Below, in pieces: positions 1-64,000 of a DNA stretch of 64,000 nucleotides. The notes below the pieces were generated by a model. That model was given only the letters and a program-made list of their open reading frames with translations. It was not told the DNA's origin and ran no database searches. Within the stretch, counting starts at the first letter, position 1. Each line of letters opens with the position of its first letter. Origin of the DNA: Charina bottae (taxonomy: Eukaryota > Chordata > Lepidosauria > Squamata > Charinaidae); the NCBI GenBank assembly GCA_023362775.1, contig JALMGJ010000006.1, positions 54,677,001 through 54,741,000 on the forward strand, read 5' to 3'. Both the position numbers and the translations under genes were made by a program.

Positions 1-85
1 TGGGTTTGCTGCAGCACCCTGGGATACTGTGGTACACAGTTTGGGAACCACAGACTTAGACTAAAATAGGGACCCACACTGTTTA
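1..85. repeat. possible hAT-type repeat end, fragment
   Basis: The first about 60 bases end in a stretch (TTTGGGAACCAC, near 40-52) that resembles the inner part of hAT element termini. Only one end lies inside the window, so neither inverted repeats nor target duplication can be checked. This is a weak call. Confidence 0.2.
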
Positions 86-415
86 AAGGTAAAGCTTCCC
101 CCCACACATTTGTGCAGTCGTGTCCAACTCTAGCGGCCGGTGCTCATCTCTGTTTCTTAGCCGAAGAGCCAGCGTTGTCCGAAGACGCTTCCACGGTCAT
201 GTGGCCGGCATGACACACGCGGAAAGCTGTTACCTTCCCACTGAAGTGGTACCTATTAATCTACTTGCATTTGCATGCTTTCAAATTGCTAGGTTGGCAA
301 GAGCTGGGGCTAGTGCGGGAGCTCACTCCATCACGCGGGACTAGGGATTCGAACCTCCAAACTTGCGATCTTCCGATCAACAAGCCTGGCGTCTTTCCTG
401 CTGAGCCACCATGCT
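86..415 (-). repeat. squamate tRNA-derived SINE, near full length
   Basis: Read on the minus strand, the element begins with a tRNA-like head holding an A box (TGGCTCAGC) and a B box (GGTTCGAATCC), continues into a core containing CCTAGCAATTTGAAAGCATG and ends in a pol III SINE tail read as AAGGTAAAG-like on the plus strand. The same family recurs at 2648, 6298 and 35423. A 7-bp direct repeat (CTGTTTA, 79-85 and 416-422) is a plausible target duplication. The family is common in squamates, but its formal library name cannot be given from sequence alone. The frame at 120-344 is a chance frame inside it. Confidence 0.85.
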
Positions 416-519
416 CTGTTTACCCCTGTACTAAAAGCTAGGCAAAGAGATGAAAATGGGCAAGATGGAAAGTGGTCATGCTTGGGGATGGCTGATCTCG
501 TAGAGCCGCCTTAAATATT

Positions 520-705
520 TTAAATATGTTTAGCTTCACTATAAGAACCACCTGCCACTTGGATTTTATTGTATTTATATTTTTATTGTTTTTTTTATTG
601 TATTTTAATGATGTTGTTATGATTGTAAACCTCCCCGAGTCCCTCCTTGAGGGGGAGATGGGCAGTCATAGAAATTTAATTAATAAACAATAAATAAAAT
701 AATAC
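520..705 (+). repeat. CR1-like LINE 3' end
   Basis: The segment carries the characteristic end of this CR1/L2-like family: a T-rich run, then TTGTAAACCTCCCCGAGTC, a short GAGGGGGAGATGGGCAGTCAT motif and an AAT-rich tail. The same tail is much better preserved at 9680-9723. No coding sequence is left. Confidence 0.7.
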
Positions 706-1655
706 AAACAGTTTAATGGGGAGAAACAATTTCCAGTGTGCTAAATTGTTGATAAATCAATGTTTCAAAGAAGAACTTAATGTAAATTCAAGTGTGCTTT
801 CCAATATGCTGAGATGACTTTTCATGATCACCAATAGATTAGTAATCTTCAAAAAGTTAGTGTGTTGTCAGGAAAAGCAGGGCTATAATAGTTTGTGCTA
901 GATTGGAATCACTGAATAATTGATACGTGCACTACAAGAAACAGACTAGGGCAGGAAAGCTTTTAAGAGTGTGCAGTCTTCATGTTGTATATCTAAGTCC
1001 TTTTGGGTTAAAATAAGATGGCTGTGAGTAGTAATGAAAGGGGGGGCACTTTCAGGTACTGTCAGGTTTTTTTAAAATACTTAATGTATGTTTTGCAAAC
1101 CACAAAGCATCCAGTTTTAATCAACCCATGTGCAGCACAATCTATGCAAGCTCTTGTCTGAGTACATGTGGATAGAGCTCCAGCTTGGTTATATGCAATT
1201 TTTCTTTCTACCAGATAAACCAATATTTTCAATATTGTCTTTGCATCTTTTTCTACTCTATTTCATCTTCCCCACTTCCTTTCTTCAGATGCATGTGAGT
1301 GACTGATCAGTTTCTGAACTGAATATCACCCTCAAAATGCTCCTGCATTTGCAACAACTTGATTGGGGTACTTCCCGATAGATAGTTCTTCTGATCCTTT
1401 TGCCTCATCTATTATTATTTTCTACATCCCATTTTGTCTAGGTCAAGACATAAAACCAACCCTTCCCAATCTGTTGGTGATAAGATCAGTCCAGAAATAT
1501 TTACTCCATTCAAGCCTCAATAATCCATATTGAGCAGAAGCGGTTTCCTCAAATAAGATGGATCAGCAAGTTTTTTTTTAATGGCACCTTGCAGCAACAT
1601 TACCAACCTGCAAAATACCTTTTAAATTGACAGTTGTTTCAGGCCACCAAAAATA

Positions 1656-1658
<3 letters not shown>
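706..1658. other. no recognised feature
   Basis: AT-rich unique-looking sequence. No coding frame, structured RNA or clear repeat was recognised. Confidence 0.5.
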
Positions 1659-1698
<40 letters not shown>

Positions 1699-1715
1699 TG
1701 TGCATGTGCATGTGC
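1659..1715. repeat. (TG)n microsatellite
   Basis: About 19 TG units followed by imperfect TGTGCA repeats. The two overlapping Cys-Val-rich frames here are translations of this repeat and not genes. Confidence 0.95.
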
Positions 1716-1859
1716 ATGCTTGCCTGCCTCTATCATCCATCTATACATCCATCCTTAAATTGCATGAGAGGCCCTCTAAACCTAAAACAAAGCTCTGTAA
1801 AATATCTGTGCCAAGTTGTAGAGGAAGCTTGTATATTTCTTCGCTAACACAAAGCATGT

Positions 1860-2647
1860 AAGTATAAACAGGAAATTTTAAGAAACATTATGAATAATTA
1901 AGATTGAGTCAAAGGATATTGACTATAATCAGTGGAATTTCAACTTTGAGGAGGGCTTATTGCATGAAATGATTGGTGAAGTAGGAGCGCTAATTTGTTC
2001 CCAGCAAAAGAGCTTGACAAAAATGTTACTTTGCAAAGTCTGATAGGTAGCTCTTGCTAATGTTCAGTTTGCTGGAAACAAATTTCCTCCCAAGATTTTC
2101 AGACAACGTATGATTCATAATCAATTTGACAGAACAATGCTATGCACTGTACCACATGGGGGGAAAGTGCTAATACACTTGGTGATAAAGCTTTATTACT
2201 CTAACATTGAAGCCATCATTAAACAATTGCAATTGGGAGGAAGCTTCTAGACTTATAAAAGATAGCACACCATGATTAAGTTCAGCAAGATTTCAAACTG
2301 TGAGATACAGGAAAACATAGAGGTTTGGAGGACATATTTTCTGATCTAGAAAGTCTTCATCTGCCAAAGTTTGCTATTACAGTGACATGGGACCAATTAA
2401 TGTCCTTATCATTTTATATGTGCAGGTATGCAGGTGTGTGATTCATTTTCAATCAGGTATCACAGAATAAATTAACCATCTGACTGAACAGAAAAAAAAG
2501 ATTGTAGGATAAAGCAGGGTTCCACAATCCAATGTTCACCTATTATTGCTAATTTACATTCCCCAGTATCTTTCAGTATTACCCATGCTGGCTGGAGCTT
2601 CCAGGATTTTAGCAACATCTGAAGAGCCAGATTTAGCAATCACTGAA
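1860..2647. other. no recognised feature
   Basis: AT-rich sequence without a recognised gene or repeat. Confidence 0.5.
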
Positions 2648-2886
2648 GAGTGAGCTCCCGCACTTGCCCCAGCTCTTGCCAACCTAGCAATTCGAAAGCA
2701 TGTAAATACAAGTAGATAAATAGGTACCACTTTGGTGGGAAGGTAACAGCATTCCGTGCACCTCATGCCAGCCACATGACCACGGAAGCATCTTCGGACA
2801 ACGCTGGCTCTTCGGCTAACAAATGGAGATGAGCACCGGTCCCTAGAGTCGGACACGACTGTGTGGGGGAACCTTTACCATTACCT
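2648..2886 (+). repeat. squamate tRNA-derived SINE, head missing
   Basis: Same family as at 86 and 6298, in plus orientation. It starts at the GAGCTCCCGCAC segment just after the tRNA-like head, so the A and B boxes are lost. The core (GTAGATAAATAGGTACCAC) and the tail (GAGTCGGACACGACTG ... AACCTTTACC) are intact. The antisense frame at 2554-2856 is a chance frame. Confidence 0.85.
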
Positions 2887-3747
2887 ATTGAAAAGCCACA
2901 AATTCTCCACCTGTGATATACAAAAATGCAGTTGTGTGGATTAGATTTAGCACTTCAATTTATGAGTATGCATACTCCTGGTGAATATGTACTGGCTGTG
3001 TACTATATTTCCAATATTTATTTAACAACTTGAGAAAAATTCCAAACACTGATATAGAAGCATCATTATGTACAAATGTGATTGCCACATCTCAAGAAGA
3101 ATATTGTAGAACTGAAAATGGGGACAGAAGACTAAACAAAATAACTAGGAGCTGTTGGTCTTCTAATACAGGAAAGTTGCAATATTTGAGATTTTTAGTT
3201 TAGCCTAAAGACAAGAACAGATGGATATGACTGAAGCTTGTAATGACTCATAAACATTCAAATCCTTAAAATGGAAAATAGGGAGAGTTTTTCTTCCTGT
3301 CTCATAATTGTTCATAATCTCATAATCATAAGGATCCAAATTCATGCGGTAGATTCAGGACAGATGAAAGGAAGCACAGATTATGCAGAAGTCTTTAAAA
3401 GAAGGTAGGTACATTCACAAAGGATTTATTGATAAACTCCTTCAGTAGAAAAGCAGTATTAAAATAAATAAAAATATAACGGTGCCATTCATAGTCACTT
3501 GCCATGATGGCTGCATATTATCCCATTGTGTCTGTGAACAGCAGTTCTTGGAAGCAACAGCAGAAGAGGTTACTTCCTCCTGGCATCTTCAGTGTTGTTT
3601 CCCAAACAAGCTACTTCCTTGCTGTTTCCTAAACTCTGCAATCATTTTTGTGTATGACTGGTGGGTAAAAAGTAAAACATCTCTGATTGGGAAAGGTGAT
3701 TAAGGCTTCCTGTCCCCTGTCTCAAGGTTTTTCCTGCAAACTGTTAG
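2887..3747. other. no recognised feature
   Basis: AT-rich sequence. The short frames at 3482-3872 show no recognisable domain and are judged chance frames. Confidence 0.45.
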
Positions 3748-4510
3748 AATTTATTTATTTATTTATTAATCACATTTATATGGCTGCCCATCTCACAAGA
3801 AGTGACTCTGGGCAGTGTACAACAATAAATAAAAACAACAAATATATAAAAACGATCATTATAAAAATATAAAAAGTCACTATTAAAAATGAAAAACACT
3901 ATAAAAATTTAAAATATACAAACCACATGGAGAGAGTAAAAGATCAACCACAATGGAGCCATCTAAGAGCGTCTCCAGTTCCCTAGGACCCCCAGGCCTG
4001 GTGACATAACCAGGTCTTGAGGGGCTTTTAACAGGGATGAAGCTAATCTGACTTTGGTGGGAGGGGGAGAATATTCCATAGGATGGGCTCCATGGCAGAG
4101 AAGGCCCGCCTCCTGGGACCCACTAAATGTAGGTCCCTGGCAGATGGTACCTGCAACATGCCTTCTCTGCCGGATCTAATGGGACAGCTTGATGTAATCA
4201 GGGAGAGGCGGTCCCTGAGATAAGCCAGTCCCATGCCATGAAGGGCTTTAAAGGTTAAAATCAGCACCTTAAATTTATCATTTTTTTATCAGACAGGCAG
4301 CCAATGCAGCTCGCAAAGCAGAGGTGTAATATGTGCTATTCTGGGAGCACACGTAACTGCCTGCACTGCTGCATTCCGCACCAGTTGAACCTTTTGGATA
4401 CTCTTCAAGGGCAGCCCCATGTACAGTGCATTACAGTAGTCCAATCTGGAGGTGACTAGGGCATGAGTGACTGTGAGCAGAGCCTGCCGATCCAGGAAAG
4501 GGTGCAACTG
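3748..4510 (-). pseudogene. CR1-like LINE, 3' part of ORF2 and 3' end
   Basis: Two minus-strand frames (4289-4507 and 4043-4267) together give the region after the reverse transcriptase in CR1 ORF2: a DYCNALYMGLP block, an HITPLLCELHWLPV block and TFKALHGMGLAYLRDRL. The frame breaks between the blocks, so the copy is dead. The 3' end is on the left, with an ATTTATTT tail at about 3748-3770 and the CTGCCCATCTC motif typical of this family. Only the last 0.7 kb survives, as expected for 5' truncation during target-primed insertion. Confidence 0.9.
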
Positions 4511-6282
4511 GCACAGTTATGGTAATCTTGCTGGACATACAGTATGTAGAAAGGGGGGAGAGTGTTATATGAATAAATTCATGTGTATGCGATTGAGTAT
4601 GCCTGTGACCATGCCTACTTCCTCTTTTTGTAGATTTTCAATTGTTCAAAGATACTTCATGCTTTTCCTATTTAATCAGGTCCTTCCTCCTCTTTATGGA
4701 ACATACTCATATTCACCATATAAATTATACATCAACCTTATTACATTTTTTATTTAGGTGCAAGCTGAAAGCATTTTATTCACTTTGTGATTGTGCTACT
4801 ACATTTCACACTTTATGATTCTGCTACTGCAGCTACATATCTCCGTGTGTGTATTTATTGTACTTTATATTAAACATATTTAAATACTGTATACTTGCCA
4901 GGGAAGTATACATACACATACATTCCAGCTTTATTTCAAAGAAGACTATACTAGTAGCAGTCTATATACTGCATAGGGTAAACATTTACCTAAGTTTCCC
5001 ACTGATATCCAAAATAAGTATGCTATTAAACCCCCATGTTTTAATGAGATCAGGGTGTTCTAGGTCATGTCTTTTACCCACGCTGGAGAAGCTAAGCCAC
5101 TGAGAAGCATACTCATCTATTCTTTAATTTTCTGGTATTAGTGGCATTGTAGAATCAAAGTCCTTTAACATTCAAAATGCGTTTTGATTAGGGGTGATTC
5201 CCACAAAATGAAAAGTTTTACCATACTGAGTGTACAGAGGTTTGGCAGAAGCAAAACCTGGAATATATTGGTTGTTCCAGGTTTGGATCACAACCAAATT
5301 GAGTGTACCTTGTCCTTCTGTCACAATCTCTTCCACACACATCCTGTGTGCTGGCCTGCCTCCTCTTCCTCCTTCTTTTTTCTTACTTTAGCTGCTGCCA
5401 CATCATCCATCTCTCCCCTTCTCTTCTGCATGGCCTGTTCTCCAGCCACCCACTGATCTTCCCAACACTCTCATTTCTCTGCTTCTCCTCCATTCCTGCC
5501 AATGTCTTTGTCTTTTTCCTTCTCCCTATAAAACACTTCTGCCCAGAATACATGTTTCAGTTTGGATACTGGCCTTCTAAAACTAGCTGTTCAGTGCATA
5601 GAACAGGTTATGCATGACACATATTGCACACCCCTAGTTTTAACTGTCACACTTGTGTTTAATATTTATTTATCAAATTTCTCAGCCGCCCATCTCGTAC
5701 ACGACAACTCTATACTTCTTAATTCAATCATTTCTCCAGCTATATCTTGTTATATTACAAGACCTTCTAGCTACTTTCTCTCTGCAATCCCACTCATGGT
5801 ATACTTTGAGACTTCATCAAAATTACTCTATAAATAGAATGTTCATAGAATGCTTGTATCTGAAGGTGCTGTGATTACAGCAACTGAAATATAGTTTACA
5901 TGAAGATCAGGTTGCATAAGCAGACAGATAAATCTAGCAGAGCTTCACAGTAGGTTGTAAAGACATTCAAGCATAATTAAGCTCATCCATCTGTTATCAA
6001 TGCATTTAATTTGGGGCTAGTAGAAACAACAATGTTTTTAAAAGTTCATGCAGGACTTTGCAGAATCACTCACTCTGATTTAAAGGTAGAGAATTACTGT
6101 ATATCTGTACGTACACTGTAGAAAATCTGATTAACTATTATGAAGATAGTATACTCTGTCAATATGTTATATGGTTGATCTGTATTAATTTTGGAAGATG
6201 AATGCATGAACTTATCCATTCTATCCAACTAATATATTCTGTTCTAATATATAATCACTAATGTCTTCTATATAAAGCTATA
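4511..6282. other. no recognised feature
   Basis: AT-rich unique-looking sequence. The several 70-100-residue frames (4467-5874) are hydrophobic, overlap each other and match no family known to me. Confidence 0.45.
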
Positions 6283-6297
6283 TTTAAAGGTGATTAG

Positions 6298-6628
6298 TAA
6301 AGTAAAGGTAAAGGTTCCCCTGCACAGTCGTGTCCGACTCTAGGGACCGGTGCTCATCTCCGTTTGTTAGCCAAAGAGCCAGCATTGTCCGAAGACACTT
6401 CTGCGGTCATGTGGCCAGCATGACGTGCACAGAATGCTGTTACCATCCCACCGAAGTGGTACCTATTTATCTACTTTCATTTGCATGCTTTCGAATTGCT
6501 AGGTTGGCAAGACCTGGGGCAAGTGCGGGAGCTCACTCCGTCACAAGGGGCTAGGGTCTCGAACCTCCAAACTTGCGACCTTCCGATCGACAAGCCTGGC
6601 GTCTTAACCGCTGAGCCATCGTGCCCCC
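6298..6628 (-). repeat. squamate tRNA-derived SINE, full length
   Basis: Best-preserved minus-strand copy of the family at 86. The tRNA-like head is at the right end (AAGGGGGCACGATGGCTCAG on the minus strand), the core is at 6430-6500 and the tail at 6298-6320. It is flanked by a 15-bp direct repeat with one mismatch (6283-6297, TTTAAAGGTGATTAG; 6629-6643), a clear retroposition target duplication. Confidence 0.9.
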
Positions 6629-6643
6629 TTTAAAGATGATTAG

Positions 6644-8104
6644 GAAACAGAAAACAATACAGAATGCAGATGTCTGAATAGGTTAAATAACTATTTCATA
6701 TGATTCCTATATTACCTACACTATACTGATTATGTTTAAATAGTTACTTTTAATATTTCAATTTTTAAAGCTTGAAATGGTTGAGGACCAACCTATTTGA
6801 AGGACTATTCATTTTATCAGCTTGCTCCCACTTTAAGATCAGTAATGGAGACCACTTTTATATGCCTAATTCTTAGTCTTCTTAGTTGATCAGAACAATA
6901 CGTCCCACTTCTGAAATGTGTTGGTATCTGGTAAGGCTGCAACATTACAGACTTTTAGGAAACCACTGAATGCCTCTGTGTAAGTATGTGCATGTGTGTG
7001 TTTTTGTGTGTGTGTGCTATCACTGCAACTTCAGTGATAAAACAGCAATAAGATCAAAATTATTTTTTCCAACATCTAGCATTGCAGAGGCCTTTCTTAA
7101 TTCCTGTTAATAGAATATCTTACAGTGGTGGAACAGTAAGCAACTGTTATCATATAGGTAAGACAGGATACCACAGTGCGACACACTGAAATCTAAGTTT
7201 CTTCTATTCATGTCATCACCTTAGAACACCAGATAAGAACAATACTGATATATAGCATGTTGTATCGTGAAAATGCTGATACGTAACATATCCATTTAGA
7301 AACTAAATCAGCCTTCTAAATTTGCTGAACTAAATTTGCTGAACTGAGTTACCATTCATACTGGCACGTCTATTAGAACTGAGAAATGAGTTGGAGAGTT
7401 AAATTCAATGAGCTTGCAGAACTCTCCTCTCTCCTTTTACCCTCCATGTATTTTTTTAAAACTTCTGAAATAGTCATACATCTATGACTAACTAAAATGT
7501 GCCATACATTCTTCTGCATGCAGTTTTAAGAAACTTCCTCCCTTGTACAATTTTTCTACATATACCTGAGCTCCAAATTCTTCTGAACATTTTCTAGCAG
7601 TTGGAGGTAGGATGCAATGAAGCATGAGATAAAGTCTTTTCTTCGAGTTAAGTGGAGACAACTAATCATTTCCCTTAATAATTTTGTGTAGCAGCCCTGG
7701 TATTGCAGTGTAAAGATCACTAACAGTTTGGGGAACAACTGTCTCTTCCTTACATCTGCCAAACCTCTTCACTTAGCAGCAGGTGATCATTCAATGAAAG
7801 TTTGAATGAAATTCAATTTCCTCGTCAGACTGCATCATGTAGAGTTCCTCGTTAGAGTGAGAATCTGCCTTTCATCATTAATCTGAAACGCATCCGTAGA
7901 AATACATTCAGCTAATCGAATAGAATTTTCTGAACAAATCCTGTTAGAATGTCCTGAGTTTTTTGTAGCACTTTCATAGATGTTGTTTTATTGAGATCAC
8001 AATGGGACTTTGGTCTCAGTAGTACTAAAGATGTAGACTTGGTTGATAATTCTCAATGTAATAAGTGAAATGTATCTTGGCAGCTGGAAGCAGGAGACAG
8101 CTGC
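6644..8104. other. no recognised feature
   Basis: AT-rich sequence with a short imperfect (TG)n at about 6985-7016. The small minus-strand frames at 7556-8179 carry no recognisable domain; the last one overlaps the 5S-derived sequence. Confidence 0.45.
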
Positions 8105-8200
8105 TGACTGACTAGACTGGCTGGGCTCAGAAACTAAGTAGGGTTGGACCTTATTAATACTTGGATTGAAGATCTCCATGGAATATCAGGGCTGTAGACT
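8105..8200 (+). pseudogene. 5S rRNA-derived pseudogene or 5S-headed SINE fragment
   Basis: The stretch matches the 3' two-thirds of vertebrate 5S rRNA with many changes. The internal promoter segment is recognisable (GCTCAGAAACTAAGTAGGGT, then AATACTTGGATTGAAGA), followed by a diverged copy of the GGGAATACC/GCTGTAGGC end. The first third is unrecognisable. A T/A-rich tract follows at 8210-8227. It could be a lone retroposed 5S copy or the head of a 5S-derived SINE; the decay argues against function. Confidence 0.7.
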
Positions 8201-9027
8201 ATACTGGAGAAGTTTTTTTTAAGAAAAGGTACAAACAAACATAAGGACAAATCATTTATTGAATGTTTCTAAAAAAAAAATCTAAGATCATGTTCATGAA
8301 ATCACCAGCATGACTCCAACTTTTGAGCCTTGTTTGGTGTTCAGTAATTCATTTTTTAGTCAGAGGCACTTGGCAAAATCAAGGGGTTAATTAGATTCTC
8401 AGTGGCCACAACATATGGCTGAGTCGCATTTGACTTGGAATATGTCAAGTTGTGCAAGCTTGATACATGCCCAGCTCACACACCTTCCCATGAAGTAATA
8501 CTGCTGAAATCAATTGAGATGCCTCCAGAAATAGCTTGTGTCCCTCACACAGTTATGGTCAAGTACAAATATTTCTATTAATATTCAGATCAGTGTGATT
8601 GAGATTTTTTTCAGATTATAACTCAGATTTCAGTCTGAAGAAATTTTTACTCCAAGGTAAAACAAGTGTGAGTGTCTCACTGCCAGACTTCAAGGTTAAC
8701 ATGTTGTCAGAAATCAAGCTTTAAGAAAGGTTGTGTTGGAGAAAAGCCAATCCATCTCAGCCCTTGAAGATCAAAGGAGATTGTGAGAAATGAAGCAAAG
8801 ATTACAACCAAAGAATGAGTACAAACCAGAAGAACAAGAAAATCCATGGTATTAGTTTAAAGTCAGTGCAAGAGCAGAGAAGGAAACTAAAGACTTTGCT
8901 TGCAATAGTCCCAAAACTCTGGATGCTTAAATAACAAGGAAGCAAGGAACCTTTTGTACTTGTTAAGAATTTGTTCTTAAGCAATTGTTCCCATCAGCTA
9001 TTAGGTCAAACAATATAATGATATTAT
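8201..9027. other. no recognised feature
   Basis: AT-rich sequence with no gene or known repeat recognised. Confidence 0.45.
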
Positions 9028-9723
9028 CTGGGTACCCTCCGAACGGTCACTCATGCCCTTGTCATCTCCCACATAGACTATTGCAATGCGCTCTACATGG
9101 GGCTACCCTTGAGGAATATCCGGAAGCTACAGCTGGTGCAGAATGTGGCTGCGCGGACAATTTTAGGTGCACCTAGATCAGCACATATAACACCTTTGCT
9201 CTGCGAACTGCATTGGGTGCCCATTTGCTTCCGGGTCCAATACAAGGTGTTGGTTATTACCTTTAAAGCCCTACATGGCATGGGGCCAGAATACCTGAGG
9301 GACCGTCTTATCCCCATATCATCAACCCGCCCCACCCGATCATTCAGAGAGGGCTTGCTACGGACCCCATCAATAAGGAATTTCATCTAGTGGGGTCCAG
9401 GAGGCAGGCCTTCTCTGTAGTGGCACCCGCCCTTTGGAATATCTTGCCCCCAGAGTTGAGGCAGGTTTCCTCCCCCCTGACCTTTAGGAAAGATCTGAAA
9501 ACCTGGTTCTGCTGCCTAGCATGGGAGGGGAAAAGTAATAGCTCCTCCTGGGGGTGGTTAATACCATAATGTCCTCCATTTTATTTGAGATCAATTCGCC
9601 AAATTTGGATTTTATGTTTATTTATATTATGCTAATTAAATTGTAATTTTATATTTGTATTTTAAACATGATTTTATTGTAAACCGCCCAGAGTCCCCCG
9701 TTGGGGGAGATGGGCGGTCATAT
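9028..9723 (+). pseudogene. CR1-like LINE, 3' part of ORF2 and 3' end
   Basis: The frame 9097-9390 gives GLPLRNIRKLQLVQNVAAR, an HITPLLCELHWVPICFR block and TFKALHGMGPEYLRDRL, the region following the CR1 reverse transcriptase. The preceding DYCNALYMG block lies upstream in the same frame. The frame ends at 9388, while the conserved terminal block (RRQAFSVVAPALWNILPPEL) continues in another frame after it, so one frameshift separates them. The 3' end is intact: TAAACCGCCCAGAGTCCC, then GGGGGAGATGGGCGG and an (AAAT)n tail. It is the youngest-looking CR1 end here. Confidence 0.93.
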
Positions 9724-9727
9724 AAAA

Positions 9728-9766
<39 letters not shown>

Positions 9767-9777
9767 AATTAAATAAA

Positions 9778-9813
<36 letters not shown>

Positions 9814-9815
9814 AT
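9724..9815. repeat. (AAAT)n tail of the CR1 copy
   Basis: Long run of AAAT/AATA units with one imperfect patch (about 9768-9781), directly continuous with the CR1 3' end. Confidence 0.95.
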
Positions 9816-11737
9816 ATTGAATATACAGTATGTTTACTGGTTTCTTTATATTTAAAATGCAGGACTGGGCACCTAAGTTATTTAATTGCTGACTTGAAAT
9901 TCATACCTGTTGGAATGGTACCCATTGTACATTTTTAATTATTTCTAACTTGCTAAATTCACAACTAATTATTTTTTTTAGCATTGCCTGAGGCTGACTC
10001 AGAAGCAGTAAACCAGACTTTCTGCTCTAAGTTATCTTAGAGCATTTTACTGTTTGATGAGTCACAACATCTCTAGATTAACTCAGGTATCAGTTGTTGA
10101 AGAAGACCAGCAGAGGGTGCTATTGCTACCCTGTGATGGAAAGAGAATGCCGAATTGAACACTTTTGAATGGGAAAACCCTGTTGCAAACTTTGAAAAAG
10201 ATAATTACATTTTCTCACATATTCACAAAATGCATATCGAACAAATTTCTTCCTATCCCTAATGAAGAAATCACTATAAGAAAATGAAACTATACTTTAA
10301 GTTGAAAATCCAGCTCATCTGTAATTCACTCTCCCTTAACCAGATATTTAATTTTGTCATTTCTCCAGGTTTTATTCTGGAAGTTGGAATCCAGTACCTG
10401 AATGTGTCTCATCTGTTCTAAGAGATAACACTGCAAGCAAAGCAAGCAAATGATTGGCTTGTAATTTCTTGCAAATTACAAATTGCTTGCAAATCTCTGT
10501 CTTTTATTATTAAAAATATTCTACCAGTTGTAATTCATTCCTCGGCTTTTCCAACTTGTAATATTTCATTAAATTAAGTACCCAGTATTTCATGGACAGT
10601 TGTAAGATGTTTAAGCCAAAATCCATTTACTTCCTCTTTTCCTGTTGCATTCCAATTCTTTTTTGCTTGCTTTTTAATAATTACTAATGTTATGATGATA
10701 CCATCCTTTTTGACTGAGCCAATGTTCTTCTCAATTGCTTTTATCTATTTTGTATCATTATTATGTTATTTTGGATTATCCCAGATGCCACTCTAAAATG
10801 TTAATATTTCACCTTTATCAGGGCAAGCATCTGTTTGAAGTATTTCTTAGTAATGCTTTATAAAACAAATGCAGATTTTTGGAACTCCTGATTTTTTTAA
10901 AATCAATTCATTGTATCTTCATATTCTTCCATTTTCTTTGAAATTGCCATGACTCATTGTTTTAATTCCTCTAAGACTTCTTTAATTGTCTTAGAGCCAA
11001 GATTATAACTTTTCTGTAAAATTTTCTTATTTTTCAGTTTTTTCCTTTAAATTCTTCAAATTGCTGATATCAACTCATAATTTATTGATATTTCAATTGA
11101 ATTCTCCATTTTGGTGATTGATTGTGTTACTTTTCTTTTACAGCATTGTATTCCAACTCTGGTGTTATCACTGCTGTTGTGCTATAAATTTGCTGATTAG
11201 TTTTGACTAATATGTTTTTTCAATATTTTCTACTTTGGAACTTGTACCTTTCAGAACTTTTAATAGTTCCTTTCTACTCATTTTTTTCAGTGGTGGAAGC
11301 CCTTCCCTATGATTTGAACTTTTCATATGTCAGTTCTATCTGTCTATTAGAGACCTGATGTTTGTTGTTTTTGCTCTACATTTTTGTGTCTTTCATCATC
11401 ACTTTAATCTGTCTCAAAAGCTGATATAATTTTATGTTTCTCTTCAAATTCATTCATTGATTATCTTTAGTTTCATTTGTTTTGTTAACATTATTAGCAT
11501 TCTCGGCTAGCTCTTCCAGTTTTTTCAATTCAATATCCATAAAAGTTTTGTTCTAAGAATAAATCTTCATTGATCTGTTGATTGTCATTCATCAATTTCT
11601 GGGTATGGGAATTTTGTTTCCAAATATCAAACATTTCTCTTTCTAAATCCTCTAGTTTTAGGGTTTGATTAAAAAGAGCATTTCATGATTGCTCAATTTT
11701 CTTCAACTGACACATTTCTTTCACTTTCCTGGTTCCT
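9816..11737 (-). other. mostly unassigned; possible decayed coiled-coil ORF1 in the right half
   Basis: From about 10360 to 11720 the minus strand is A-rich and gives short lysine/glutamate/asparagine-rich patches in broken frames, for example LKKLEELAENANNVNKTNE near 11480-11530. This is typical of decayed LINE ORF1 coiled coils but could be chance A-rich sequence. Nothing was recognised in 9840-10360. Confidence 0.22.
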
Positions 11738-11974
11738 CTAGTTGCTTTGCGGCTGGCCGCCCTGGTTCCCTAGCAGGAGAAGCTGAGACCTACAGCCCAT
11801 GTATTGACTGATGCCCAGAAGCCATAGCACCAGGAGTGGTTCTTGTTGACCTAAGCAATGACCAATATGATGTGGGGTTTCTTTCATGTGTTCTCCTTTG
11901 AAAATGACTTTGCACCATATTTTGTTTGGCCTGACCACCAAGATCTATCTTTATGGTATCAGTAAGGCAGCCAA

Positions 11975-12206
11975 CACATAATGAGAAGACAGGATACCCT
12001 GGAGAAGAAGCTGATGCTAGGGAAAGTGGAAGGCAAAAGGAAGAGGGGCCAACCAAGGGCAAGATGGATGGATGATATTCTGGAGGTGACAGACTCAACC
12101 TTGGGGGAGCTGGAGGTGGCGACGGCTGACAGGAAGCTCTGGCGTGGGCTGGTCCATGAAGTCACAAAGAGTCGGAAGCGACTGAACGAATAAACAACAA
12201 AAAGGC
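11975..12206 (+). pseudogene. Bov-B (RTE) LINE 3' end
   Basis: The frame 11981-12193 gives the last about 70 residues of Bov-B ORF2: MRRQDTLEKKLMLGKVEGK, then RARWMDDILEVTDSTLGE and a terminal LVHEVTKSRKRLNE. The DNA end (CACAAAGAGTCGGAAGCGAC followed by a CAA-rich tail) is the hallmark shared by Bov-B and Sauria SINEs. The copy is 5'-truncated to about 230 bp; the frame itself is open. A second copy with nearly the same start lies at 42152-42376 on the other strand. Confidence 0.92.
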
Positions 12207-12334
12207 AGCCAAGCCCCCTCATGAGAGGGTATCTGAAGGAAAGAATTTCTCTTAAAATCAGCTTGCTCCCAACTGCAGCCCAAAATCTCTGGCTTCCTAT
12301 TCCATTTATACATGTAAATGAAAAAGGTGGAATA

Positions 12335-12395
12335 TGATATGATATGATATGATATGATATATATATAATATATATTAATAATATAATATAATACA
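12335..12395. repeat. (ATATG)n and AT-rich microsatellite
   Basis: Five units of GATAT/TATGA grade into a TA-rich and TAATATA-rich stretch. Confidence 0.9.
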
Positions 12396-13621
12396 GCAGT
12401 ACAGTAGAGTATTTTTACAAGAACTCTGTTAAAACCAACTGAGTATATTCAAAAAGCAAATTTCAGGCTTGTAGAAATAAAATGTCTAAATGAACTAATC
12501 ACAATGTCCTCCAAGTTCAGCTTCAAGGTAGTGACCAGATCCTGAACATGACCACTTTGATCGACTTTGGCCAGATATAGCCTGGGACAAGCCCCACCAA
12601 CCTGTGCATGGAGACTAAAATTCTGCAGCACCAACAGCTGGGATAATCCAACACAACTGTACAATGAGGTTCAGCAATTCAGGAAGGGACACTCTTGGGC
12701 AGGAAGGTGAGCAATACACAGCAAGGTTACAAACTTGTCCCCACAGCCCAACTTCCAATTCAAATCTGTCACCTGTGGAGAAGGGCCTCTGGTTTCATTA
12801 AGTTCTCCTGAAAGATCATCACCCCCACTCCTCTCCAGTCTTGAAGTCAAGGCTGGTAAAGCATTTGCAACCTGGGAGGTCACATCACCTGAGAAAAATA
12901 TCCCCTCTCCCCCTAAACCTGGTCTTTGCCAGGTCCACGTGATCTTTTGGATAAGTTTGTGGATGAACAAAGTCTTATTTTAAATGGGCCTGCCATTTGT
13001 CAAAAGCCAACATACAGAGCAATCCTTCTTCCTGGCTCCAGGGACAGGGCATTTGGGCTAGAATAGGGGACTGGCAGCAAACTGAGATTCCCCCCTCCAA
13101 TGGATTAGCTGGCCCAATACTTTCCTTTATATTTCTTTCTGTTGATCACAATAGTAATTTGCTTCCTGCCTTTATCACTCCTTCCCAAGACATCCCAGAC
13201 TCTTTCTGCATCACCTTCCAAAGCCCAATGACAAGGTAATAATTAATTATTTTTCTTCTTAACAGAGCAACAAGTTAAACCACTCTATGGCCCAAGGCTG
13301 TTCCATTTGACCCATACTCTGACTACATCCAATTGATCACCACTGACCATAAATCAAACATTTCTTCAGTCCCTGAGACCTACTTCCACTAGAACTTGGG
13401 AATAAAGGATGCACCTTTTGTACTCACACTCCTTGCACCACCACACTATCCCTCACCTGGAGAGCATTGAATTCATTTAGGCACTAACTAGTCCCAGACA
13501 AGTCCTTCTAAGTGATCGTGGTGTATCATGAAGAGTCATGAACAGTGATGACTTCTCACTTTCTAGACACTGACCCTTTCTCACTTTCTAGACACTAGCC
13601 CTTTCAACCATCCACTGTTAA
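12396..13621. other. unassigned sequence of higher GC content
   Basis: Short frames on both strands (12449-13239) show no domain that I recognise. The composition and style (for example 12700-12960) would fit a decayed 5' part of a CR1-like LINE, but no diagnostic motif was found. Confidence 0.3.
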
Positions 13622-13629
13622 CCTCACCT

Positions 13630-15794
13630 TAGGGTGACCATACATCCCGTTTTGAACGGGACAGTCCCGTTATTTTAGCATTTTTCAACCGTCCCGTCGT
13701 TTTGATCAAAATCTCAATTTTGTCCCTTTTTTAAACCCGGTGGGAAGGAGGACAGGAAGACAGGAAGGAGGACTGCCATTGGAGGCAGCCCGGAAGAGGC
13801 CCTATCAGCACGGCAACTGGAAGCCCAGTTGCCACGTGCGATCCCAGCAGCAGAAGCAGCACCACAGTCCAGGTTCCTGCCTCCTTACCTGATCCTGAGA
13901 TTGTTTGCCCAGCAGTGGTGAGGCCAGGGAAAGCGGGAACGAGAAGGTTGTGGAAAGAGGGTGCATGCGTGTGTGCGCGTGCAGATTACTTGCTCAGCGT
14001 AATCGCGTGCACGCACACACACATGCACGCACCCCACACCCTCTTTCTCCAGCCTCTCTGCAACAGGTGCGGGTGCATTTGGTCATGGGGAGGCTGGAGA
14101 AAGAGGGAATGGGGTCCGTGTGTGTGTATGTGTGCGCATCTGATCAGGCTTGGCCGAGGGAGGAGAGTTGTCGGGCCACTGAGCAGGAGAAGCCGGCTGT
14201 GCTTGGCTGCTTCAGCTACACCACTCCGCCCCTTGCTGCCCGCTGAAGCTCCCCAGGGTGGCCGCTCCTGCTTCTGCTCAGCGGCCCGACAACTCTCCTC
14301 CCTTGGCCAAGCCCGATCAGATGCACACACACACACACTCACAGGACAGACTGCCCTGGCAGGAGCTGACCATGCTGGGGGGCTTCAGCGGGTGGTGAGG
14401 GGCGGAGTGGTGTGGCTGAAGCCCCTCAGCGCGGCCGGCTCCTGCCGAGGGCAGTCTGTCCTGTGAGTGTGTGTGTGTGTGTGTGCATCTGATCGGGCTT
14501 GGCCGAGGGAGGAGAGTTGTTGCCGCTGCCACCGCCGAGCAGGACAAGCAGGAGCCGGTTACGCTGGGGGGCTTCAGCCACACCACTCCGCCCCTTGCCA
14601 CCCACTGAAGCCCCCCAGCGCGGCTGGCTCCTGCCGAGGGCAGTCTGTCCTGTGAGTGTGTGAGTGTGTGTGTGTGCATCTTTTTTTTTAATATAAAATT
14701 TTAATTTTATTTACATTCAACATAAACAAAACATATAACACATAACAATAACTACATTTATGTACACATATTTACATTTGATTTATAATATTCATTATCT
14801 AATATATTTCATATAACATATCTTTATTCTAAATTATTATCCCTGTTTCCCTCTTCCCTTCTTCCTCTAACCCTTTCTAACTACTTTATTTATATATATC
14901 TATTTCTAACCTTATCACTATTTTCTTTTTCTTCTCTTATGTTATATTACTGATTTATTAAGTATTTATTTCAAATTCAATTTTTGACTTATACATCTTT
15001 ACCATACAATACATACGTACATTTCATTAAAATACCTCCAGTTTTCTTAACAAAAATTTGTGTAAATACTTGATTTACATTTTTCTTCTTTCTTTTATAT
15101 ATATTCAAAAAGAATATAATATTAAGTAGAGATTAATAAACTATAAAAATAAAAATACAAACATAGGGGGGCAGGGGGAAAAAAGAGATATAAGAAGAAA
15201 AATGTGTGTATGTGCATCTGATCGGGCTTGGCTGAGGGAGGAGAGTTGTCGGGCCGCCGAGCAGGATAAGCAGGAACCGGCCACCCTGGGGAGCTTCAGC
15301 GGGCAGCAAGGGGCGAAGTGGTGTGGCTGAAGCAGCCGAACGCAGCCGGCTCCTCCTGCTTCTCCTGCTCTGCGGCGGTGGCAGCAGCAGCGACTCTCCT
15401 CCCTCCCTCGGCCAAGCCCGAGGGGGATGGGGCAGTGGTGGGCCTCCATCCCCTCCATCACCGCCCCTTGTTCCCCGGCCGATGACGGTGCTGTGTGCAC
15501 AGTGTGTGTACTCCGGCCTCCCCCAAACACACCAGCTCTGCCACACCATTTACTGCTAGAAGAAAAAAAACCCTTTAAAAATAAAAAAAATTAAAATCCG
15601 AGCCAATCACGTTGATGGGGGCGGGGTTTGCAGGCGGGAGTCAATTGTGTGGGGCGGCGGCGGGGTTTGCAGTTGGGAGCCAATTGCGTGGGCTGAGGGG
15701 CGGGGTTTGGAGGCCGGCATGGTGGCATAAAACCCTGTCCCGTTTTGCCATCCCAAATGTCCCGTTTTTGTCTGAAGGAAATATGGTCAGCCTA
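13630..15794. mobile_element. 2.2-kb hAT-like non-autonomous element
   Basis: The ends are imperfect inverted repeats: TAGGGTGACCATAC on the left and, read inward, TAGGCTGACCATAT on the right. An exact 8-bp direct repeat, CCTCACCT, lies just outside (13622-13629 and 15795-15802), the duplication length of hAT transposases. Near both ends the CCCGTTTTG motif recurs (13647-13700 and 15738-15766). No transposase is coded; the frames inside come from GC-rich modules and TG/CA runs. Five copies of a module (TTGGCCGAGGGAGGAGAGT) alternate in orientation, and an AT-rich retroposon sits at 14681-15203. Confidence 0.8.
14681..15203 (-). mobile_element. AT-rich L1-type retroposon 3' end inserted in the hAT element
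   Basis: An abrupt AT-rich block with a T run at its left end (a poly-A tail on the minus strand). A 15-bp direct repeat with one mismatch flanks it (14666-14680 GTGTGTGTGTGCATC; 15204-15218). GC content and style change sharply at both boundaries. No frame of note exists. It looks like the 3' untranslated end of an L1-type LINE. The nesting shows that it is younger than the hAT element. Confidence 0.65.
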
Positions 15795-15904
15795 CCTCAC
15801 CTTCCACAATGGTGGCTACAGCAACAGCAGTATCAAAAGGTCTCCTATTGAGATTGCTAGTCCTGGACTGTAGTCCTCTCCCTCCACCTTCACAAGTAAC
15901 CAAA

Positions 15905-16560
15905 AGTTACTTCACCATGGGACTCGGAGATGGTTTTTAAGCATAGGAAGCATCTTCCATTTCAGATCCCCCATATTTTCGTTCCCTGGAAGGATGCATG
16001 GGAAAGTCCTCTTGACATGGAATTCCACTTACGGTTAGGGTTTGGCTTCCATGTATGCGCTTAGCACAACAAACTTCACCATGGGACTTGGAGGTCCTAT
16101 TTATGCACAAAAAGCATCTTCAATTTCATATACCCCTTATTTGTGTTCCCTTGAAAAATGCATGGGAAAATCCTATTGACATGGAATTCCACTTAGGGTT
16201 AGGGTTTGGCTAATATGAATTCGTTGAGCAAAAGTAACTCCACCATGGGACTCAGAAGTGCTTTTTAAGCATAGGAAGCATCTTCAATATTAGATCTGCC
16301 TTATTTTTGTTTCGTGGTGAAACGCATGGGAAAGTCCTATTGACACAGAATTCCACATAGGCTTAGGATTTGGCTTCCATAAATGTGTTGAGCAAAAGTA
16401 ACTTCACCATGGGGCTCAGAAGTGCTTTTTAATCATAGGAAGCAACTTCAATTTCAGATCCCCCTTATTTTCGTTCCCTGGAAAAATGCATGGGAAAATC
16501 CTATTGACATGGAATTTCACTTAGGGTCCAGGTTAGGCTTCCATGAATTCGTAGCCCCAC
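15905..16560. repeat. satellite with 164-bp period, four clear monomers
   Basis: The landmark ACTTCACCATGGG (or close variants) starts at 15909, 16073, 16237 and 16401, exactly 164 bases apart each time. A second landmark, TTAGGGTTTGGCTTCCAT, keeps the same spacing (16035, 16199, 16363). Within each unit ATGCATGGGAAA and TATTGACATGGAATTCCAC recur. Monomers differ by perhaps 10-20 percent, so the array is old. Confidence 0.92.
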
Positions 16561-17625
16561 TCTGTCCGTAAGTTAAATACCATGTCAATAGAATTTTCCA
16601 TTCAGTGTTCCAGGGAACTTAAATAAGGGATATCACACGAGATAGAGTCCCTCTGCCAATAAGCCACTCCGAGGTCTTTGGTGATGTTAGTTTTAATGTA
16701 TGGGAAAATCCTATTCCGATGGAAATCCTCTTAGGGTTAGGCTTCCATTTATTCATTTCGCAAAGGTACATCACGAAGGGACTTGGAGAGGGTTTTTCAG
16801 GATTGGGGTGTATTCCACTTGGGGTTCGGGTTAGGCTTCCATGAATTCATCAAAAAAACTGCACGTCATGGATAGATTCAGAAAGGCTGTTTATGGATAG
16901 TGGGCCTCTCATATTTCCAATCCCTTTCATTTTCCATTCCTGCAAAAATGCCTGGGAAATCTCTATTTGGATCAAAATGAACTTAGTGTTGTGGTTAGGG
17001 TTCCTTGATATCAGGGAATAAAACTGGCCTGATGGATGTATACAGAGGTGCTGTTAGTGAATCCTTGGTTTTTACATTTCCAATCTCCCTCATTTTAGTT
17101 CCCTGGAAAAGCATCATGAAATCCTATTTGAATAAAAATCAACTTTTTGTTAGGCTTCCATGAAATGAGGGAGGAAAAGAAATATCTCACTAGATATGGG
17201 GAGGCTCTTTATGGATAGTATGTCTCTTCCAATCTCCCTCATTTTAATTCCCTCAAATAATCCATGGGGAAATACTTTTTGGTTGGAAATCTTTGGGTTA
17301 CTGTTTTTTTTCCTGATTTTTTCTGAAATCAGTGAGAAAAACCAACATTATGGATAGATTCAGAGGGGCTGTTTATGAATAATAGGCCTCCTACATTTAC
17401 AAAACGCATTGGGAAATCCACATAAGTTTTGGGTTAGTCTTTTATGAATTCATGGGAAAAAAGCAATACCAGCAATAGATTCAAAGAGGTTATTTTTGTA
17501 TATTGGGTCTCTTATATTTTAATTCCTCCTTAATATAGTTTCCCAGACTTCGATTTAATTGAAGAGAATATCCAACATGGTGGATAGATTTTGAGAGGCT
17601 GTTTATCTATAGTGTGACTCTTCGT
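16561..17625. repeat. degenerate continuation of the 164-bp satellite
   Basis: The array continues with diverged and shortened units. Recurring pieces include TGGATAGATTCAGA, GGCTGTTTATGGATA, CCTCATTTTAGTTCCCTGGAA and GGGAAATCCTATT. One unit just after 16580 contains a reversed-looking segment (AATACCATGTCAATAGAATT), which suggests an inversion. Confidence 0.75.
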
Positions 17626-18691
17626 TCTCCTTGTTTTGCTTTGTTGGATTGTTAGATATTCTAATTCTTTTGAACTGTGAGTTAATAGAGGACACTGTTC
17701 TATTTAATACACTTATATTCCATTTGTTATTCTGAAATATGTTACTTGAGCAAATATTGTCAGAGTAGTAAAACTGCACCTCCACCAAGTCTTCTTTTAA
17801 ATGCAGAGACATTCAATTTATTTTGCTTGTTCATAGAACAATTGAGGAATTGAATGACAAGGTTACTTTTTGATGTTGAGTCTTAATAACTTTCAGATGA
17901 ATGCTGGTAAGAAAAATGAAATTATAGGAGTTGGTTATTTTTGCCCCTCTATCTGATTATTTTAACAATGGGGATAATTAAAGAGCCATAAATTGGTATC
18001 TGAGCAGGCTGCACAAAAGTGTATCAACCAATTTCTGGAATGTTCCTGCCTCCCACCATATGTTAAGATCTGCAGGCTTATAGAAGTTCTCCAGAATGTC
18101 ACAGCATTGTCTGGATTGTTAGGTACTGTAATCTGCCTTCTAACTTTCTTTAGTAAGTCTACAAATAATCTACTTCAGTTTTTCACATTACCAGGGATTC
18201 TGTTCAATTCACTATAGTTCCATCAGCCTGATTTTAAATATGCTTCTGAAGGAAGGATTTTTATGTACCTTGGTTTTAATTCATGTGCATTTTATACCTT
18301 TGTTTCTGCATAACATAGCATTTCTCAGAAGGGCCTACACACACGCCCCTACCTAGAGACACAGGAACACACTTATACATAATGTGTGGTTATGTTTGAA
18401 GTGCTTCCAGTGCCACCTATTGGTCAATATAAATAATGTTCTTTGTTTATTAAATAGTGACACTATTTCTACAAAACAGTAATCATAGCAAACCTTAACA
18501 TTTTAAATAATATAGTTCATTCAAAGATCCTGAACAAGGACAGAGGATGTTTTAATTAGATGCAACATAACTTAATGTTAGACTGAAACTCTAAAAAATA
18601 GATATACAACTTTTTTCTTTCTTTCTAGAAATAAATGAACAACCTTCTACAGAAATACTCCATAGAAGAAAGCTAGCTGATGGCCTCTAGA
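17626..18691. other. no recognised feature
   Basis: AT-rich sequence; short frames at 17603-18217 have no recognisable domain. Confidence 0.45.
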
Positions 18692-18822
18692 GCAGTATTT
18701 TTCAACCTTGGCCGCTTTCAGATGTGTGGACTTCAACTCCCAGAATTCCCCAGCCAGGGAATTGTAAAGGCTGTAGTCCAACACATCTGTGGGGCAACAG
18801 GTTGCCTCTTCCTGGCTCAGAT
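18692..18822. mobile_element. MITE-like palindromic hAT fragment
   Basis: The left half reads TTCAACCTTGGCC, then CAGATGTGTGGACTTCAACT and CCCAGAATTCC; the right half carries the inverted equivalents (TGTAGTCCAACACATCTG). This is a widespread reptile fold-back MITE pattern. Target duplications are not obvious, so the boundaries are approximate. Confidence 0.6.
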
Positions 18823-18998
18823 GGTATGATGGGAATGGAACAACTGGCTAAGAAGTAAGCAAAGGCAGTGGATAGGATTATATTTATATAGTTCTTCTTT
18901 GCTTCCTTTTGCCTGGAAGAATGACCCATTGGAATTGTATTACTCAGGGTAAAACTGATCACGTATTACAATATACATATCTATGCCTATCTAAATGT

Positions 18999-19036
18999 GT
19001 TTGTGTGTGTGTGTGTGTCTGTCTGTCTGTCTGTCA
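18999..19036. repeat. (TG)n(TGTC)n microsatellite
   Basis: About eight TG units run into five TGTC units. Confidence 0.95.
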
Positions 19037-19050
19037 TCGTCATTTATATC

Positions 19051-19233
19051 TACCATATATATTCATGGATAAGTCCATCCGCGAATAAGCTAACCTTTGG
19101 ATTTTTAGCCAAAATTGGATTTTTTAATTTTCATGATTGGCTTATCTGCAGGTGTCACATTTTTCATAGTAATTTGGGTAAAAACATTGGGGTTGGCTTA
19201 TCCACAGATGGGCTTATCCACATGATATATGGA
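19051..19233. mobile_element. TACCATATATA-ended MITE, first of two
   Basis: The left end TACCATATATATTCATGGAT faces a degraded right end with CTTATCCACATGATATATGG. Inside lie repeats of GGCTTATC. It belongs to the same TIR family as the adjacent copy at 19250. Confidence 0.6.
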
Positions 19234-19249
19234 TATTTTTAAAAAGTAT

Positions 19250-19356
19250 TACCATATATACTCATAGATAAGCCCATCTGCAGAGAAGCTGAACCCAATT
19301 TTTTGAGTGTATTTTGACACCTAAAACTCTCAGCTTATCCATGAGTATATACGGTA
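19250..19356. mobile_element. TACCGTATATACTC-type MITE, second of two
   Basis: Terminal inverted repeats of about 23 bp: left TACCATATATACTCATAGAT, right ending ATGAGTATATACGGTA. The ends begin and finish in TA, as for elements that duplicate a TA. No coding capacity. It stands almost directly beside another copy. Confidence 0.8.
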
Positions 19357-20128
19357 ATTAGTGTGTGTTTGTGCATATTTATATTTGCTCTAAATATCTC
19401 CTTCACAGCAGATTTCAGTTCTTTTCAGATTTACATGCTGAGAGAAAGCCTGTCTTTTTTAAATTAAGAAGTACACAAAAATAAAAACTAAGTATAAAAA
19501 TTTTTCCTTGTTTTTTAATGTGCATATTTAAAATACACAAAACCCTTTTAATGTTGTTTTCCTGAGGAAAAGCTTAAAACACACTGGAATCTTTTCACAA
19601 ATTATTTTTTACCAATTTTGAACATTTTGTTCTCTTTTAAAATGCTTTTAATTAATTAAAAATTCCAGGAACATAACTGGAAAGCTTTGTGATGGAGGTA
19701 GTAAGATACAGCCAGCATTTTTCCTTCCAGCTGTCCGTAACATGGAAATTAAAAAAGAAAAAAGATTTTTCACTTGAGGTTAGACTGCAATCTGAACTAA
19801 GGGCACTTCTACATATGGCATTTGCACCACTCCTGGATTGGCTCTGCACCCTTGTGATCCCATCCTGTCATCTCTATTGAACAGCTGAGCCAATTTATTT
19901 CTGGCTTAGCTGCAGTTCAAAAGGAAAAATGCTCAGTGCTTTTAAAATTGAAGCAGCAGGGCTCAGTGGAACTTGGGATAAACCATTGGTAGAAATCTCC
20001 TTCTTGGCTCTTGGGATCTTCCCACTCTCTATAGGATACTAACTGGGTAATGAAGCCTTAGTAATTTTAGAATCTTGGATGAAAGTGTCATTCCCTCCTC
20101 CTGCCCTCTAGGAGTTTTATAACCTATC
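19357..20128. other. no recognised feature
   Basis: AT-rich unique-looking sequence up to the L1 target duplication. Confidence 0.45.
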
Positions 20129-21321
20129 AGAAGCTTAACAGTTCTCACTTTTCACTTCCGGATGTTCATCGGAGCGCAGCGAAGAACCGAGGCTCCTAGC
20201 CTCGATTCCGCGGTTAGCTGTCTGCGGCGATTTGGAAGAAAAAAAATCGCCGAAAAATCACCCTCGAAGAGAGGGTGATCAGAAGATAAACCACAAGGGT
20301 CTCTGAAGTAGCTGCTCTCCCCCGACCCCCGTATTTCCACCACGGGGGAAGGGAGATTGAAGCGGTGAAAGGAGACTGGAAGAGAAGAGAAGCTCTACAG
20401 CAGCCGTGAATCTGAATAAGATAAGTAGCTACCCGATCAACCTTTTAGACACACTTTTTTACTTTTAAATATTATTTTTCCTATTAAGTGCTACGATTTG
20501 TCTCTGGACTTGGTTTATAATTGCTGGTGTTTTATTCTCTTCTTGTTAAAGGAAGATTAAACGGTGGGAAAAGAAAGTTAATTGACTTTGCCATAAGTGA
20601 AAGTGACTTTCGTTATTATCTTCAGTTTGGTTTGAGTTTCCTACCTATGGACAATTATTGGTATTTTTCTTTTCGTTTTGTGGAAATATTATTTGGAGTT
20701 TGGACATAAATGGAGTGATTAATACTTTATTTTTTAAGACTTTTATGTTGGGACTGCTGCCTGAATGGAAAAAAAAACTTATTATTTTTTTATATATATA
20801 AGTTCCTCTTTTTTTTCCTGAACTTTGAATTCTGTTTGGATTTGCTTTTTTGGAAAAAGTCAAGCTGTTTAATGTTCAATTTGGATTATTATTTGGAATG
20901 TAGAGGGTTTTTTTATATATTTCTAGTAACATTTTCCCTTTTTGACTTGTGGTTGGATTGAAGAATTACAAGTGGGAAGGTGAAACCCTGGGAATATTTA
21001 CTATTCTTATCTTTGATTTTGACTTCAGGAGAACAAAAAGTCCCTACTGGCTTTTTATCTTGGATGTCTGAAATAGCGTGGATTTATATATATAAGGGAT
21101 TATAAATGAACTAAGAGGAAAAATTTTTAAAGGAGCTTCCTTTTTTTTTTTTTTTACAACTTTTTGGACACTTGCTCCCTTCTTTTTTTCCTTTTCCTTT
21201 TATTGTTTTTTTTTAATTTTTAATTTTTAATTTCTTTTAATTTTTTCCCTTTTTTAAACAATTATTGTTGTATTGTGTTTTCTTCCCTTTTTCTTCCTTT
21301 TTTCTTCTTTTTTGCAGGGCT

Positions 21322-21870
21322 ATGGCGTCTTTGGGAACGAGACAGAGGGAGAAAGAGAAGAAGAAGGAGACTGGAGGACCACCTATTGATTCTGCTACAC
21401 CTGCCACATCTGCCTCAGAAACCTTATTACCAGAAATGAAAAAGATACTAGAAGCTGTTGCAGCACTAAATAAGAAAATGGATGACTCCACGAAGCAGAT
21501 GGAAGATCAAATTACATCATTAGACAAAAAGATGGATGACATGAAGAAAGAAATAACCCAAGAGATTAAGCAAGATTTCAAAAAATAAATTCAAACAGTT
21601 AAGGAAGTGGTGAATTCTCTGTCAGGAGAACTTAAAGATACACAAAACTAGATGCAAAAATTAGAAGTTAAATCAGAATATGCCATTAAAGAGATTGAAT
21701 ATAATTTAGATATCACAGCCTTGGCAGAAATGAGAGAGAAAGAGCATATTTTGAGGCTTAGAGCAGTTCCAGAACAAGTAGATGAAGATGTGAGAGGAAG
21801 GATGATTTCTGAATTGGCTAAATTTTTGGAGATAAGAGAACAAGACAGATTTGGAGATAGACAAGATATT
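21322..21870 (+). pseudogene. L1 ORF1 (RNA-binding coiled-coil protein), broken
   Basis: Starting at the ATG at 21322, the first 89 residues hold a basic N-terminus (MASLGTRQREKEKKK) and a coiled coil with NKKMDDSTKQ and DKKMDDMKK heptads. A stop falls at 21586-21588; a further stop lies at 21649-21651. The frame then continues (21652-21870) into the start of the RNA-recognition domain, seen as RLRAVPEQVDEDVRGRM. The domain is cut off where the second L1-like stretch begins. ORF1 protein normally trimerises and binds L1 RNA in the ribonucleoprotein; this copy cannot do so. Confidence 0.8.
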
Positions 21871-21879
21871 TTGCATTTT

Positions 21880-23696
21880 TTTGCATGTTTGCATTTTTTT
21901 TAACCTTTCTTTTGTATCAGAGAAGTTGGGACTTAAGAGATTTTGCTGGTAATTTTTCACCCGACAAACCAATTGACTATTTACTTTCTGAGAAACTGTT
22001 TGTTTGGGTTAAGCAGCTTGTAGCCTGAAGAACAAAAGTACAGTGAAACGTTTGCATTTTTTCCTTCTTATCTTTCTACCTTTTATTAGAGTGGATTTTT
22101 GTCTCACTTGGAATTCATTCTTTATTTTTCCTTTTATAAACTGTTTGAAATATTGTTCTATGGAATTTTTCATCTTTTACTTTAAAAGTTTTTCTTACTT
22201 AATAAACAGATATTACTGGTAACTTTCCATTTGAATAGATCAGCTGACCACACACTCCCTGTTTTGTTTTGACTAGAACAGCTAGCTACGGCAGCCTGAA
22301 AAGGAGGGGGTAGATGAAAATGGCTTTTTTAACAGCACTTCAAGATTTTAAAAAAGAATTTAGTGAAACTCTTAGAAATTAAGAAATCAATAGAACTTAC
22401 ACTGATAGATTTGGTAGCTCAGGAACAAAAGACACAAGAGATAGATTCAGAAACGGAAGAAAATTTTTTCGAGACAGCAGAGAAACAGGAAAAGAGGATT
22501 TTAAATACATTGGTACAGAAGAAGACTCTGATATTTTACAGGCGGTCAACTAAACAGGCTACACATTATAGTCTGGGCACAAACATATTGTGGAAGTTGA
22601 GACAGGAAGATTTTAACATGCAAATTGATAGTTATGGTGAAATAAATATTTTGACATCCTACATGAGCTACAGAACAAAACAAGTTGTATATTATGATCT
22701 TGGCATAACCTAAACAGGAGATTTAGTATGATGATATGGGACACAAGGTTAATGAAAACACGGATTTGGAATAGACATAGAGTAAAAGTTGATATGAGAA
22801 ACTGTATGGATACATAAAAATGTGTTATTTTAAGTGTAAGATATAAGATTATAAATATAAATATAAGTTGATATTATAGATTACTTTTTTCTTGGAGATA
22901 CATATATGAGAAGACAATGAGATGATGAGGTGGAATTAGAACTAATGTTATTATAGGATGACATATTTCTATAATTATATGTATGAATATGTATGTATGA
23001 ATATTATAAGAATTGGTATATTATGTATTATGTTATGTATTATGTTAGGTTATGTATTAGTGGAATATATAGTTACAAAAATTTGTTAATTAGGTAAATT
23101 TGTTGGAAGAAGTAGAATACGGTATAATTATAGTTTAAATATAGATTATGATTAAATTAATGTTATTTTTATGGATATATATGAATAGAATATATTGTAT
23201 TTTATTAGAATTAAAATAAGGCCTTGATTTGTTATATAAATGATTTAAGACCAAGAGGATTTTATTAAGGATATAAATATAAATATAAATATAGATGTAA
23301 AAATGAAAAGAGTGAATAAAAAATATTAAACTGACACAGTTAAGAATACTTAAATGGATATTATCCCAAGGAGTGGAAACCACAGATGGATAATTGGAGA
23401 ATTGTAAGAAAGGTGAAATCTGCATGAAGTCCAGAAGATTGGATTATAGAAATTGAAGTGTATATGACAAAGAAAAGTTCCTGTGTATTGTTTGAAAGAC
23501 TAACATTTAAAGCAAATTATTGTATTTAAAGACCAAAGATAGATTGGAGGCCATCTACTTTCTATATTTCTTTTGTTTATTTTTTCTTTTTGACTTCACT
23601 TTTTCTTTATCTTTTTCTTACTTTGTATTTCTATTTCTTTTTTCTGCTTTAACTCTTAATATGTATTTTAAAACTCAATAAAATTTATGAAAAAAA
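21880..23696 (+). mobile_element. L1-derived stretch with its own 3' end inside the composite L1
   Basis: This block has T-rich leader sequence, a 117-residue frame of uncertain origin (22363-22713, acidic and lysine-rich), an AT-rich unstructured tail and, at 23560-23696, a full L1 3' end: pyrimidine-rich run, CTCAATAAAATTTATG and an A run. That end is nearly the same as the one at 25470. Only a weak 6-base repeat (ACAAGA) was found at its borders, so separate insertion and template switching remain open. Confidence 0.55.
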
Positions 23697-25250
23697 CAAG
23701 AGAAATTGAAAGAAATAACAGGATATTCAATGGAATAAAAAGTAAAATATTTGGGAGTATATTTAACAGCTAAAATGTTAAGTTGTTTAAGAATAACTAT
23801 ATTCCACTTTGGATGGATATTAAAAAAGATTTGGACCATTGGGAAAAATTGCAATTATCATTATTAGGTAGAATTTCAGCAATTAAAATGAATGTTTTGC
23901 CAAGAATTTTATATCTTTTTCAAACACTACCTATATTGGCATCAGAAGAACCTTTTAAACAATGGCAGCGAGATATTTCCAAGTTCATTTGGCAAGGGAA
24001 AAAACCAAGAGTAAAATATAAAGTTTTGCAAGACTCTAAAGAAAGAGGAGGACTAGGTCTGCCGGATTTGAAATTATATTATGCTGCCTGTTGCTTGGTT
24101 TGGATTAAAGAATGGATAGTTTTGAAAAATGAAAAATTATTGAATTTGGAGGGACATGAACTAAGACATGGATGCCATGGGTATTTGTGGTATGATAAAG
24201 TTAAAGTTAATGTAGATTTTAAAAATCACTATAGTAGAAGATCCTTGTTAAGAATTTGGAATAAATATAAACTAACTTTATGTTATAAAAGACCTTTATG
24301 GATCTCTACTCAAGAAGCATTCTATAGAACAGAAGTAAGAATTAAAGATAAATGGTTAACCTATAAAGATTTTTTAAAGAAAGAACAAGGACAATACATA
24401 ATTAAATCAATAGAAGAATTGGCATCAGAGGGATATACTTTTCAATGGCTTTCATATATGCAACTTGTAGAGAAATTTAAATCAGATAAGAAAGACTTTG
24501 AATTTGAACAAACCAAATCAGAATTCGAGATACAATTATGTGAAGCTGATGATCATCTAATTGCAAAAATGTATAAACTGTTGTTAAAAGGTGAAATGGT
24601 AGAGGAACAAGTTAAAGATTGTATGATTAAATGGGCTAAAGTATTGGTTATAATATTCAAATGCAACAATGGGAAGATATGTGGACTAAAGGACTAAAAT
24701 TTACTTTGTGCTATAATTTAAAAGAAAATTTTTATAAGATGATGTACAGATGGTATATGACCCCACAAAAACTCTCTAAAATGTATGGGAATGTTTCCAA
24801 CTTATGTTGGAAATGTAAAAAAAAAAGAGGGGTCTTTTTACCATATGTGGTGGACATGTGAGATTGCAAAGAAATTTTGGACTCAAATACATTCATTGAT
24901 GCAAAACATATTACAAATTCAAGTTCCATTTAAACCGGAATTTTTTTTGGGGGGGATAATTGATGGACAACTTGGGAAGCAATTTACAAGAATTATGCAA
25001 TATATGATTACAGCGGCAAGACTTATATATGCACAAAATTGGAAAAACCAGATCTTGCCTACGATACAAGATTGGATGTTAAAATTGATGGATATGGCAG
25101 AGAATGATAAATTGACATGTTTATTAAAAGAAAATTCAAATTATTATTTTCTTAAAGAGTGGAAACCATTAACTGACTATTTACAAGATGCGGGAGGAGC
25201 AAACCTTATATGGGGATTTGAAGATAAAAATATATATATTTTGATATAAT
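23697..25250 (+). pseudogene. L1 ORF2, C-terminal part
   Basis: The 304-residue frame 23783-24697 matches the region after the L1 reverse transcriptase: LQLSLLGRISAIKMNVLPRI, FIWQGKKPRVKY and ERGGLGLPDLKLYY are landmarks. The frame then shifts to 24661-24861 and again, at a run of A near 24820, to 24785-25249. The last part holds the cysteine-rich end: CWKC in one frame and HMWWTC plus FWTQIHSLM in the next. At least two frameshifts and no endonuclease or RT domain make it a dead fragment. Confidence 0.92.
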
Positions 25251-25508
25251 AGACAAGAAATGTTTTTTAATGTTTTATATAGACCTATCATGTAAAATAA
25301 AATTGTTAAATTACTATGACCAGAGACAAATCGGAAGTTGACTAATTTCTATGTTTCATCTTTATCTTTTTTCTTTTTGCTTTACTACACTTTTTTACTC
25401 TCTTTCTTTCTTTGATTTGTATTTCCATTTTCTTTTCTGTTTCAAACTTTTATCTATGTAAATTTAAAAACTAATAAAATTTATATAAAAAAGAAGCTTA
25501 ACAGTTCT

Positions 25509-26091
25509 GATATATCTGATTCTTTTAAAAGATTTCTTGACCTATGACCTACACACGAATGTCCAATTATCATTATTCATATATGAAAACAAGTAAGAAA
25601 AAGTTAAATTGTGGTGTTCATGATATTGTAGATCTTTGTGATGAGGAATTCATCCTTTCTTCATGTATGTTCATCTGATATAATCATAGGTCTTCACCCA
25701 ATACTATAATAGGACACAAACTTCATTTGATAACGTATTTTGAAAATGACCTCTCAACAGATGCAGCTGTTAGTGAATGTACAATATTGCACAGATACAA
25801 CAAGTGAAAAGAATGTGAAGTAGTTGTTTGGAGAAAGAAAGAGAGAGAGAGAGAGAGAGAGAAAGGGAGAGAATGTTACTTTTAAAGATAAACTGAAGGT
25901 ATTCCAAAACTGAGTATTTTTCTTGATGTTGATTATCTATTCGAAAATGAATAGATTTCAGACATCAGCTTAGCAGGATCAATGCTTCCCTCAAAGTGTG
26001 AACTGTGTGTGCAGTTTTGCATCCCATTTTAATGCTTTCATCATTGATTTTTGCTAATGAATTCACATTAAATTTGAAACTTCACATTATC
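25509..26091. other. no recognised feature except a (GA)n tract
   Basis: AT-rich sequence; a (GA)n run lies at 25834-25872. Confidence 0.5.
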
Positions 26092-26105
26092 AAATTATTA
26101 TTATT

Positions 26106-26141
<36 letters not shown>

Positions 26142-26375
26142 ACTAACATTTAAATTTATATGCCACCTGACTCCCAGTGACTCTGGACTGTTTAAAACAG
26201 TTCTAACAAGAAAACAAGAACAGACAAAAAGAAGGCTAAAGATGGCAGGATGACAAAACTGGATGGGAACAAAGGAAAACAACCCACATAGTCCAAAGGA
26301 GGCTTCAGTCATCCTTGCTAAAGGCTGGGCGAAGAGCCAGGTCTTCAAGACCTGGTAAATCTCTCATTTAACTAA
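26092..26375 (-). repeat. CR1/L2-like LINE 3' end with (GTT)n
   Basis: Read on the minus strand, the segment gives TTCAAGACCTGGCTCTTCGC, a spacer and CACTGGGAGTCAGGTGGCAT before an AAC-rich/ATT-rich tail. This is the terminal pattern of CR1/L2-like elements in squamates. A run of about 12 GTT units (26107-26141) belongs to the tail. No coding sequence remains. Confidence 0.7.
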
Positions 26376-26397
26376 GCAATTGTTTCATTCACTATAA

Positions 26398-26654
26398 CAG
26401 AGCTTTCCAAACTGTGTGTCGGGACACGTTAGTGTGTCGGCTGCAGTGTCTGGGTGTGTCGCGGCTGCTGCTGCCTCCGAGCCCTGCCAGGATTCCACAC
26501 AGGTCCTAGTGCCTGCCTTGTGCCTTGCTGCCTCCAAACCTACTGATTCCGTGCAGGTCCTAGTGCCTGTCTGGTGTCCTGCTGTAAGAGTGTGTCGCGA
26601 AATGATGCACGTCTAAAAAGTGTGTCACCAACATGAAAAGTTTGGAAAGCTCTG
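26398..26654. mobile_element. 257-bp hAT MITE with exact 8-bp target duplication
   Basis: Perfect 15-bp terminal inverted repeats CAGAGCTTTCCAAAC and GTTTGGAAAGCTCTG (26398-26412 and 26640-26654) are flanked by CACTATAA on both sides (26390-26397 and 26655-26662). CAG...CTG ends and an 8-bp duplication define the hAT superfamily. The interior repeats GTGTGTCG and GTGCCTG segments and codes nothing; the frame 26416-26616 is a chance frame. Confidence 0.93.
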
Positions 26655-26662
26655 CACTATAA

Positions 26663-27290
26663 CATGAAAGAACTCCATGCAAAATTTGTCTTTTAGGTCA
26701 AGTATGGGCTCATCTTCATTTCATCCAGAGAAAGTTTGTACCTTTTTTCACATAGTGATCTGGAAATTTCATCTGAATGTCTTCAAAAGTCTCAACAGTT
26801 TTTATTGCTTTTAGAAATCTTGAACTCTCTTCTCAGTCATAGATTCCAGAATGCTTTTCAGTAGTTCCTCTGCGACATCTAACTTCATATAACTCATGCA
26901 CTTTGCATAAGCTTGCTTATTTTATTCATGACAGGAAGTCATCAGATAACTATACTAAAAAGGACTGTGAATGACTATAACTCAGCCATGAGACCGTAGG
27001 CCTCAGCATAAATAATATTATCAAGGGTTGGGATGTTCAGCAATTCAGTAATTGAATTACAAATGTCAGAAGCTTCAGTACAGTACAGCTTTTTCAGTAT
27101 CAGTGTGACGTTTCCAATGGCATTTTCACTGCATGTTCCACAAACAAAGTCAGTATATTCTTTTAGTTGAAGATGCAGAAGATGATAAACTCTATGTATA
27201 TTTCCAAAATAAGTTGATGTTCTGATTGTGAACTATTGTTCCTGTAAATGGATCATTTTTGTTTAAATAGTCTCTCTACAGCTGTGACAT
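26663..27290. other. unassigned flank of the large PLE
   Basis: Unique-looking sequence. With 30184-30490 it forms the pre-insertion locus of the PLE. No reading frame of note. Confidence 0.4.
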
Positions 27291-27305
27291 ATGCTTTATC
27301 CAATT

Positions 27306-27360
27306 TTCTTAATGGAAACGTTTCGCTCCTTATCCAAGGGGCTTCTTCAGTCTGAGCAAA
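27306..27360 (-). ncRNA. hammerhead-like motif, left arm of large PLE
   Basis: On the minus strand: CUGAAGA, one extra A, a seven-pair stem II with one C-A mismatch closed by GGAU, then GAAACGUUUC. GAA plus the self-complementary ACGU and a following U fits a hammerhead with a minimal stem III. Flanking bases can form a short, bulged stem I. The extra A after CUGAAGA departs from the textbook core, so activity is not assured. Hammerheads in PLE terminal repeats are established. Confidence 0.55.
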
Positions 27361-27447
27361 GTTGGTAAGGGAATCCTAAATATGTTCCTAGGTAGCTGTG
27401 TGACCTTACACCTGGGGCTAGATCATGGTTATATTGAGATGTAATTT

Positions 27448-28680
27448 TTAAGTCCTTTTATCATCTAATGGAGGGTCGTTAAAAACACCATGCTGTTGTT
27501 GAGCTTCTGAAATGGTCTTAATCTTCCTAGGCACAGAAGACAACACGGGGAGGAAGATGGGGGAGAGTTTGTGCCTGAGGCCCCCACCTCTATTCAAGGA
27601 AGGATTTTCCAAGTTGGCATAAATGGATTCCTTGACCCCTCTCTCAAACCACCTATCTTCTCTGTCTAAAATGTGAACATTAATGTCCTCAAATGAGTGT
27701 CCTTTTTCTTTTAGATGAAGATAAACTGCTGACTCTGGTCCTGTGGTGTTATTTCTCCTGTGTTGTGCCATCCTCCTGTACATAGGTTGTTTGGTTTCTC
27801 CAATGTAGAGTTCAGAGCACTCCTCACTGCACTGGATTGCATAAACTACATTGCTTTTCTTATGTTTTGGAGTTTGATCTTTGGGGTGTACAAGCCTCTG
27901 TCTCAGTGTGTTGGTGGGTTTGAAATATACAGGTATGTGGTGTTTGCCAAATATCCGTTTTATCTTTTCAGACACGCCAGCCATGTAGGGAATGACCAGG
28001 TTCTTTCGTTTACTCTGAGTCTCAGCCCTATCTGTCGCTGTTTTAGGTCTGGTAGATTTAGATTTGGTGAAGGCCCAATTTGGATATCCACAGGCCTTCA
28101 GGGCTGTTCTCAGGTGCTGATTTTCATTCTTTTTGGAATCCATGGAGGTGGGGATGGTTTCTGCTCTGTGTGACAATGTCCTGATGACTCCTAGTTTGTG
28201 CTGCAGTGGATGGTGGGAGTCAAACATCAGATATTGATCTGTGTGTGTGGGTTTCCTGTAGATCCCTATTTCTAGCTTGCCACCGGTCCCAATGAGGACT
28301 TCACAGTCTAGGAATGCCAGTCTGTTGTCCTTGGTGTCTTCTCTGGTGAAGCTAATGTTGGCATCTATAGTGTTTATATGGTCCGTGAAGGCCTGTACTT
28401 CCTGGGCCTTGATTTTGACCCAGGTGTCATCCACATACCTAAACCAGTGGGTGGGCACCGTTCCCTGGAATGTGTTGAGTGCTTTCTTCTCCACTTCTTC
28501 CATGTATAAATTGGCCACAATGGGTGACACAGGAGAACCCATGGCACAGCCGTGTTTTTGTCTGTAAAAGTCACCTCTGTATGTGAAATAAGTGGTGTTA
28601 AGACACAGGTCCAGAAGATGGCAGATCTGGTTTGGGTTGAGATGGCTTCTCCTTTCCAGGGTGCTGTCCTCTTCTAGTCT
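27448..28680 (-). pseudogene. Penelope RT/GIY-YIG protein, left-arm copy (partial)
   Basis: The 364 residues from the ATG at 28542 are identical to residues 59-422 of the right-arm copy, and the frame remains open upstream to the end of the arm. Visible are the RT motif MGSPVSPIVANLY, the catalytic YVDD box about 36-39 residues after that ATG, and the C-terminal GIY-YIG domain. The part coding the first RT motifs is not in this arm. Identity over more than 1 kb with no coding decay points to a recent insertion or to sequence exchange between the arms. Confidence 0.92.
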
Positions 28681-29958
28681 CTTCCTGATGTGTCCTCCCT
28701 TTTCACCAGCATCCCCACCACTAGAAGACTAGAAGAGGACAGCACCCTGGAAAGGAGAAGCCATCTCAACCCAAACCAGATCTGCCATCTTCTGGACCTG
28801 TGTCTTAACACCACTTATTTCACATACAGAGGTGACTTTTACAGACAAAAACACGGCTGTGCCATGGGTTCTCCTGTGTCACCCATTGTGGCCAATTTAT
28901 ACATGGAAGAAGTGGAGAAGAAAGCACTCAACACATTCCAGGGAACGGTGCCCACCCACTGGTTTAGGTATGTGGATGACACCTGGGTCAAAATCAAGGC
29001 CCAGGAAGTACAGGCCTTCACGGACCATATAAACACTATAGATGCCAACATTAGCTTCACCAGAGAAGACACCAAGGACAACAGACTGGCATTCCTAGAC
29101 TGTGAAGTCCTCATTGGGACCGGTGGCAAGCTAGAAATAGGGATCTACAGGAAACCCACACACACAGATCAATATCTGATGTTTGACTCCCACCATCCAC
29201 TGCAGCACAAACTAGGAGTCATCAGGACATTGTCACACAGAGCAGAAACCATCCCCACCTCCATGGATTCCAAAAAGAATGAAAATCAGCACCTGAGAAC
29301 AGCCCTGAAGGCCTGTGGATATCCAAATTGGGCCTTCACCAAATCTAAATCTACCAGACCTAAAACAGCGACAGATAGGGCTGAGACTCAGAGTAAACGA
29401 AAGAACCTGGTCATTCCCTACATGGCTGGCGTGTCTGAAAAGATAAAACGGATATTTGGCAAACACCACATACCTGTATATTTCAAACCCACCAACACAC
29501 TGAGACAGAGGCTTGTACACCCCAAAGATCAAACTCCAAAACATAAGAAAAGCAATGTAGTTTATGCAATCCAGTGCAGTGAGGAGTGCTCTGAACTCTA
29601 CATTGGAGAAACCAAACAACCTATGTACAGGAGGATGGCACAACACAGGAGAAATAACACCACAGGACCAGAGTCAGCAGTTTATCTTCATCTAAAAGAA
29701 AAAGGACACTCATTTGAGGACATTAATGTTCACATTTTAGACAGAGAAGATAGGTGGTTTGAGAGAGGGGTCAAGGAATCCATTTATGCCAACTTGGAAA
29801 ATCCTTCCTTGAATAGAGGTGGGGGCCTCAGGCACAAACTCTCCCCCATCTTCCTCCCCGTGTTGTCTTCTGTGCCTAGGAAGATTAAGACCATTTCAGA
29901 AGCTCAACAGCAGCATGGTGTTTTTAACGACCCTCCATTAGATGATAAAAGGACTTAA
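28681..29958 (+). pseudogene. Penelope RT/GIY-YIG protein, right-arm copy (5' truncated)
   Basis: An uninterrupted frame of 422 residues from the ATG at 28690, open further upstream to the arm start. Domains: RT motif DVSSLFTSIP at the very start (an Asp of the catalytic site lies just before the ATG), GSPVSPIVANLY at about 60-71, catalytic YVDD at 94-97, a basic linker (about 210-250), then the GIY-YIG endonuclease with VVYAIQC near 290, ELYIGET near 302-308 and RRMAQHRR after it. A pair of Cys in front of YIG is typical of PLE endonucleases. Family proteins are several hundred residues longer at the N-terminus, so this is a truncated gene with intact downstream coding. The start codon is a convenience, not a supported start. 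Confidence 0.93.
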
Positions 29959-30046
29959 AAATTACATCTCAATATAACCATGATCTAGCCCCAGGTGTAA
30001 GGTCACACAGCTACCTAGGAACATATTTAGGATTCCCTTACCAACT

Positions 30047-30103
30047 TTGCTCAGACTGAAGAAGCCCCTTGGATAAGGAGCGAAACGTTTCCATTAAGAA
30101 AAT
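30047..30103 (+). ncRNA. hammerhead-like motif, right arm of large PLE
   Basis: CTGAAGA at 30056-30062, an extra A, stem II GCCCCTT/AAGGAGC (one C-A mismatch) with loop GGAT, GAAA at 30082-30085 and the palindromic ACGT. Stem I (GCTCAGA with TCCATTAAG) is weaker than in the 40-kb and 48-kb copies. Confidence 0.55.
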
Positions 30104-30183
30104 AGAAATCCAGTTGACATGATTCAAGCTACAGAAAATTCCACCTGGATGACTGAGAACCTTCATAGACATGCTTTATCCAA

Positions 30184-30490
30184 GTTACAGGCTGTGGAAT
30201 GAATTGGTCTTAACGGATTCAATGTCAGGTGAGCTTTCACCAGGATGATGTAGCTGTGGCATATCATTCTCATGCTCATGGCTACCCTTATGTTGATCAA
30301 ATTCAGCAGGAGGCCCTTCACCTGATTCTTGTGGGTCAGGAGCTATGCTTTCCCTGTCCTGAGTAACAGTATTATGAATTAATGTATCTAACTGTCTCAC
30401 TGTCTGTTTGACTCTGATCTGCTTGTTCCTCTTGCTTTCTTATTTGTTGCCCCAGATTATTAATGACATGATGCCATCTGAATGTCACGA
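30184..30490 (-). other. weak coding-like frame beside the PLE
   Basis: A 72-codon minus-strand frame (30185-30400) gives a polar sequence (NTVTQDRESIAPDPQ, SPDIESVKTNSFHSL) that ends two bases from the PLE target duplication. A pyrimidine run and CAG that could be a splice acceptor lie upstream on that strand near 30480-30495. It could be the tail of a host exon or processed pseudogene, or chance. No family recognised. Confidence 0.2.
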
Positions 30491-33400
30491 GAAAAAAAAA
30501 GTTCAAGGACTTAGTATCTACTAACAGTTCTCTGTATCAAATGTTGTCATACAAATATATTGGTGCAGCTGGCTGCTTGACTAAAGCGGGGAAGCTAGTA
30601 AACTGATCTTCCAAGTTTCATTTTTTAATTTGGTGAAACTATGTCAGAGTTGGGTGTCCTCAAACACAGGCCTCTGCACATTTGCAGTTTGCTCATTTCT
30701 GAAGTAATCACTGAAACTATATCCTTCATGCTAGAATTTCACAGGAAATTTTAATCAATCGGAAGGGAAAGTGCCACGGTGGTTTGACTCTTTCTTAGTG
30801 AATGTTCAGTATCTTTGCTTTTAAACACCAAATTAGATATTTGACTATGGATGGGGGCAGAGTGCTGAGATGAGATCATGCTGTGTCTTGAGCATTTTAT
30901 AGCAGCATGATAACTTCAGGGGATCAGCTGTGAACTCTTTTAACCAGTTTTCAGCATAGTAAATGGTGTTGGTATGGAAGTACCCTAATTAAGAAAGCAT
31001 AATAAGGGTGATGGACATTGAAAGAATTTGGAATCATAGTGTTTCTACTATTATTTAAAAATAGGCAAATGTTACTGCAGTATTTGCTACTCAGGTAATC
31101 ACCTCAAGAGATAAGGGTGCACATAAAACCTTTGTTCAGATTGACTTCTCCATCTGGGAGAAAGCACTGGAGAAGCTGAAGAAACACCATATTCTAACTT
31201 GCATCTTGCAGCTATCCATACAGTAGCACTAGTTAAGCCCTATTTAACAAGTCCGGGGGTAGGTCTATAGGAAACACCTGGTTTTAGTCCCTTCTTCCTT
31301 TAACGGAGCTGTCTTCTTCCTCATGTGACCTCTTCTGGCATGGAAATAAGGAATTTCCCTCTTCCCCACACTGCTGCACTCTTTGAGATTCCTATTCAAG
31401 CCCCTCCCACAATACCATTTAAAGGGAAAATATATCAGGCTTGGATTACTGCTGTCACAATAAAAGGCATATTCAGCTTTGTTAACCATGTAATTTAACA
31501 ACATTAATTACCTTATTTCTAAAACTGTTTTAATGTATAGCAAATTCCTTTCTCAGTTAAGAAAGAAAAATCAGAATCCAGCTCCGGTGTTTTCCCCCAC
31601 CTTCTCTCCTCTTCTCTCCTCTCCTCTTCTTTTCTTTTTTTTAAAAAAGCTGTGTTCCAGTGGAATTACATACAATACAGCAGTGCAATTTTTCACAGCG
31701 TGATAGGATTCTCTTTTGTTTTAGTTAAAATGGCTTCTCAACCACTTGAGTGCTACTAGAGGACTTGATCTATTATTTTTTACTGAAGTAGCCTGCTGGA
31801 GTGTAAAACAGTTCAAACCCTGGAGCAATTAGGATGACATCTTGCTAGATATACTATATACTATACAAAGTAACTGTAAAACACAGGTGGTTGGTACTCT
31901 GCCTTCTGTCAAGTGATACGTAATCCCCTTGGATATGGAATGAAATCCCGTTAGACTTATTGATGATAACAACAGGTTTATTCACCGACAAACTTTCAGA
32001 TGTACTAGCACTCTTGTAAAAGTGGCATTTTGCAATTTTTAAGCTATAATGATTGTGTGCAATTTTAAAAGCAGATAATTACACAGACTACATATGAAAA
32101 CACCTACATGGAGGAAAATGTATGTCTCTCTTGGGCTTCCCCGATATATGCTTACAAAATCAATTTAAGCAAAATGTGTTGTTTTATTTTTTTTAATCCA
32201 AAGATTACACTCACATTATTTATCATTCATAACTAGTAATGAATAATATTTCCAGGGAATCCACACAGCCTGACATTAAACCCTTTGAACTTAAGAAAGA
32301 TCTAATTTTACCAGTGAAAACATATCCAAAGTCCTTTCTTACATTCCTCATTGATGTATAAACAAGTACACACACACACACACACACACACACCAAATAT
32401 ATATGGTTTCTCATTGCTTAACCAGCCAATGTAAGCATTCTTTACTGGAGAAATATTTGTTATTCTTTGCTGTGAGAGGTAGAGGAAGCATTTGATCTTA
32501 AAAATTGAAGGATGGCCTTAGCTAAAGTGATAATCAATGTAAACATATAGAGTATACACACCATCTTCCTCTGCAAGGATTTTCTGACTCTTATATAGTG
32601 TATAGTCCACATGCACATTCTCCATCAATATAAGAGGTGTTAAACAATTTTCTAAACTTAAGCACTGCAGTATTTAGTTAGATCTTCTAGTTAGTCTTCA
32701 ATATATATGAAAAATATCAACATATAAATTATTACAGATGAGGAAATGACACCATTTATACTAATTGAATTTATACATTGCACTAATCCATGCTTGTTTG
32801 ATTTATTGAATAAACCTCAATTGGTTGAAACCAAAGTTTACAAACCACAGCAACTAAATTCACATAACACACTAAACCAAAACTAAACTATTTTATTGCC
32901 TAGTGCACTATATTATGTCAGTATATAGTGACTGGCATCATTATATTATTTAAAGGTATAGTGATAATGTTTTATCTATTTTTGAAAAGTCTCTGTATTC
33001 AAAAAATGAGAAGATGACACAGCATGTTGCTATATAGTCTAGATTTAATGATAAGCTTAACAATCAATTAACTTTATATAGTTATTTATAGTTATATGTA
33101 TCTTTTTTCCTGTTAATTAGGGTGGGATGTTTTTTGTTTTGTTTTGTATTTTACTCATTTAAAATAAATGTTTAAAACTTGTTGGTACTATATGCTGGCA
33201 AGAGTATCCTGGAACTAATGCACAGATTTCACCAGACAGATTTGAAATCCTCATTATTATTTTTTTAAAAAATATTGTAATTGTCTACAATAAAATGCCT
33301 CATTACTAATCCATGGGAATTTATGGGACTTCCAAGCTCAGAACATGCTTTCCATACAGGTACATACAAGTTTCATCCTTGGAATTTTCAGTTAGAAGGA

Positions 33401-33635
33401 TCAGACAGGTATGAAAGGTGCCTTTCTGAAAACCTGCAGAGGTGCTGATTCTTGTTATTGATATGAGTTAGAGTACTACAACTACCTGAATTGATACTTA
33501 AGGTACAGATTTATATTAGGCAATCCTGCTGACTCTTGTGCGCCCCTCATTTTTGTTAGATATATCATCCCTGTCTACCAAATTGCTCCCTTTATGGTGC
33601 AGAACAGAGGAGGGCTCAACTGGTGTTCCATCTTT
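30491..33635. other. no recognised gene; two simple tracts
   Basis: AT-rich unique-looking sequence. A pyrimidine-rich tract (CTCTCCTCTT units) lies at 31602-31642 and a (CA)n run at 32367-32393. Small frames at 31265-31504 and 32223-32414 have no recognisable domain; the second includes the CA run. Confidence 0.5.
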
Positions 33636-33653
33636 ATTTTGCTGCTATTATCT

Positions 33654-35273
33654 TTTATATATATATATAAAAGAATTTTATTAGATTTAAGACAAAGATA
33701 AAAACTACAAAAAAGAAAAAAAACTAGAAAAAGAAAAAAGAGAAAACTAAAAAAGTGTGAAAACACAAGAAGAGATGACTTCCGACTTTTAACAGCAAGG
33801 ATATACAACAAATTTTCCATAATCAATCCTTTACTCTATATTAAACCAAGATCACATTATTTCTATAAATAATTCCATTGGCACATTATAAATTTCTGTC
33901 TAGTATAATAAAAATCAAACTAAAAAGCATGTAAATTGTCTGCCATTATAATTAATAATACAACAATTATAAAAGATTTAATCATATTAAGCCTAAAACC
34001 AAACATTTATTATTATACCTTATTAATCTTAATCCAAATCATTAAAGATGAATGAAGTCAAACAAGCCCTAGAAGCAATCCAAATAAATATTCTTAAACC
34101 CTTACCCCACTTCAAAATAAACCAGAGCATTTACATATTCCCACAGTACAGTACACACAGAGCTTTTTTCATAAAGAAATCAAACAGCCCAACTGCCCCC
34201 TTAAAAACTCTGACTTCTCAGTAGAAGGCCTCCTATACATAATAACCCCTTCATTTCTATAACATTCCATCAGAAAATCAATCTCACTTATTGCAATTCA
34301 AACTGTCCCTTTAATTTCTCAACTCAACTTTCCGATCTTCATCTAGCATTTCAACAAAAGCCCTGATCTCGCTGTTAGAAGAAATATTTCTATCGTTGTT
34401 AAACTCTTCAATTTCTTCCACAACATCCCCAACCAGATGACACATTTTAAACCTCATGTTTTCCACAATGTTTTCCACAATGTCCTGAATACCTAGCATA
34501 AAAACTTGACAGGAATCAAAAAGAATCTGTTTGAAGTCTCGACAAAAATCTGAGAAAGTCTGATTGAAATCCTCCATATCTCACAAAGTAAATTATGGTG
34601 CCCTGTAGGTATTTAACCAGCAAAAGTGGGAGATAATAGAAAAATTCCAAAACGTGTTTACACAAGTGAAAATATGATAACAGGCAGTTCCCCAGAGAAA
34701 GTAGAAACATAAAGCTGAAAGTTCAAAACAGCAGATTCAACTTGTAGGAAAATGCTAAAATCTTCAAATTTAGTACAAAAATAATAACAGGGAGACAATT
34801 ATGTACTCTCAAGCTTCCTTAGTATTTGGATGGAAAACAAGCCAAAACATAAAAAGAATTTTAAAAAAATTAATCCCAAACATAACGATAAGCACTAAGA
34901 GATCCAGCTTCTCCTTGCTGTAGAAAGCCTCTCTTAGGTGTACTTAAAAGAAATATAAACTGGGTGATTTAGAAATGGGGTGTCTGGTCTTAGTGTCCTT
35001 TTAAGGCTACAGCACGGCTTGCAAATGGTGACATCCCAGCCGCTTGGCAGCTCTTACCAGTCGAGCGCAAACGCTGTTTACGATCTTCTGGCTGCAAGCA
35101 GCCATCCTGGAGGACAAAAGGGATGATTCTGAGTGTTTTCCTTTCCAAGTAAAACGCTCTTGGGCTTCAGGAAAAACCTGCCGGAGTCCAAAGAAACTGC
35201 TGCGTTGTCAGTTCTGCCCGCGGAGCCTGCAAGCACAGCTGTTCAGTCCGCCATATCCCCACCAGAAGTCCTC
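33654..35273 (-). mobile_element. compact L1-derived non-autonomous element with 18-bp target duplication
   Basis: An exact 18-bp repeat (ATTTTGCTGCTATTATCT, 33636-33653 and 35274-35291) bounds a 1620-bp unit. On the minus strand it starts with a GC-rich leader (GAGGACTTCTGGTGGGGATA), passes through a T-rich leader, one short coding frame (34311-34577), an AT-rich tail and an L1-type 3' end (pyrimidine run, CTAATAAAATTC, TA run). Both ends are present, so this is a complete short element and not a 5'-truncated L1. It has no reverse transcriptase and must depend on L1 proteins supplied in trans. Confidence 0.85.
34311..34577 (-). CDS. short acidic protein of the L1-derived element
   Basis: Eighty-eight residues starting at an ATG in MEDFNQTFSDFCRDFKQI, with alternating hydrophobic and charged residues (IQDIVENIVENM, VEEIEEFNNDRN) that would suit an alpha-helical or coiled-coil fold. 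It lies where ORF1 begins in the longer L1 at 20.1 kb, so it may be a shortened ORF1 N-terminus. The start of a comparable frame (around 22320-22380) exists in the second stretch of the composite L1. Function unknown; it may be only a remnant. Confidence 0.4.
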   Translation of the reverse strand: MEDFNQTFSDFCRDFKQILFDSCQVFMLGIQDIVENIVENMRFKMCHLVGDVVEEIEEFNNDRNISSNSEIRAFVEMLDEDRKVELRN

Positions 35274-35422
35274 ATTTTGCTGCTATTATCTACATAAAAG
35301 GATAAAACCTGGAACAACCAAAGGCCACTCCCTTTTGGATATGTCCGTGCTAATTACCCACAGTATTGCTTTCAGTGGCTCTGGAAAGTTCTAGGATTTT
35401 TGATGTAGCTATATAGCTATGT

Positions 35423-35759
35423 AAAGGGGCGTGGTGGCTCAGCGGGTAAGACGCCAGGCTTGTCGATCAGAAGATCGCAAGTTCGGAGTTTCGAATCCCT
35501 AGCCCTGCATGACGGAGTGAGCTCCCGCACTAGCTCCAGCTCTTGCCAACCTAGCAATTCAAAAGCATGCAAATGCAAGTAGATTAATAGGTACCACTTC
35601 AGTGGGTAGGTAACAGCGTTCCGCATGCGTCATGTGGCCACATGACCATGGAAGCGTCTTCAGACAACGCTTGCTCTTCGGCTAACAAACGGAGATGAGC
35701 ATCGGCCCCTAGAGTTGGACACGACTGCACAACTGTGCGGGGAGAACCTTTACCTTTAC
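35423..35759 (+). repeat. squamate tRNA-derived SINE, full length
   Basis: Intact plus-strand copy with exact 14-bp target duplications (CTATATAGCTATGT, 35409-35422 and 35760-35773). The pol III A box (TGGCTCAGCGG) begins about 10 bases into the element and the B box (GTTTCGAATCC) follows; then the shared core and the tail GACACGACTGCAC ... ACCTTTACC. The antisense frame 35417-35626 is a shadow. Confidence 0.95.
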
Positions 35760-35773
35760 CTATATAGCTATGT

Positions 35774-36279
35774 GGATAATATACATGTTTGTCTGTTGTT
35801 CATGTTTCTCTCTCTCCACTTTTGTCTACCTTATTTTGCCAATTAACTTTTTTTTAATGTTTGCTGGTGTTTTAAAAATAAACCTCAAGCTATATTTTTG
35901 CTAGCTGAACTCTCTATGCTTGCTCTAATCTGGATTGACTGGAACTGTGATGCAAACTAAATTGGAAATTGTCCACAGTACTTTTACAGCAAAAGGATGA
36001 TGGGTCCATCAGGAAGCCACAATTAAACACCGAGTACCCAGGAGCACCCCTCCCAAAAGATCCCAGTCATACAACATCCCAATTTATTTCAAGGCACTTG
36101 GTCAAACGTAACATTGAACCAGCACTTAGAGCCCACACATCATGGATACTCAGGACTTAAAACATCCTAACTGAGGTCTGATATTTTCATGCTTTAAAAA
36201 AGCTAGCATAATTTTTGAAAGTGGCAGTGACATCAGGACCATTTTTAGCTACCATAGAGTAACATGGCTTTCCTCCTAC
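35774..36279. other. no recognised feature
   Basis: AT-rich sequence preceding the copia-like remnant. Confidence 0.4.
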
Positions 36280-36669
36280 AATGACTATGAAGATGGAGAC
36301 GCTATTTGAAAAGCTGGACCTTATAGAAGTTTTGGAGATGCCATTTCCAGAAAACACTCAAGCCAGGATAGTTTGATGAAGAAGGATAGATTACTAAAGT
36401 CCAAAATATTATGAGGTTGAACTCAACAAATTAAGTTGAATCAAAAAAGTGCTTCAGGAAAGAATATCTGGAACAAACTAGAATCTATACATACAAACTA
36501 AGGACTTAGCAGTGCTACTGTAATGTTCAGACAAATAGTAAACCTGAAATTATCAGGGAATGGAAGTTTAATCAAATGTGTGTCACAATATATCTCTATT
36601 CAGAAGATATTAAAACAGAACAATGTGAAGCTTTTTGGTAATTTAATAAATGAACTATTATTACGTTAA

Positions 36670-36996
36670 TTGCCAATAAACTATAAATATATAGTAGAGA
36701 TAAACAAGCATCATGATAAAACTTGCCTTGAGAATATAATTGCTAAACTGGAGGCATACCAGCATGATCTGAATGATGCAATTGAAGAGAATTACCTAAA
36801 CAAGAGAAAAGGGAGAAATATAGTCTATTATTATTGCAATAGGAAAGAGCATATTAAAAGAGAATGCATAATTTATAGAACTAAGACCTATACAAGAGGG
36901 ATAATGAGATCAAACATCCTAAAACAAAAAACACAAGCCTGCATAGGGATCTGCACAAACAACAAGTTGCAGATAAAGAAACAGTATTTTTGTTAA
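36670..36996 (+). pseudogene. copia gag end with zinc knuckle
   Basis: The frame of 108 residues ends gag. At 36826-36867 it holds a CCHC-type knuckle, C-x2-C-x4-H-x4-C, read as YYYCNRKEHIKREC. The first cysteine is replaced by tyrosine, which a single G-to-A change would explain. The upstream LENIIAKLEAYQHDLNDA fits the helical gag end of copia elements. Knuckles of this type bind the element's RNA. Confidence 0.7.
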
Positions 36997-37178
36997 CAAA
37001 TAAATGCTTACTTGAAATTAAGTATGATTTTGAAAAGAAAAACAGATTTTTGCTGGATAGTGATGCATCAAAATATACCTACAACAAAGATGTGTTTAAA
37101 AACTTTGATGTATCTCACCAGGGCAAAATTAATTTAGCAAATGGAAATATAATTTATTATATAATAAATATAGTTTAA
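36990..37178 (+). pseudogene. copia aspartic protease fragment
   Basis: The active-site region FLLDSDASKYTYNKDVF (about 37047-37097) is the copia pattern in which D-S-G-A-S is usual; here the glycine is an aspartate. LANGN at about 37132-37146 is the second family landmark. A stop ends the frame at 37178. Confidence 0.7.
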
Positions 37179-37499
37179 CAAATGGATAGATGTATTAAGC
37201 CTGATAAATCATAATGAGAACAGGAACGTAATATTTCAAGAACCATATTATGTACTTGAATTGGATGCAAATTCCTTAAGTCTATGTTTTCTTATGCAAC
37301 ATGCCTGTAAAATTGTGCTTGAAATTGGACTATGTGGACTTTGTTATAAACAACTACCCAGTAGTGTTAATTGGAAAGCGTAATGTATCTAATTTTCTGA
37401 AGCTTATACAACTTGAACAGAATTAAAATGAAGAACAACAACAAAACAACAATAATTCTCCATACAAAATAGCATACAAGATTTGGTTACAGACATAAC

Positions 37500-37880
37500 T
37501 CTATCATTAAGAAAATAAAGCATGTGGGCTTAGCAATTGGATTGAATGTTTGTCCTTCAAGAAATAAAGGGAATCAAAATGTGATTGTTGTTTAAAAGCA
37601 AAAGAAAAAAAGGAATAGTTTTCTTGGATTTGAATTCAAACATACCAGTCAGACATTAGAACTTATTTTTTCAGATGTTTTGTGGTTCATATCAATAAAA
37701 ATGAAGGATGGGGATAACATTCATAGACTGTCACTCAAAGTATATTTGCACCTATTTCTTACCCAATAAGAATGGAGTGTTTGAGAAATTCAAGCTTACT
37801 TCTGTGCTTACACAGAAAACAAGTGCAGCAGAAAAATGAAGAGATTCAGGTCTGATAATACTACTGTTATACTCATTGCA
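37500..37880 (+). pseudogene. copia integrase fragment
   Basis: Broken frames give the zinc-binding cysteines (CDCCLKAKEKK, from 37580), LELIFSDV with the first catalytic aspartate (37657-37680), FIDCHSKY with LPNKNGVFEKFK (about 37720-37790) and FRSDN with the second catalytic aspartate (about 37843-37860). The third catalytic residue was not found. Confidence 0.68.
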
Positions 37881-39604
37881 GCCAATTGTATAAATTTATA
37901 TTAGGCTGGGGAAGACCATTTCTGAAAAGCCTTTTTCAATTCCTCAGAATTATGTGGAGTAAGAAATGTCCAAAAGCTGAGAACTTTGAAAAATATTCCT
38001 TGTAGCTCCTTTCTCTGCACTGGAACTAGGAGGATAGAAATCTCTCAGGATGCAGCTGAGCCTTTCCATCTTTAATAACTGCAGCATTGACATAAAACCG
38101 TAGTTTTTTGTGATTACTTGTTTATATATCAGAACATTTTTCATTTGTTGAGTTTTGAATGTAGCTGCAGAACGTATAAAACCCAAACCAGTCAAGGTTG
38201 ATAAATCTTCTGTGCCTGACCAAAACAAAACAAGAACAACAGTAGGCCAATTTAGGCAATGGGTAAAGAAAATATGGCTAACTAGCAGACTATCATGAGT
38301 TTTATGTCCAAAGAAATATTTCTCATTGAGGCAAAAGACAAAATGTAGCTTCAACACTAGAAATGAGGCAATATCCTCTGTTATTCTTAAGAACAGCAAT
38401 ATTTTCAGGGGCATGGTACAATCTGTGTGGTACACTTTCTCTTTCTACACTTAAGTGTTTCTCTAGTCACTCAACATCTATTGTCTCACACAGCTGCCTC
38501 TCTGGGCCTAATAGTAGGGCTGGTTGACAGTTCATTGTTTCCACACGTCTTTCTATTGACACACATCTGGAACTTCATAACTTGGTATATGGCATACATA
38601 TCATCCACATGCTTATTGCATCATGCAATTGTCAATATATTCATGTGTCTAACAGGACAGAAAGATGTCAAGAAACTAGAATTTTCCAAAGGAAAAAGCA
38701 AGGGTATTTTTAGCTGAAACTAATGGAAAACAAAACCATCAGTATGCTTTTTATGAGGCCCTTATATTTCAAATACAAAGAAGTCCATGCTGATGCTTAA
38801 ATAATACCAATAAGCATGAACAATATTATTTGCCTAACAATGATATTGCTGCTACAGATTGGTTGTGATTGAAACATGTTTAATAATTCATATGAGGATT
38901 TTTTCATCATTTTTTTTTGGCAATGAAAGCTTATGTTCTCCTATAAATAAATTTCCTCTGAAAGTTGCCACACTTGTCTTACATTCTAAAACAGTTCAAA
39001 AAACCAATACTTTCTCAGTTTATGCTTCTTCACTGCTTGAGCACTTTGTAGTCTCCTCTACTTCTGCCGCTAAGGGTCTATTCATCAGGAATTAATTAAA
39101 GTCCATTTCTTTGCCAAGGCTGCTTTCCAAATCATTATAAGATGATTCCTAGTTATTTTATGCTGGAGGACTTCCTTTCTATTTTGGCTGATTTTCCACC
39201 CTTTTCACTGTTATTTTAGCAGACAATGAGGTATTACAATTGTTTTTCAGTAGCTTTTGTTCCAGCCCCCATGGATTCAGTCCTGGCTTGACTTCCATAA
39301 TCTCCACGACCCTGTAAAGTATGTGTGTGCACTGGCCAGAGGCCATGTAAACATAGATACAATTCCCAGCTTTCTGTTTTGTTCTTCTTACTGTGGATAT
39401 CTTTTGTTTGATTCCCAAGCTAGGGAAAAGAAAACATAACAGAGATACATTACAAGGTTGTCAAATAAATCCTTTTCAAACTCTTTTACTAGTCAATAAA
39501 TGATAAGCACTATAGAGGGCTGCCCCACCTACATTTTTTTATGAATTGACATTAGCATTTTAAATGTCATTAAATAACATTTAATCCACTTTTCTCTTAA
39601 AATA
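37881..39604. other. no recognised feature
   Basis: AT-rich sequence; frames at 37950-38435, 38427-38717 and 38859-39439 show no domain that I recognise and are judged chance frames. Confidence 0.45.
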
Positions 39605-40046
39605 ATGTTTATATTATTTATTGATTCATATATTGGCTGCTCATCTCACCAAAGCGACTCTGGGTGGTGAACCCAGGTTAAAAAACTGATATAACAGTTT
39701 TTTAAAAAGGTGAAAATGGGTATGTAACAGAAACAAATAAAAAATAATGGAAAATGAGGATAAACCATCAGCAACAAATTAACACCTTACAGATTCACCT
39801 AACTTCCCAACCCCCATGCTTGGGATGATGGCCAGGTTTTAAGGGCTCCCTGAAAGATTATTTCTAATCTTGGGGGCAATGGTGTTCTGAAAGGCAGGCA
39901 CAGTCACAGAGAAGCCATGCTTCTTGGGTCCTACCAGATGAAACTCTTTAATAGACAGGACCCAGAACATGCCCTTTGCCAGACTTGATTGGGTGGTTAG
40001 AGCTAATTGGAGAATCTGTAGCTTGAATCATGTCAACTGGATTTCT

Positions 40047-40104
40047 ATTTTCTCAGTGGAAACATTTCGCTCCTTATCCAAGGAGCTTCTTCAGTCTGAG
40101 CAAA
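40047..40104 (-). ncRNA. hammerhead-like motif, left arm of 40-kb PLE
   Basis: Minus strand: CUGAAGA, extra A, perfect stem II GCUCCUU/AAGGAGC with loop GGAU, then GAAA. Stem III would be AUGU, which is not self-complementary as in other copies. Stem I can form through GCUCAGA with UCCACUGAG (three-base bulge). Confidence 0.5.
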
Positions 40105-40292
40105 GTTGGTAAGGGAATCCTAAATATGTTTCTAGGTAGCTGTGTGACCTTACACCTGGGGTCATGGTTGTATTGAGATGTTATTTTAAGTCTTAAGTCT
40201 TAAGACTTAAAAATAACATCTCAATACAACCATGACCCCAGGTGTAAGGTCACACAGCTACCTAGAAACATATTTAGGATTCCCTTACCAAC

Positions 40293-40350
40293 TTTGCTCA
40301 GACTGAAGAAGTTCCTTGGATAAGGAGCGAAACGTTTCCACTGAGAAAAT
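40293..40350 (+). ncRNA. hammerhead-like motif, right arm of 40-kb PLE
   Basis: CTGAAGA, extra A, stem II GTTCCTT/AAGGAGC (one U-G pair) with loop GGAT, GAAA, palindromic ACGT and a stem I built from CTCA and TGAG plus TTT/AAA. The U-G pair keeps the stem despite a base change. Confidence 0.58.
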
Positions 40351-40463
40351 AGAAATCCAGTTGACATGATTCAAGCTACAGACAATTCCAACTGGATGAC
40401 TGAGAACCTTCATAGACTAATTGGAGAATGGCAGTCCCTCAAATATCACAGCCCCATGACATA

Positions 40464-40735
40464 TGTAGAGGGCAGAGAGTATGGCCTTGAAGGACGCTGG
40501 GAAAATCCATTTCCAAGGCAACAATCAGACAAGTGTGGCTTAAGCCCACTCCCAGAAACTAACTTAAGAAATCATCTCAGACAGGCCCCTCCCTAATTCA
40601 CACAAACAGAAAGGGAGAGAAGAGGGAAGCACACTCAGATTTGCAAGATTCTGTTACTATAGCTGTTCTAATAAAAGTAGTTGTAAACCTTGATGGTGTT
40701 GGTTTATTAGTCTGGTCTGTCCTATATGGCTAACA
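40464..40735. mobile_element. probable solo LTR inside CR1
   Basis: A 272-bp block breaks the CR1 order. It begins TGTAGAGGGC and ends GGCTAACA, as LTRs do (TG...CA), with five flanking bases ACATA on the left and CCATA on the right (four of five alike). AATAAAA at about 40669 is a possible polyadenylation signal on the plus strand. No internal coding region is present. Confidence 0.5.
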
Positions 40736-42151
40736 CCATAAGTGGCAACCAGTACCTTGAATTGCACCCAAAAGCTATTGGGACCCAGTACAGCTTGTGA
40801 AACAAAGGTATAACATTAGCATATCAAGGCATACCCATAACTTCTCATGCTGCCAATTCCTGGGCCAACTAGAGCTTCTGGGTATTCTTCAAGAGCAGCC
40901 CCATGTAGATACATTGCAGTATACTCAGGAGGTGACCAAAGCGAGTGACCATGCACAGTGTTCCCTGACCCAGGAAGGGGCCCAATTGGAGCACAACCTG
41001 AAATTGTACAAAAACCTTCCTGGCCACATCTCAAGCAGGAGCCAGGAGTCCAGGAGGACTCCCCACTTGTGCACTGGATCTGCCTGGGGTATTTCCATCC
41101 TATCCAGAAATAAAGATTAAAATCACCAGATTCAGGAGGCCTTAAAACCCATGTTCTTCCCCAACCAGACCTCCAGACACTGGGACAGCACCTCCATGGC
41201 ATTGTTTGGTTGGCAAAGGGTTGAGATGTGCAACTGAGCATCATCAGCATACTGATAATGCTTCATCCTGTGCCACTGAATTACCTCACCCAGCAGCTCC
41301 ATGTACATGTTAAATAGGAGTAGGGAGAGCACCAAGCCATGAAGCATCCTGCAAAGAAGTGAGCATGAGCTCACCCTCTCCTTCCCTATCAAAACCAACT
41401 GGAACTGATTCACAGGAAAGAGGAGAACCAGAACAAAACTGTGCCCCCAACTCCCAAGCCCTGGATCTGATCCAGCAGGATACCATTCAATACCAATGAT
41501 ATTGAAGGCTGCTGAGAGATCAATAAGAACAAAAATGGATGCACTACCCCCATCCCATTCCCAACAAAGGTCACCTGCAGGTGCAGTAAATGCCATTTCC
41601 ATCTCATGCTTGAGCTTGAAACCTGACTAAATGGGGTTGAGGTAATCTGCTTTCTCCAAGGTCCTCTGAACATGCAGGGTGATCACCTTCTCAACAAATG
41701 TCCCTAAAAAGGGAAGACTGGAGACAAGACAAAAATTGTCAAGAACAGTAGGGCCTAGCAATGGTTTCTTGAGGTGGGAAATGGATCACCACCTCTGTAA
41801 GTATTGACAGGACCATTGTTGGTCTGAAGGATACATTCAGTACAACTACAGCCCACCCACACATCACCTCCCAGAAAACCATAGCTACTCAGGATGGATA
41901 TTGGTCTAACATACAAGTGGTTGAACTGATACCCGTGAGGACCTTGTCCACTTCATCAGAACTAATGGGATCAAACCCATCCCAGATTACACTGCAAGGC
42001 TGAGCTTCAGTCAACTCTGTAGGATCCATTTCAAAGCTAGAGTCCAGCTTGGAGTAGATCTGAGTGACTGTCTGACTGTCTAATATATTCCTCACAATGG
42101 CCTTATAAATGGGTCTACAGTGTTAGTTGATTTGTATTGCTCAGACTCACT

Positions 42152-42380
42152 TGTTTATTTGTTCAGTCACATCCGACTCTTTGTGACTTCATGGACCAGC
42201 CCACACCAGAGCTTCCTGTTGGCTGTCACCACCCCCAACTCCCCCACGGTTGAGTCCGTCACCTCCAGAATATCATCCATCCATCTTGCCCTTGGCCGGC
42301 CCCTCTTCCTTTTGCCTTTCACTTTCCCTAGCATCAGCATCTTCTCCAGGGTATCCTGTCTTCTCATTATGTGGCCTCAC
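42152..42380 (-). pseudogene. Bov-B (RTE) LINE 3' end
   Basis: The minus-strand frame 42167-42367 starts MRRQDTLEKMLMLGKVKGK and contains RARWMDDILEVTDSTVGE, the Bov-B ORF2 C-terminus, with the ACAAAGAGTCGGATGTGAC end. Its left border touches GACTCACT, repeated at 42402-42409, a possible target duplication. At the truncated end lies a 13-bp perfect inverted repeat (TTCTCATTATGTG, 42361-42390), suggesting a small inversion at integration. Confidence 0.9.
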
Positions 42381-42494
42381 ATAATGAGAATTCATTATTC
42401 CGACTCACTAGAATACCATTATCCCAGGTCTTTCATTTCTAGAAGGCCTTATTTCATCCACAGAACAGGAAAAAGAGATGAACCACTTAGTATA

Positions 42495-42998
42495 TACCGT
42501 ATTTTCCGGCGTATAAGACGACTTTTTAACCCAGGAAAATCTTCTCAAAAGTCGGGGGTCGTCTTATACGCCGGGTGTCGTCTTATACGCCGGAAAATAC
42601 GGTACTCGCCGTTTAAGACCTCTCCTGGCCAAGTGCAGCCGCTCGCCGAGCGCGGGAGAAACGCGGGGAGGGGGGAGCGAGCTCCGTTCCCTCGGCGCCC
42701 GTTGAGCGTTGTGGGAGACTTTGGAGCCCGTCGTGGAGCCACTGCGTTTTGCCCCCTCCCTTCCCAAGGCTGCTCCGAGGGAACGGAGCTCACTCCCCCC
42801 TCCCTGCGTTTCTCCCGCGCTCGTCCTCCTGCTCTTCCCTGGGGGCTGCGTTCCGGCGAGCGGCTGCACTTGGCCAGGAGAGGTCTTAAACGGCGAGTAC
42901 TGTATTTTCCGGCGTATATCCCAAACTCTATATTTTAAATGGAAAAGTTGGGGGTCGTCTTATACGCCCAGTCGTCTTATACGCCGGAAAATACGGTA
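42495..42998. mobile_element. TACCGTATTTTCC-type MITE with GC-rich palindromic core
   Basis: Outer ends TACCGTATTTTCCGGCGTAT and its reverse complement (42978-42998) define the unit. A complete inner copy of the same MITE occupies about 42495-42603. The core is a long GC-rich inverted repeat: GGCCAAGTGCAGCCGCTCGC (left arm) against its reverse complement at 42854-42874, with GAGCTCCGTTCC/GGAACGGAGCTC further in. Frames on both strands (42120-42999) are translations of this palindrome. Confidence 0.85.
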
Positions 42999-44129
42999 GG
43001 TTTTCTTTGCCTCTGAATTTCTAACTTTAGCAAACAATGTGCTGTAATAAATTTTATGACAATGAAGGAATGTTAGTTGATCAGAAGCCTAATCTGGCCT
43101 TGAATCATGGTAGTGTTTCACCTGCTTTCTTCACTTGAGTCTATATACTTTCAGACATTCTCCCAATTCACTACTCCTGAGCCTCACTGTTTTAAGTGTA
43201 TAAGCAATCAGTTGACCCCAAATAAAGCCCTGTGTCACAGAATGGAAATGTTTGTCATTATGGTGCTTACTTCCTTAATTTATGTAAAGCTTTGATCCTG
43301 TGACAAATCCTAATCATGGGCAAAGAGTAATCAACACTGCTCTTTATGAGCAGCTAGAAGTACTGATCTGCTTTGCATAGGAGACAAAAGGCCCACCTCT
43401 TCTAACCAATTTGTAGTACTCACCTGAACTATTCTTACACTATATAGCAATACTTTAATTTCCTGGAAGCAGCTGTACATTTTGCCTCAATGTCTTCAGG
43501 AAAAAAAAAAGCTTATGCACCTAAGCTGTATGGGCATAAACTTCCCTTCTGCAGACTTCTACAGCAAATACATGATATGTATAGATACCAAGGAGAGCAG
43601 TGTTGGGTGGTGCAGAGGAGAGCCACCTGGATTGATTCAATATTGGGCATTCTGGGTGAATGCTCTCTCATCTGTCTTCAACCAGGCCAGGACCAGATTA
43701 AAAATGGCATTTGCTAAAATCCTCCCCAGACAGGTGGACAGAGCTAATCTAATTTTAAAAAATATGATCCTGAAAGTGCCAAATGATCCCAAGCCTCCGT
43801 AAGTTCATTTCAAAGGGAGTTGCATTTTGATGGCACTAGGCTGGAAAATGCTAGAGAAACCTTTTCCAGTGTCACACTGAATCCATGAGAATGTAGCAAA
43901 AATCCTATGTGCCAAATGGTATCTTGATTTGCTTGCTTGGAATCCCATCAGTAACGAAGCATTGTTTTTCTCCATTGCGGATTCAACTACTTATGTGAAA
44001 TTACAACAAAACAGAGTCCCAATACTGTTCAGCAAAACCTAGAGGCTAAAAAATAAAGCCACCTTTTTGGTGTTACTGTTAGTATCACCATCATTTATAT
44101 CAGAAAGCTTGCAATTCTTCTGTGACATT
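42999..44129. other. no recognised feature
   Basis: Unique-looking sequence; overlapping frames at 43482-43802 have no recognisable domain. Confidence 0.45.
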
Positions 44130-44630
44130 ACCGTGTTTAAGTCTGAGGCCATCAAGTTGTTTTTCACTCCCAGTGACCACATAGATAGATTTTCTCCATG
44201 ACAATCAGTCCCTAACCTGTGCTTTCAAGTTTCCCAATGGTGTACTCATTGCCACCGTAACTGAGTCCATCCACCTTGCTGCTGGTGGTCCTCTTCTTCT
44301 CTTTCCTTCCACCTTTCCCAGCATTAGAACCTTCTTCAAAGAGCTAGGTCTTCACATAATGTGTCCAAAGTAGGATAATTTGAGCCTGGGCATTTGTGCC
44401 TTGAGTGACAACTCTGGGTTTGATTTGTTGATGATCCATTTGTTTGTTTTCTTGGCTGTCCATGGTATTCTCAGAAGTCTTTTCCAACACCACAGTTCAA
44501 AGGCATCAAACTCTTCCTATCCTGCTTCTTTAAAGTCCAACTTTTGCTTCCATAGAGTGTCACAGGGAATACCACGGCTTGCATGATTCTGATCTTTGTA
44601 GGTATAGACACATCACGGGATTTGAAATCA
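44130..44630 (-). pseudogene. older Bov-B/RTE-like LINE piece
   Basis: On the minus strand broken frames give MQAVVFPVTLYGSKSWTLKK, WKRLLRIPWTAKKTNK and LKKVLMLGKVEGKRRRGPPA, the conserved end of RTE-type ORF2 (also present in the Bov-B copies at 12 and 42 kb), including LSLKAQMPRLKLSYFGH. It is more diverged than those copies and has stops. Confidence 0.8.
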
Positions 44631-45168
44631 AAACAAATAAAACTGAGCAACCCAAACCTTTCCAGACTTTATGAATGCCTCTTGTTTATAATATTGTTAT
44701 TAAAGTATGAAAACACCACAGTATTTGCTTTTTGCATGTTGTGGGGTTTAGTATATGTAACATATATCTGAACTGGCACACTATTTCTTTCCTTTTTTTA
44801 ATCTGTATTGAAATTTTGGAGCTAATAAAGCATTTATTTAAAATGCCAGCAAAACAACAGATCAAGTAAAATGGTTGAATTGGTGGGCATCTCAATTGAT
44901 TTGCTTCACGACAGTTGCATATCCCTGGAGCAAAAAGCTAGCATGAATGTCTCACCTGAATGCATAAAAGAATGAGCCATAAGAGAATCCGTTTCTGACA
45001 AAAATTTGTTATTAAATCATACCGTACAATGACAATGTGTCCTACAGCTTCTTTCAATTATTCTTAGGGTTGTAATGTACAGAGTGCATAAATATCCAAT
45101 TATTCACGAAGATTTGCTCATTTTAATAATACCCAAACATTAAATATTGAATAATTGGTGTCCTTAAT
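44631..45168. other. no recognised feature
   Basis: AT-rich sequence before the compound microsatellite. Confidence 0.45.
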
Positions 45169-45205
45169 GAAAACAAACAAACAAACAAACAAACAAACAA
45201 ACAAG

Positions 45206-45267
<62 letters not shown>
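45169..45267. repeat. (AAAC)n followed by (GCCT)n compound microsatellite
   Basis: About nine AAAC/CAAA units (45169-45204) switch abruptly to about 16 GCCT units (45205-45267). The antisense frame made of repeated Gly-Arg-Gln-Ala is a translation of the repeat. Confidence 0.97.
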
Positions 45268-45269
<2 letters not shown>

Positions 45270-46328
45270 CTGGAAGAATATTCTATATATAATGGCTGTT
45301 CTTCATTATAGGCAGCGATATACAGTATAATGGTAATTTCATGAGGCACAATTCACATACACATTAAAACAATTTCTCCAGTGAAATTTTGTATTGGACC
45401 TGCACACGAAGAAAGACAGTAAAAGGCAATCAGAAGTAATCTTGTCTTTGGCATCAGAACTGTCTCTGCCAATGTTCCCAATAATATATAAAAATCTACT
45501 AGTTATAATGTGTTTGTTGGCAATTTCTTTCTTTTGGGGGGGGGGCGGTGTCTCACCTTGAATGCTTTGCTAAGGTCAGCTCTTATGAGTACATTTTTAT
45601 ATCCTGACACAATAGTTAAAATTCTACCTTGAATCCCAGAGCCGCATACAAAAAGGTTCTGCATGAACAATTGTATATATGACTCTTACAAAGACATGTT
45701 TAGCTTTAGCTTCACTCACTGACACTTCTAGCAGAAATTAACAGTTGTTATAATGTATACTTCTTCCTTTTTGGCCCTCAGCTTATGATCTCCACCATTC
45801 ATTCTTCCAAGAAACAGCATTCTCTGCTTAAACTAATCTTCCCCAATCAGCTATCAAATGTATTGGCCTTAAGTTCCCAGAATTCTCAATCAGCAATAGC
45901 TATCGGTTTCTAAACATAATGACTCCAACATGACAAAATGTGCATCGTGACATTATGACATAAGCTCTGCCATTTTATATTTGTATCACAGCAAGTATGT
46001 AAGGGGCTTGGTTTGCATCACAATGTCATGCCACCTGTCTGCTCATTTGCCCCCCCCCCATTCCCCACCCTTTGCAGGTGGCTGATGCAGGCAAGAAATT
46101 CTGACAATTATAATGCAACACTATTGGAAGGCACAATGTGAGGGATCTTGGTTTAGATCATTTTCAGCTTTTGCCCATCTTGGTTTTCTGCTTTTCCTTT
46201 GTTCCACTGCTGTATGGATTCTCAAGTGAACCCTAGCCTCCTTGTCCACTCTTGCTAAACCAGTATTGAGTCTTGGATTTTTGTTTTAATTTCAGCCAAA
46301 CTGATCTTTCATCCTGTCTTCCATTAAT
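45268..46328. other. no recognised feature
   Basis: AT-rich sequence with short homopolymers (G run near 45537, C run near 46050). Confidence 0.45.
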
Positions 46329-46334
46329 TAATTA

Positions 46335-46668
46335 TTAGAGAGCCAGTTTGGTCTAGTGGTTAAAGCAACGGGCTAGAAACCAGGAGACTGAGAGTTCTAG
46401 TCCTGCCTTGGGCATGAAAGCTGGCTGGGTGACCTTGGGCCAGTCCCTGTCTCTCAGACCTAGGAAGGAGCCAATGGGAAACCAGGAGACTGAGAGTTCT
46501 AGTCCCGCCTGAGGCATGAAAGCCGGATGGGTGACCTTGGGCCAGTCACTCTCTCTCAGCCCAACTCAACTCACAGGGTTGTTGTTGTGGGGAAAATAGG
46601 AGGAGGAAGGAGTATTAGGTATGTTCCCTGCCTTGAGTTATTTATAAAAATAATAAAGGCGGAATAGA
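46335..46668 (+). repeat. Sauria-type tRNA SINE with internal tandem duplication
   Basis: The tRNA-like head (GCCAGTTTGGTCTAGTGGTT) is followed by GAAACCAGGAGACTGAGAGT, then ATGAAAGCTGGCTGGGTGAC and GACCTTGGGCCAGTC. This head segment occurs twice, starting at 46376 and at 46478 (period 102 bp). The 3' part (GGGGAAAATAGGAGGAGGAA, then TTATTTATAAAAATAATAAA) ends in (AAAT)n. The normal family has a single head. Confidence 0.88.
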
Positions 46669-46671
46669 AAA

Positions 46672-46714
<43 letters not shown>

Positions 46715-46720
46715 ATATAA
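46669..46720. repeat. (AAAT)n tail of the SINE
   Basis: About twelve AAAT units continuous with the SINE 3' end. Confidence 0.95.
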
Positions 46721-48132
46721 ATATATTGTATTATATTATTTGTCAACATTCTAACTGGCAGTGTGGAGGAATCAAGGTGCTTTTGAATTTTCATATCATC
46801 ACAGTGGCTCCCTGGTATCAAAACAGCTCATGGAGACAAGCGAACAGCCATCTAACCTACAGACTGAATTTCTTGTAACACAAGAATAATGAAATTATTG
46901 ACATTTCAGATTTAATACAGTCTCCTTTGCATTGCTTAACACTGGAATATCTGGTCTTCTCACATTTTTGGCATAGCATCTATGCATTAACAAGGTTCTG
47001 AGAAGGCTTCAAATTCAAATACTTTTTTTCTCCATTCCACCTGGAGAGATTAGGTTAAGTGGGACATTTGGGATTACTTCCTATATCTTTATATAACTCT
47101 TTCCTTCTATTGCTTGCAAGTGGATGAATTCATGTATCACACTAAGCAATATTTTACTTAAATATAGTTTCTTGAATAAGTCCCAACTGGGTGAGTTCAC
47201 ACATTATATTAAACTAAAAGTATACAAATCATATTATGGCTTATCATAATATGTGAATTCACCCATGCTGTAAATACAAGATACTTGTATCAGGCATGAA
47301 TAAAAGACTAATTCAGATACCAAAAGAGCCTATACAAATCTGCTGCTTGTATTCTATTTCCCTTTCATCCCAAATCTACTAAAGACTATTTTTCTTATAG
47401 TGTTCAATATTATCCTGGTTAAGCCAATCAGTGTCATCAAATAAAACAATATGATGCTTATTACTGAATACACACACATACTGTACGATACACACACAGA
47501 GATCCATTCTGTTAGTTGACTTTACTTTCCACAAAGACCCATAAAATTTACAACATGAGTCATTTTTTCACACTTATTTCAGTGTGATCTAAAATACAAC
47601 TAAGAGGCCTCACTATGTACTTTACCATGTAGAGTGTGTTTACTCCTTTCTATATGTACAAATGGCAGTGCTTGACAGGAATGGTTAAAAACTCAGTGTA
47701 TTTTCAGTGTGCCTGAAAGCTACAGGCAAAAGGCCACAAGACTGATTGTATTATTAGAAAAAAAATTCCAATAAACCTGGCATCTAGCTTCTTAGACAGC
47801 CATGTAAAAGCAGATGTTTGGCAGAAAGACATATGTGATCTTAAACAGTAATGGTGGGGGGGGGTCTTTCTAATGATGGTAGTTATGCTTGTATGAGGTG
47901 CTGGTGTGATTATCTGATGCATAAAGAGGCATTGAGCAGCCCAAAGTTCTTGGAGAAAATGGAAAGCTTCTGGAATAGGAAGAGCCAGAAGGCATTTGGC
48001 AGCAAATGTGAGTGCTGGCTGTGGGTGCCATGAAATAACGACAACTTAGTGGAAGCAGGAACTGAGTTATTATGAGCAAACCAAGCCAATGGTTCAACCA
48101 ATGACTAAAAAGTCCTCCTGGTAATTTACAGA
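46721..48132. other. no recognised feature
   Basis: AT-rich sequence; frames near 47704-48199 carry no recognisable domain, and the last overlaps the PLE end. Confidence 0.45.
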
Positions 48133-48214
48133 ACAATGAAGATATTTGTCTATGAAGGTTCTCAGTCATCCAGGTGGAATTGTCTGTAGCTTGAATCATG
48201 TCAACTGGATTTCT

Positions 48215-48272
48215 ATTTTCTCAGTGGAAACGTTTCGCTCCTTATCCAAGGAGCTTCTTCAGTCTGAGCAAA
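48215..48272 (-). ncRNA. hammerhead-like motif, left arm of 48-kb PLE
   Basis: Minus strand: CUGAAGA, extra A, perfect seven-pair stem II with loop GGAU, GAAA, palindromic ACGU; stem I from GCUCAGA and UCCACUGAG. Confidence 0.58.
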
Positions 48273-48583
48273 GTTAGTAAGGGAATCCTTAAATATGTTT
48301 CTAGGTGGCTGTGTGACCTTCCACCTGGGGCTAGGTCATGGTTATTTTGAGATGTTATTTCTAAGTCCCTTTATCATCTAAAGGAGGATCCTTCCTGCTT
48401 TGTCTTCTGTGCCTAGGAAGATTAAGACCATTTCTCAAGCTCAACAGCAGCATGGTAATCTTAACGATCCTCCTTTAGATGATAAAGGGACTTAGAAATA
48501 ACATCTCAAAATAACCATGACCTAGCCCCAGGTGCAAGGTCACACAGCCACCTAGAAACATATTTAAGGATTCCCTTACTAAC

Positions 48584-48641
48584 TTTGCTCAGACTGAAGA
48601 AGCTCCTTGGATAAGGAGCGAAACGTTTCCACTGAGAAAAT
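48584..48641 (+). ncRNA. hammerhead-like motif, right arm of 48-kb PLE
   Basis: Same core as the left-arm motif on the plus strand, with perfect stem II GCTCCTT/AAGGAGC and GAAACGTTTC. This is the best-preserved copy in the window. Confidence 0.6.
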
Positions 48642-48689
48642 AGAAATCCAGTTGACATGATTCAAGCTACAGACAATGAAGATATTTGT

Positions 48690-48942
48690 TTGTTTGTTTA
48701 TTTAATTAATTTTTATCCCGCCTTTATTATTTTTATAAATAACTCAAGGTGGCGAACATACCTAATACTCCTTCCTCCTCCTATTTTCCCCACAACAACA
48801 ACCCTTTGAGGTGAGTTGGGCTGAGAGAGAGTGACTGGCCCAAGGTCACCCATCCAGCTTTCATGCCTCAGGCGGGACTAGAACTCTCAGACTCCTGGTT
48901 TTTAGCCCAGCACCTTAACTGCTAGACCAAACTGGCTCTATG
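48690..48942 (-). repeat. Sauria-type tRNA SINE
   Basis: Minus-strand copy of the family at 46335, with one head: tRNA-like GAGCCAGTTTGGTCTAGCAG at the right end, GGCCAGTCACTCTC in the middle and a TTTATTTAATT tail on the left. The PLE at 48150 inserted right at the tail of this SINE. Confidence 0.9.
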
Positions 48943-50025
48943 GCTCATATTGCTATAAGGTAGCATTTGTTCTCTTAGTTTCCTCCTTTGACTTTGGATG
49001 ATAGGTAGATTCAGGTGGAGCTTTACATTCAATAGTTGAAATAGAGCTTTCCAAAACCATGCCATAAATTATGGGCTTTATCAGAAATCAGATGATTGGG
49101 CAAACTGTGGTTCAGAAACATGTGTTGATGGATGGCTTAGAAAAAACTGTTGCAGGGCAGAGAAGAGGCTATAACAGGAACAAAATAGGCCATTTAGAGA
49201 TCAACTACCATCAAAATGACATCTGCTAGAACAGAAAACCACCAAAGTAATGGAGAAGGAAATTGATAGTTTTTCTTCCTCTTGTAGTTCTATCTTCTAC
49301 TGGAGATTGGCAATCATCAATGCTCATTGATGATTTACCTCAGAAAATATAGTACAATGGTTTTCCGTGCCTTCCATTATTATCTTCAATCTCCATTATT
49401 GTATGTGCCACTGCAACTGTTCCAGACTACACATTTGTACTTAGAGTTGTAACTGACAGAGAAGTTGCCCTCTACCAGGAATATTCTTATATCCTGGCAG
49501 CATAACTTGCTGGGTCTCAACACTGTCCTTAGATATAAGTAGCATTTTTGTTCAGTTAGAAGCATTACCCAAATATTACTGCTATTGCATTCTGCTAGTG
49601 TTGCAGCTAATTGTCCACAGCTGCTTACTCAACCATGTTTATATTGTAGTTAACCATTATGTCTAATGATCATTGCATCTTCTGTGACCCAGTGTCTCCT
49701 GTTTTACCACTACAATTAACCAGTAGAATTCAATCTGCTTGCATTAGAGACAGTTCTCTCTGCTAAGAGAAGGGGAAAGTGGTAGCTCTCCCTCCAACCT
49801 GCAGCTGCCATACATCTTCAACATTTGCTCTGGGATCTTCTAGAGATATTGAGAATGTATATAAGACGAACAATTCCCATCATATTAACAGAAGCCTTTT
49901 AACTGCCCCCTATACTCTATCAAACTATTTGGAACCAATTTAAGTTTTGAGTAGATGCAGCCTCTGGTATGCATCTGGAAAACAAATATGTAATTGTATA
50001 GATAGAAATGATTTTTTTTAATCTG
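48943..50025. other. no recognised feature
   Basis: Unique-looking sequence; no gene or repeat recognised. Confidence 0.45.
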
Positions 50026-50212
50026 TTCAGTCATGTCTGATTCTCAGAGACTTCCTGAACAAGTCCCTGCAGTTTTCTTGGCAAGGTTTTTCAGAAGTGG
50101 TTTGCCATTGCCTCCTTCCTAGGGCGGAGAGAAAGTGACCGGCCCAAGATCACCCAGTCTCCCAGTTTCTAGCCTGATGCCTTAACCACTACACCAAACT
50201 GGCTGACCAAAT
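50026..50212 (-). repeat. Sauria SINE, older type
   Basis: The tRNA-like head is at the right (CAGCCAGTTTGGTGTAGTGG on the minus strand) and the characteristic body (GGCAATGGCAAACCACTTCT, minus strand, near 50095-50115) precedes a GTCTCTGAGAATCAGACATG tail related to Bov-B ends. Diverged. Confidence 0.85.
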
Positions 50213-52020
50213 ATGGATACTTTGAATCTAATATGCTACCTGAAGGCTATCTTTGCACATGCAGAACACCTTAATATGAAGATAATCCTGAATGTTTATG
50301 TCTAAGGCAGCCTCCCCTTAAGGCAATCTTACCTTAGTTGGCATTATCTGATTATTGTAATAATTGTGGTACATAATTTATTATTATGGTTTCATTGTAT
50401 TTTTATTTGTAGTACTTCATGTTTTTTTTAAGTTCTAAACCCCCAGGAGACTTTGGATGAGAAACAAGCAAGCAAACTAATAAATTTGTAACACATACAT
50501 TGTGGAATCTTTGCACTGGCTATGAATGGTCAATATCATTCTCGGTGGTGCTTAGATAGGAATATAATACTGTGTCAAGATCTAAGCATGGAATATTTAT
50601 TACTTTATTCTTGAAGCATAATACCTTTTCAGTGGTCTCACATCTTGAATCAGCCTGAATTTATTACTATATTTTCACTTCCCTTCTCTGTGTGTCTTTG
50701 TTTTCTTTTCTCATTTCAAAGCATGAATTTGCTCAGCATCAGTGGTTTTATACCTAAAGAGAAATGTTCCTAAATTTTTATTTGGATTGTCATTATTGTC
50801 AGAGTGATCTGGACAACAACACAACTGTGTTGGAAAGAATGGAGTGTAAACATTAGTCAGGATTAAGATTTACGGCTGCTATATATATGCATTGAATTAA
50901 CACTGAACAAAATTCAAAATTCTTCAAGCCCCAAACCAATACCATATTTTATTGATCCACAATGAAATGTTGTTTCCAAAAGAGAATGGATAAAGAAAAA
51001 TACCAATATCCTGTGGCACTCTGAGCAACCTTAGGAATCACATCCTGAGATCCAAATACTGATAAATGACATTTAGCAGGAAATGAAATTGGTTCATAAC
51101 ACATGTCTTTAAAAGACAATGATGACCTGTTTTCCCAAATAAAACTGAGATTACACTGAGGCACAAAAGGTCATCAGAGAATGAATTGGCTTTAGCAATG
51201 GTAATTCTGAAACAATAGACACAGCATGATATGTTTGCTGAGCTAAATATCCTTTTAAGTTTTCTGTTTGTTTTTGGTGCTCTAGCTGATCAGATTGCTG
51301 TCCATAGATCAGTTCCTTTGCAGCAGGGAGAATACTGAAATGATCTCACTATCTAGGCAGAGCAGATCACACTGGTCTCTTCTCCAGGTGGTTAACAGAT
51401 TGCCTCCCCACCCTCCAAGCTTATACCCAGGCAAAAACACTTTCATCCAAGCAAACCCGTCAACTGAGTTTCAGATTATCCAAATCATCATCAATCTATT
51501 GTGTTTTTAATTGAAAAATTCATTTTTAATTTTCTCATTATTATATTAAGTGTGTGTGTGTATATATGTGTGTCTGTGTGTGTCTGTGTGTGTGTGCATG
51601 TGTGTGTATGTATGTGTGTGTATTTATGCACATGCCCCCTGTACACACACACAAACACACACACTCCCATAGCTGCAAAGTGTAAATTAGCACTGGTAAT
51701 TTTGTCTGTTGTGAACCTAAGTTGATGTCATCTAATTATGTTGTTGATAGTCTAGATTGCATTTATAAAAGTTCACCATCAACTTGAGCTGTCAATTAAG
51801 AGATATGTTGTCCTCTGATTAAAACAAGTATCACAGCAACTCAGTTTAGGTGATGCACTGGGAATGCTTAACAAAAACAGCAATCAGATTTTTTTTTAAT
51901 TTGTTGCAAAAATTTGAATTGTGTGACATGAATCAAGGGATGAGTAGCTTTTTCTCATCATTGCCATGAATATAAGGCCTCTTTACACATAAAACTAGAT
52001 CCCCCTGCCATCTGAGTAAA
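50213..52020. other. no recognised gene; (TG)n microsatellite
   Basis: Unique-looking AT-rich sequence. A compound (TG)n/(TGTA)n tract is at 51550-51634 and a (CA)n run at 51642-51664. Small frames here have no domain. Confidence 0.5.
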
Positions 52021-52026
52021 TATCCA

Positions 52027-52054
52027 CCTTTGTTTGTTTGTTTGTTTGTTTGTT
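52027..52054. repeat. (TTTG)n microsatellite
   Basis: Seven units adjoining the CR1 end; likely its tail. Confidence 0.9.
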
Positions 52055-52640
52055 TAGATTCATTCTTATACCACCCATTCAAACAACTCTGGGTGGGGTA
52101 GAGTAAAACCTTTGAATAAATCCCATCATTACTCTTGTAAAGCACATTCAGTACCCTTTATTGAAACCTAATCAGCATAATCATTAACAGCCAAATTCCA
52201 GTTGAAAATATATTATTTTCAATGCCTTCTGGAACACCAGAATTAAAAGAGCAAAGTGCATCTCTGGGGGCAGCATGTTCCATAATGTAGGGGCAACTAC
52301 AGAAAAGTTGACTTTTGCCCATGCCCCTTTACCTCTCAGAGGGGCAGGATCTTGAGTGAAGACTCTTAAGAAGTCCCTATAGGATGAGCAGAAACTTATT
52401 GGGTAAGGCAGTTCTTGATGCAACCAATTGGCATGCTATATAACAAGCATGAATTGGGGCTAGAAACCTACTGGCAACCAGTGCAGAAATCACAATAGGT
52501 GTTTTTCTGCAAAAGTAGGTTTCCTTTACTAGGATCCTGACTGCCATGTTCTATACAATTGAAGCTTCTGAGCCATCTTCAAAGGCAACTGTATGTTGAG
52601 TGCATTACTAAAGATACAGTATATTCTCTAGTTCCACTCA
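52055..52640 (-). pseudogene. CR1-like LINE 3' end
   Basis: The minus-strand frame 52184-52423 includes KVNFSVVAPTLWNMLPPEM, the last conserved block of CR1 ORF2 (compare 9410-9460). On the left the 3' end has CCACCCATTCAAACAACTCT and a TTTG-rich tail. Upstream part to about 52640 resembles the CR1 pattern at 40.8-40.95 kb (AACTGTATGTTGAGTGCATT). Confidence 0.75.
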
Positions 52641-55328
52641 ACATGAGTAATAATAACCCACTTGTTTGTGAATAAGTTGGTGGGGGTCATATTTTGGGAA
52701 TTTTATCAATTTCCCTTGTTGGTAGCCATCCACTGACATTTGGCCTATAGACTTCACTTCTGTTTTGTGCTGCCGTTTATTTCCAAACTTTATGGAAAGC
52801 TAAGTATAAATGTAGTAAATCAGATCAGATCAGATCAGATCAAATCAACCCTCACTTACCGAGCAAATTAGGAATGGATGAGAAGGATGTAGTGTAGGAA
52901 TTCTTGCACAGCTTGGATTACAGTCTGAACTGCAAAAGGACAGCATCATGCATTTTAGGAATGAATAAATGAATAATTTCATATTCAGTTAGAGGCAAGT
53001 GTTACACATTTTTGTGCTTCATGTTCCTTACAAATCAAGAATTATGAATTTTAGTACTCTATCCATGACAAAGAAATAAGGAATGGGATATGAGTTACCA
53101 GTGAGGTTTTTTGGGATGGTGTGTTTGGTAAAGATTAAATCAATTTTGCAGAACGCTCCTGATTTCATAATATCTGAGAGACACTGTTCTGTAGAATATC
53201 AAACATTCAGCTGCTGGTGAATTATTTCTGCTTTTCACATTCTCTTTGCATAACCAATGCTAAACACATTCCCCTCTTGAGTATTATAAATTAAAAATGC
53301 TCTTTTATTGCCTTGTGACTCAGGGACCTTAGCAATTTGTTTGCACATTTAAAACTTTTTAGTAAGATTTTAATCTATTCAGGGAATAGATTTTAAATAT
53401 TGTTAGCAGTACAAAGAATTATAATATTTCTGGCCATATGCTACCTTACTTTTTAGTTTGACACACAATTCAAAGCATGCAAATTAGGCTTCCGTTTGGT
53501 AAATTTCTAAACAAATGGTGCCATATTATAAATACTACACGACAGTTTTCATACACCCTGTAGCATTCCCATACACTTAGATCAGAGAAACAAGATATGA
53601 AAAGCAGGAAGGATTGGGAGATGCATAAGTCAATTCTTTTCTCCTTCTTACTAGAAAAGTTCTGCACACTGTGATTATGTCAGATTTCATAAGGCTGGGT
53701 CAGTATTTCAAAGGACCATTACAAAGCAAAAAGGCAGTGTTTCAAGTATTTCTATGGGTGTTTCAAAGAGACGGTGTTTTTTCCCCCATACATTGTTATT
53801 GTTTTGATGCCCCAGTTTGTATACAAGGGCAAAAAATTCATTAGTCTTAGCATTTCAAAAGAACCTAATCTATGGTGTGAATTTCTTCAGACAAGTAAGA
53901 ATGTAATACAGCTTTTTATATGGGACTTAACTCCTTATTCCTAGATATAACCCACTATCAGTTTTCTATATCAGTGGTTGATTTATAAAACAGTCTCTTC
54001 TGGCTATAACACAATAATTTTCTTTTGTTTTGACCATTTAACACTTTTATATAAAAACTTTCTGAATGAAAGCTATTAGCCTTTCCACCTGTTTCCATCC
54101 ACAAGATCTTACTGGCTACCTTTATCTTCTAAATTCCATTATTTCCATACAATACACACACATGTGCACACACCTACCTATCTTTCCAGACTAAACCTGA
54201 GAAAGTTCTACCAGAAAGTAATGTAAAGTGGTCAGACAGAAGTATAAGATATTAGGTTACACTAAAAGGAAGTTTTAACAAGTAAGTATGTTATTCACAT
54301 ATAGGGCCTTTTTTAAAGAGGGGGTAGTTGTCTTGGGTCAGTATCTAGAGGAAGACTCTTTCAAAGTAAGAGTGAGCATTTGAAATGATCAGATGAATTC
54401 ATGTTTGTTACTGTTAACCTCACTGTTTCTAGTACTCACCCTCTGCCCATATCTTCTCCTTGGAGTAATACCTAATTTTGATTCCTTGCTTTGAGTTGTT
54501 CTGGATCTAATTTGTTAACTTGACCTTTATCCTATATAACATTACATTGTTGACTTCAGTGAATGTCCAAAGTGGATTAGAAAGAAAAGCTATTTTGAAC
54601 CTTGATTGCTTAGCAAATGTTTTTTTCCTACTTTCCTATTCTGTGCATTTCTGCAAAAGCCTAACAGTTATATTAGCCTGAGATGATAGATGAGACCACT
54701 CTTTAAGACATGAATATTAAATTTCTAAGACTGCCATTTTAATGTATATTATTTGTATAATATACTAAGCTTGGTTATGACCTGTTATATGTACACTACT
54801 GTATTAGTGACCCTTATATCATATTTTGTAGATATAAGAAGGTTAGTGCATTGGGGTACCAACAAAAAGCAATATATGACCCCTGTGCTTTAGGCATTTT
54901 GAACATGTAGCTGTGTAGAATTTATAGCCTTAAAACCATTAAGGCTTCTCCCAGGAATATTCCCATTCATGAAATGAAGGTAACTTTCAATTCACCACTA
55001 GTAAAAAATCAAGACTGGCAGAGCTATTTGGGATAATTTACTGGCAATCAACCCTTATTGCCTGTAACTTAAGCGTCAGAGCAAATTACTGCCTTTGCTA
55101 AAGATTTTATTTTTCTTTCACAGCCAAGAGAAGATAAAGTAAGTGGGGCAAATCAAACACCATTTATATTACTAAAATCCCAATGACCTCAGTAGAATGG
55201 CATCAAGAATAGATTTGTGCCTGGAAAATGCCAACTCTGGTGCCCACACTTCTGGCTGTATGTATGTAACTCCCCATAGTAGTGCACTTGCTAGATGTAT
55301 GTACAGAAAGGATGGCAAAGGGGAACTA
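52641..55328. other. no recognised feature
   Basis: AT-rich unique-looking sequence. A short (AGATC)n repeat of four units lies at about 52822-52841. Confidence 0.5.
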
Positions 55329-55350
55329 CACACACACACACACACACACA
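55329..55350. repeat. (CA)n microsatellite
   Basis: Eleven CA units; the frames crossing it are chance frames. Confidence 0.95.
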
Positions 55351-56211
55351 ACCTAAAAAAAGAAAGGAAATCAATAATTTTAGACATCGTTCTGTCAGAT
55401 TTCTCATATGAAATTGGAAAATTGGGTTTCTCTACAAAGCAAAAGTGTTTTGGCAAATTGCATCCTTTACAAAGCAAAGGCTTCTCATGGTGACGTGAAG
55501 TGCAGGTGCAAGATAACAACTATCACGTGTGTATTGTTTTGGCTAGATTGCATGGGAACAAGGTCTCCTGAATCCTTCCGTGGGAAGCCTGCTCCAGGGG
55601 GAGCAGAGGGAGGGAGGAAATCACGTGCTCGCTTAGATGCAGCACTGCTACCCAATAGCAGGTCATGCTATGTGCTTTAGGCCTAATGCTTTGGGCCTAG
55701 TGTGTGTCACAGCTAACATCCAGCCAATCAGAAAGCTAGAAGAACTGAATATACAACCATGCAAAATGGTGTTCTATGCTTCTTGATTTCTAGTGTCTTT
55801 TAGCCATGTAGTTCTTCATGTGTATTCTACTTTTGAGGACTGAGCAGTGCATAGCTATGGGAGGCTATGCATGGCGTGAGCTCTGGCCCTGGGATCAATA
55901 CACAGAACTCTGCTTATAAGTTTGTTTTTGTTTTTCCTTTTACAATACTGTACCATGTATATTCAACTAACATTTTTGCGATAATGTACTGTATATACAT
56001 TATTTCCTTATGCTACAAGTAAAATACTTTTAGCCCTAAACGCTGCACTCTTGTCATGTCTGTTTATTCTCAAGTCTCTTTATTTTTCATTTTTCTTGCC
56101 ATATTTGGTGTATCTTCTTTGAAATATTGTAAGGAAAACTGCTTATATGGAAAATTAGTACAATGATTTGTAATTTGCTCATCCTCTCACATGTCTCTTC
56201 TTTGGTATAGG
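55351..56211. other. unassigned; possible old LTR-like segment
   Basis: Between about 55540 and 55920 GC content rises, with AGCCAATCAG (CCAAT-type box) at about 55721 and an unusual pair of near repeats (TTTAGGCCTAATGC, TTTGGGCCTAGTGT). This would suit a decayed LTR or promoter, but no ends or target duplication were found. Confidence 0.2.
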
Positions 56212-56226
56212 TACATACACCAATAT

Positions 56227-56412
56227 GTCGATGAAGGTTCTCAGTCATCCAGGTGGAACAGTCTGTGGCTTGAATCATGTCAACTGGATTTCTATTTTCT
56301 CAGTAGAAACGTTTCACTCCTTATCCAAGGAGCTTCTTCACTCCTTGGATAAGGAGTGAAACGTTTCTACTGAGAAAATAGAAATCCAGTTGACATGATT
56401 CAAGCCACAGAC
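56227..56412 (-). mobile_element. palindromic PLE, minimal 186-bp fold-back
   Basis: Exact 15-bp target duplications (TACATACACCAATAT, 56212-56226 and 56413-56427). The two arms contain only the outer part of the PLE terminal repeat and meet inside the hammerhead-like motif; the loop is about 8 nt (CTTCTTCA). The 36-nt terminal extension is on the left (56227-56262). With no coding sequence at all, it shows how little is needed for such a copy to be inserted. Confidence 0.94.
56309..56365. ncRNA. truncated hammerhead-like motifs at the loop of the minimal PLE
   Basis: Each arm keeps stem II with loop GGAT, the GAAA strand and ACGT. The left-arm motif (minus strand) retains TGAAGA without the leading C; the right-arm motif (plus strand) lacks the whole CTGAAGA strand. 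Neither should cleave. Confidence 0.5.
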
Positions 56413-56427
56413 TACATACACCAATAT

Positions 56428-59400
56428 TTTCCAATCTTTAGGCCACATAGTCTTATTCCATATTTGTTGATATATAAATGTTAACATTGTAACTGCCTTT
56501 GTAAGCAGCTCAGTGGACAGTGCATTTGTGTCTAATGTGTTATTATTAGACAACTAGTTTATTGCTTCCAGTAACACTATTTCTAATGAAATCCATTCAT
56601 GAATATATTTCCTGTCTACAAATGTTTCTTCATTCTATAATCTTAGCATTTCCATTTGTAAAGAATTTTACTTTTTATGTCTTCCATTAACCATATTTCC
56701 TTCTATCAGTTCTCTTCCATGATTACTTTTGTCTAATTTTGGTTGTAATTTTTCTTATGATTTCTCTGATCTTCTAGAAAATATTCCTTTTTTTTTCTTT
56801 TGCTAATTTCCTTTGTTGGTATTCTTAATTGAGATAGCTTTCCTTGTCCCTTTTTACTGCAAACTGAAAGCCTGTGTTTAGTTGTTGCACATCTTTCCTC
56901 CTTCACATACTTTCCACATTCCATATTTCCAATTGCCTACTGTATATCACTTTCCAGGACAGAGAAGCAACTTCAGAGAGGTTTCCTACCATGTCAAGAT
57001 GGTAATCTTCTGTGAGAGTTCTCTTAACTTGGTAGAAGATGAAATGTACTACAGCTAGGCATTAAAAATAATTTTGGCCATGGTGATGGCATTGCTAGAT
57101 AATACAGAGTTAGATTAAATGCATTATAACCACTTTAATTCTACTTATAGCTAATTACATAAAGCAGTGCCTATGTTGTGATGAAGCATGCCAGTTAATG
57201 AATCCATGTTTGCACAGAGGAGGTTAAATCTGTCTAGAATAATCTAACAGAGAAAGTGAATAGCCCCTTCACCATCTGCTTTCTAGAAAAGAATCATGGA
57301 TGGTAGCTACAACGGAGGACTTCATTTAGAAGTATGCCCATCATCCAGGGAAAAAAAAGCAAGTTTAAAAGGCACTTTGAACTACTGTCTTCTAGAAAGT
57401 GGGGACTGTGGTAACTATTTTGCAAAGCCTCTACATTCAAATGGCGACCATTTAGTAAGATAACACAATTTCAAAATTCCGTATGTGCCCAGTGGCCAAA
57501 ATGTTGGTCTTCATAATTTTAGACCTTGGACTGAATAATCTTTATATATGCCCTCTTTAGACAATCATTTTATTTTTCATCTAGGAAGCACATAACACAT
57601 CTCTCCTCTTTTCCACCTTGCCACCATTCCATGCTTTACAACTACTTCTACATTTTAATAGAGCAAATTAAGACAAGTGGCAAAAATGTGCAATTTTTTA
57701 CCTCGCTCTTACATGCTGAACATGCACAGTTTTGCATTGAAATTCATATAACACATAAACCTATCATGACTTTCATGACTATTGGAAGAAAATAGTAAGT
57801 ATCCCTGGTGTTAAACACATTTATTTTTCTGTTTTGTCATAGAAAATATACTATGCTTTCAAAATAAGATACTAGCACCCGCATGCTTACCCTGCCTCTT
57901 TCTGACTGTAAAAGGTTCATTTGAACAATTAAAAATCCACTTGCCATCAATAAAACAATCTCAGACAAGAATCCAACAAATCAAAATTTCATTAAAAAAG
58001 AAGCAATGGTTTTACGGTGAGTAGAATCAATCCTGATGGGGTCCTAACATGCCTGTATTGCCCAGGGATGCATGCTAGGCATACTGTATTTGTCTTAGGC
58101 TTTCTCACTTGCCACTCTCTGGATAGTCATCTGGATCACCCTTGGCTGTGCGTCTCTGGACTTCAATTCTGAGGCCAGCCCTAGTTTTACAACTGGCTAA
58201 ACCAACTACTATTTGCAACATTGTCAAATGATCATTTGTACAAGCCCTCTGGCAACCTTACTTCCTCTTCAGATATTAATCCTCCAAAGCACTTCTGGGA
58301 CACAATTGATTAGGAATAAAAATGATCTTAAAAATGACCCCATAGCATCAGTCTATACGCATAGCTTCATGTCATAATTGAATATTGATTTTTAGCATTG
58401 TCAGCCTTGTCCTTTCTTTTTGTTCACCCCCCACCTCCTCTCTTGTTCATTCTTTCAACCTTATGTGTCTCTCAAAATGAGCAGCCCCTTTTCCTTACAA
58501 CAAGGACTGTACTTTCTCTTGTTTATGTTTTCTTGCCTATTTCTGGGCCTCTAAAATGATGATCTTCCATTTAATGAACATACAATATTACCTAGAATTG
58601 AAAAGCATTCATCAGTGACTGATTTCTGCAAACCAAGCATGCCAGAACTCTCTGAATCTTTGTAAGCAAGTCAGCTTAGGGCTAGCAGAAGGGTGATTTG
58701 TTTGGATGCAGTTTGTTTCTTTCTCCCTCTGTAAGTTGTGTCCATAACCTTGTGGACTGCTAGCAAAAACACTGGTAAGCAGAAACACTAATGATACTGT
58801 CTTTAGTTAATCTGGTAACTTTGGAGAGAAGATATGCCTTGTAAACATAAGAAGCAGCTTTCTGCCAGCTTCTCTCAGATAACCCTGCCCATTTCTAGTC
58901 TTTGAAGATGCCTCCGTAGAGCTGGGAGAGTAGCTTCAACTGAGAAACTATTACTTCTCCTTTTCCTCCTGCCACAAACCTGGTAGGGACTTTGGCTTAA
59001 AAAAACGGTTCAAATGGGAAACGTATAGAAAGTGCTTTTAACCCCTGACATTCCTTCAGATATTTCTGTAAGGACATCACAGATTTCAAGCTCCTGGAAG
59101 TTAAGAATGAGTTATATGAGGAGTGTATAAAAAATCTTGGAAGAGTTAGAGCTAAAAATAACAAGCTGGTTGTCTGTTGAGAATTGGATCAAATCTAAGG
59201 TCAAAGGGCATGAAAAAATGTGTTTTAAATTTCCCCTATCTAGAAGATAAATAATCATTGCAATCATTCCAGAAACATGCTTTGAAGTGCTGTTTCACTC
59301 AGACCAAGTGGATTCGATTGATGTGCTCATGTGTGTTTGAGGTATAATTCTTTTCAAAGACACAATTAGACACTAGCTAGACAATTAGATAGTTGTCAGT

Positions 59401-59784
59401 TTTGGGGGAAATGTCTGATCTTGATAAAATATCACAGCAACCCCAAAAATGCAAAAGTTGTGAAATATTAGAAGGAAAAACTTATGCTAGTTACAGATGA
59501 TTTATCTTCAAGAGTAGTGAAAAAAAGTAAAAAGTTCCATCAAACACATCTCATGGATAGGTAACAGGGAATAAAATCTTTATTTTTATCCTTCTTTTTT
59601 AAAAACTTATCCCTGTATATTGAGTGAAAAAATTCTATGATCCAGACAAGTATTTTCATTATCTTAAACAATCGCTGGTCATCCAGAGCATGGGAACATC
59701 ACAACCAACCACTGAGAAATTATTTATTTGTGTAGAGAAAATGTATTTTATACCCATAAAGTATATCTCATGATGAGTATGTGT
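56428..59784. other. no recognised feature
   Basis: AT-rich unique-looking sequence; frames at 56338-56924 and 59659-59868 have no recognisable domain. Confidence 0.5.
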
Positions 59785-60985
59785 GTACTTTTTAAAATTA
59801 TTTTTAATTGCTTTTAAAATAACCAACAAGGAAAAAGAAAAACAAAAGTAATCATGATGTAGATACATACATTCTCAAAAAAAGAAACAACACATAAAGA
59901 ATGCTTTAAAAAAAGGCGAGAAAAGAAAAAAAAGTATAATATATAATTACAACAGTTACAATTCTATATATACTTATCTAGTGTAAATATTATTCAAGTA
60001 CATATATATTTATTTCTAATACATGTGTATAACTATCATTCGTCTTTAACCGACTATATTTTGTATAAATGAGTTCCATATTTCATTATAGTTGTCCATA
60101 CAAAGTCTACGTCAATAGGCAATCCACTCATAGGTGGCAAGTATAATCAGGTATTCAATCCATTGAGTGAATGGGGCCATACATTTGTCTTTCCAATGCT
60201 GCAATATCAGTCTTTTGGGCATAATAAGATCATGGAGAATCCAATTACGTTGTCCAGTTATCAATTTCCATGTAATAAGTATGTAATTCAAAAGAGCATT
60301 ATCTTCTGAACATTTTAATTTTTGTTGCACAATCATATTTATGTAATCCAGTACTTTCTCCCAGAATTAAGTAAGTATAGGACACTGTAAAAAACATATG
60401 CTTTTATTACATCTCCAGCAACATGCTTAGACCTTTTCTATACAAATGTAATGGAGTCCAATACATTCTAAATATTATTTTTTGTTGTATAAGTCTTAGT
60501 TTAAGGTCCATTTATTTATTTAGCATATGGTATACATTGCCAGGGAGTCTACAATGTTTTTTACACATGATAGATGTTCTGGTGCCAGCAGTTGCTAGTT
60601 CTTTGTTGCACTGGTGCACCACAAGAGGGTGAGCTAGCTTTGCATCAGCTGGCCAGCAGTGGTCCTAGGGAAGTCGGCTCATCCCGGCTTTTTTCTCCAG
60701 CAATCCTCCGCCGATCGCATCCAGGCAGATCCAGCGCCGGTTCTGCATAGAGTGCCGCCAGCATACCCCCTCACTGAAACGGGGGTACCAATTTATCTAG
60801 TCACAGATGGTATGCTTTCGAACTGCTAGGTGGGCAGGAACTAGGGACGAAATGACAGGAACTCACTTCCGTCATGCGGAACTGGGCTCGAACCGTTGGA
60901 GTGTCGACCATTTCTGGCTGGCAAACTCCAGCGTCATTAAGCCGCTGTGCCACCACATCCCCTTAAGGTCCATTGACACTCTTGG
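59785..60985 (-). pseudogene. L1 ORF2 C-terminal end and 3' end, split by a SINE
   Basis: The minus strand gives, in broken frames, MDLKLRLIQQKIIFRMYWTP, then CWRCNKS and, in the frame 60112-60336, KLITGQRNWILHDLIMPKR and HWKDKCMAPFTQWIEYLII. These are the last blocks of L1 ORF2, including the CxxC of its cysteine-rich end. The AT-rich 3' untranslated part runs to about 59785. A SINE (60513-60962) interrupts the coding order. Confidence 0.85.
60513..60962 (-). repeat. tRNA-derived SINE of a second family
   Basis: Exact 12-bp target duplications (TTAAGGTCCATT, 60501-60512 and 60963-60974). The tRNA-like head is at the right end (GGGGATGTGGTGGCACAGCG on the minus strand), with B box GGTTCGAGCCC. 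The middle shares CACCTAGCAGTTCGAAAGCA with the SINE family at 86, 6298 and 35423, but the following 250 bp (for example GGCGCTGGATCTGCCTGGAT) and the tail differ. It looks like a shared core joined to another 3' end. Confidence 0.85.
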
Positions 60986-61204
60986 TATTATTTATTTATT
61001 TATTTAAATTTTTATCCCGCCTTTATTATTTTTTTATAAATAACTCAAGGCGGCGAACATACCTAATACTCCTTCCTCCTCCTATTTTCCCCACAACAAC
61101 AACCCTGTGAGGTGAGTTGGGCTGATTGAGAGTGACTGGCCCAAGGTCACCCAGCTGGCTTTCATGCCTAAGGTGGGACTAGAACTCTCAGTCTCCTGGT
61201 TTCT
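60986..61204 (-). repeat. Sauria-type tRNA SINE, head truncated
   Basis: Same family as 46335 and 48690: (ATTT)n tail on the left, TTATTTATAAAAAAATAATA and TTCCTCCTCCTATTTTCCCC on the plus strand, ending in CTCAGTCTCCTGGTTTC. The tRNA-like head itself is missing. Confidence 0.9.
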
Positions 61205-61239
61205 GTATAGAAGTTACAACACTTTCCCATAGTCTAGGC

Positions 61240-62295
61240 CAAGGGTCGGAAATGGCGGCTCGCGAGCCAGATGCGGCTCTTTGGCCCCTTGAGTGTGGCT
61301 CTTCCGCAGCTGAACTCACCCCCGCCCCTTCCAAGTGATTGGCCCCCGCCCGCAAACCCCGCCCCCTGGCTCTCCCACTGAGCGAGGCCTGGCGCGGCAG
61401 GGAGGCGCTGCTGGCGGGGTGGGGGGATTGATGGGGTGGGAGGGTGCACCCGGAGGGCCTCCCACGGCCACTTCTCCAAGGCGGGTTGCAGAGCGCACGC
61501 TGCGCCCACGGGAACGCCTGGTCCCTCTGCACCCTCCAGCTCCGCCACCAGCCCCAGCAGCGTTGCCCGCCCCGTCCTGCCGCCCCGCCACCACCGCCCC
61601 GGCCAGGCCCCCTGCGCTGCCCTGCCGCTCGCGTCCCGGGCCCGCGCCCTCACCCAGCACCTGGATGCCGCGGAGCAGAGCCATCTCCAGCCGCAGCAGC
61701 CCCTGCAGCCGCTCCTGCGCCACCTCCGACAGCGCCACGTCCCGGGCCAGCAGCGCCTCCCTGCCGTGGCTTATTGGGGCGGGTGGGAGGGCGCGGGGGA
61801 GCCGCACAGGCGCCGAGGGGGGCGGGCTGGGTGCCCGCCCGCCTCCCTCCGCGAGGCCCCCCGTTGCCTTCCCGGGATCCGGGCACACTGGAGAGGTCCG
61901 CGGGGCAGCGTCGGGGCTTTCTCACCCTCTCGAGGCTCGGCTGCTGCTCGGCTGGGGTGCAGCGGGACGGGAGCTCCACCCGCGCGCCTTCCCTGGCCGG
62001 TCCTCACGGGCCGATCGCGTGGAAGGCGCGCGGGCGGAGCTGCCTGTCTGGCACTCGGGCAGTCCGGTAGCGCGGCCCCGCCGCCGCCCTTTCTCTTTGT
62101 CTTGGATCCCGGGAAGGCAGCGGGGGGCCTCGCGGAGGGAGGCAAGCAGGCAGGTAAGCGGGCGGGTGGGGCGGGCCGGCCTCATTTCCCACCCCCCATC
62201 ATTTTCTTGGCTCGACGCGGGCGGGCGGAAGCGGCCGAGGGGGGCGGGCCTGGCGGCTTGCCTCCCTCCGCGAGACCCCCGATCCGGCTTGGATG
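61240..62295. repeat. GC-rich block with hAT-like start and internal hairpins
   Basis: The left border (CAAGGGTCGGAAATGGCGGC, then CGCGAGCC and GCGGCTCTTTGG) resembles a hAT element end. Inside are long inverted repeats: CCTCCCTCCGCGAGGCCCCC (61845-61864) against its reverse complement near 62124-62143, with a third direct copy near 62261; and a second hairpin, CCACCCGCGCGCCTTCC against GGAAGGCGCGCGGGCGG (61976-62040). All long frames on both strands are GC-rich chance frames except one possible exon. The right border is unknown. Confidence 0.5.
61654..61760 (-). other. possible internal exon (107 bp)
   Basis: The minus strand has an acceptor-like CCACGGCAG in front of 107 bases and a strong donor-like CTGG/GTGAGG after them. 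In one frame this gives 35 residues with a leucine-rich helical pattern (REALLARDVALSEVAQER is its start). Nearly every third codon position is G or C, in contrast to its flanks read in that frame. I do not recognise the protein. It may be a host exon, an exon carried by the GC-rich repeat, or chance. Confidence 0.3.
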
Positions 62296-64000
62296 CCCAA
62301 GCGCACGCCCAACCGGGCCAAGGCGCAGGAGGGTTCGCTCAGTTGGAAAGCAAGCGCTGGGTGCGCAGGGATTCCCAGGGCAACCGAGCCGGAGGGTTTC
62401 TGGGGAATTGCGCCCTTGCGCACGTGGAGCAGAGAGGGAGAGAGAGTGTAGCGCACGGGGTGGGATTTACAAGGAGGCTAAAGTAGATCCAACTCCCCCA
62501 CCCCCAACTGGCGCCTGCCTGTTTGCTTCGTGGGGTTCCATGCAGCTTGCTCCCGAATAAATGCTTTGGGGGATGCAGCCCAGGGGTGCCGTCCGCCCTC
62601 AAGCCGTGCCTCCTGCGGGTTGCCTTCTCTTCCCCTTCCCCCGGATCGTTGCGAAATGATCAAAAACCCAGTAGCACAAAACGCTGGAAACTAATGTTTG
62701 GTGGGCGAAAAAGAAGCCTTTTTGAATTATCCCCGGCATGAAGTGGGGGCAGAAAAGGTAAAAAGAGAAGCTGGGGGGGGGGGGGCGGAGGAAGAAAGGA
62801 CGGAGAAAGGCTTAAGGGGCAGACTCGGCTGGGAATGAAGCGATTCATAAAAGGGCGATTTTACTGAATTAGTAGCAATAGAGCTGCTTGACTTTTATGG
62901 GCCAAAACAGCTCTTGAGAGAACCCCTGGGTGGAGAAAAAGATAAAATTTATAAGTTTTCTCGTTCTTTCTCTCTTGGAGCCCAGTTGGAGGCTAAAACT
63001 CACAAAGCCATTTTCTCCAATACATTGCAGTTGAAATCAGCAGGACTAATCCAAAGACGGGTGGGGCAGCCTTTCCGTCGGTACCTCCTTCCATACGACG
63101 CCTCTTTCTCGCCTTTATTTTTTTGTTCCGCCACACTCTCTCTTAGCTGAAGGTCTTGATTGCCTAATTTGCTTTATTTTGTTTTAAGATTTAAACCGCA
63201 TCAAACGGCCCAGGGATCTGTGGCGAAGAGCGGCCGTGGGGGGGGAACGAGGCGGGCGGATCTGATCTACCTGGACCCCGGGCAGCTGGCCGGGTGGATG
63301 CCGTCTCCCTGCAGCAGCAGGGATCTGTGGCGAAGAGCGGCCGTGGGGGGGGGGAACGAGGTGGGCGGATCTGATCTCCCTGGACCCCGGGCAGCTGGGC
63401 CGGGTGGACGCCATCTCCCTGCAGCAGCAGCAGCGGAAGGAGCGTGCAGAGAGGCTGGTACCTGCCCGAGCAGGAAAGAGCCAGTTTCGGCAAAGCAATC
63501 CTAATCGGAGGAGTAAAGCTGGAAGAAACTCGCTAAGTGGGCTCCTTGTCTGAAGCTCCAGCCGGACATTCCATCCCGGGGACAAAGTAAGCTGGACTCG
63601 CCCACTCTCCCGGAAACAATGCCTGAACCAGCGAACTCGGTTCGCGCCGCTCCTTCTACAAAGAGTAGAGAAAGAGCGACTTCTCCCTCGCTTGCGCGCT
63701 TGCTTGCTCCCCCTGCCCCCACGCACGTGCGCACGCCTTCGCCCACCGTAGGGGGCATAGCCGCCACCTCAGGCCACGCCAGTCTCGAGGGGGGTGGGGA
63801 AATACGCCAAACGGTGGAGGGAAAGTCCTATGCCTTTCCCTCTGCCTGTCTCCTTCGAAGCAAGGAGGCTACATGCAAGGCCGTTTGCAACCCAAAGGGG
63901 GGAAACACAGCCTCCCCCTCCCCGCAACCCCCGGAGCTGACTCTCACGCACACACGTTGCCCCTGCAGCCGTTCCTGCGCCGCATTTCAAAAAAAAAAGC
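62296..64000. promoter_or_regulatory. CpG-rich region, possible gene start outside or at the edge of the window
   Basis: From about 62.3 kb to the end the sequence is far richer in G, C and CpG than the AT-rich rest, though a part near 62660-63190 falls back. Chance frames are dense on both strands. No TATA box, start codon context or known protein could be assigned. A GTAAGC site at about 63587 could be a splice donor of a 5' untranslated exon, but this is speculative. CpG islands of this size usually mark vertebrate promoters. Confidence 0.4.
63212..63425. repeat. 107-bp tandem duplication in the CpG-rich region
   Basis: AGGGATCTGTGGCGAAGAGC begins at 63212 and again at 63319. Both units continue with CGGCCGTGGGGGG, GGGCGGATCTGATCT, CCTGGACCCCGGGCAGCTG and end in CCCTGCAGCAGCAG. 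Units differ by a few bases and by the length of the G run. Confidence 0.93.

Follow-up and report, generated by a model that had tools for sequence, protein, structure and literature searches.

How does a Penelope-like element (PLE) come to lie in a genome as a head-to-head palindrome, and do such fold-backs multiply as units? The window analyzed here, a stretch of 64,000 nucleotides from Charina bottae, raises both questions: all four of its PLE inserts are head-to-head palindromes with exact target duplications of 13–17 bp. PLE insertion is still described as unsettled, and its inverted terminal repeats, 'optional' tail and variable structure stand without a single explanation. The only detailed proposal that we found for inverted copies is self-priming on antisense RNA (PMC3846280).

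A search of the window with the terminal repeat (nhmmer) yielded eight matches, which form four inverted pairs and leave no simple direct copy, as the original prediction had it. That prediction, made from the sequence alone, had set three compact palindromes with their own target duplications and differing inner ends beside one large copy. They lie at 40016–40416, 48150–48672 and 56227–56412, with exact duplications of 13, 17 and 15 bp and with inner ends at the stop codon (40k copy), at the end of the coding region (48k copy) and in stem II of a hammerhead-like motif (56k copy). As a control for chance, we drew 4,000 random pairs of 52-bp zones from the window, of which five shared a word of at least 13. 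Mismatches between the aligned stretches of the two arms number 1/1378, 2/173, 2/215 and 0/56 in the four copies. Palindromes and duplications had thus been read correctly, but a 35-nt tail that lengthens the outer end of one arm in each of the four copies had been overlooked. We refer to the tail-bearing arm as T and to the tail-less arm as N (Table 1). The N arm terminates in C(T/C)ACAG(A/C) in three of the four.

Table 1. Components of the four PLE inserts, in positions of the window.
Feature	Position	Strand	Remark
Large copy, left target duplication ATGCTTTATCCAA, 13 bp	27291..27303	.	
Large copy, tail-less (N) arm, antisense	27304..28680	-	Outer end ~32 nt inside usual N site
ORF piece, N arm of large copy: RT end and GIY-YIG endonuclease	27448..28542	-	Pfam PF01541 above cut-off, PF00078 below its cut-off
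Large copy, joint region: motif A (DVSSLFTSIPTT) fused to RRLEED	28681..28725	.	
Large copy, tail-bearing (T) arm, sense	28726..30170	+	
ORF piece, T arm of large copy: RT and GIY-YIG	28690..29958	+	PF00078, PF01541 both above Pfam cut-offs
Large copy, tail: sequence between N and T initiation sites	30136..30170	+	
Large copy, right target duplication	30171..30183	.	
40k copy, left target duplication CTAATTGGAGAAT, 13 bp	40003..40015	.	
40k copy, N arm, terminus CTACAG	40016..40192	-	
40k joint, repeated TTAAGTC filler, at stop codon	40193..40204	.	
40k copy, T arm with tail	40205..40416	+	
40k copy, right target duplication	40417..40429	.	
48k copy, left target duplication ACAATGAAGATATTTGT, 17 bp	48133..48149	.	
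48k copy, T arm, tail at left end	48150..48390	-	
48k copy, N arm	48391..48672	+	~70 nt deeper into coding end than T arm
48k copy, right target duplication	48673..48689	.	
56k copy, left target duplication TACATACACCAATAT, 15 bp	56212..56226	.	
56k copy, T arm with tail, inner end within hammerhead-like motif	56227..56340	-	
56k copy, N arm, terminus CCACAGAC	56341..56412	+	
56k copy, right target duplication	56413..56427	.	

The T-arm ORF of the large copy contains the reverse transcriptase (RT) domain, with a visible catalytic YVDD, together with the GIY-YIG endonuclease domain. Among proteins it is closest to an uncharacterised RT protein from a fish, with 74% identity over 95%. Compared with fish homologues, about eight codons are absent at the joint between motif A and RRLEED. 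The pLTR extends into the ORF start and bears the 35-nt tail; together with the two domains, this fits a PLE with endonuclease of the Penelope/Poseidon type. In the genomic copy L122 the tail continues into the N-terminus of the ORF, so that both start sites are internal here too. The hammerhead-like motif, identified by eye, consists of core-like CTGAAGA..GAAAC plus stems. No Rfam match to a hammerhead ribozyme was found at the gathering threshold or at E ≤ 10, and the folding of single arms is weakly non-random (z of −2.3 for a 56-nt stretch of the 48k copy, +0.8 to −1.3 for four other stretches); we therefore term the ribozyme 'hammerhead-like' only. tblastn with seven relatives detected no further PLE coding pieces in the window, the single other match having an E value of 0.37. 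An RT piece is also present in the window at 41132–41602.

In the 1.80 Gb of genome searched, a 24-mer of the tail occurs 32,399 times and a 24-mer of the terminal repeat 58,519 times. We sampled 51 of the first 52 tail places listed (C1:3065105 was left out), not selected for arrangement. Palindromes account for 39 of these 51 tail ends and single-arm copies for 12; the 39 derive from an automated count of 37, minus L083 (a 20-nt match) and plus L086, L088 and L054. The 70 perfect terminal-repeat words listed for C1:0–1.775 Mb, the part used because few minus-strand places were listed beyond it, yield 29 head-to-head pairs within 3.5 kb but no direct or tail-to-tail pair. The prediction had taken inverted joining to be the usual outcome, to be given up if a genome-wide count of inverted against direct arrangements found most copies non-palindromic, and both samples bear it out. 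Extrapolated from the sample, the hairpin-forming inserts of this family in the genome would number thousands to tens of thousands, which may affect small RNAs and genome stability.

The tail follows a rule. In 85 distinct plain palindromes it is found on exactly one arm, with no true T/T and no N/N. This T/N arrangement holds for all four window copies, for 40 of 40 genome copies resembling the 56k copy (the window's own included), for L124 and for 12 of 13 further copies (L136 is irregular). The 62 loci L049–L110 contain 43 head-to-head pairs, 42 of them T/N; the one scored T/T (L087) is a nested insertion, itself T/N when its structure is read. With a word blind to the tail, all 27 typed pairs of the 29 in C1:0–1.775 Mb, which overlap the loci of the L049–L110 set, are T/N, the T arm being on the left in 14 and on the right in 13. 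The N-arm terminus is likewise fixed, lying within q1440–1460 in 33 of 36 cases and elsewhere in three. Literature searches, with most subscription papers outside their reach, returned no earlier report of the T/N rule or of correlated inner ends.

A duplication of at least 10 bp links the T end to the N end in 78 of the 105 sequences searched, and is 13 bp long in 40 of the 78. Immediately after the T cut, G stands in 53%, and the next two positions are T in 68% and 63%; the N cut precedes NTTT, a weaker preference. This site composition only weakly suggests that the T arm may correspond to the first, preferred cut.

Inner ends were taken from BLAST ends on a 5–10% divergent reference and are accurate to a few nucleotides. 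Those of the T and N arms are correlated (Spearman 0.73) and lie at most 25 nt apart in 23 of 36 palindromes (permutation mean 4.5, maximum 13). With L083 excluded (N match of 20 nt), the N-minus-T difference falls between +5 and +30 nt in 15 of the 35 remaining (permutation mean 2.7, maximum 11); the N arm is deeper by at least 5 nt in 25 and the T arm in six. The 56k-like set, with the joints of L016 and L032 read by eye, shows the N arm deeper in 31 of 40 and the T arm in nine, the window's 56k copy having the deeper T arm. Some inserts have very unequal arms, and most joints show a small overlap or short filler. Once joint overlap is removed, the N arm of 24 of the 35 palindromes holds at least 5 nt of 5' sequence absent from the T arm, which in turn holds the tail absent from the N arm. 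Neither arm was thus copied from the other in these, which argues against the published self-priming idea. Of 41 inserts, 35 could be read for two subfamily markers, and in all 35 the two arms agree (permutation mean 12.5, maximum 23). The markers point to one source per insert, for which one RNA molecule and two equal RNAs look alike.

The sequences document the anatomy at both ends, the target duplications, the T/N rule, one source per insert, correlated inner ends and arms that are mostly not mutual copies. We consider it probable that the two strands nicked at the target each prime a cDNA on one and the same RNA, each at its own internal start site, and that the two cDNAs are end-joined. 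The endonuclease would make its cuts in the two strands about 13 bp from each other, both with a tendency to fall directly before a short T-run. Each freed 3' end would then prime cDNA on sense PLE RNA at one of two fixed internal sites at the ORF start, and not at the 3' end of the RNA. One strand would start at site T, giving the tail; site N, used by the other strand, lies 35 nt upstream. Every insertion would use each site exactly once, most simply if both primers work on one RNA held by an enzyme dimer. The N polymerase would lead and the T polymerase follow, stopping near each other with N mostly 5–30 nt ahead; joining of the two cDNA 3' ends would produce the palindrome, and loss of one cDNA a single-arm copy. 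We infer the dimer, the single RNA molecule, the order of the polymerases and the end-joining route from these regularities. Independent biochemical support comes from the anole Poseidon element, whose purified protein cuts and extends both strands and whose RT uses two adjacent internal starts spaced by the length of the genomic tail (PMC11167929).

We lean slightly towards a general rule of paired initiation, in which each of the two sites is used once per insertion on one RNA by a convoy with N ahead of T, and end joining unites the cDNAs. A single reaction would in that case leave both marks of canonical Penelope elements, the 'inverted pLTR' and the 'optional tail'. It would give palindromes when it runs in full, long copies with a short inverted pLTR when it is asymmetric, and single-arm copies when it is half-completed. 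Such a convoy must require the following polymerase to displace the cDNA of the leader, for which we found no PLE test in the literature. Several observations weigh against dual priming. Single-arm copies (12/51) and apparent single N arms (L114, L115) mean that it is not universal or that one product is frequently lost. The copies with a deeper T arm (6/35, and the 56k copy of the window) would alone fit snap-back, the symmetric 40k joint with its tiny loop is also compatible with self-priming, and the N end is off its usual site in the large copy (by about 32 nt) and in 3 of 36 sampled N arms. We also considered short copies as 'strong-stop' products, in which synthesis runs off the 5' end of an RNA that begins within the pLTR; 22 of 35 T arms end there. 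This is plausible, but the inner ends are too scattered for one start site.

Self-priming, in which one cDNA or antisense RNA folds back and is copied into the second arm, has been proposed for head-to-head inverted PLEs (PMC3846280). It would suit the commonness of palindromic junctions and the 1-nt loop of the 40k joint, but the single tail in all 85 plain palindromes, the fixed N terminus, the sequence private to each arm in 24 of 35 and the 48k and 56k junctions, where we read no priming complementarity, speak against it. Judged by these sequences it appears already contradicted for most copies, surviving only where the T arm contains the N arm, and we regard it as very unlikely. Dual priming on two separate RNA molecules, with independent cDNAs, fits the extension of both strands in vitro (PMC11167929) and the very unequal arms of some inserts. 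It is nevertheless unlikely, as independent choice should yield T/T and N/N, absent among the 27 tail-blind typed pairs, and as inner ends are strongly correlated and subfamily markers agree in 35 of 35. Nested PLE insertions do exist (L087, L010), yet chance neighbours, insertion of a second copy into the first, later inversion or assembly artefact have virtually no probability: a single target duplication encloses both arms, the markers are concordant throughout, and all 29 pairs are head-to-head.

Foldback (FB) transposons and palindromic MITEs have long inverted repeats with target duplications and multiply as units, with constant ends and centre. In contrast, the ends here are asymmetric, with the tail one-armed in all typed plain palindromes, and the centres mostly differ, only three pairs among 35 palindromes having a joint common within 3 nt. 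The prediction of a self-sustaining non-autonomous fold-back form, to be recognized by recurrent identical inner joints and refuted by a unique joint in each copy, is not supported, although some copying of fold-backs may occur. Joints do recur (48k, L063 and 56k, the last with 12 exact occurrences genome-wide). In L063 and L069 the joint, including a 5-nt filler, is the same and the T arms are 99% alike; from their sequences the joint is probably common by descent. In L069 the L063 joint is repeated and followed by a second junction, with inner ends readable two ways, so that some templates probably were fold-backs themselves. L009, L010 and L011 are identical over 196 bp, joint included, at three sites. 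The 48k joint was found exactly once more, at another site (C206:6135997). Against this, a genome-wide search finds no more than two occurrences of either the L063 or the 48k joint word. The two 48k-like copies carry different pLTR markers in both arms, which is as compatible with a joint re-used by chance as with descent. Recurrent short joints are spread over several subfamilies with the markers present in both arms; the commonest neighbour of the 56k joint has four marker combinations, the same in both arms (12 readable of 13 fetched copies), which indicates repeated origin at a hotspot. Short copies end at the start sites, at about nt 111–118 of the anole ORF, and lack the ORF start region needed by the anole enzyme, which requires the first 172 nt as template (PMC11167929). 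If fold-backs multiply as units at all, they do so rarely, and a fold-back that is itself the mobile, self-sustaining unit is extremely unlikely.

In LINE-1 twin priming, the second target strand primes on the same RNA and creates an inverted piece, the second primer annealing upstream at a variable place. In the dual priming proposed here both starts would lie at two fixed sites 35 nt apart, so that the product, unlike that of LINE-1, is a palindrome. Two cDNAs per insertion from two fixed sites on one template would be a mode unlike L1/R2 target priming and LTR integration, with a bearing on the telomerase-related RT lineage; if true, it would explain a long-standing oddity of Penelope-like elements. 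The roughly 32,000 tail words in one genome permit a statistical answer on PLE insertion, and for the anole system already working in vitro dual priming makes sharp predictions.

PLEs with inverted pLTRs, head-to-head palindromes and TSDs are described in PMC3846280, with a 31-bp tail 'optionally present' on one inverted pLTR; copies are few and self-priming on an antisense template is invoked, whereas in the 85 plain palindromes here a single arm always bears the tail, and self-copying is excluded for most arms. For Penelope of Drosophila virilis, the accessible parts of PMC1431729 describe three inverted pairs in introns and many short copies (average 199 bp), and contain no analysis of ends, tail or mechanism. 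The Poseidon element of Anolis carolinensis also has an RT and GIY-YIG ORF, a pLTR with a hammerhead-like motif, a 30–40 bp tail between two RT start sites, cutting and extension of both strands, and AT-rich targets (PMC11167929). It differs in that the main text does not tie both-strand extension to inverted copies, gives no rule of one tail per insertion and does not present palindromes as the main product; tandem pLTR–ORF repeats are described there. At C1:19.824–19.831 Mb we observe, from coordinates only, one palindrome with two units per arm at a spacing of 2714 bp.

The window element is of a known kind, a Penelope-like element (PLE). Its eight terminal-repeat matches form four inverted pairs, and no further PLE copies are found in the window. 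The palindromic structure originally described for these inserts, including the three differing inner ends (the arm ends at the palindrome centre), is borne out. The arms of the large copy hold the second half of the PLE ORF, with the RT and GIY-YIG domains, and a protein search gave, as the best relative of this ORF, an uncharacterised protein from a fish (74% identity, 95% of the query). Among the 120 matches listed for window positions 28690-29958, the closest proteins are from ray-finned fish, with at most 74% identity; these fish-like best matches could be a product of database bias or of horizontal transfer. At 41132-41602 (-) lies a second reverse transcriptase piece (PF00078); it has no match to PLE proteins, and a protein search for its relatives returned none. 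A 164-bp unit is present in four tandem copies at 15901-16552 (79% matches).

PLE inserts in the window
Feature	Arrangement	Position	Exact target duplication
Large copy	Head-to-head palindrome	27304-30170	13 bp
40k copy	Head-to-head palindrome	40016-40416	13 bp
48k copy	Head-to-head palindrome	48150-48672	17 bp
56k copy	Head-to-head palindrome	56227-56412	15 bp

Alignment of the four inserts in sense reveals a feature absent from the original description, an extra piece of 35 nt on one arm. This arm (T) stops at CAT(A/C)GAC in each insert. The other arm (N) is without the final 35 nt and stops at C(T/C)ACAG(A/C) in three of the four inserts and about 32 nt further in in the large copy. The extra piece is what the Penelope literature calls the "tail".

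The assembly containing the window comprises 1.804 Gb. Genome-wide word counts with at most one mismatch gave 32,399 matches for the tail, 58,519 for the terminal repeat and 12,535 for an endonuclease-coding word, and zero for the reversed control words. A 401-bp stretch of the ORF start returned at least 10 candidates, as the search gives lower bounds. Three samples were drawn from this assembly. The first, the best 40 of 346 candidates matching the 56k copy, is biased by its query; all 40 are palindromic. The second, blind to arrangement, uses 51 of the 52 perfect tail words that head the list for contig C1. Script calls gave 37 palindromic inserts, 13 single-arm inserts and one running off the locus edge (n = 51), and reading of the matches gave 39/51 and 12/51, respectively. 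Here, L083 was recounted as single-arm (second arm of only 20 nt), and L086, L088 (second arms beyond the reference used) and L054 (partner repeat 3.1 kb off) as palindromic. The third sample, 70 perfect matches to a tail-independent word in C1:0-1.775 Mb, contains 29 head-to-head pairs (≤3.5 kb), no direct or tail-to-tail pairs, and 12 unpaired matches. One of these 12, L063, does have a partner arm, which has diverged, and several others extend past the edge of a short locus. Inverted joining, proposed in the original prediction as the usual outcome, is therefore upheld, with 29 inverted arrangements versus 0 direct ones and a palindromic majority among tail ends.

Locus L088 (G000:C1:2977117-2983140) holds a 2.6-kb insert with a long N arm containing most of the ORF and a T arm of about 95 nt. 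By comparison with this insert, the "canonical" Penelope with an inverted terminal repeat (pLTR) looks like an asymmetric case of the same reaction. At G000:C1:19824047-19830809, coordinates alone place four endonuclease words (-,-,+,+) in exact mirror symmetry with 2714-bp spacing per arm. This palindrome seems to carry more than one unit per arm, and its template RNA may be a tandem transcript.

In the palindromes typed, the presence of a single tail is a strict rule. In the third sample, both ends could be typed in 27 of 29 pairs; all 27 have exactly one tail, on the left in 14 and on the right in 13. Among loci L049-L110 (62 loci), 42 of the 43 pairs found are T/N, that is, with one arm of each type. 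The odd pair, L087, is nested in another PLE, and its inner insertion is T/N with a target duplication of PLE sequence. All 40 inserts of the biased first sample and all four in the window are T/N, one being common to both sets. In total, we count 85 distinct T/N palindromes, beside which no true T/T or N/N palindromes were found. Thirteen later copies of a recurrent joint (the point where two arms meet) also have one tail each, 12 being plain T/N and one, L136, irregular.

The anole enzyme uses two internal reverse-transcription start sites whose spacing equals the tail length, and it cleaves both strands of the target and extends each of them (PMC11167929). At locus L122 the tail continues into an open N-terminal ORF stretch, which places both start sites inside the RNA in this element as well. 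Of 105 sequences (four window copies plus 101 loci), 78 have a T end linked to an N end by a duplication of 10 bp or longer, with a mode of 13 bp (40/78); single-arm copies, loci cut short and copies whose ends are atypical are among the 27 sequences without a call. The base preference is G, T, T, (T) past the T cut and a weaker NTTT past the N cut. The target resembles two similar half-sites separated by about 13 bp, which would be consistent with a putative enzyme dimer.

Two repeat subfamily markers match between the arms in all 35 readable inserts (41 pairs examined; permutation mean 12.5, maximum 23), showing that each insert has one source. The inner ends of both arms are correlated (Spearman 0.73, 36 complete palindromes) and lie within 25 nt of each other in 23/36 (permutation mean 4.5, maximum 13). 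With L083 removed, the N arm extends 5 to 30 nt further in in 15 of 35 inserts (2.7 expected). It is the longer by at least 5 nt in 25/35, and the T arm in 6/35 (p 0.0009), the other four being within 4 nt; after removal of the joint overlap, N still exceeds T by at least 5 nt in 24/35. The N arm reaches further in 31/40 of the biased set and in 10/13 of a later set.

Palindromic PLE copies have precedents. In rotifers, inverted pLTRs have been described together with palindromic junctions and with a tail on one of the inverted pLTRs, and were attributed to self-priming on an antisense template (PMC3846280). In most inserts here, T has outer sequence absent from N and N has inner sequence absent from T, so neither arm was copied from the other. 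Snap-back or self-priming is thereby excluded for those inserts, and two RNA-templated cDNAs are required. Two polymerases could follow each other along one RNA, with N leading; the small lead of N, whose start site lies 35 nt ahead on the RNA, fits such a convoy. Inverted Penelope pairs have also been reported from introns of D. virilis (PMC1431729), and a curation guide counts inverted pLTRs, along with 3' extensions, among the peculiarities seen in individual copies (PMC8969392). Our searches, which reached a minor part of the subscription literature, returned no earlier report of a strict limit of one tail per insert, of a correlation between the arms, or of a connection with priming on both strands. 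Within this scope, the mostly palindromic state is new, as is the rule tying tail and inversion to the lengths of the arms, and together they make an old puzzle a testable mechanism.

The joints show an overlap or filler of -6 to +3 nt in 24/35, as expected of end joining. The original prediction also held that fold-backs (palindromic inserts) might be self-sustaining, multiplying as such, with recurring joints as the proposed sign of this. Three pairs among 35 have a common joint within 3 nt. L063 (G000:C1:1117789) and L069 (C1:1771568), 0.65 Mb apart, share the same joint and 5-nt filler, and this joint word occurs at exactly two places genome-wide. L069 runs 25 nt beyond the L063-type joint to a second junction with a short N arm, a structure that could derive from a fold-back transcript used as template. 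The 48k joint word is likewise found at two places, the window and L124 (C206:6135997). The latter has its own target duplication and differs from the 48k copy in the markers of both arms, so descent and chance re-use of the joint are equally likely. The 56k joint has 12 exact occurrences and 119 with one mismatch, mostly representing one neighbouring joint among the 100 places listed. Of thirteen copies of this neighbouring joint, 12 are readable; they fall into four marker combinations, with the two arms of a copy in agreement, and the most frequent joint in the biased set also recurs across subfamilies. Because the same joint is spread over several marker combinations, the recurrent short joints reflect a hotspot, not descent. 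Together, the joint counts weigh in favour of occasional copying of fold-backs and oppose it as the principal route.

Three 196-bp fold-backs at three sites (L009, L010 and L011) are letter-for-letter identical, which leaves room for rare multiplication or a single source RNA; a very recent burst from one source is possible. By eye, L010 lies within PLE coding DNA. L025 and L037 share an identical variant restricted to the T arm and have different joints, a pattern hard to square with fold-back descent and perhaps due to recurrent change.
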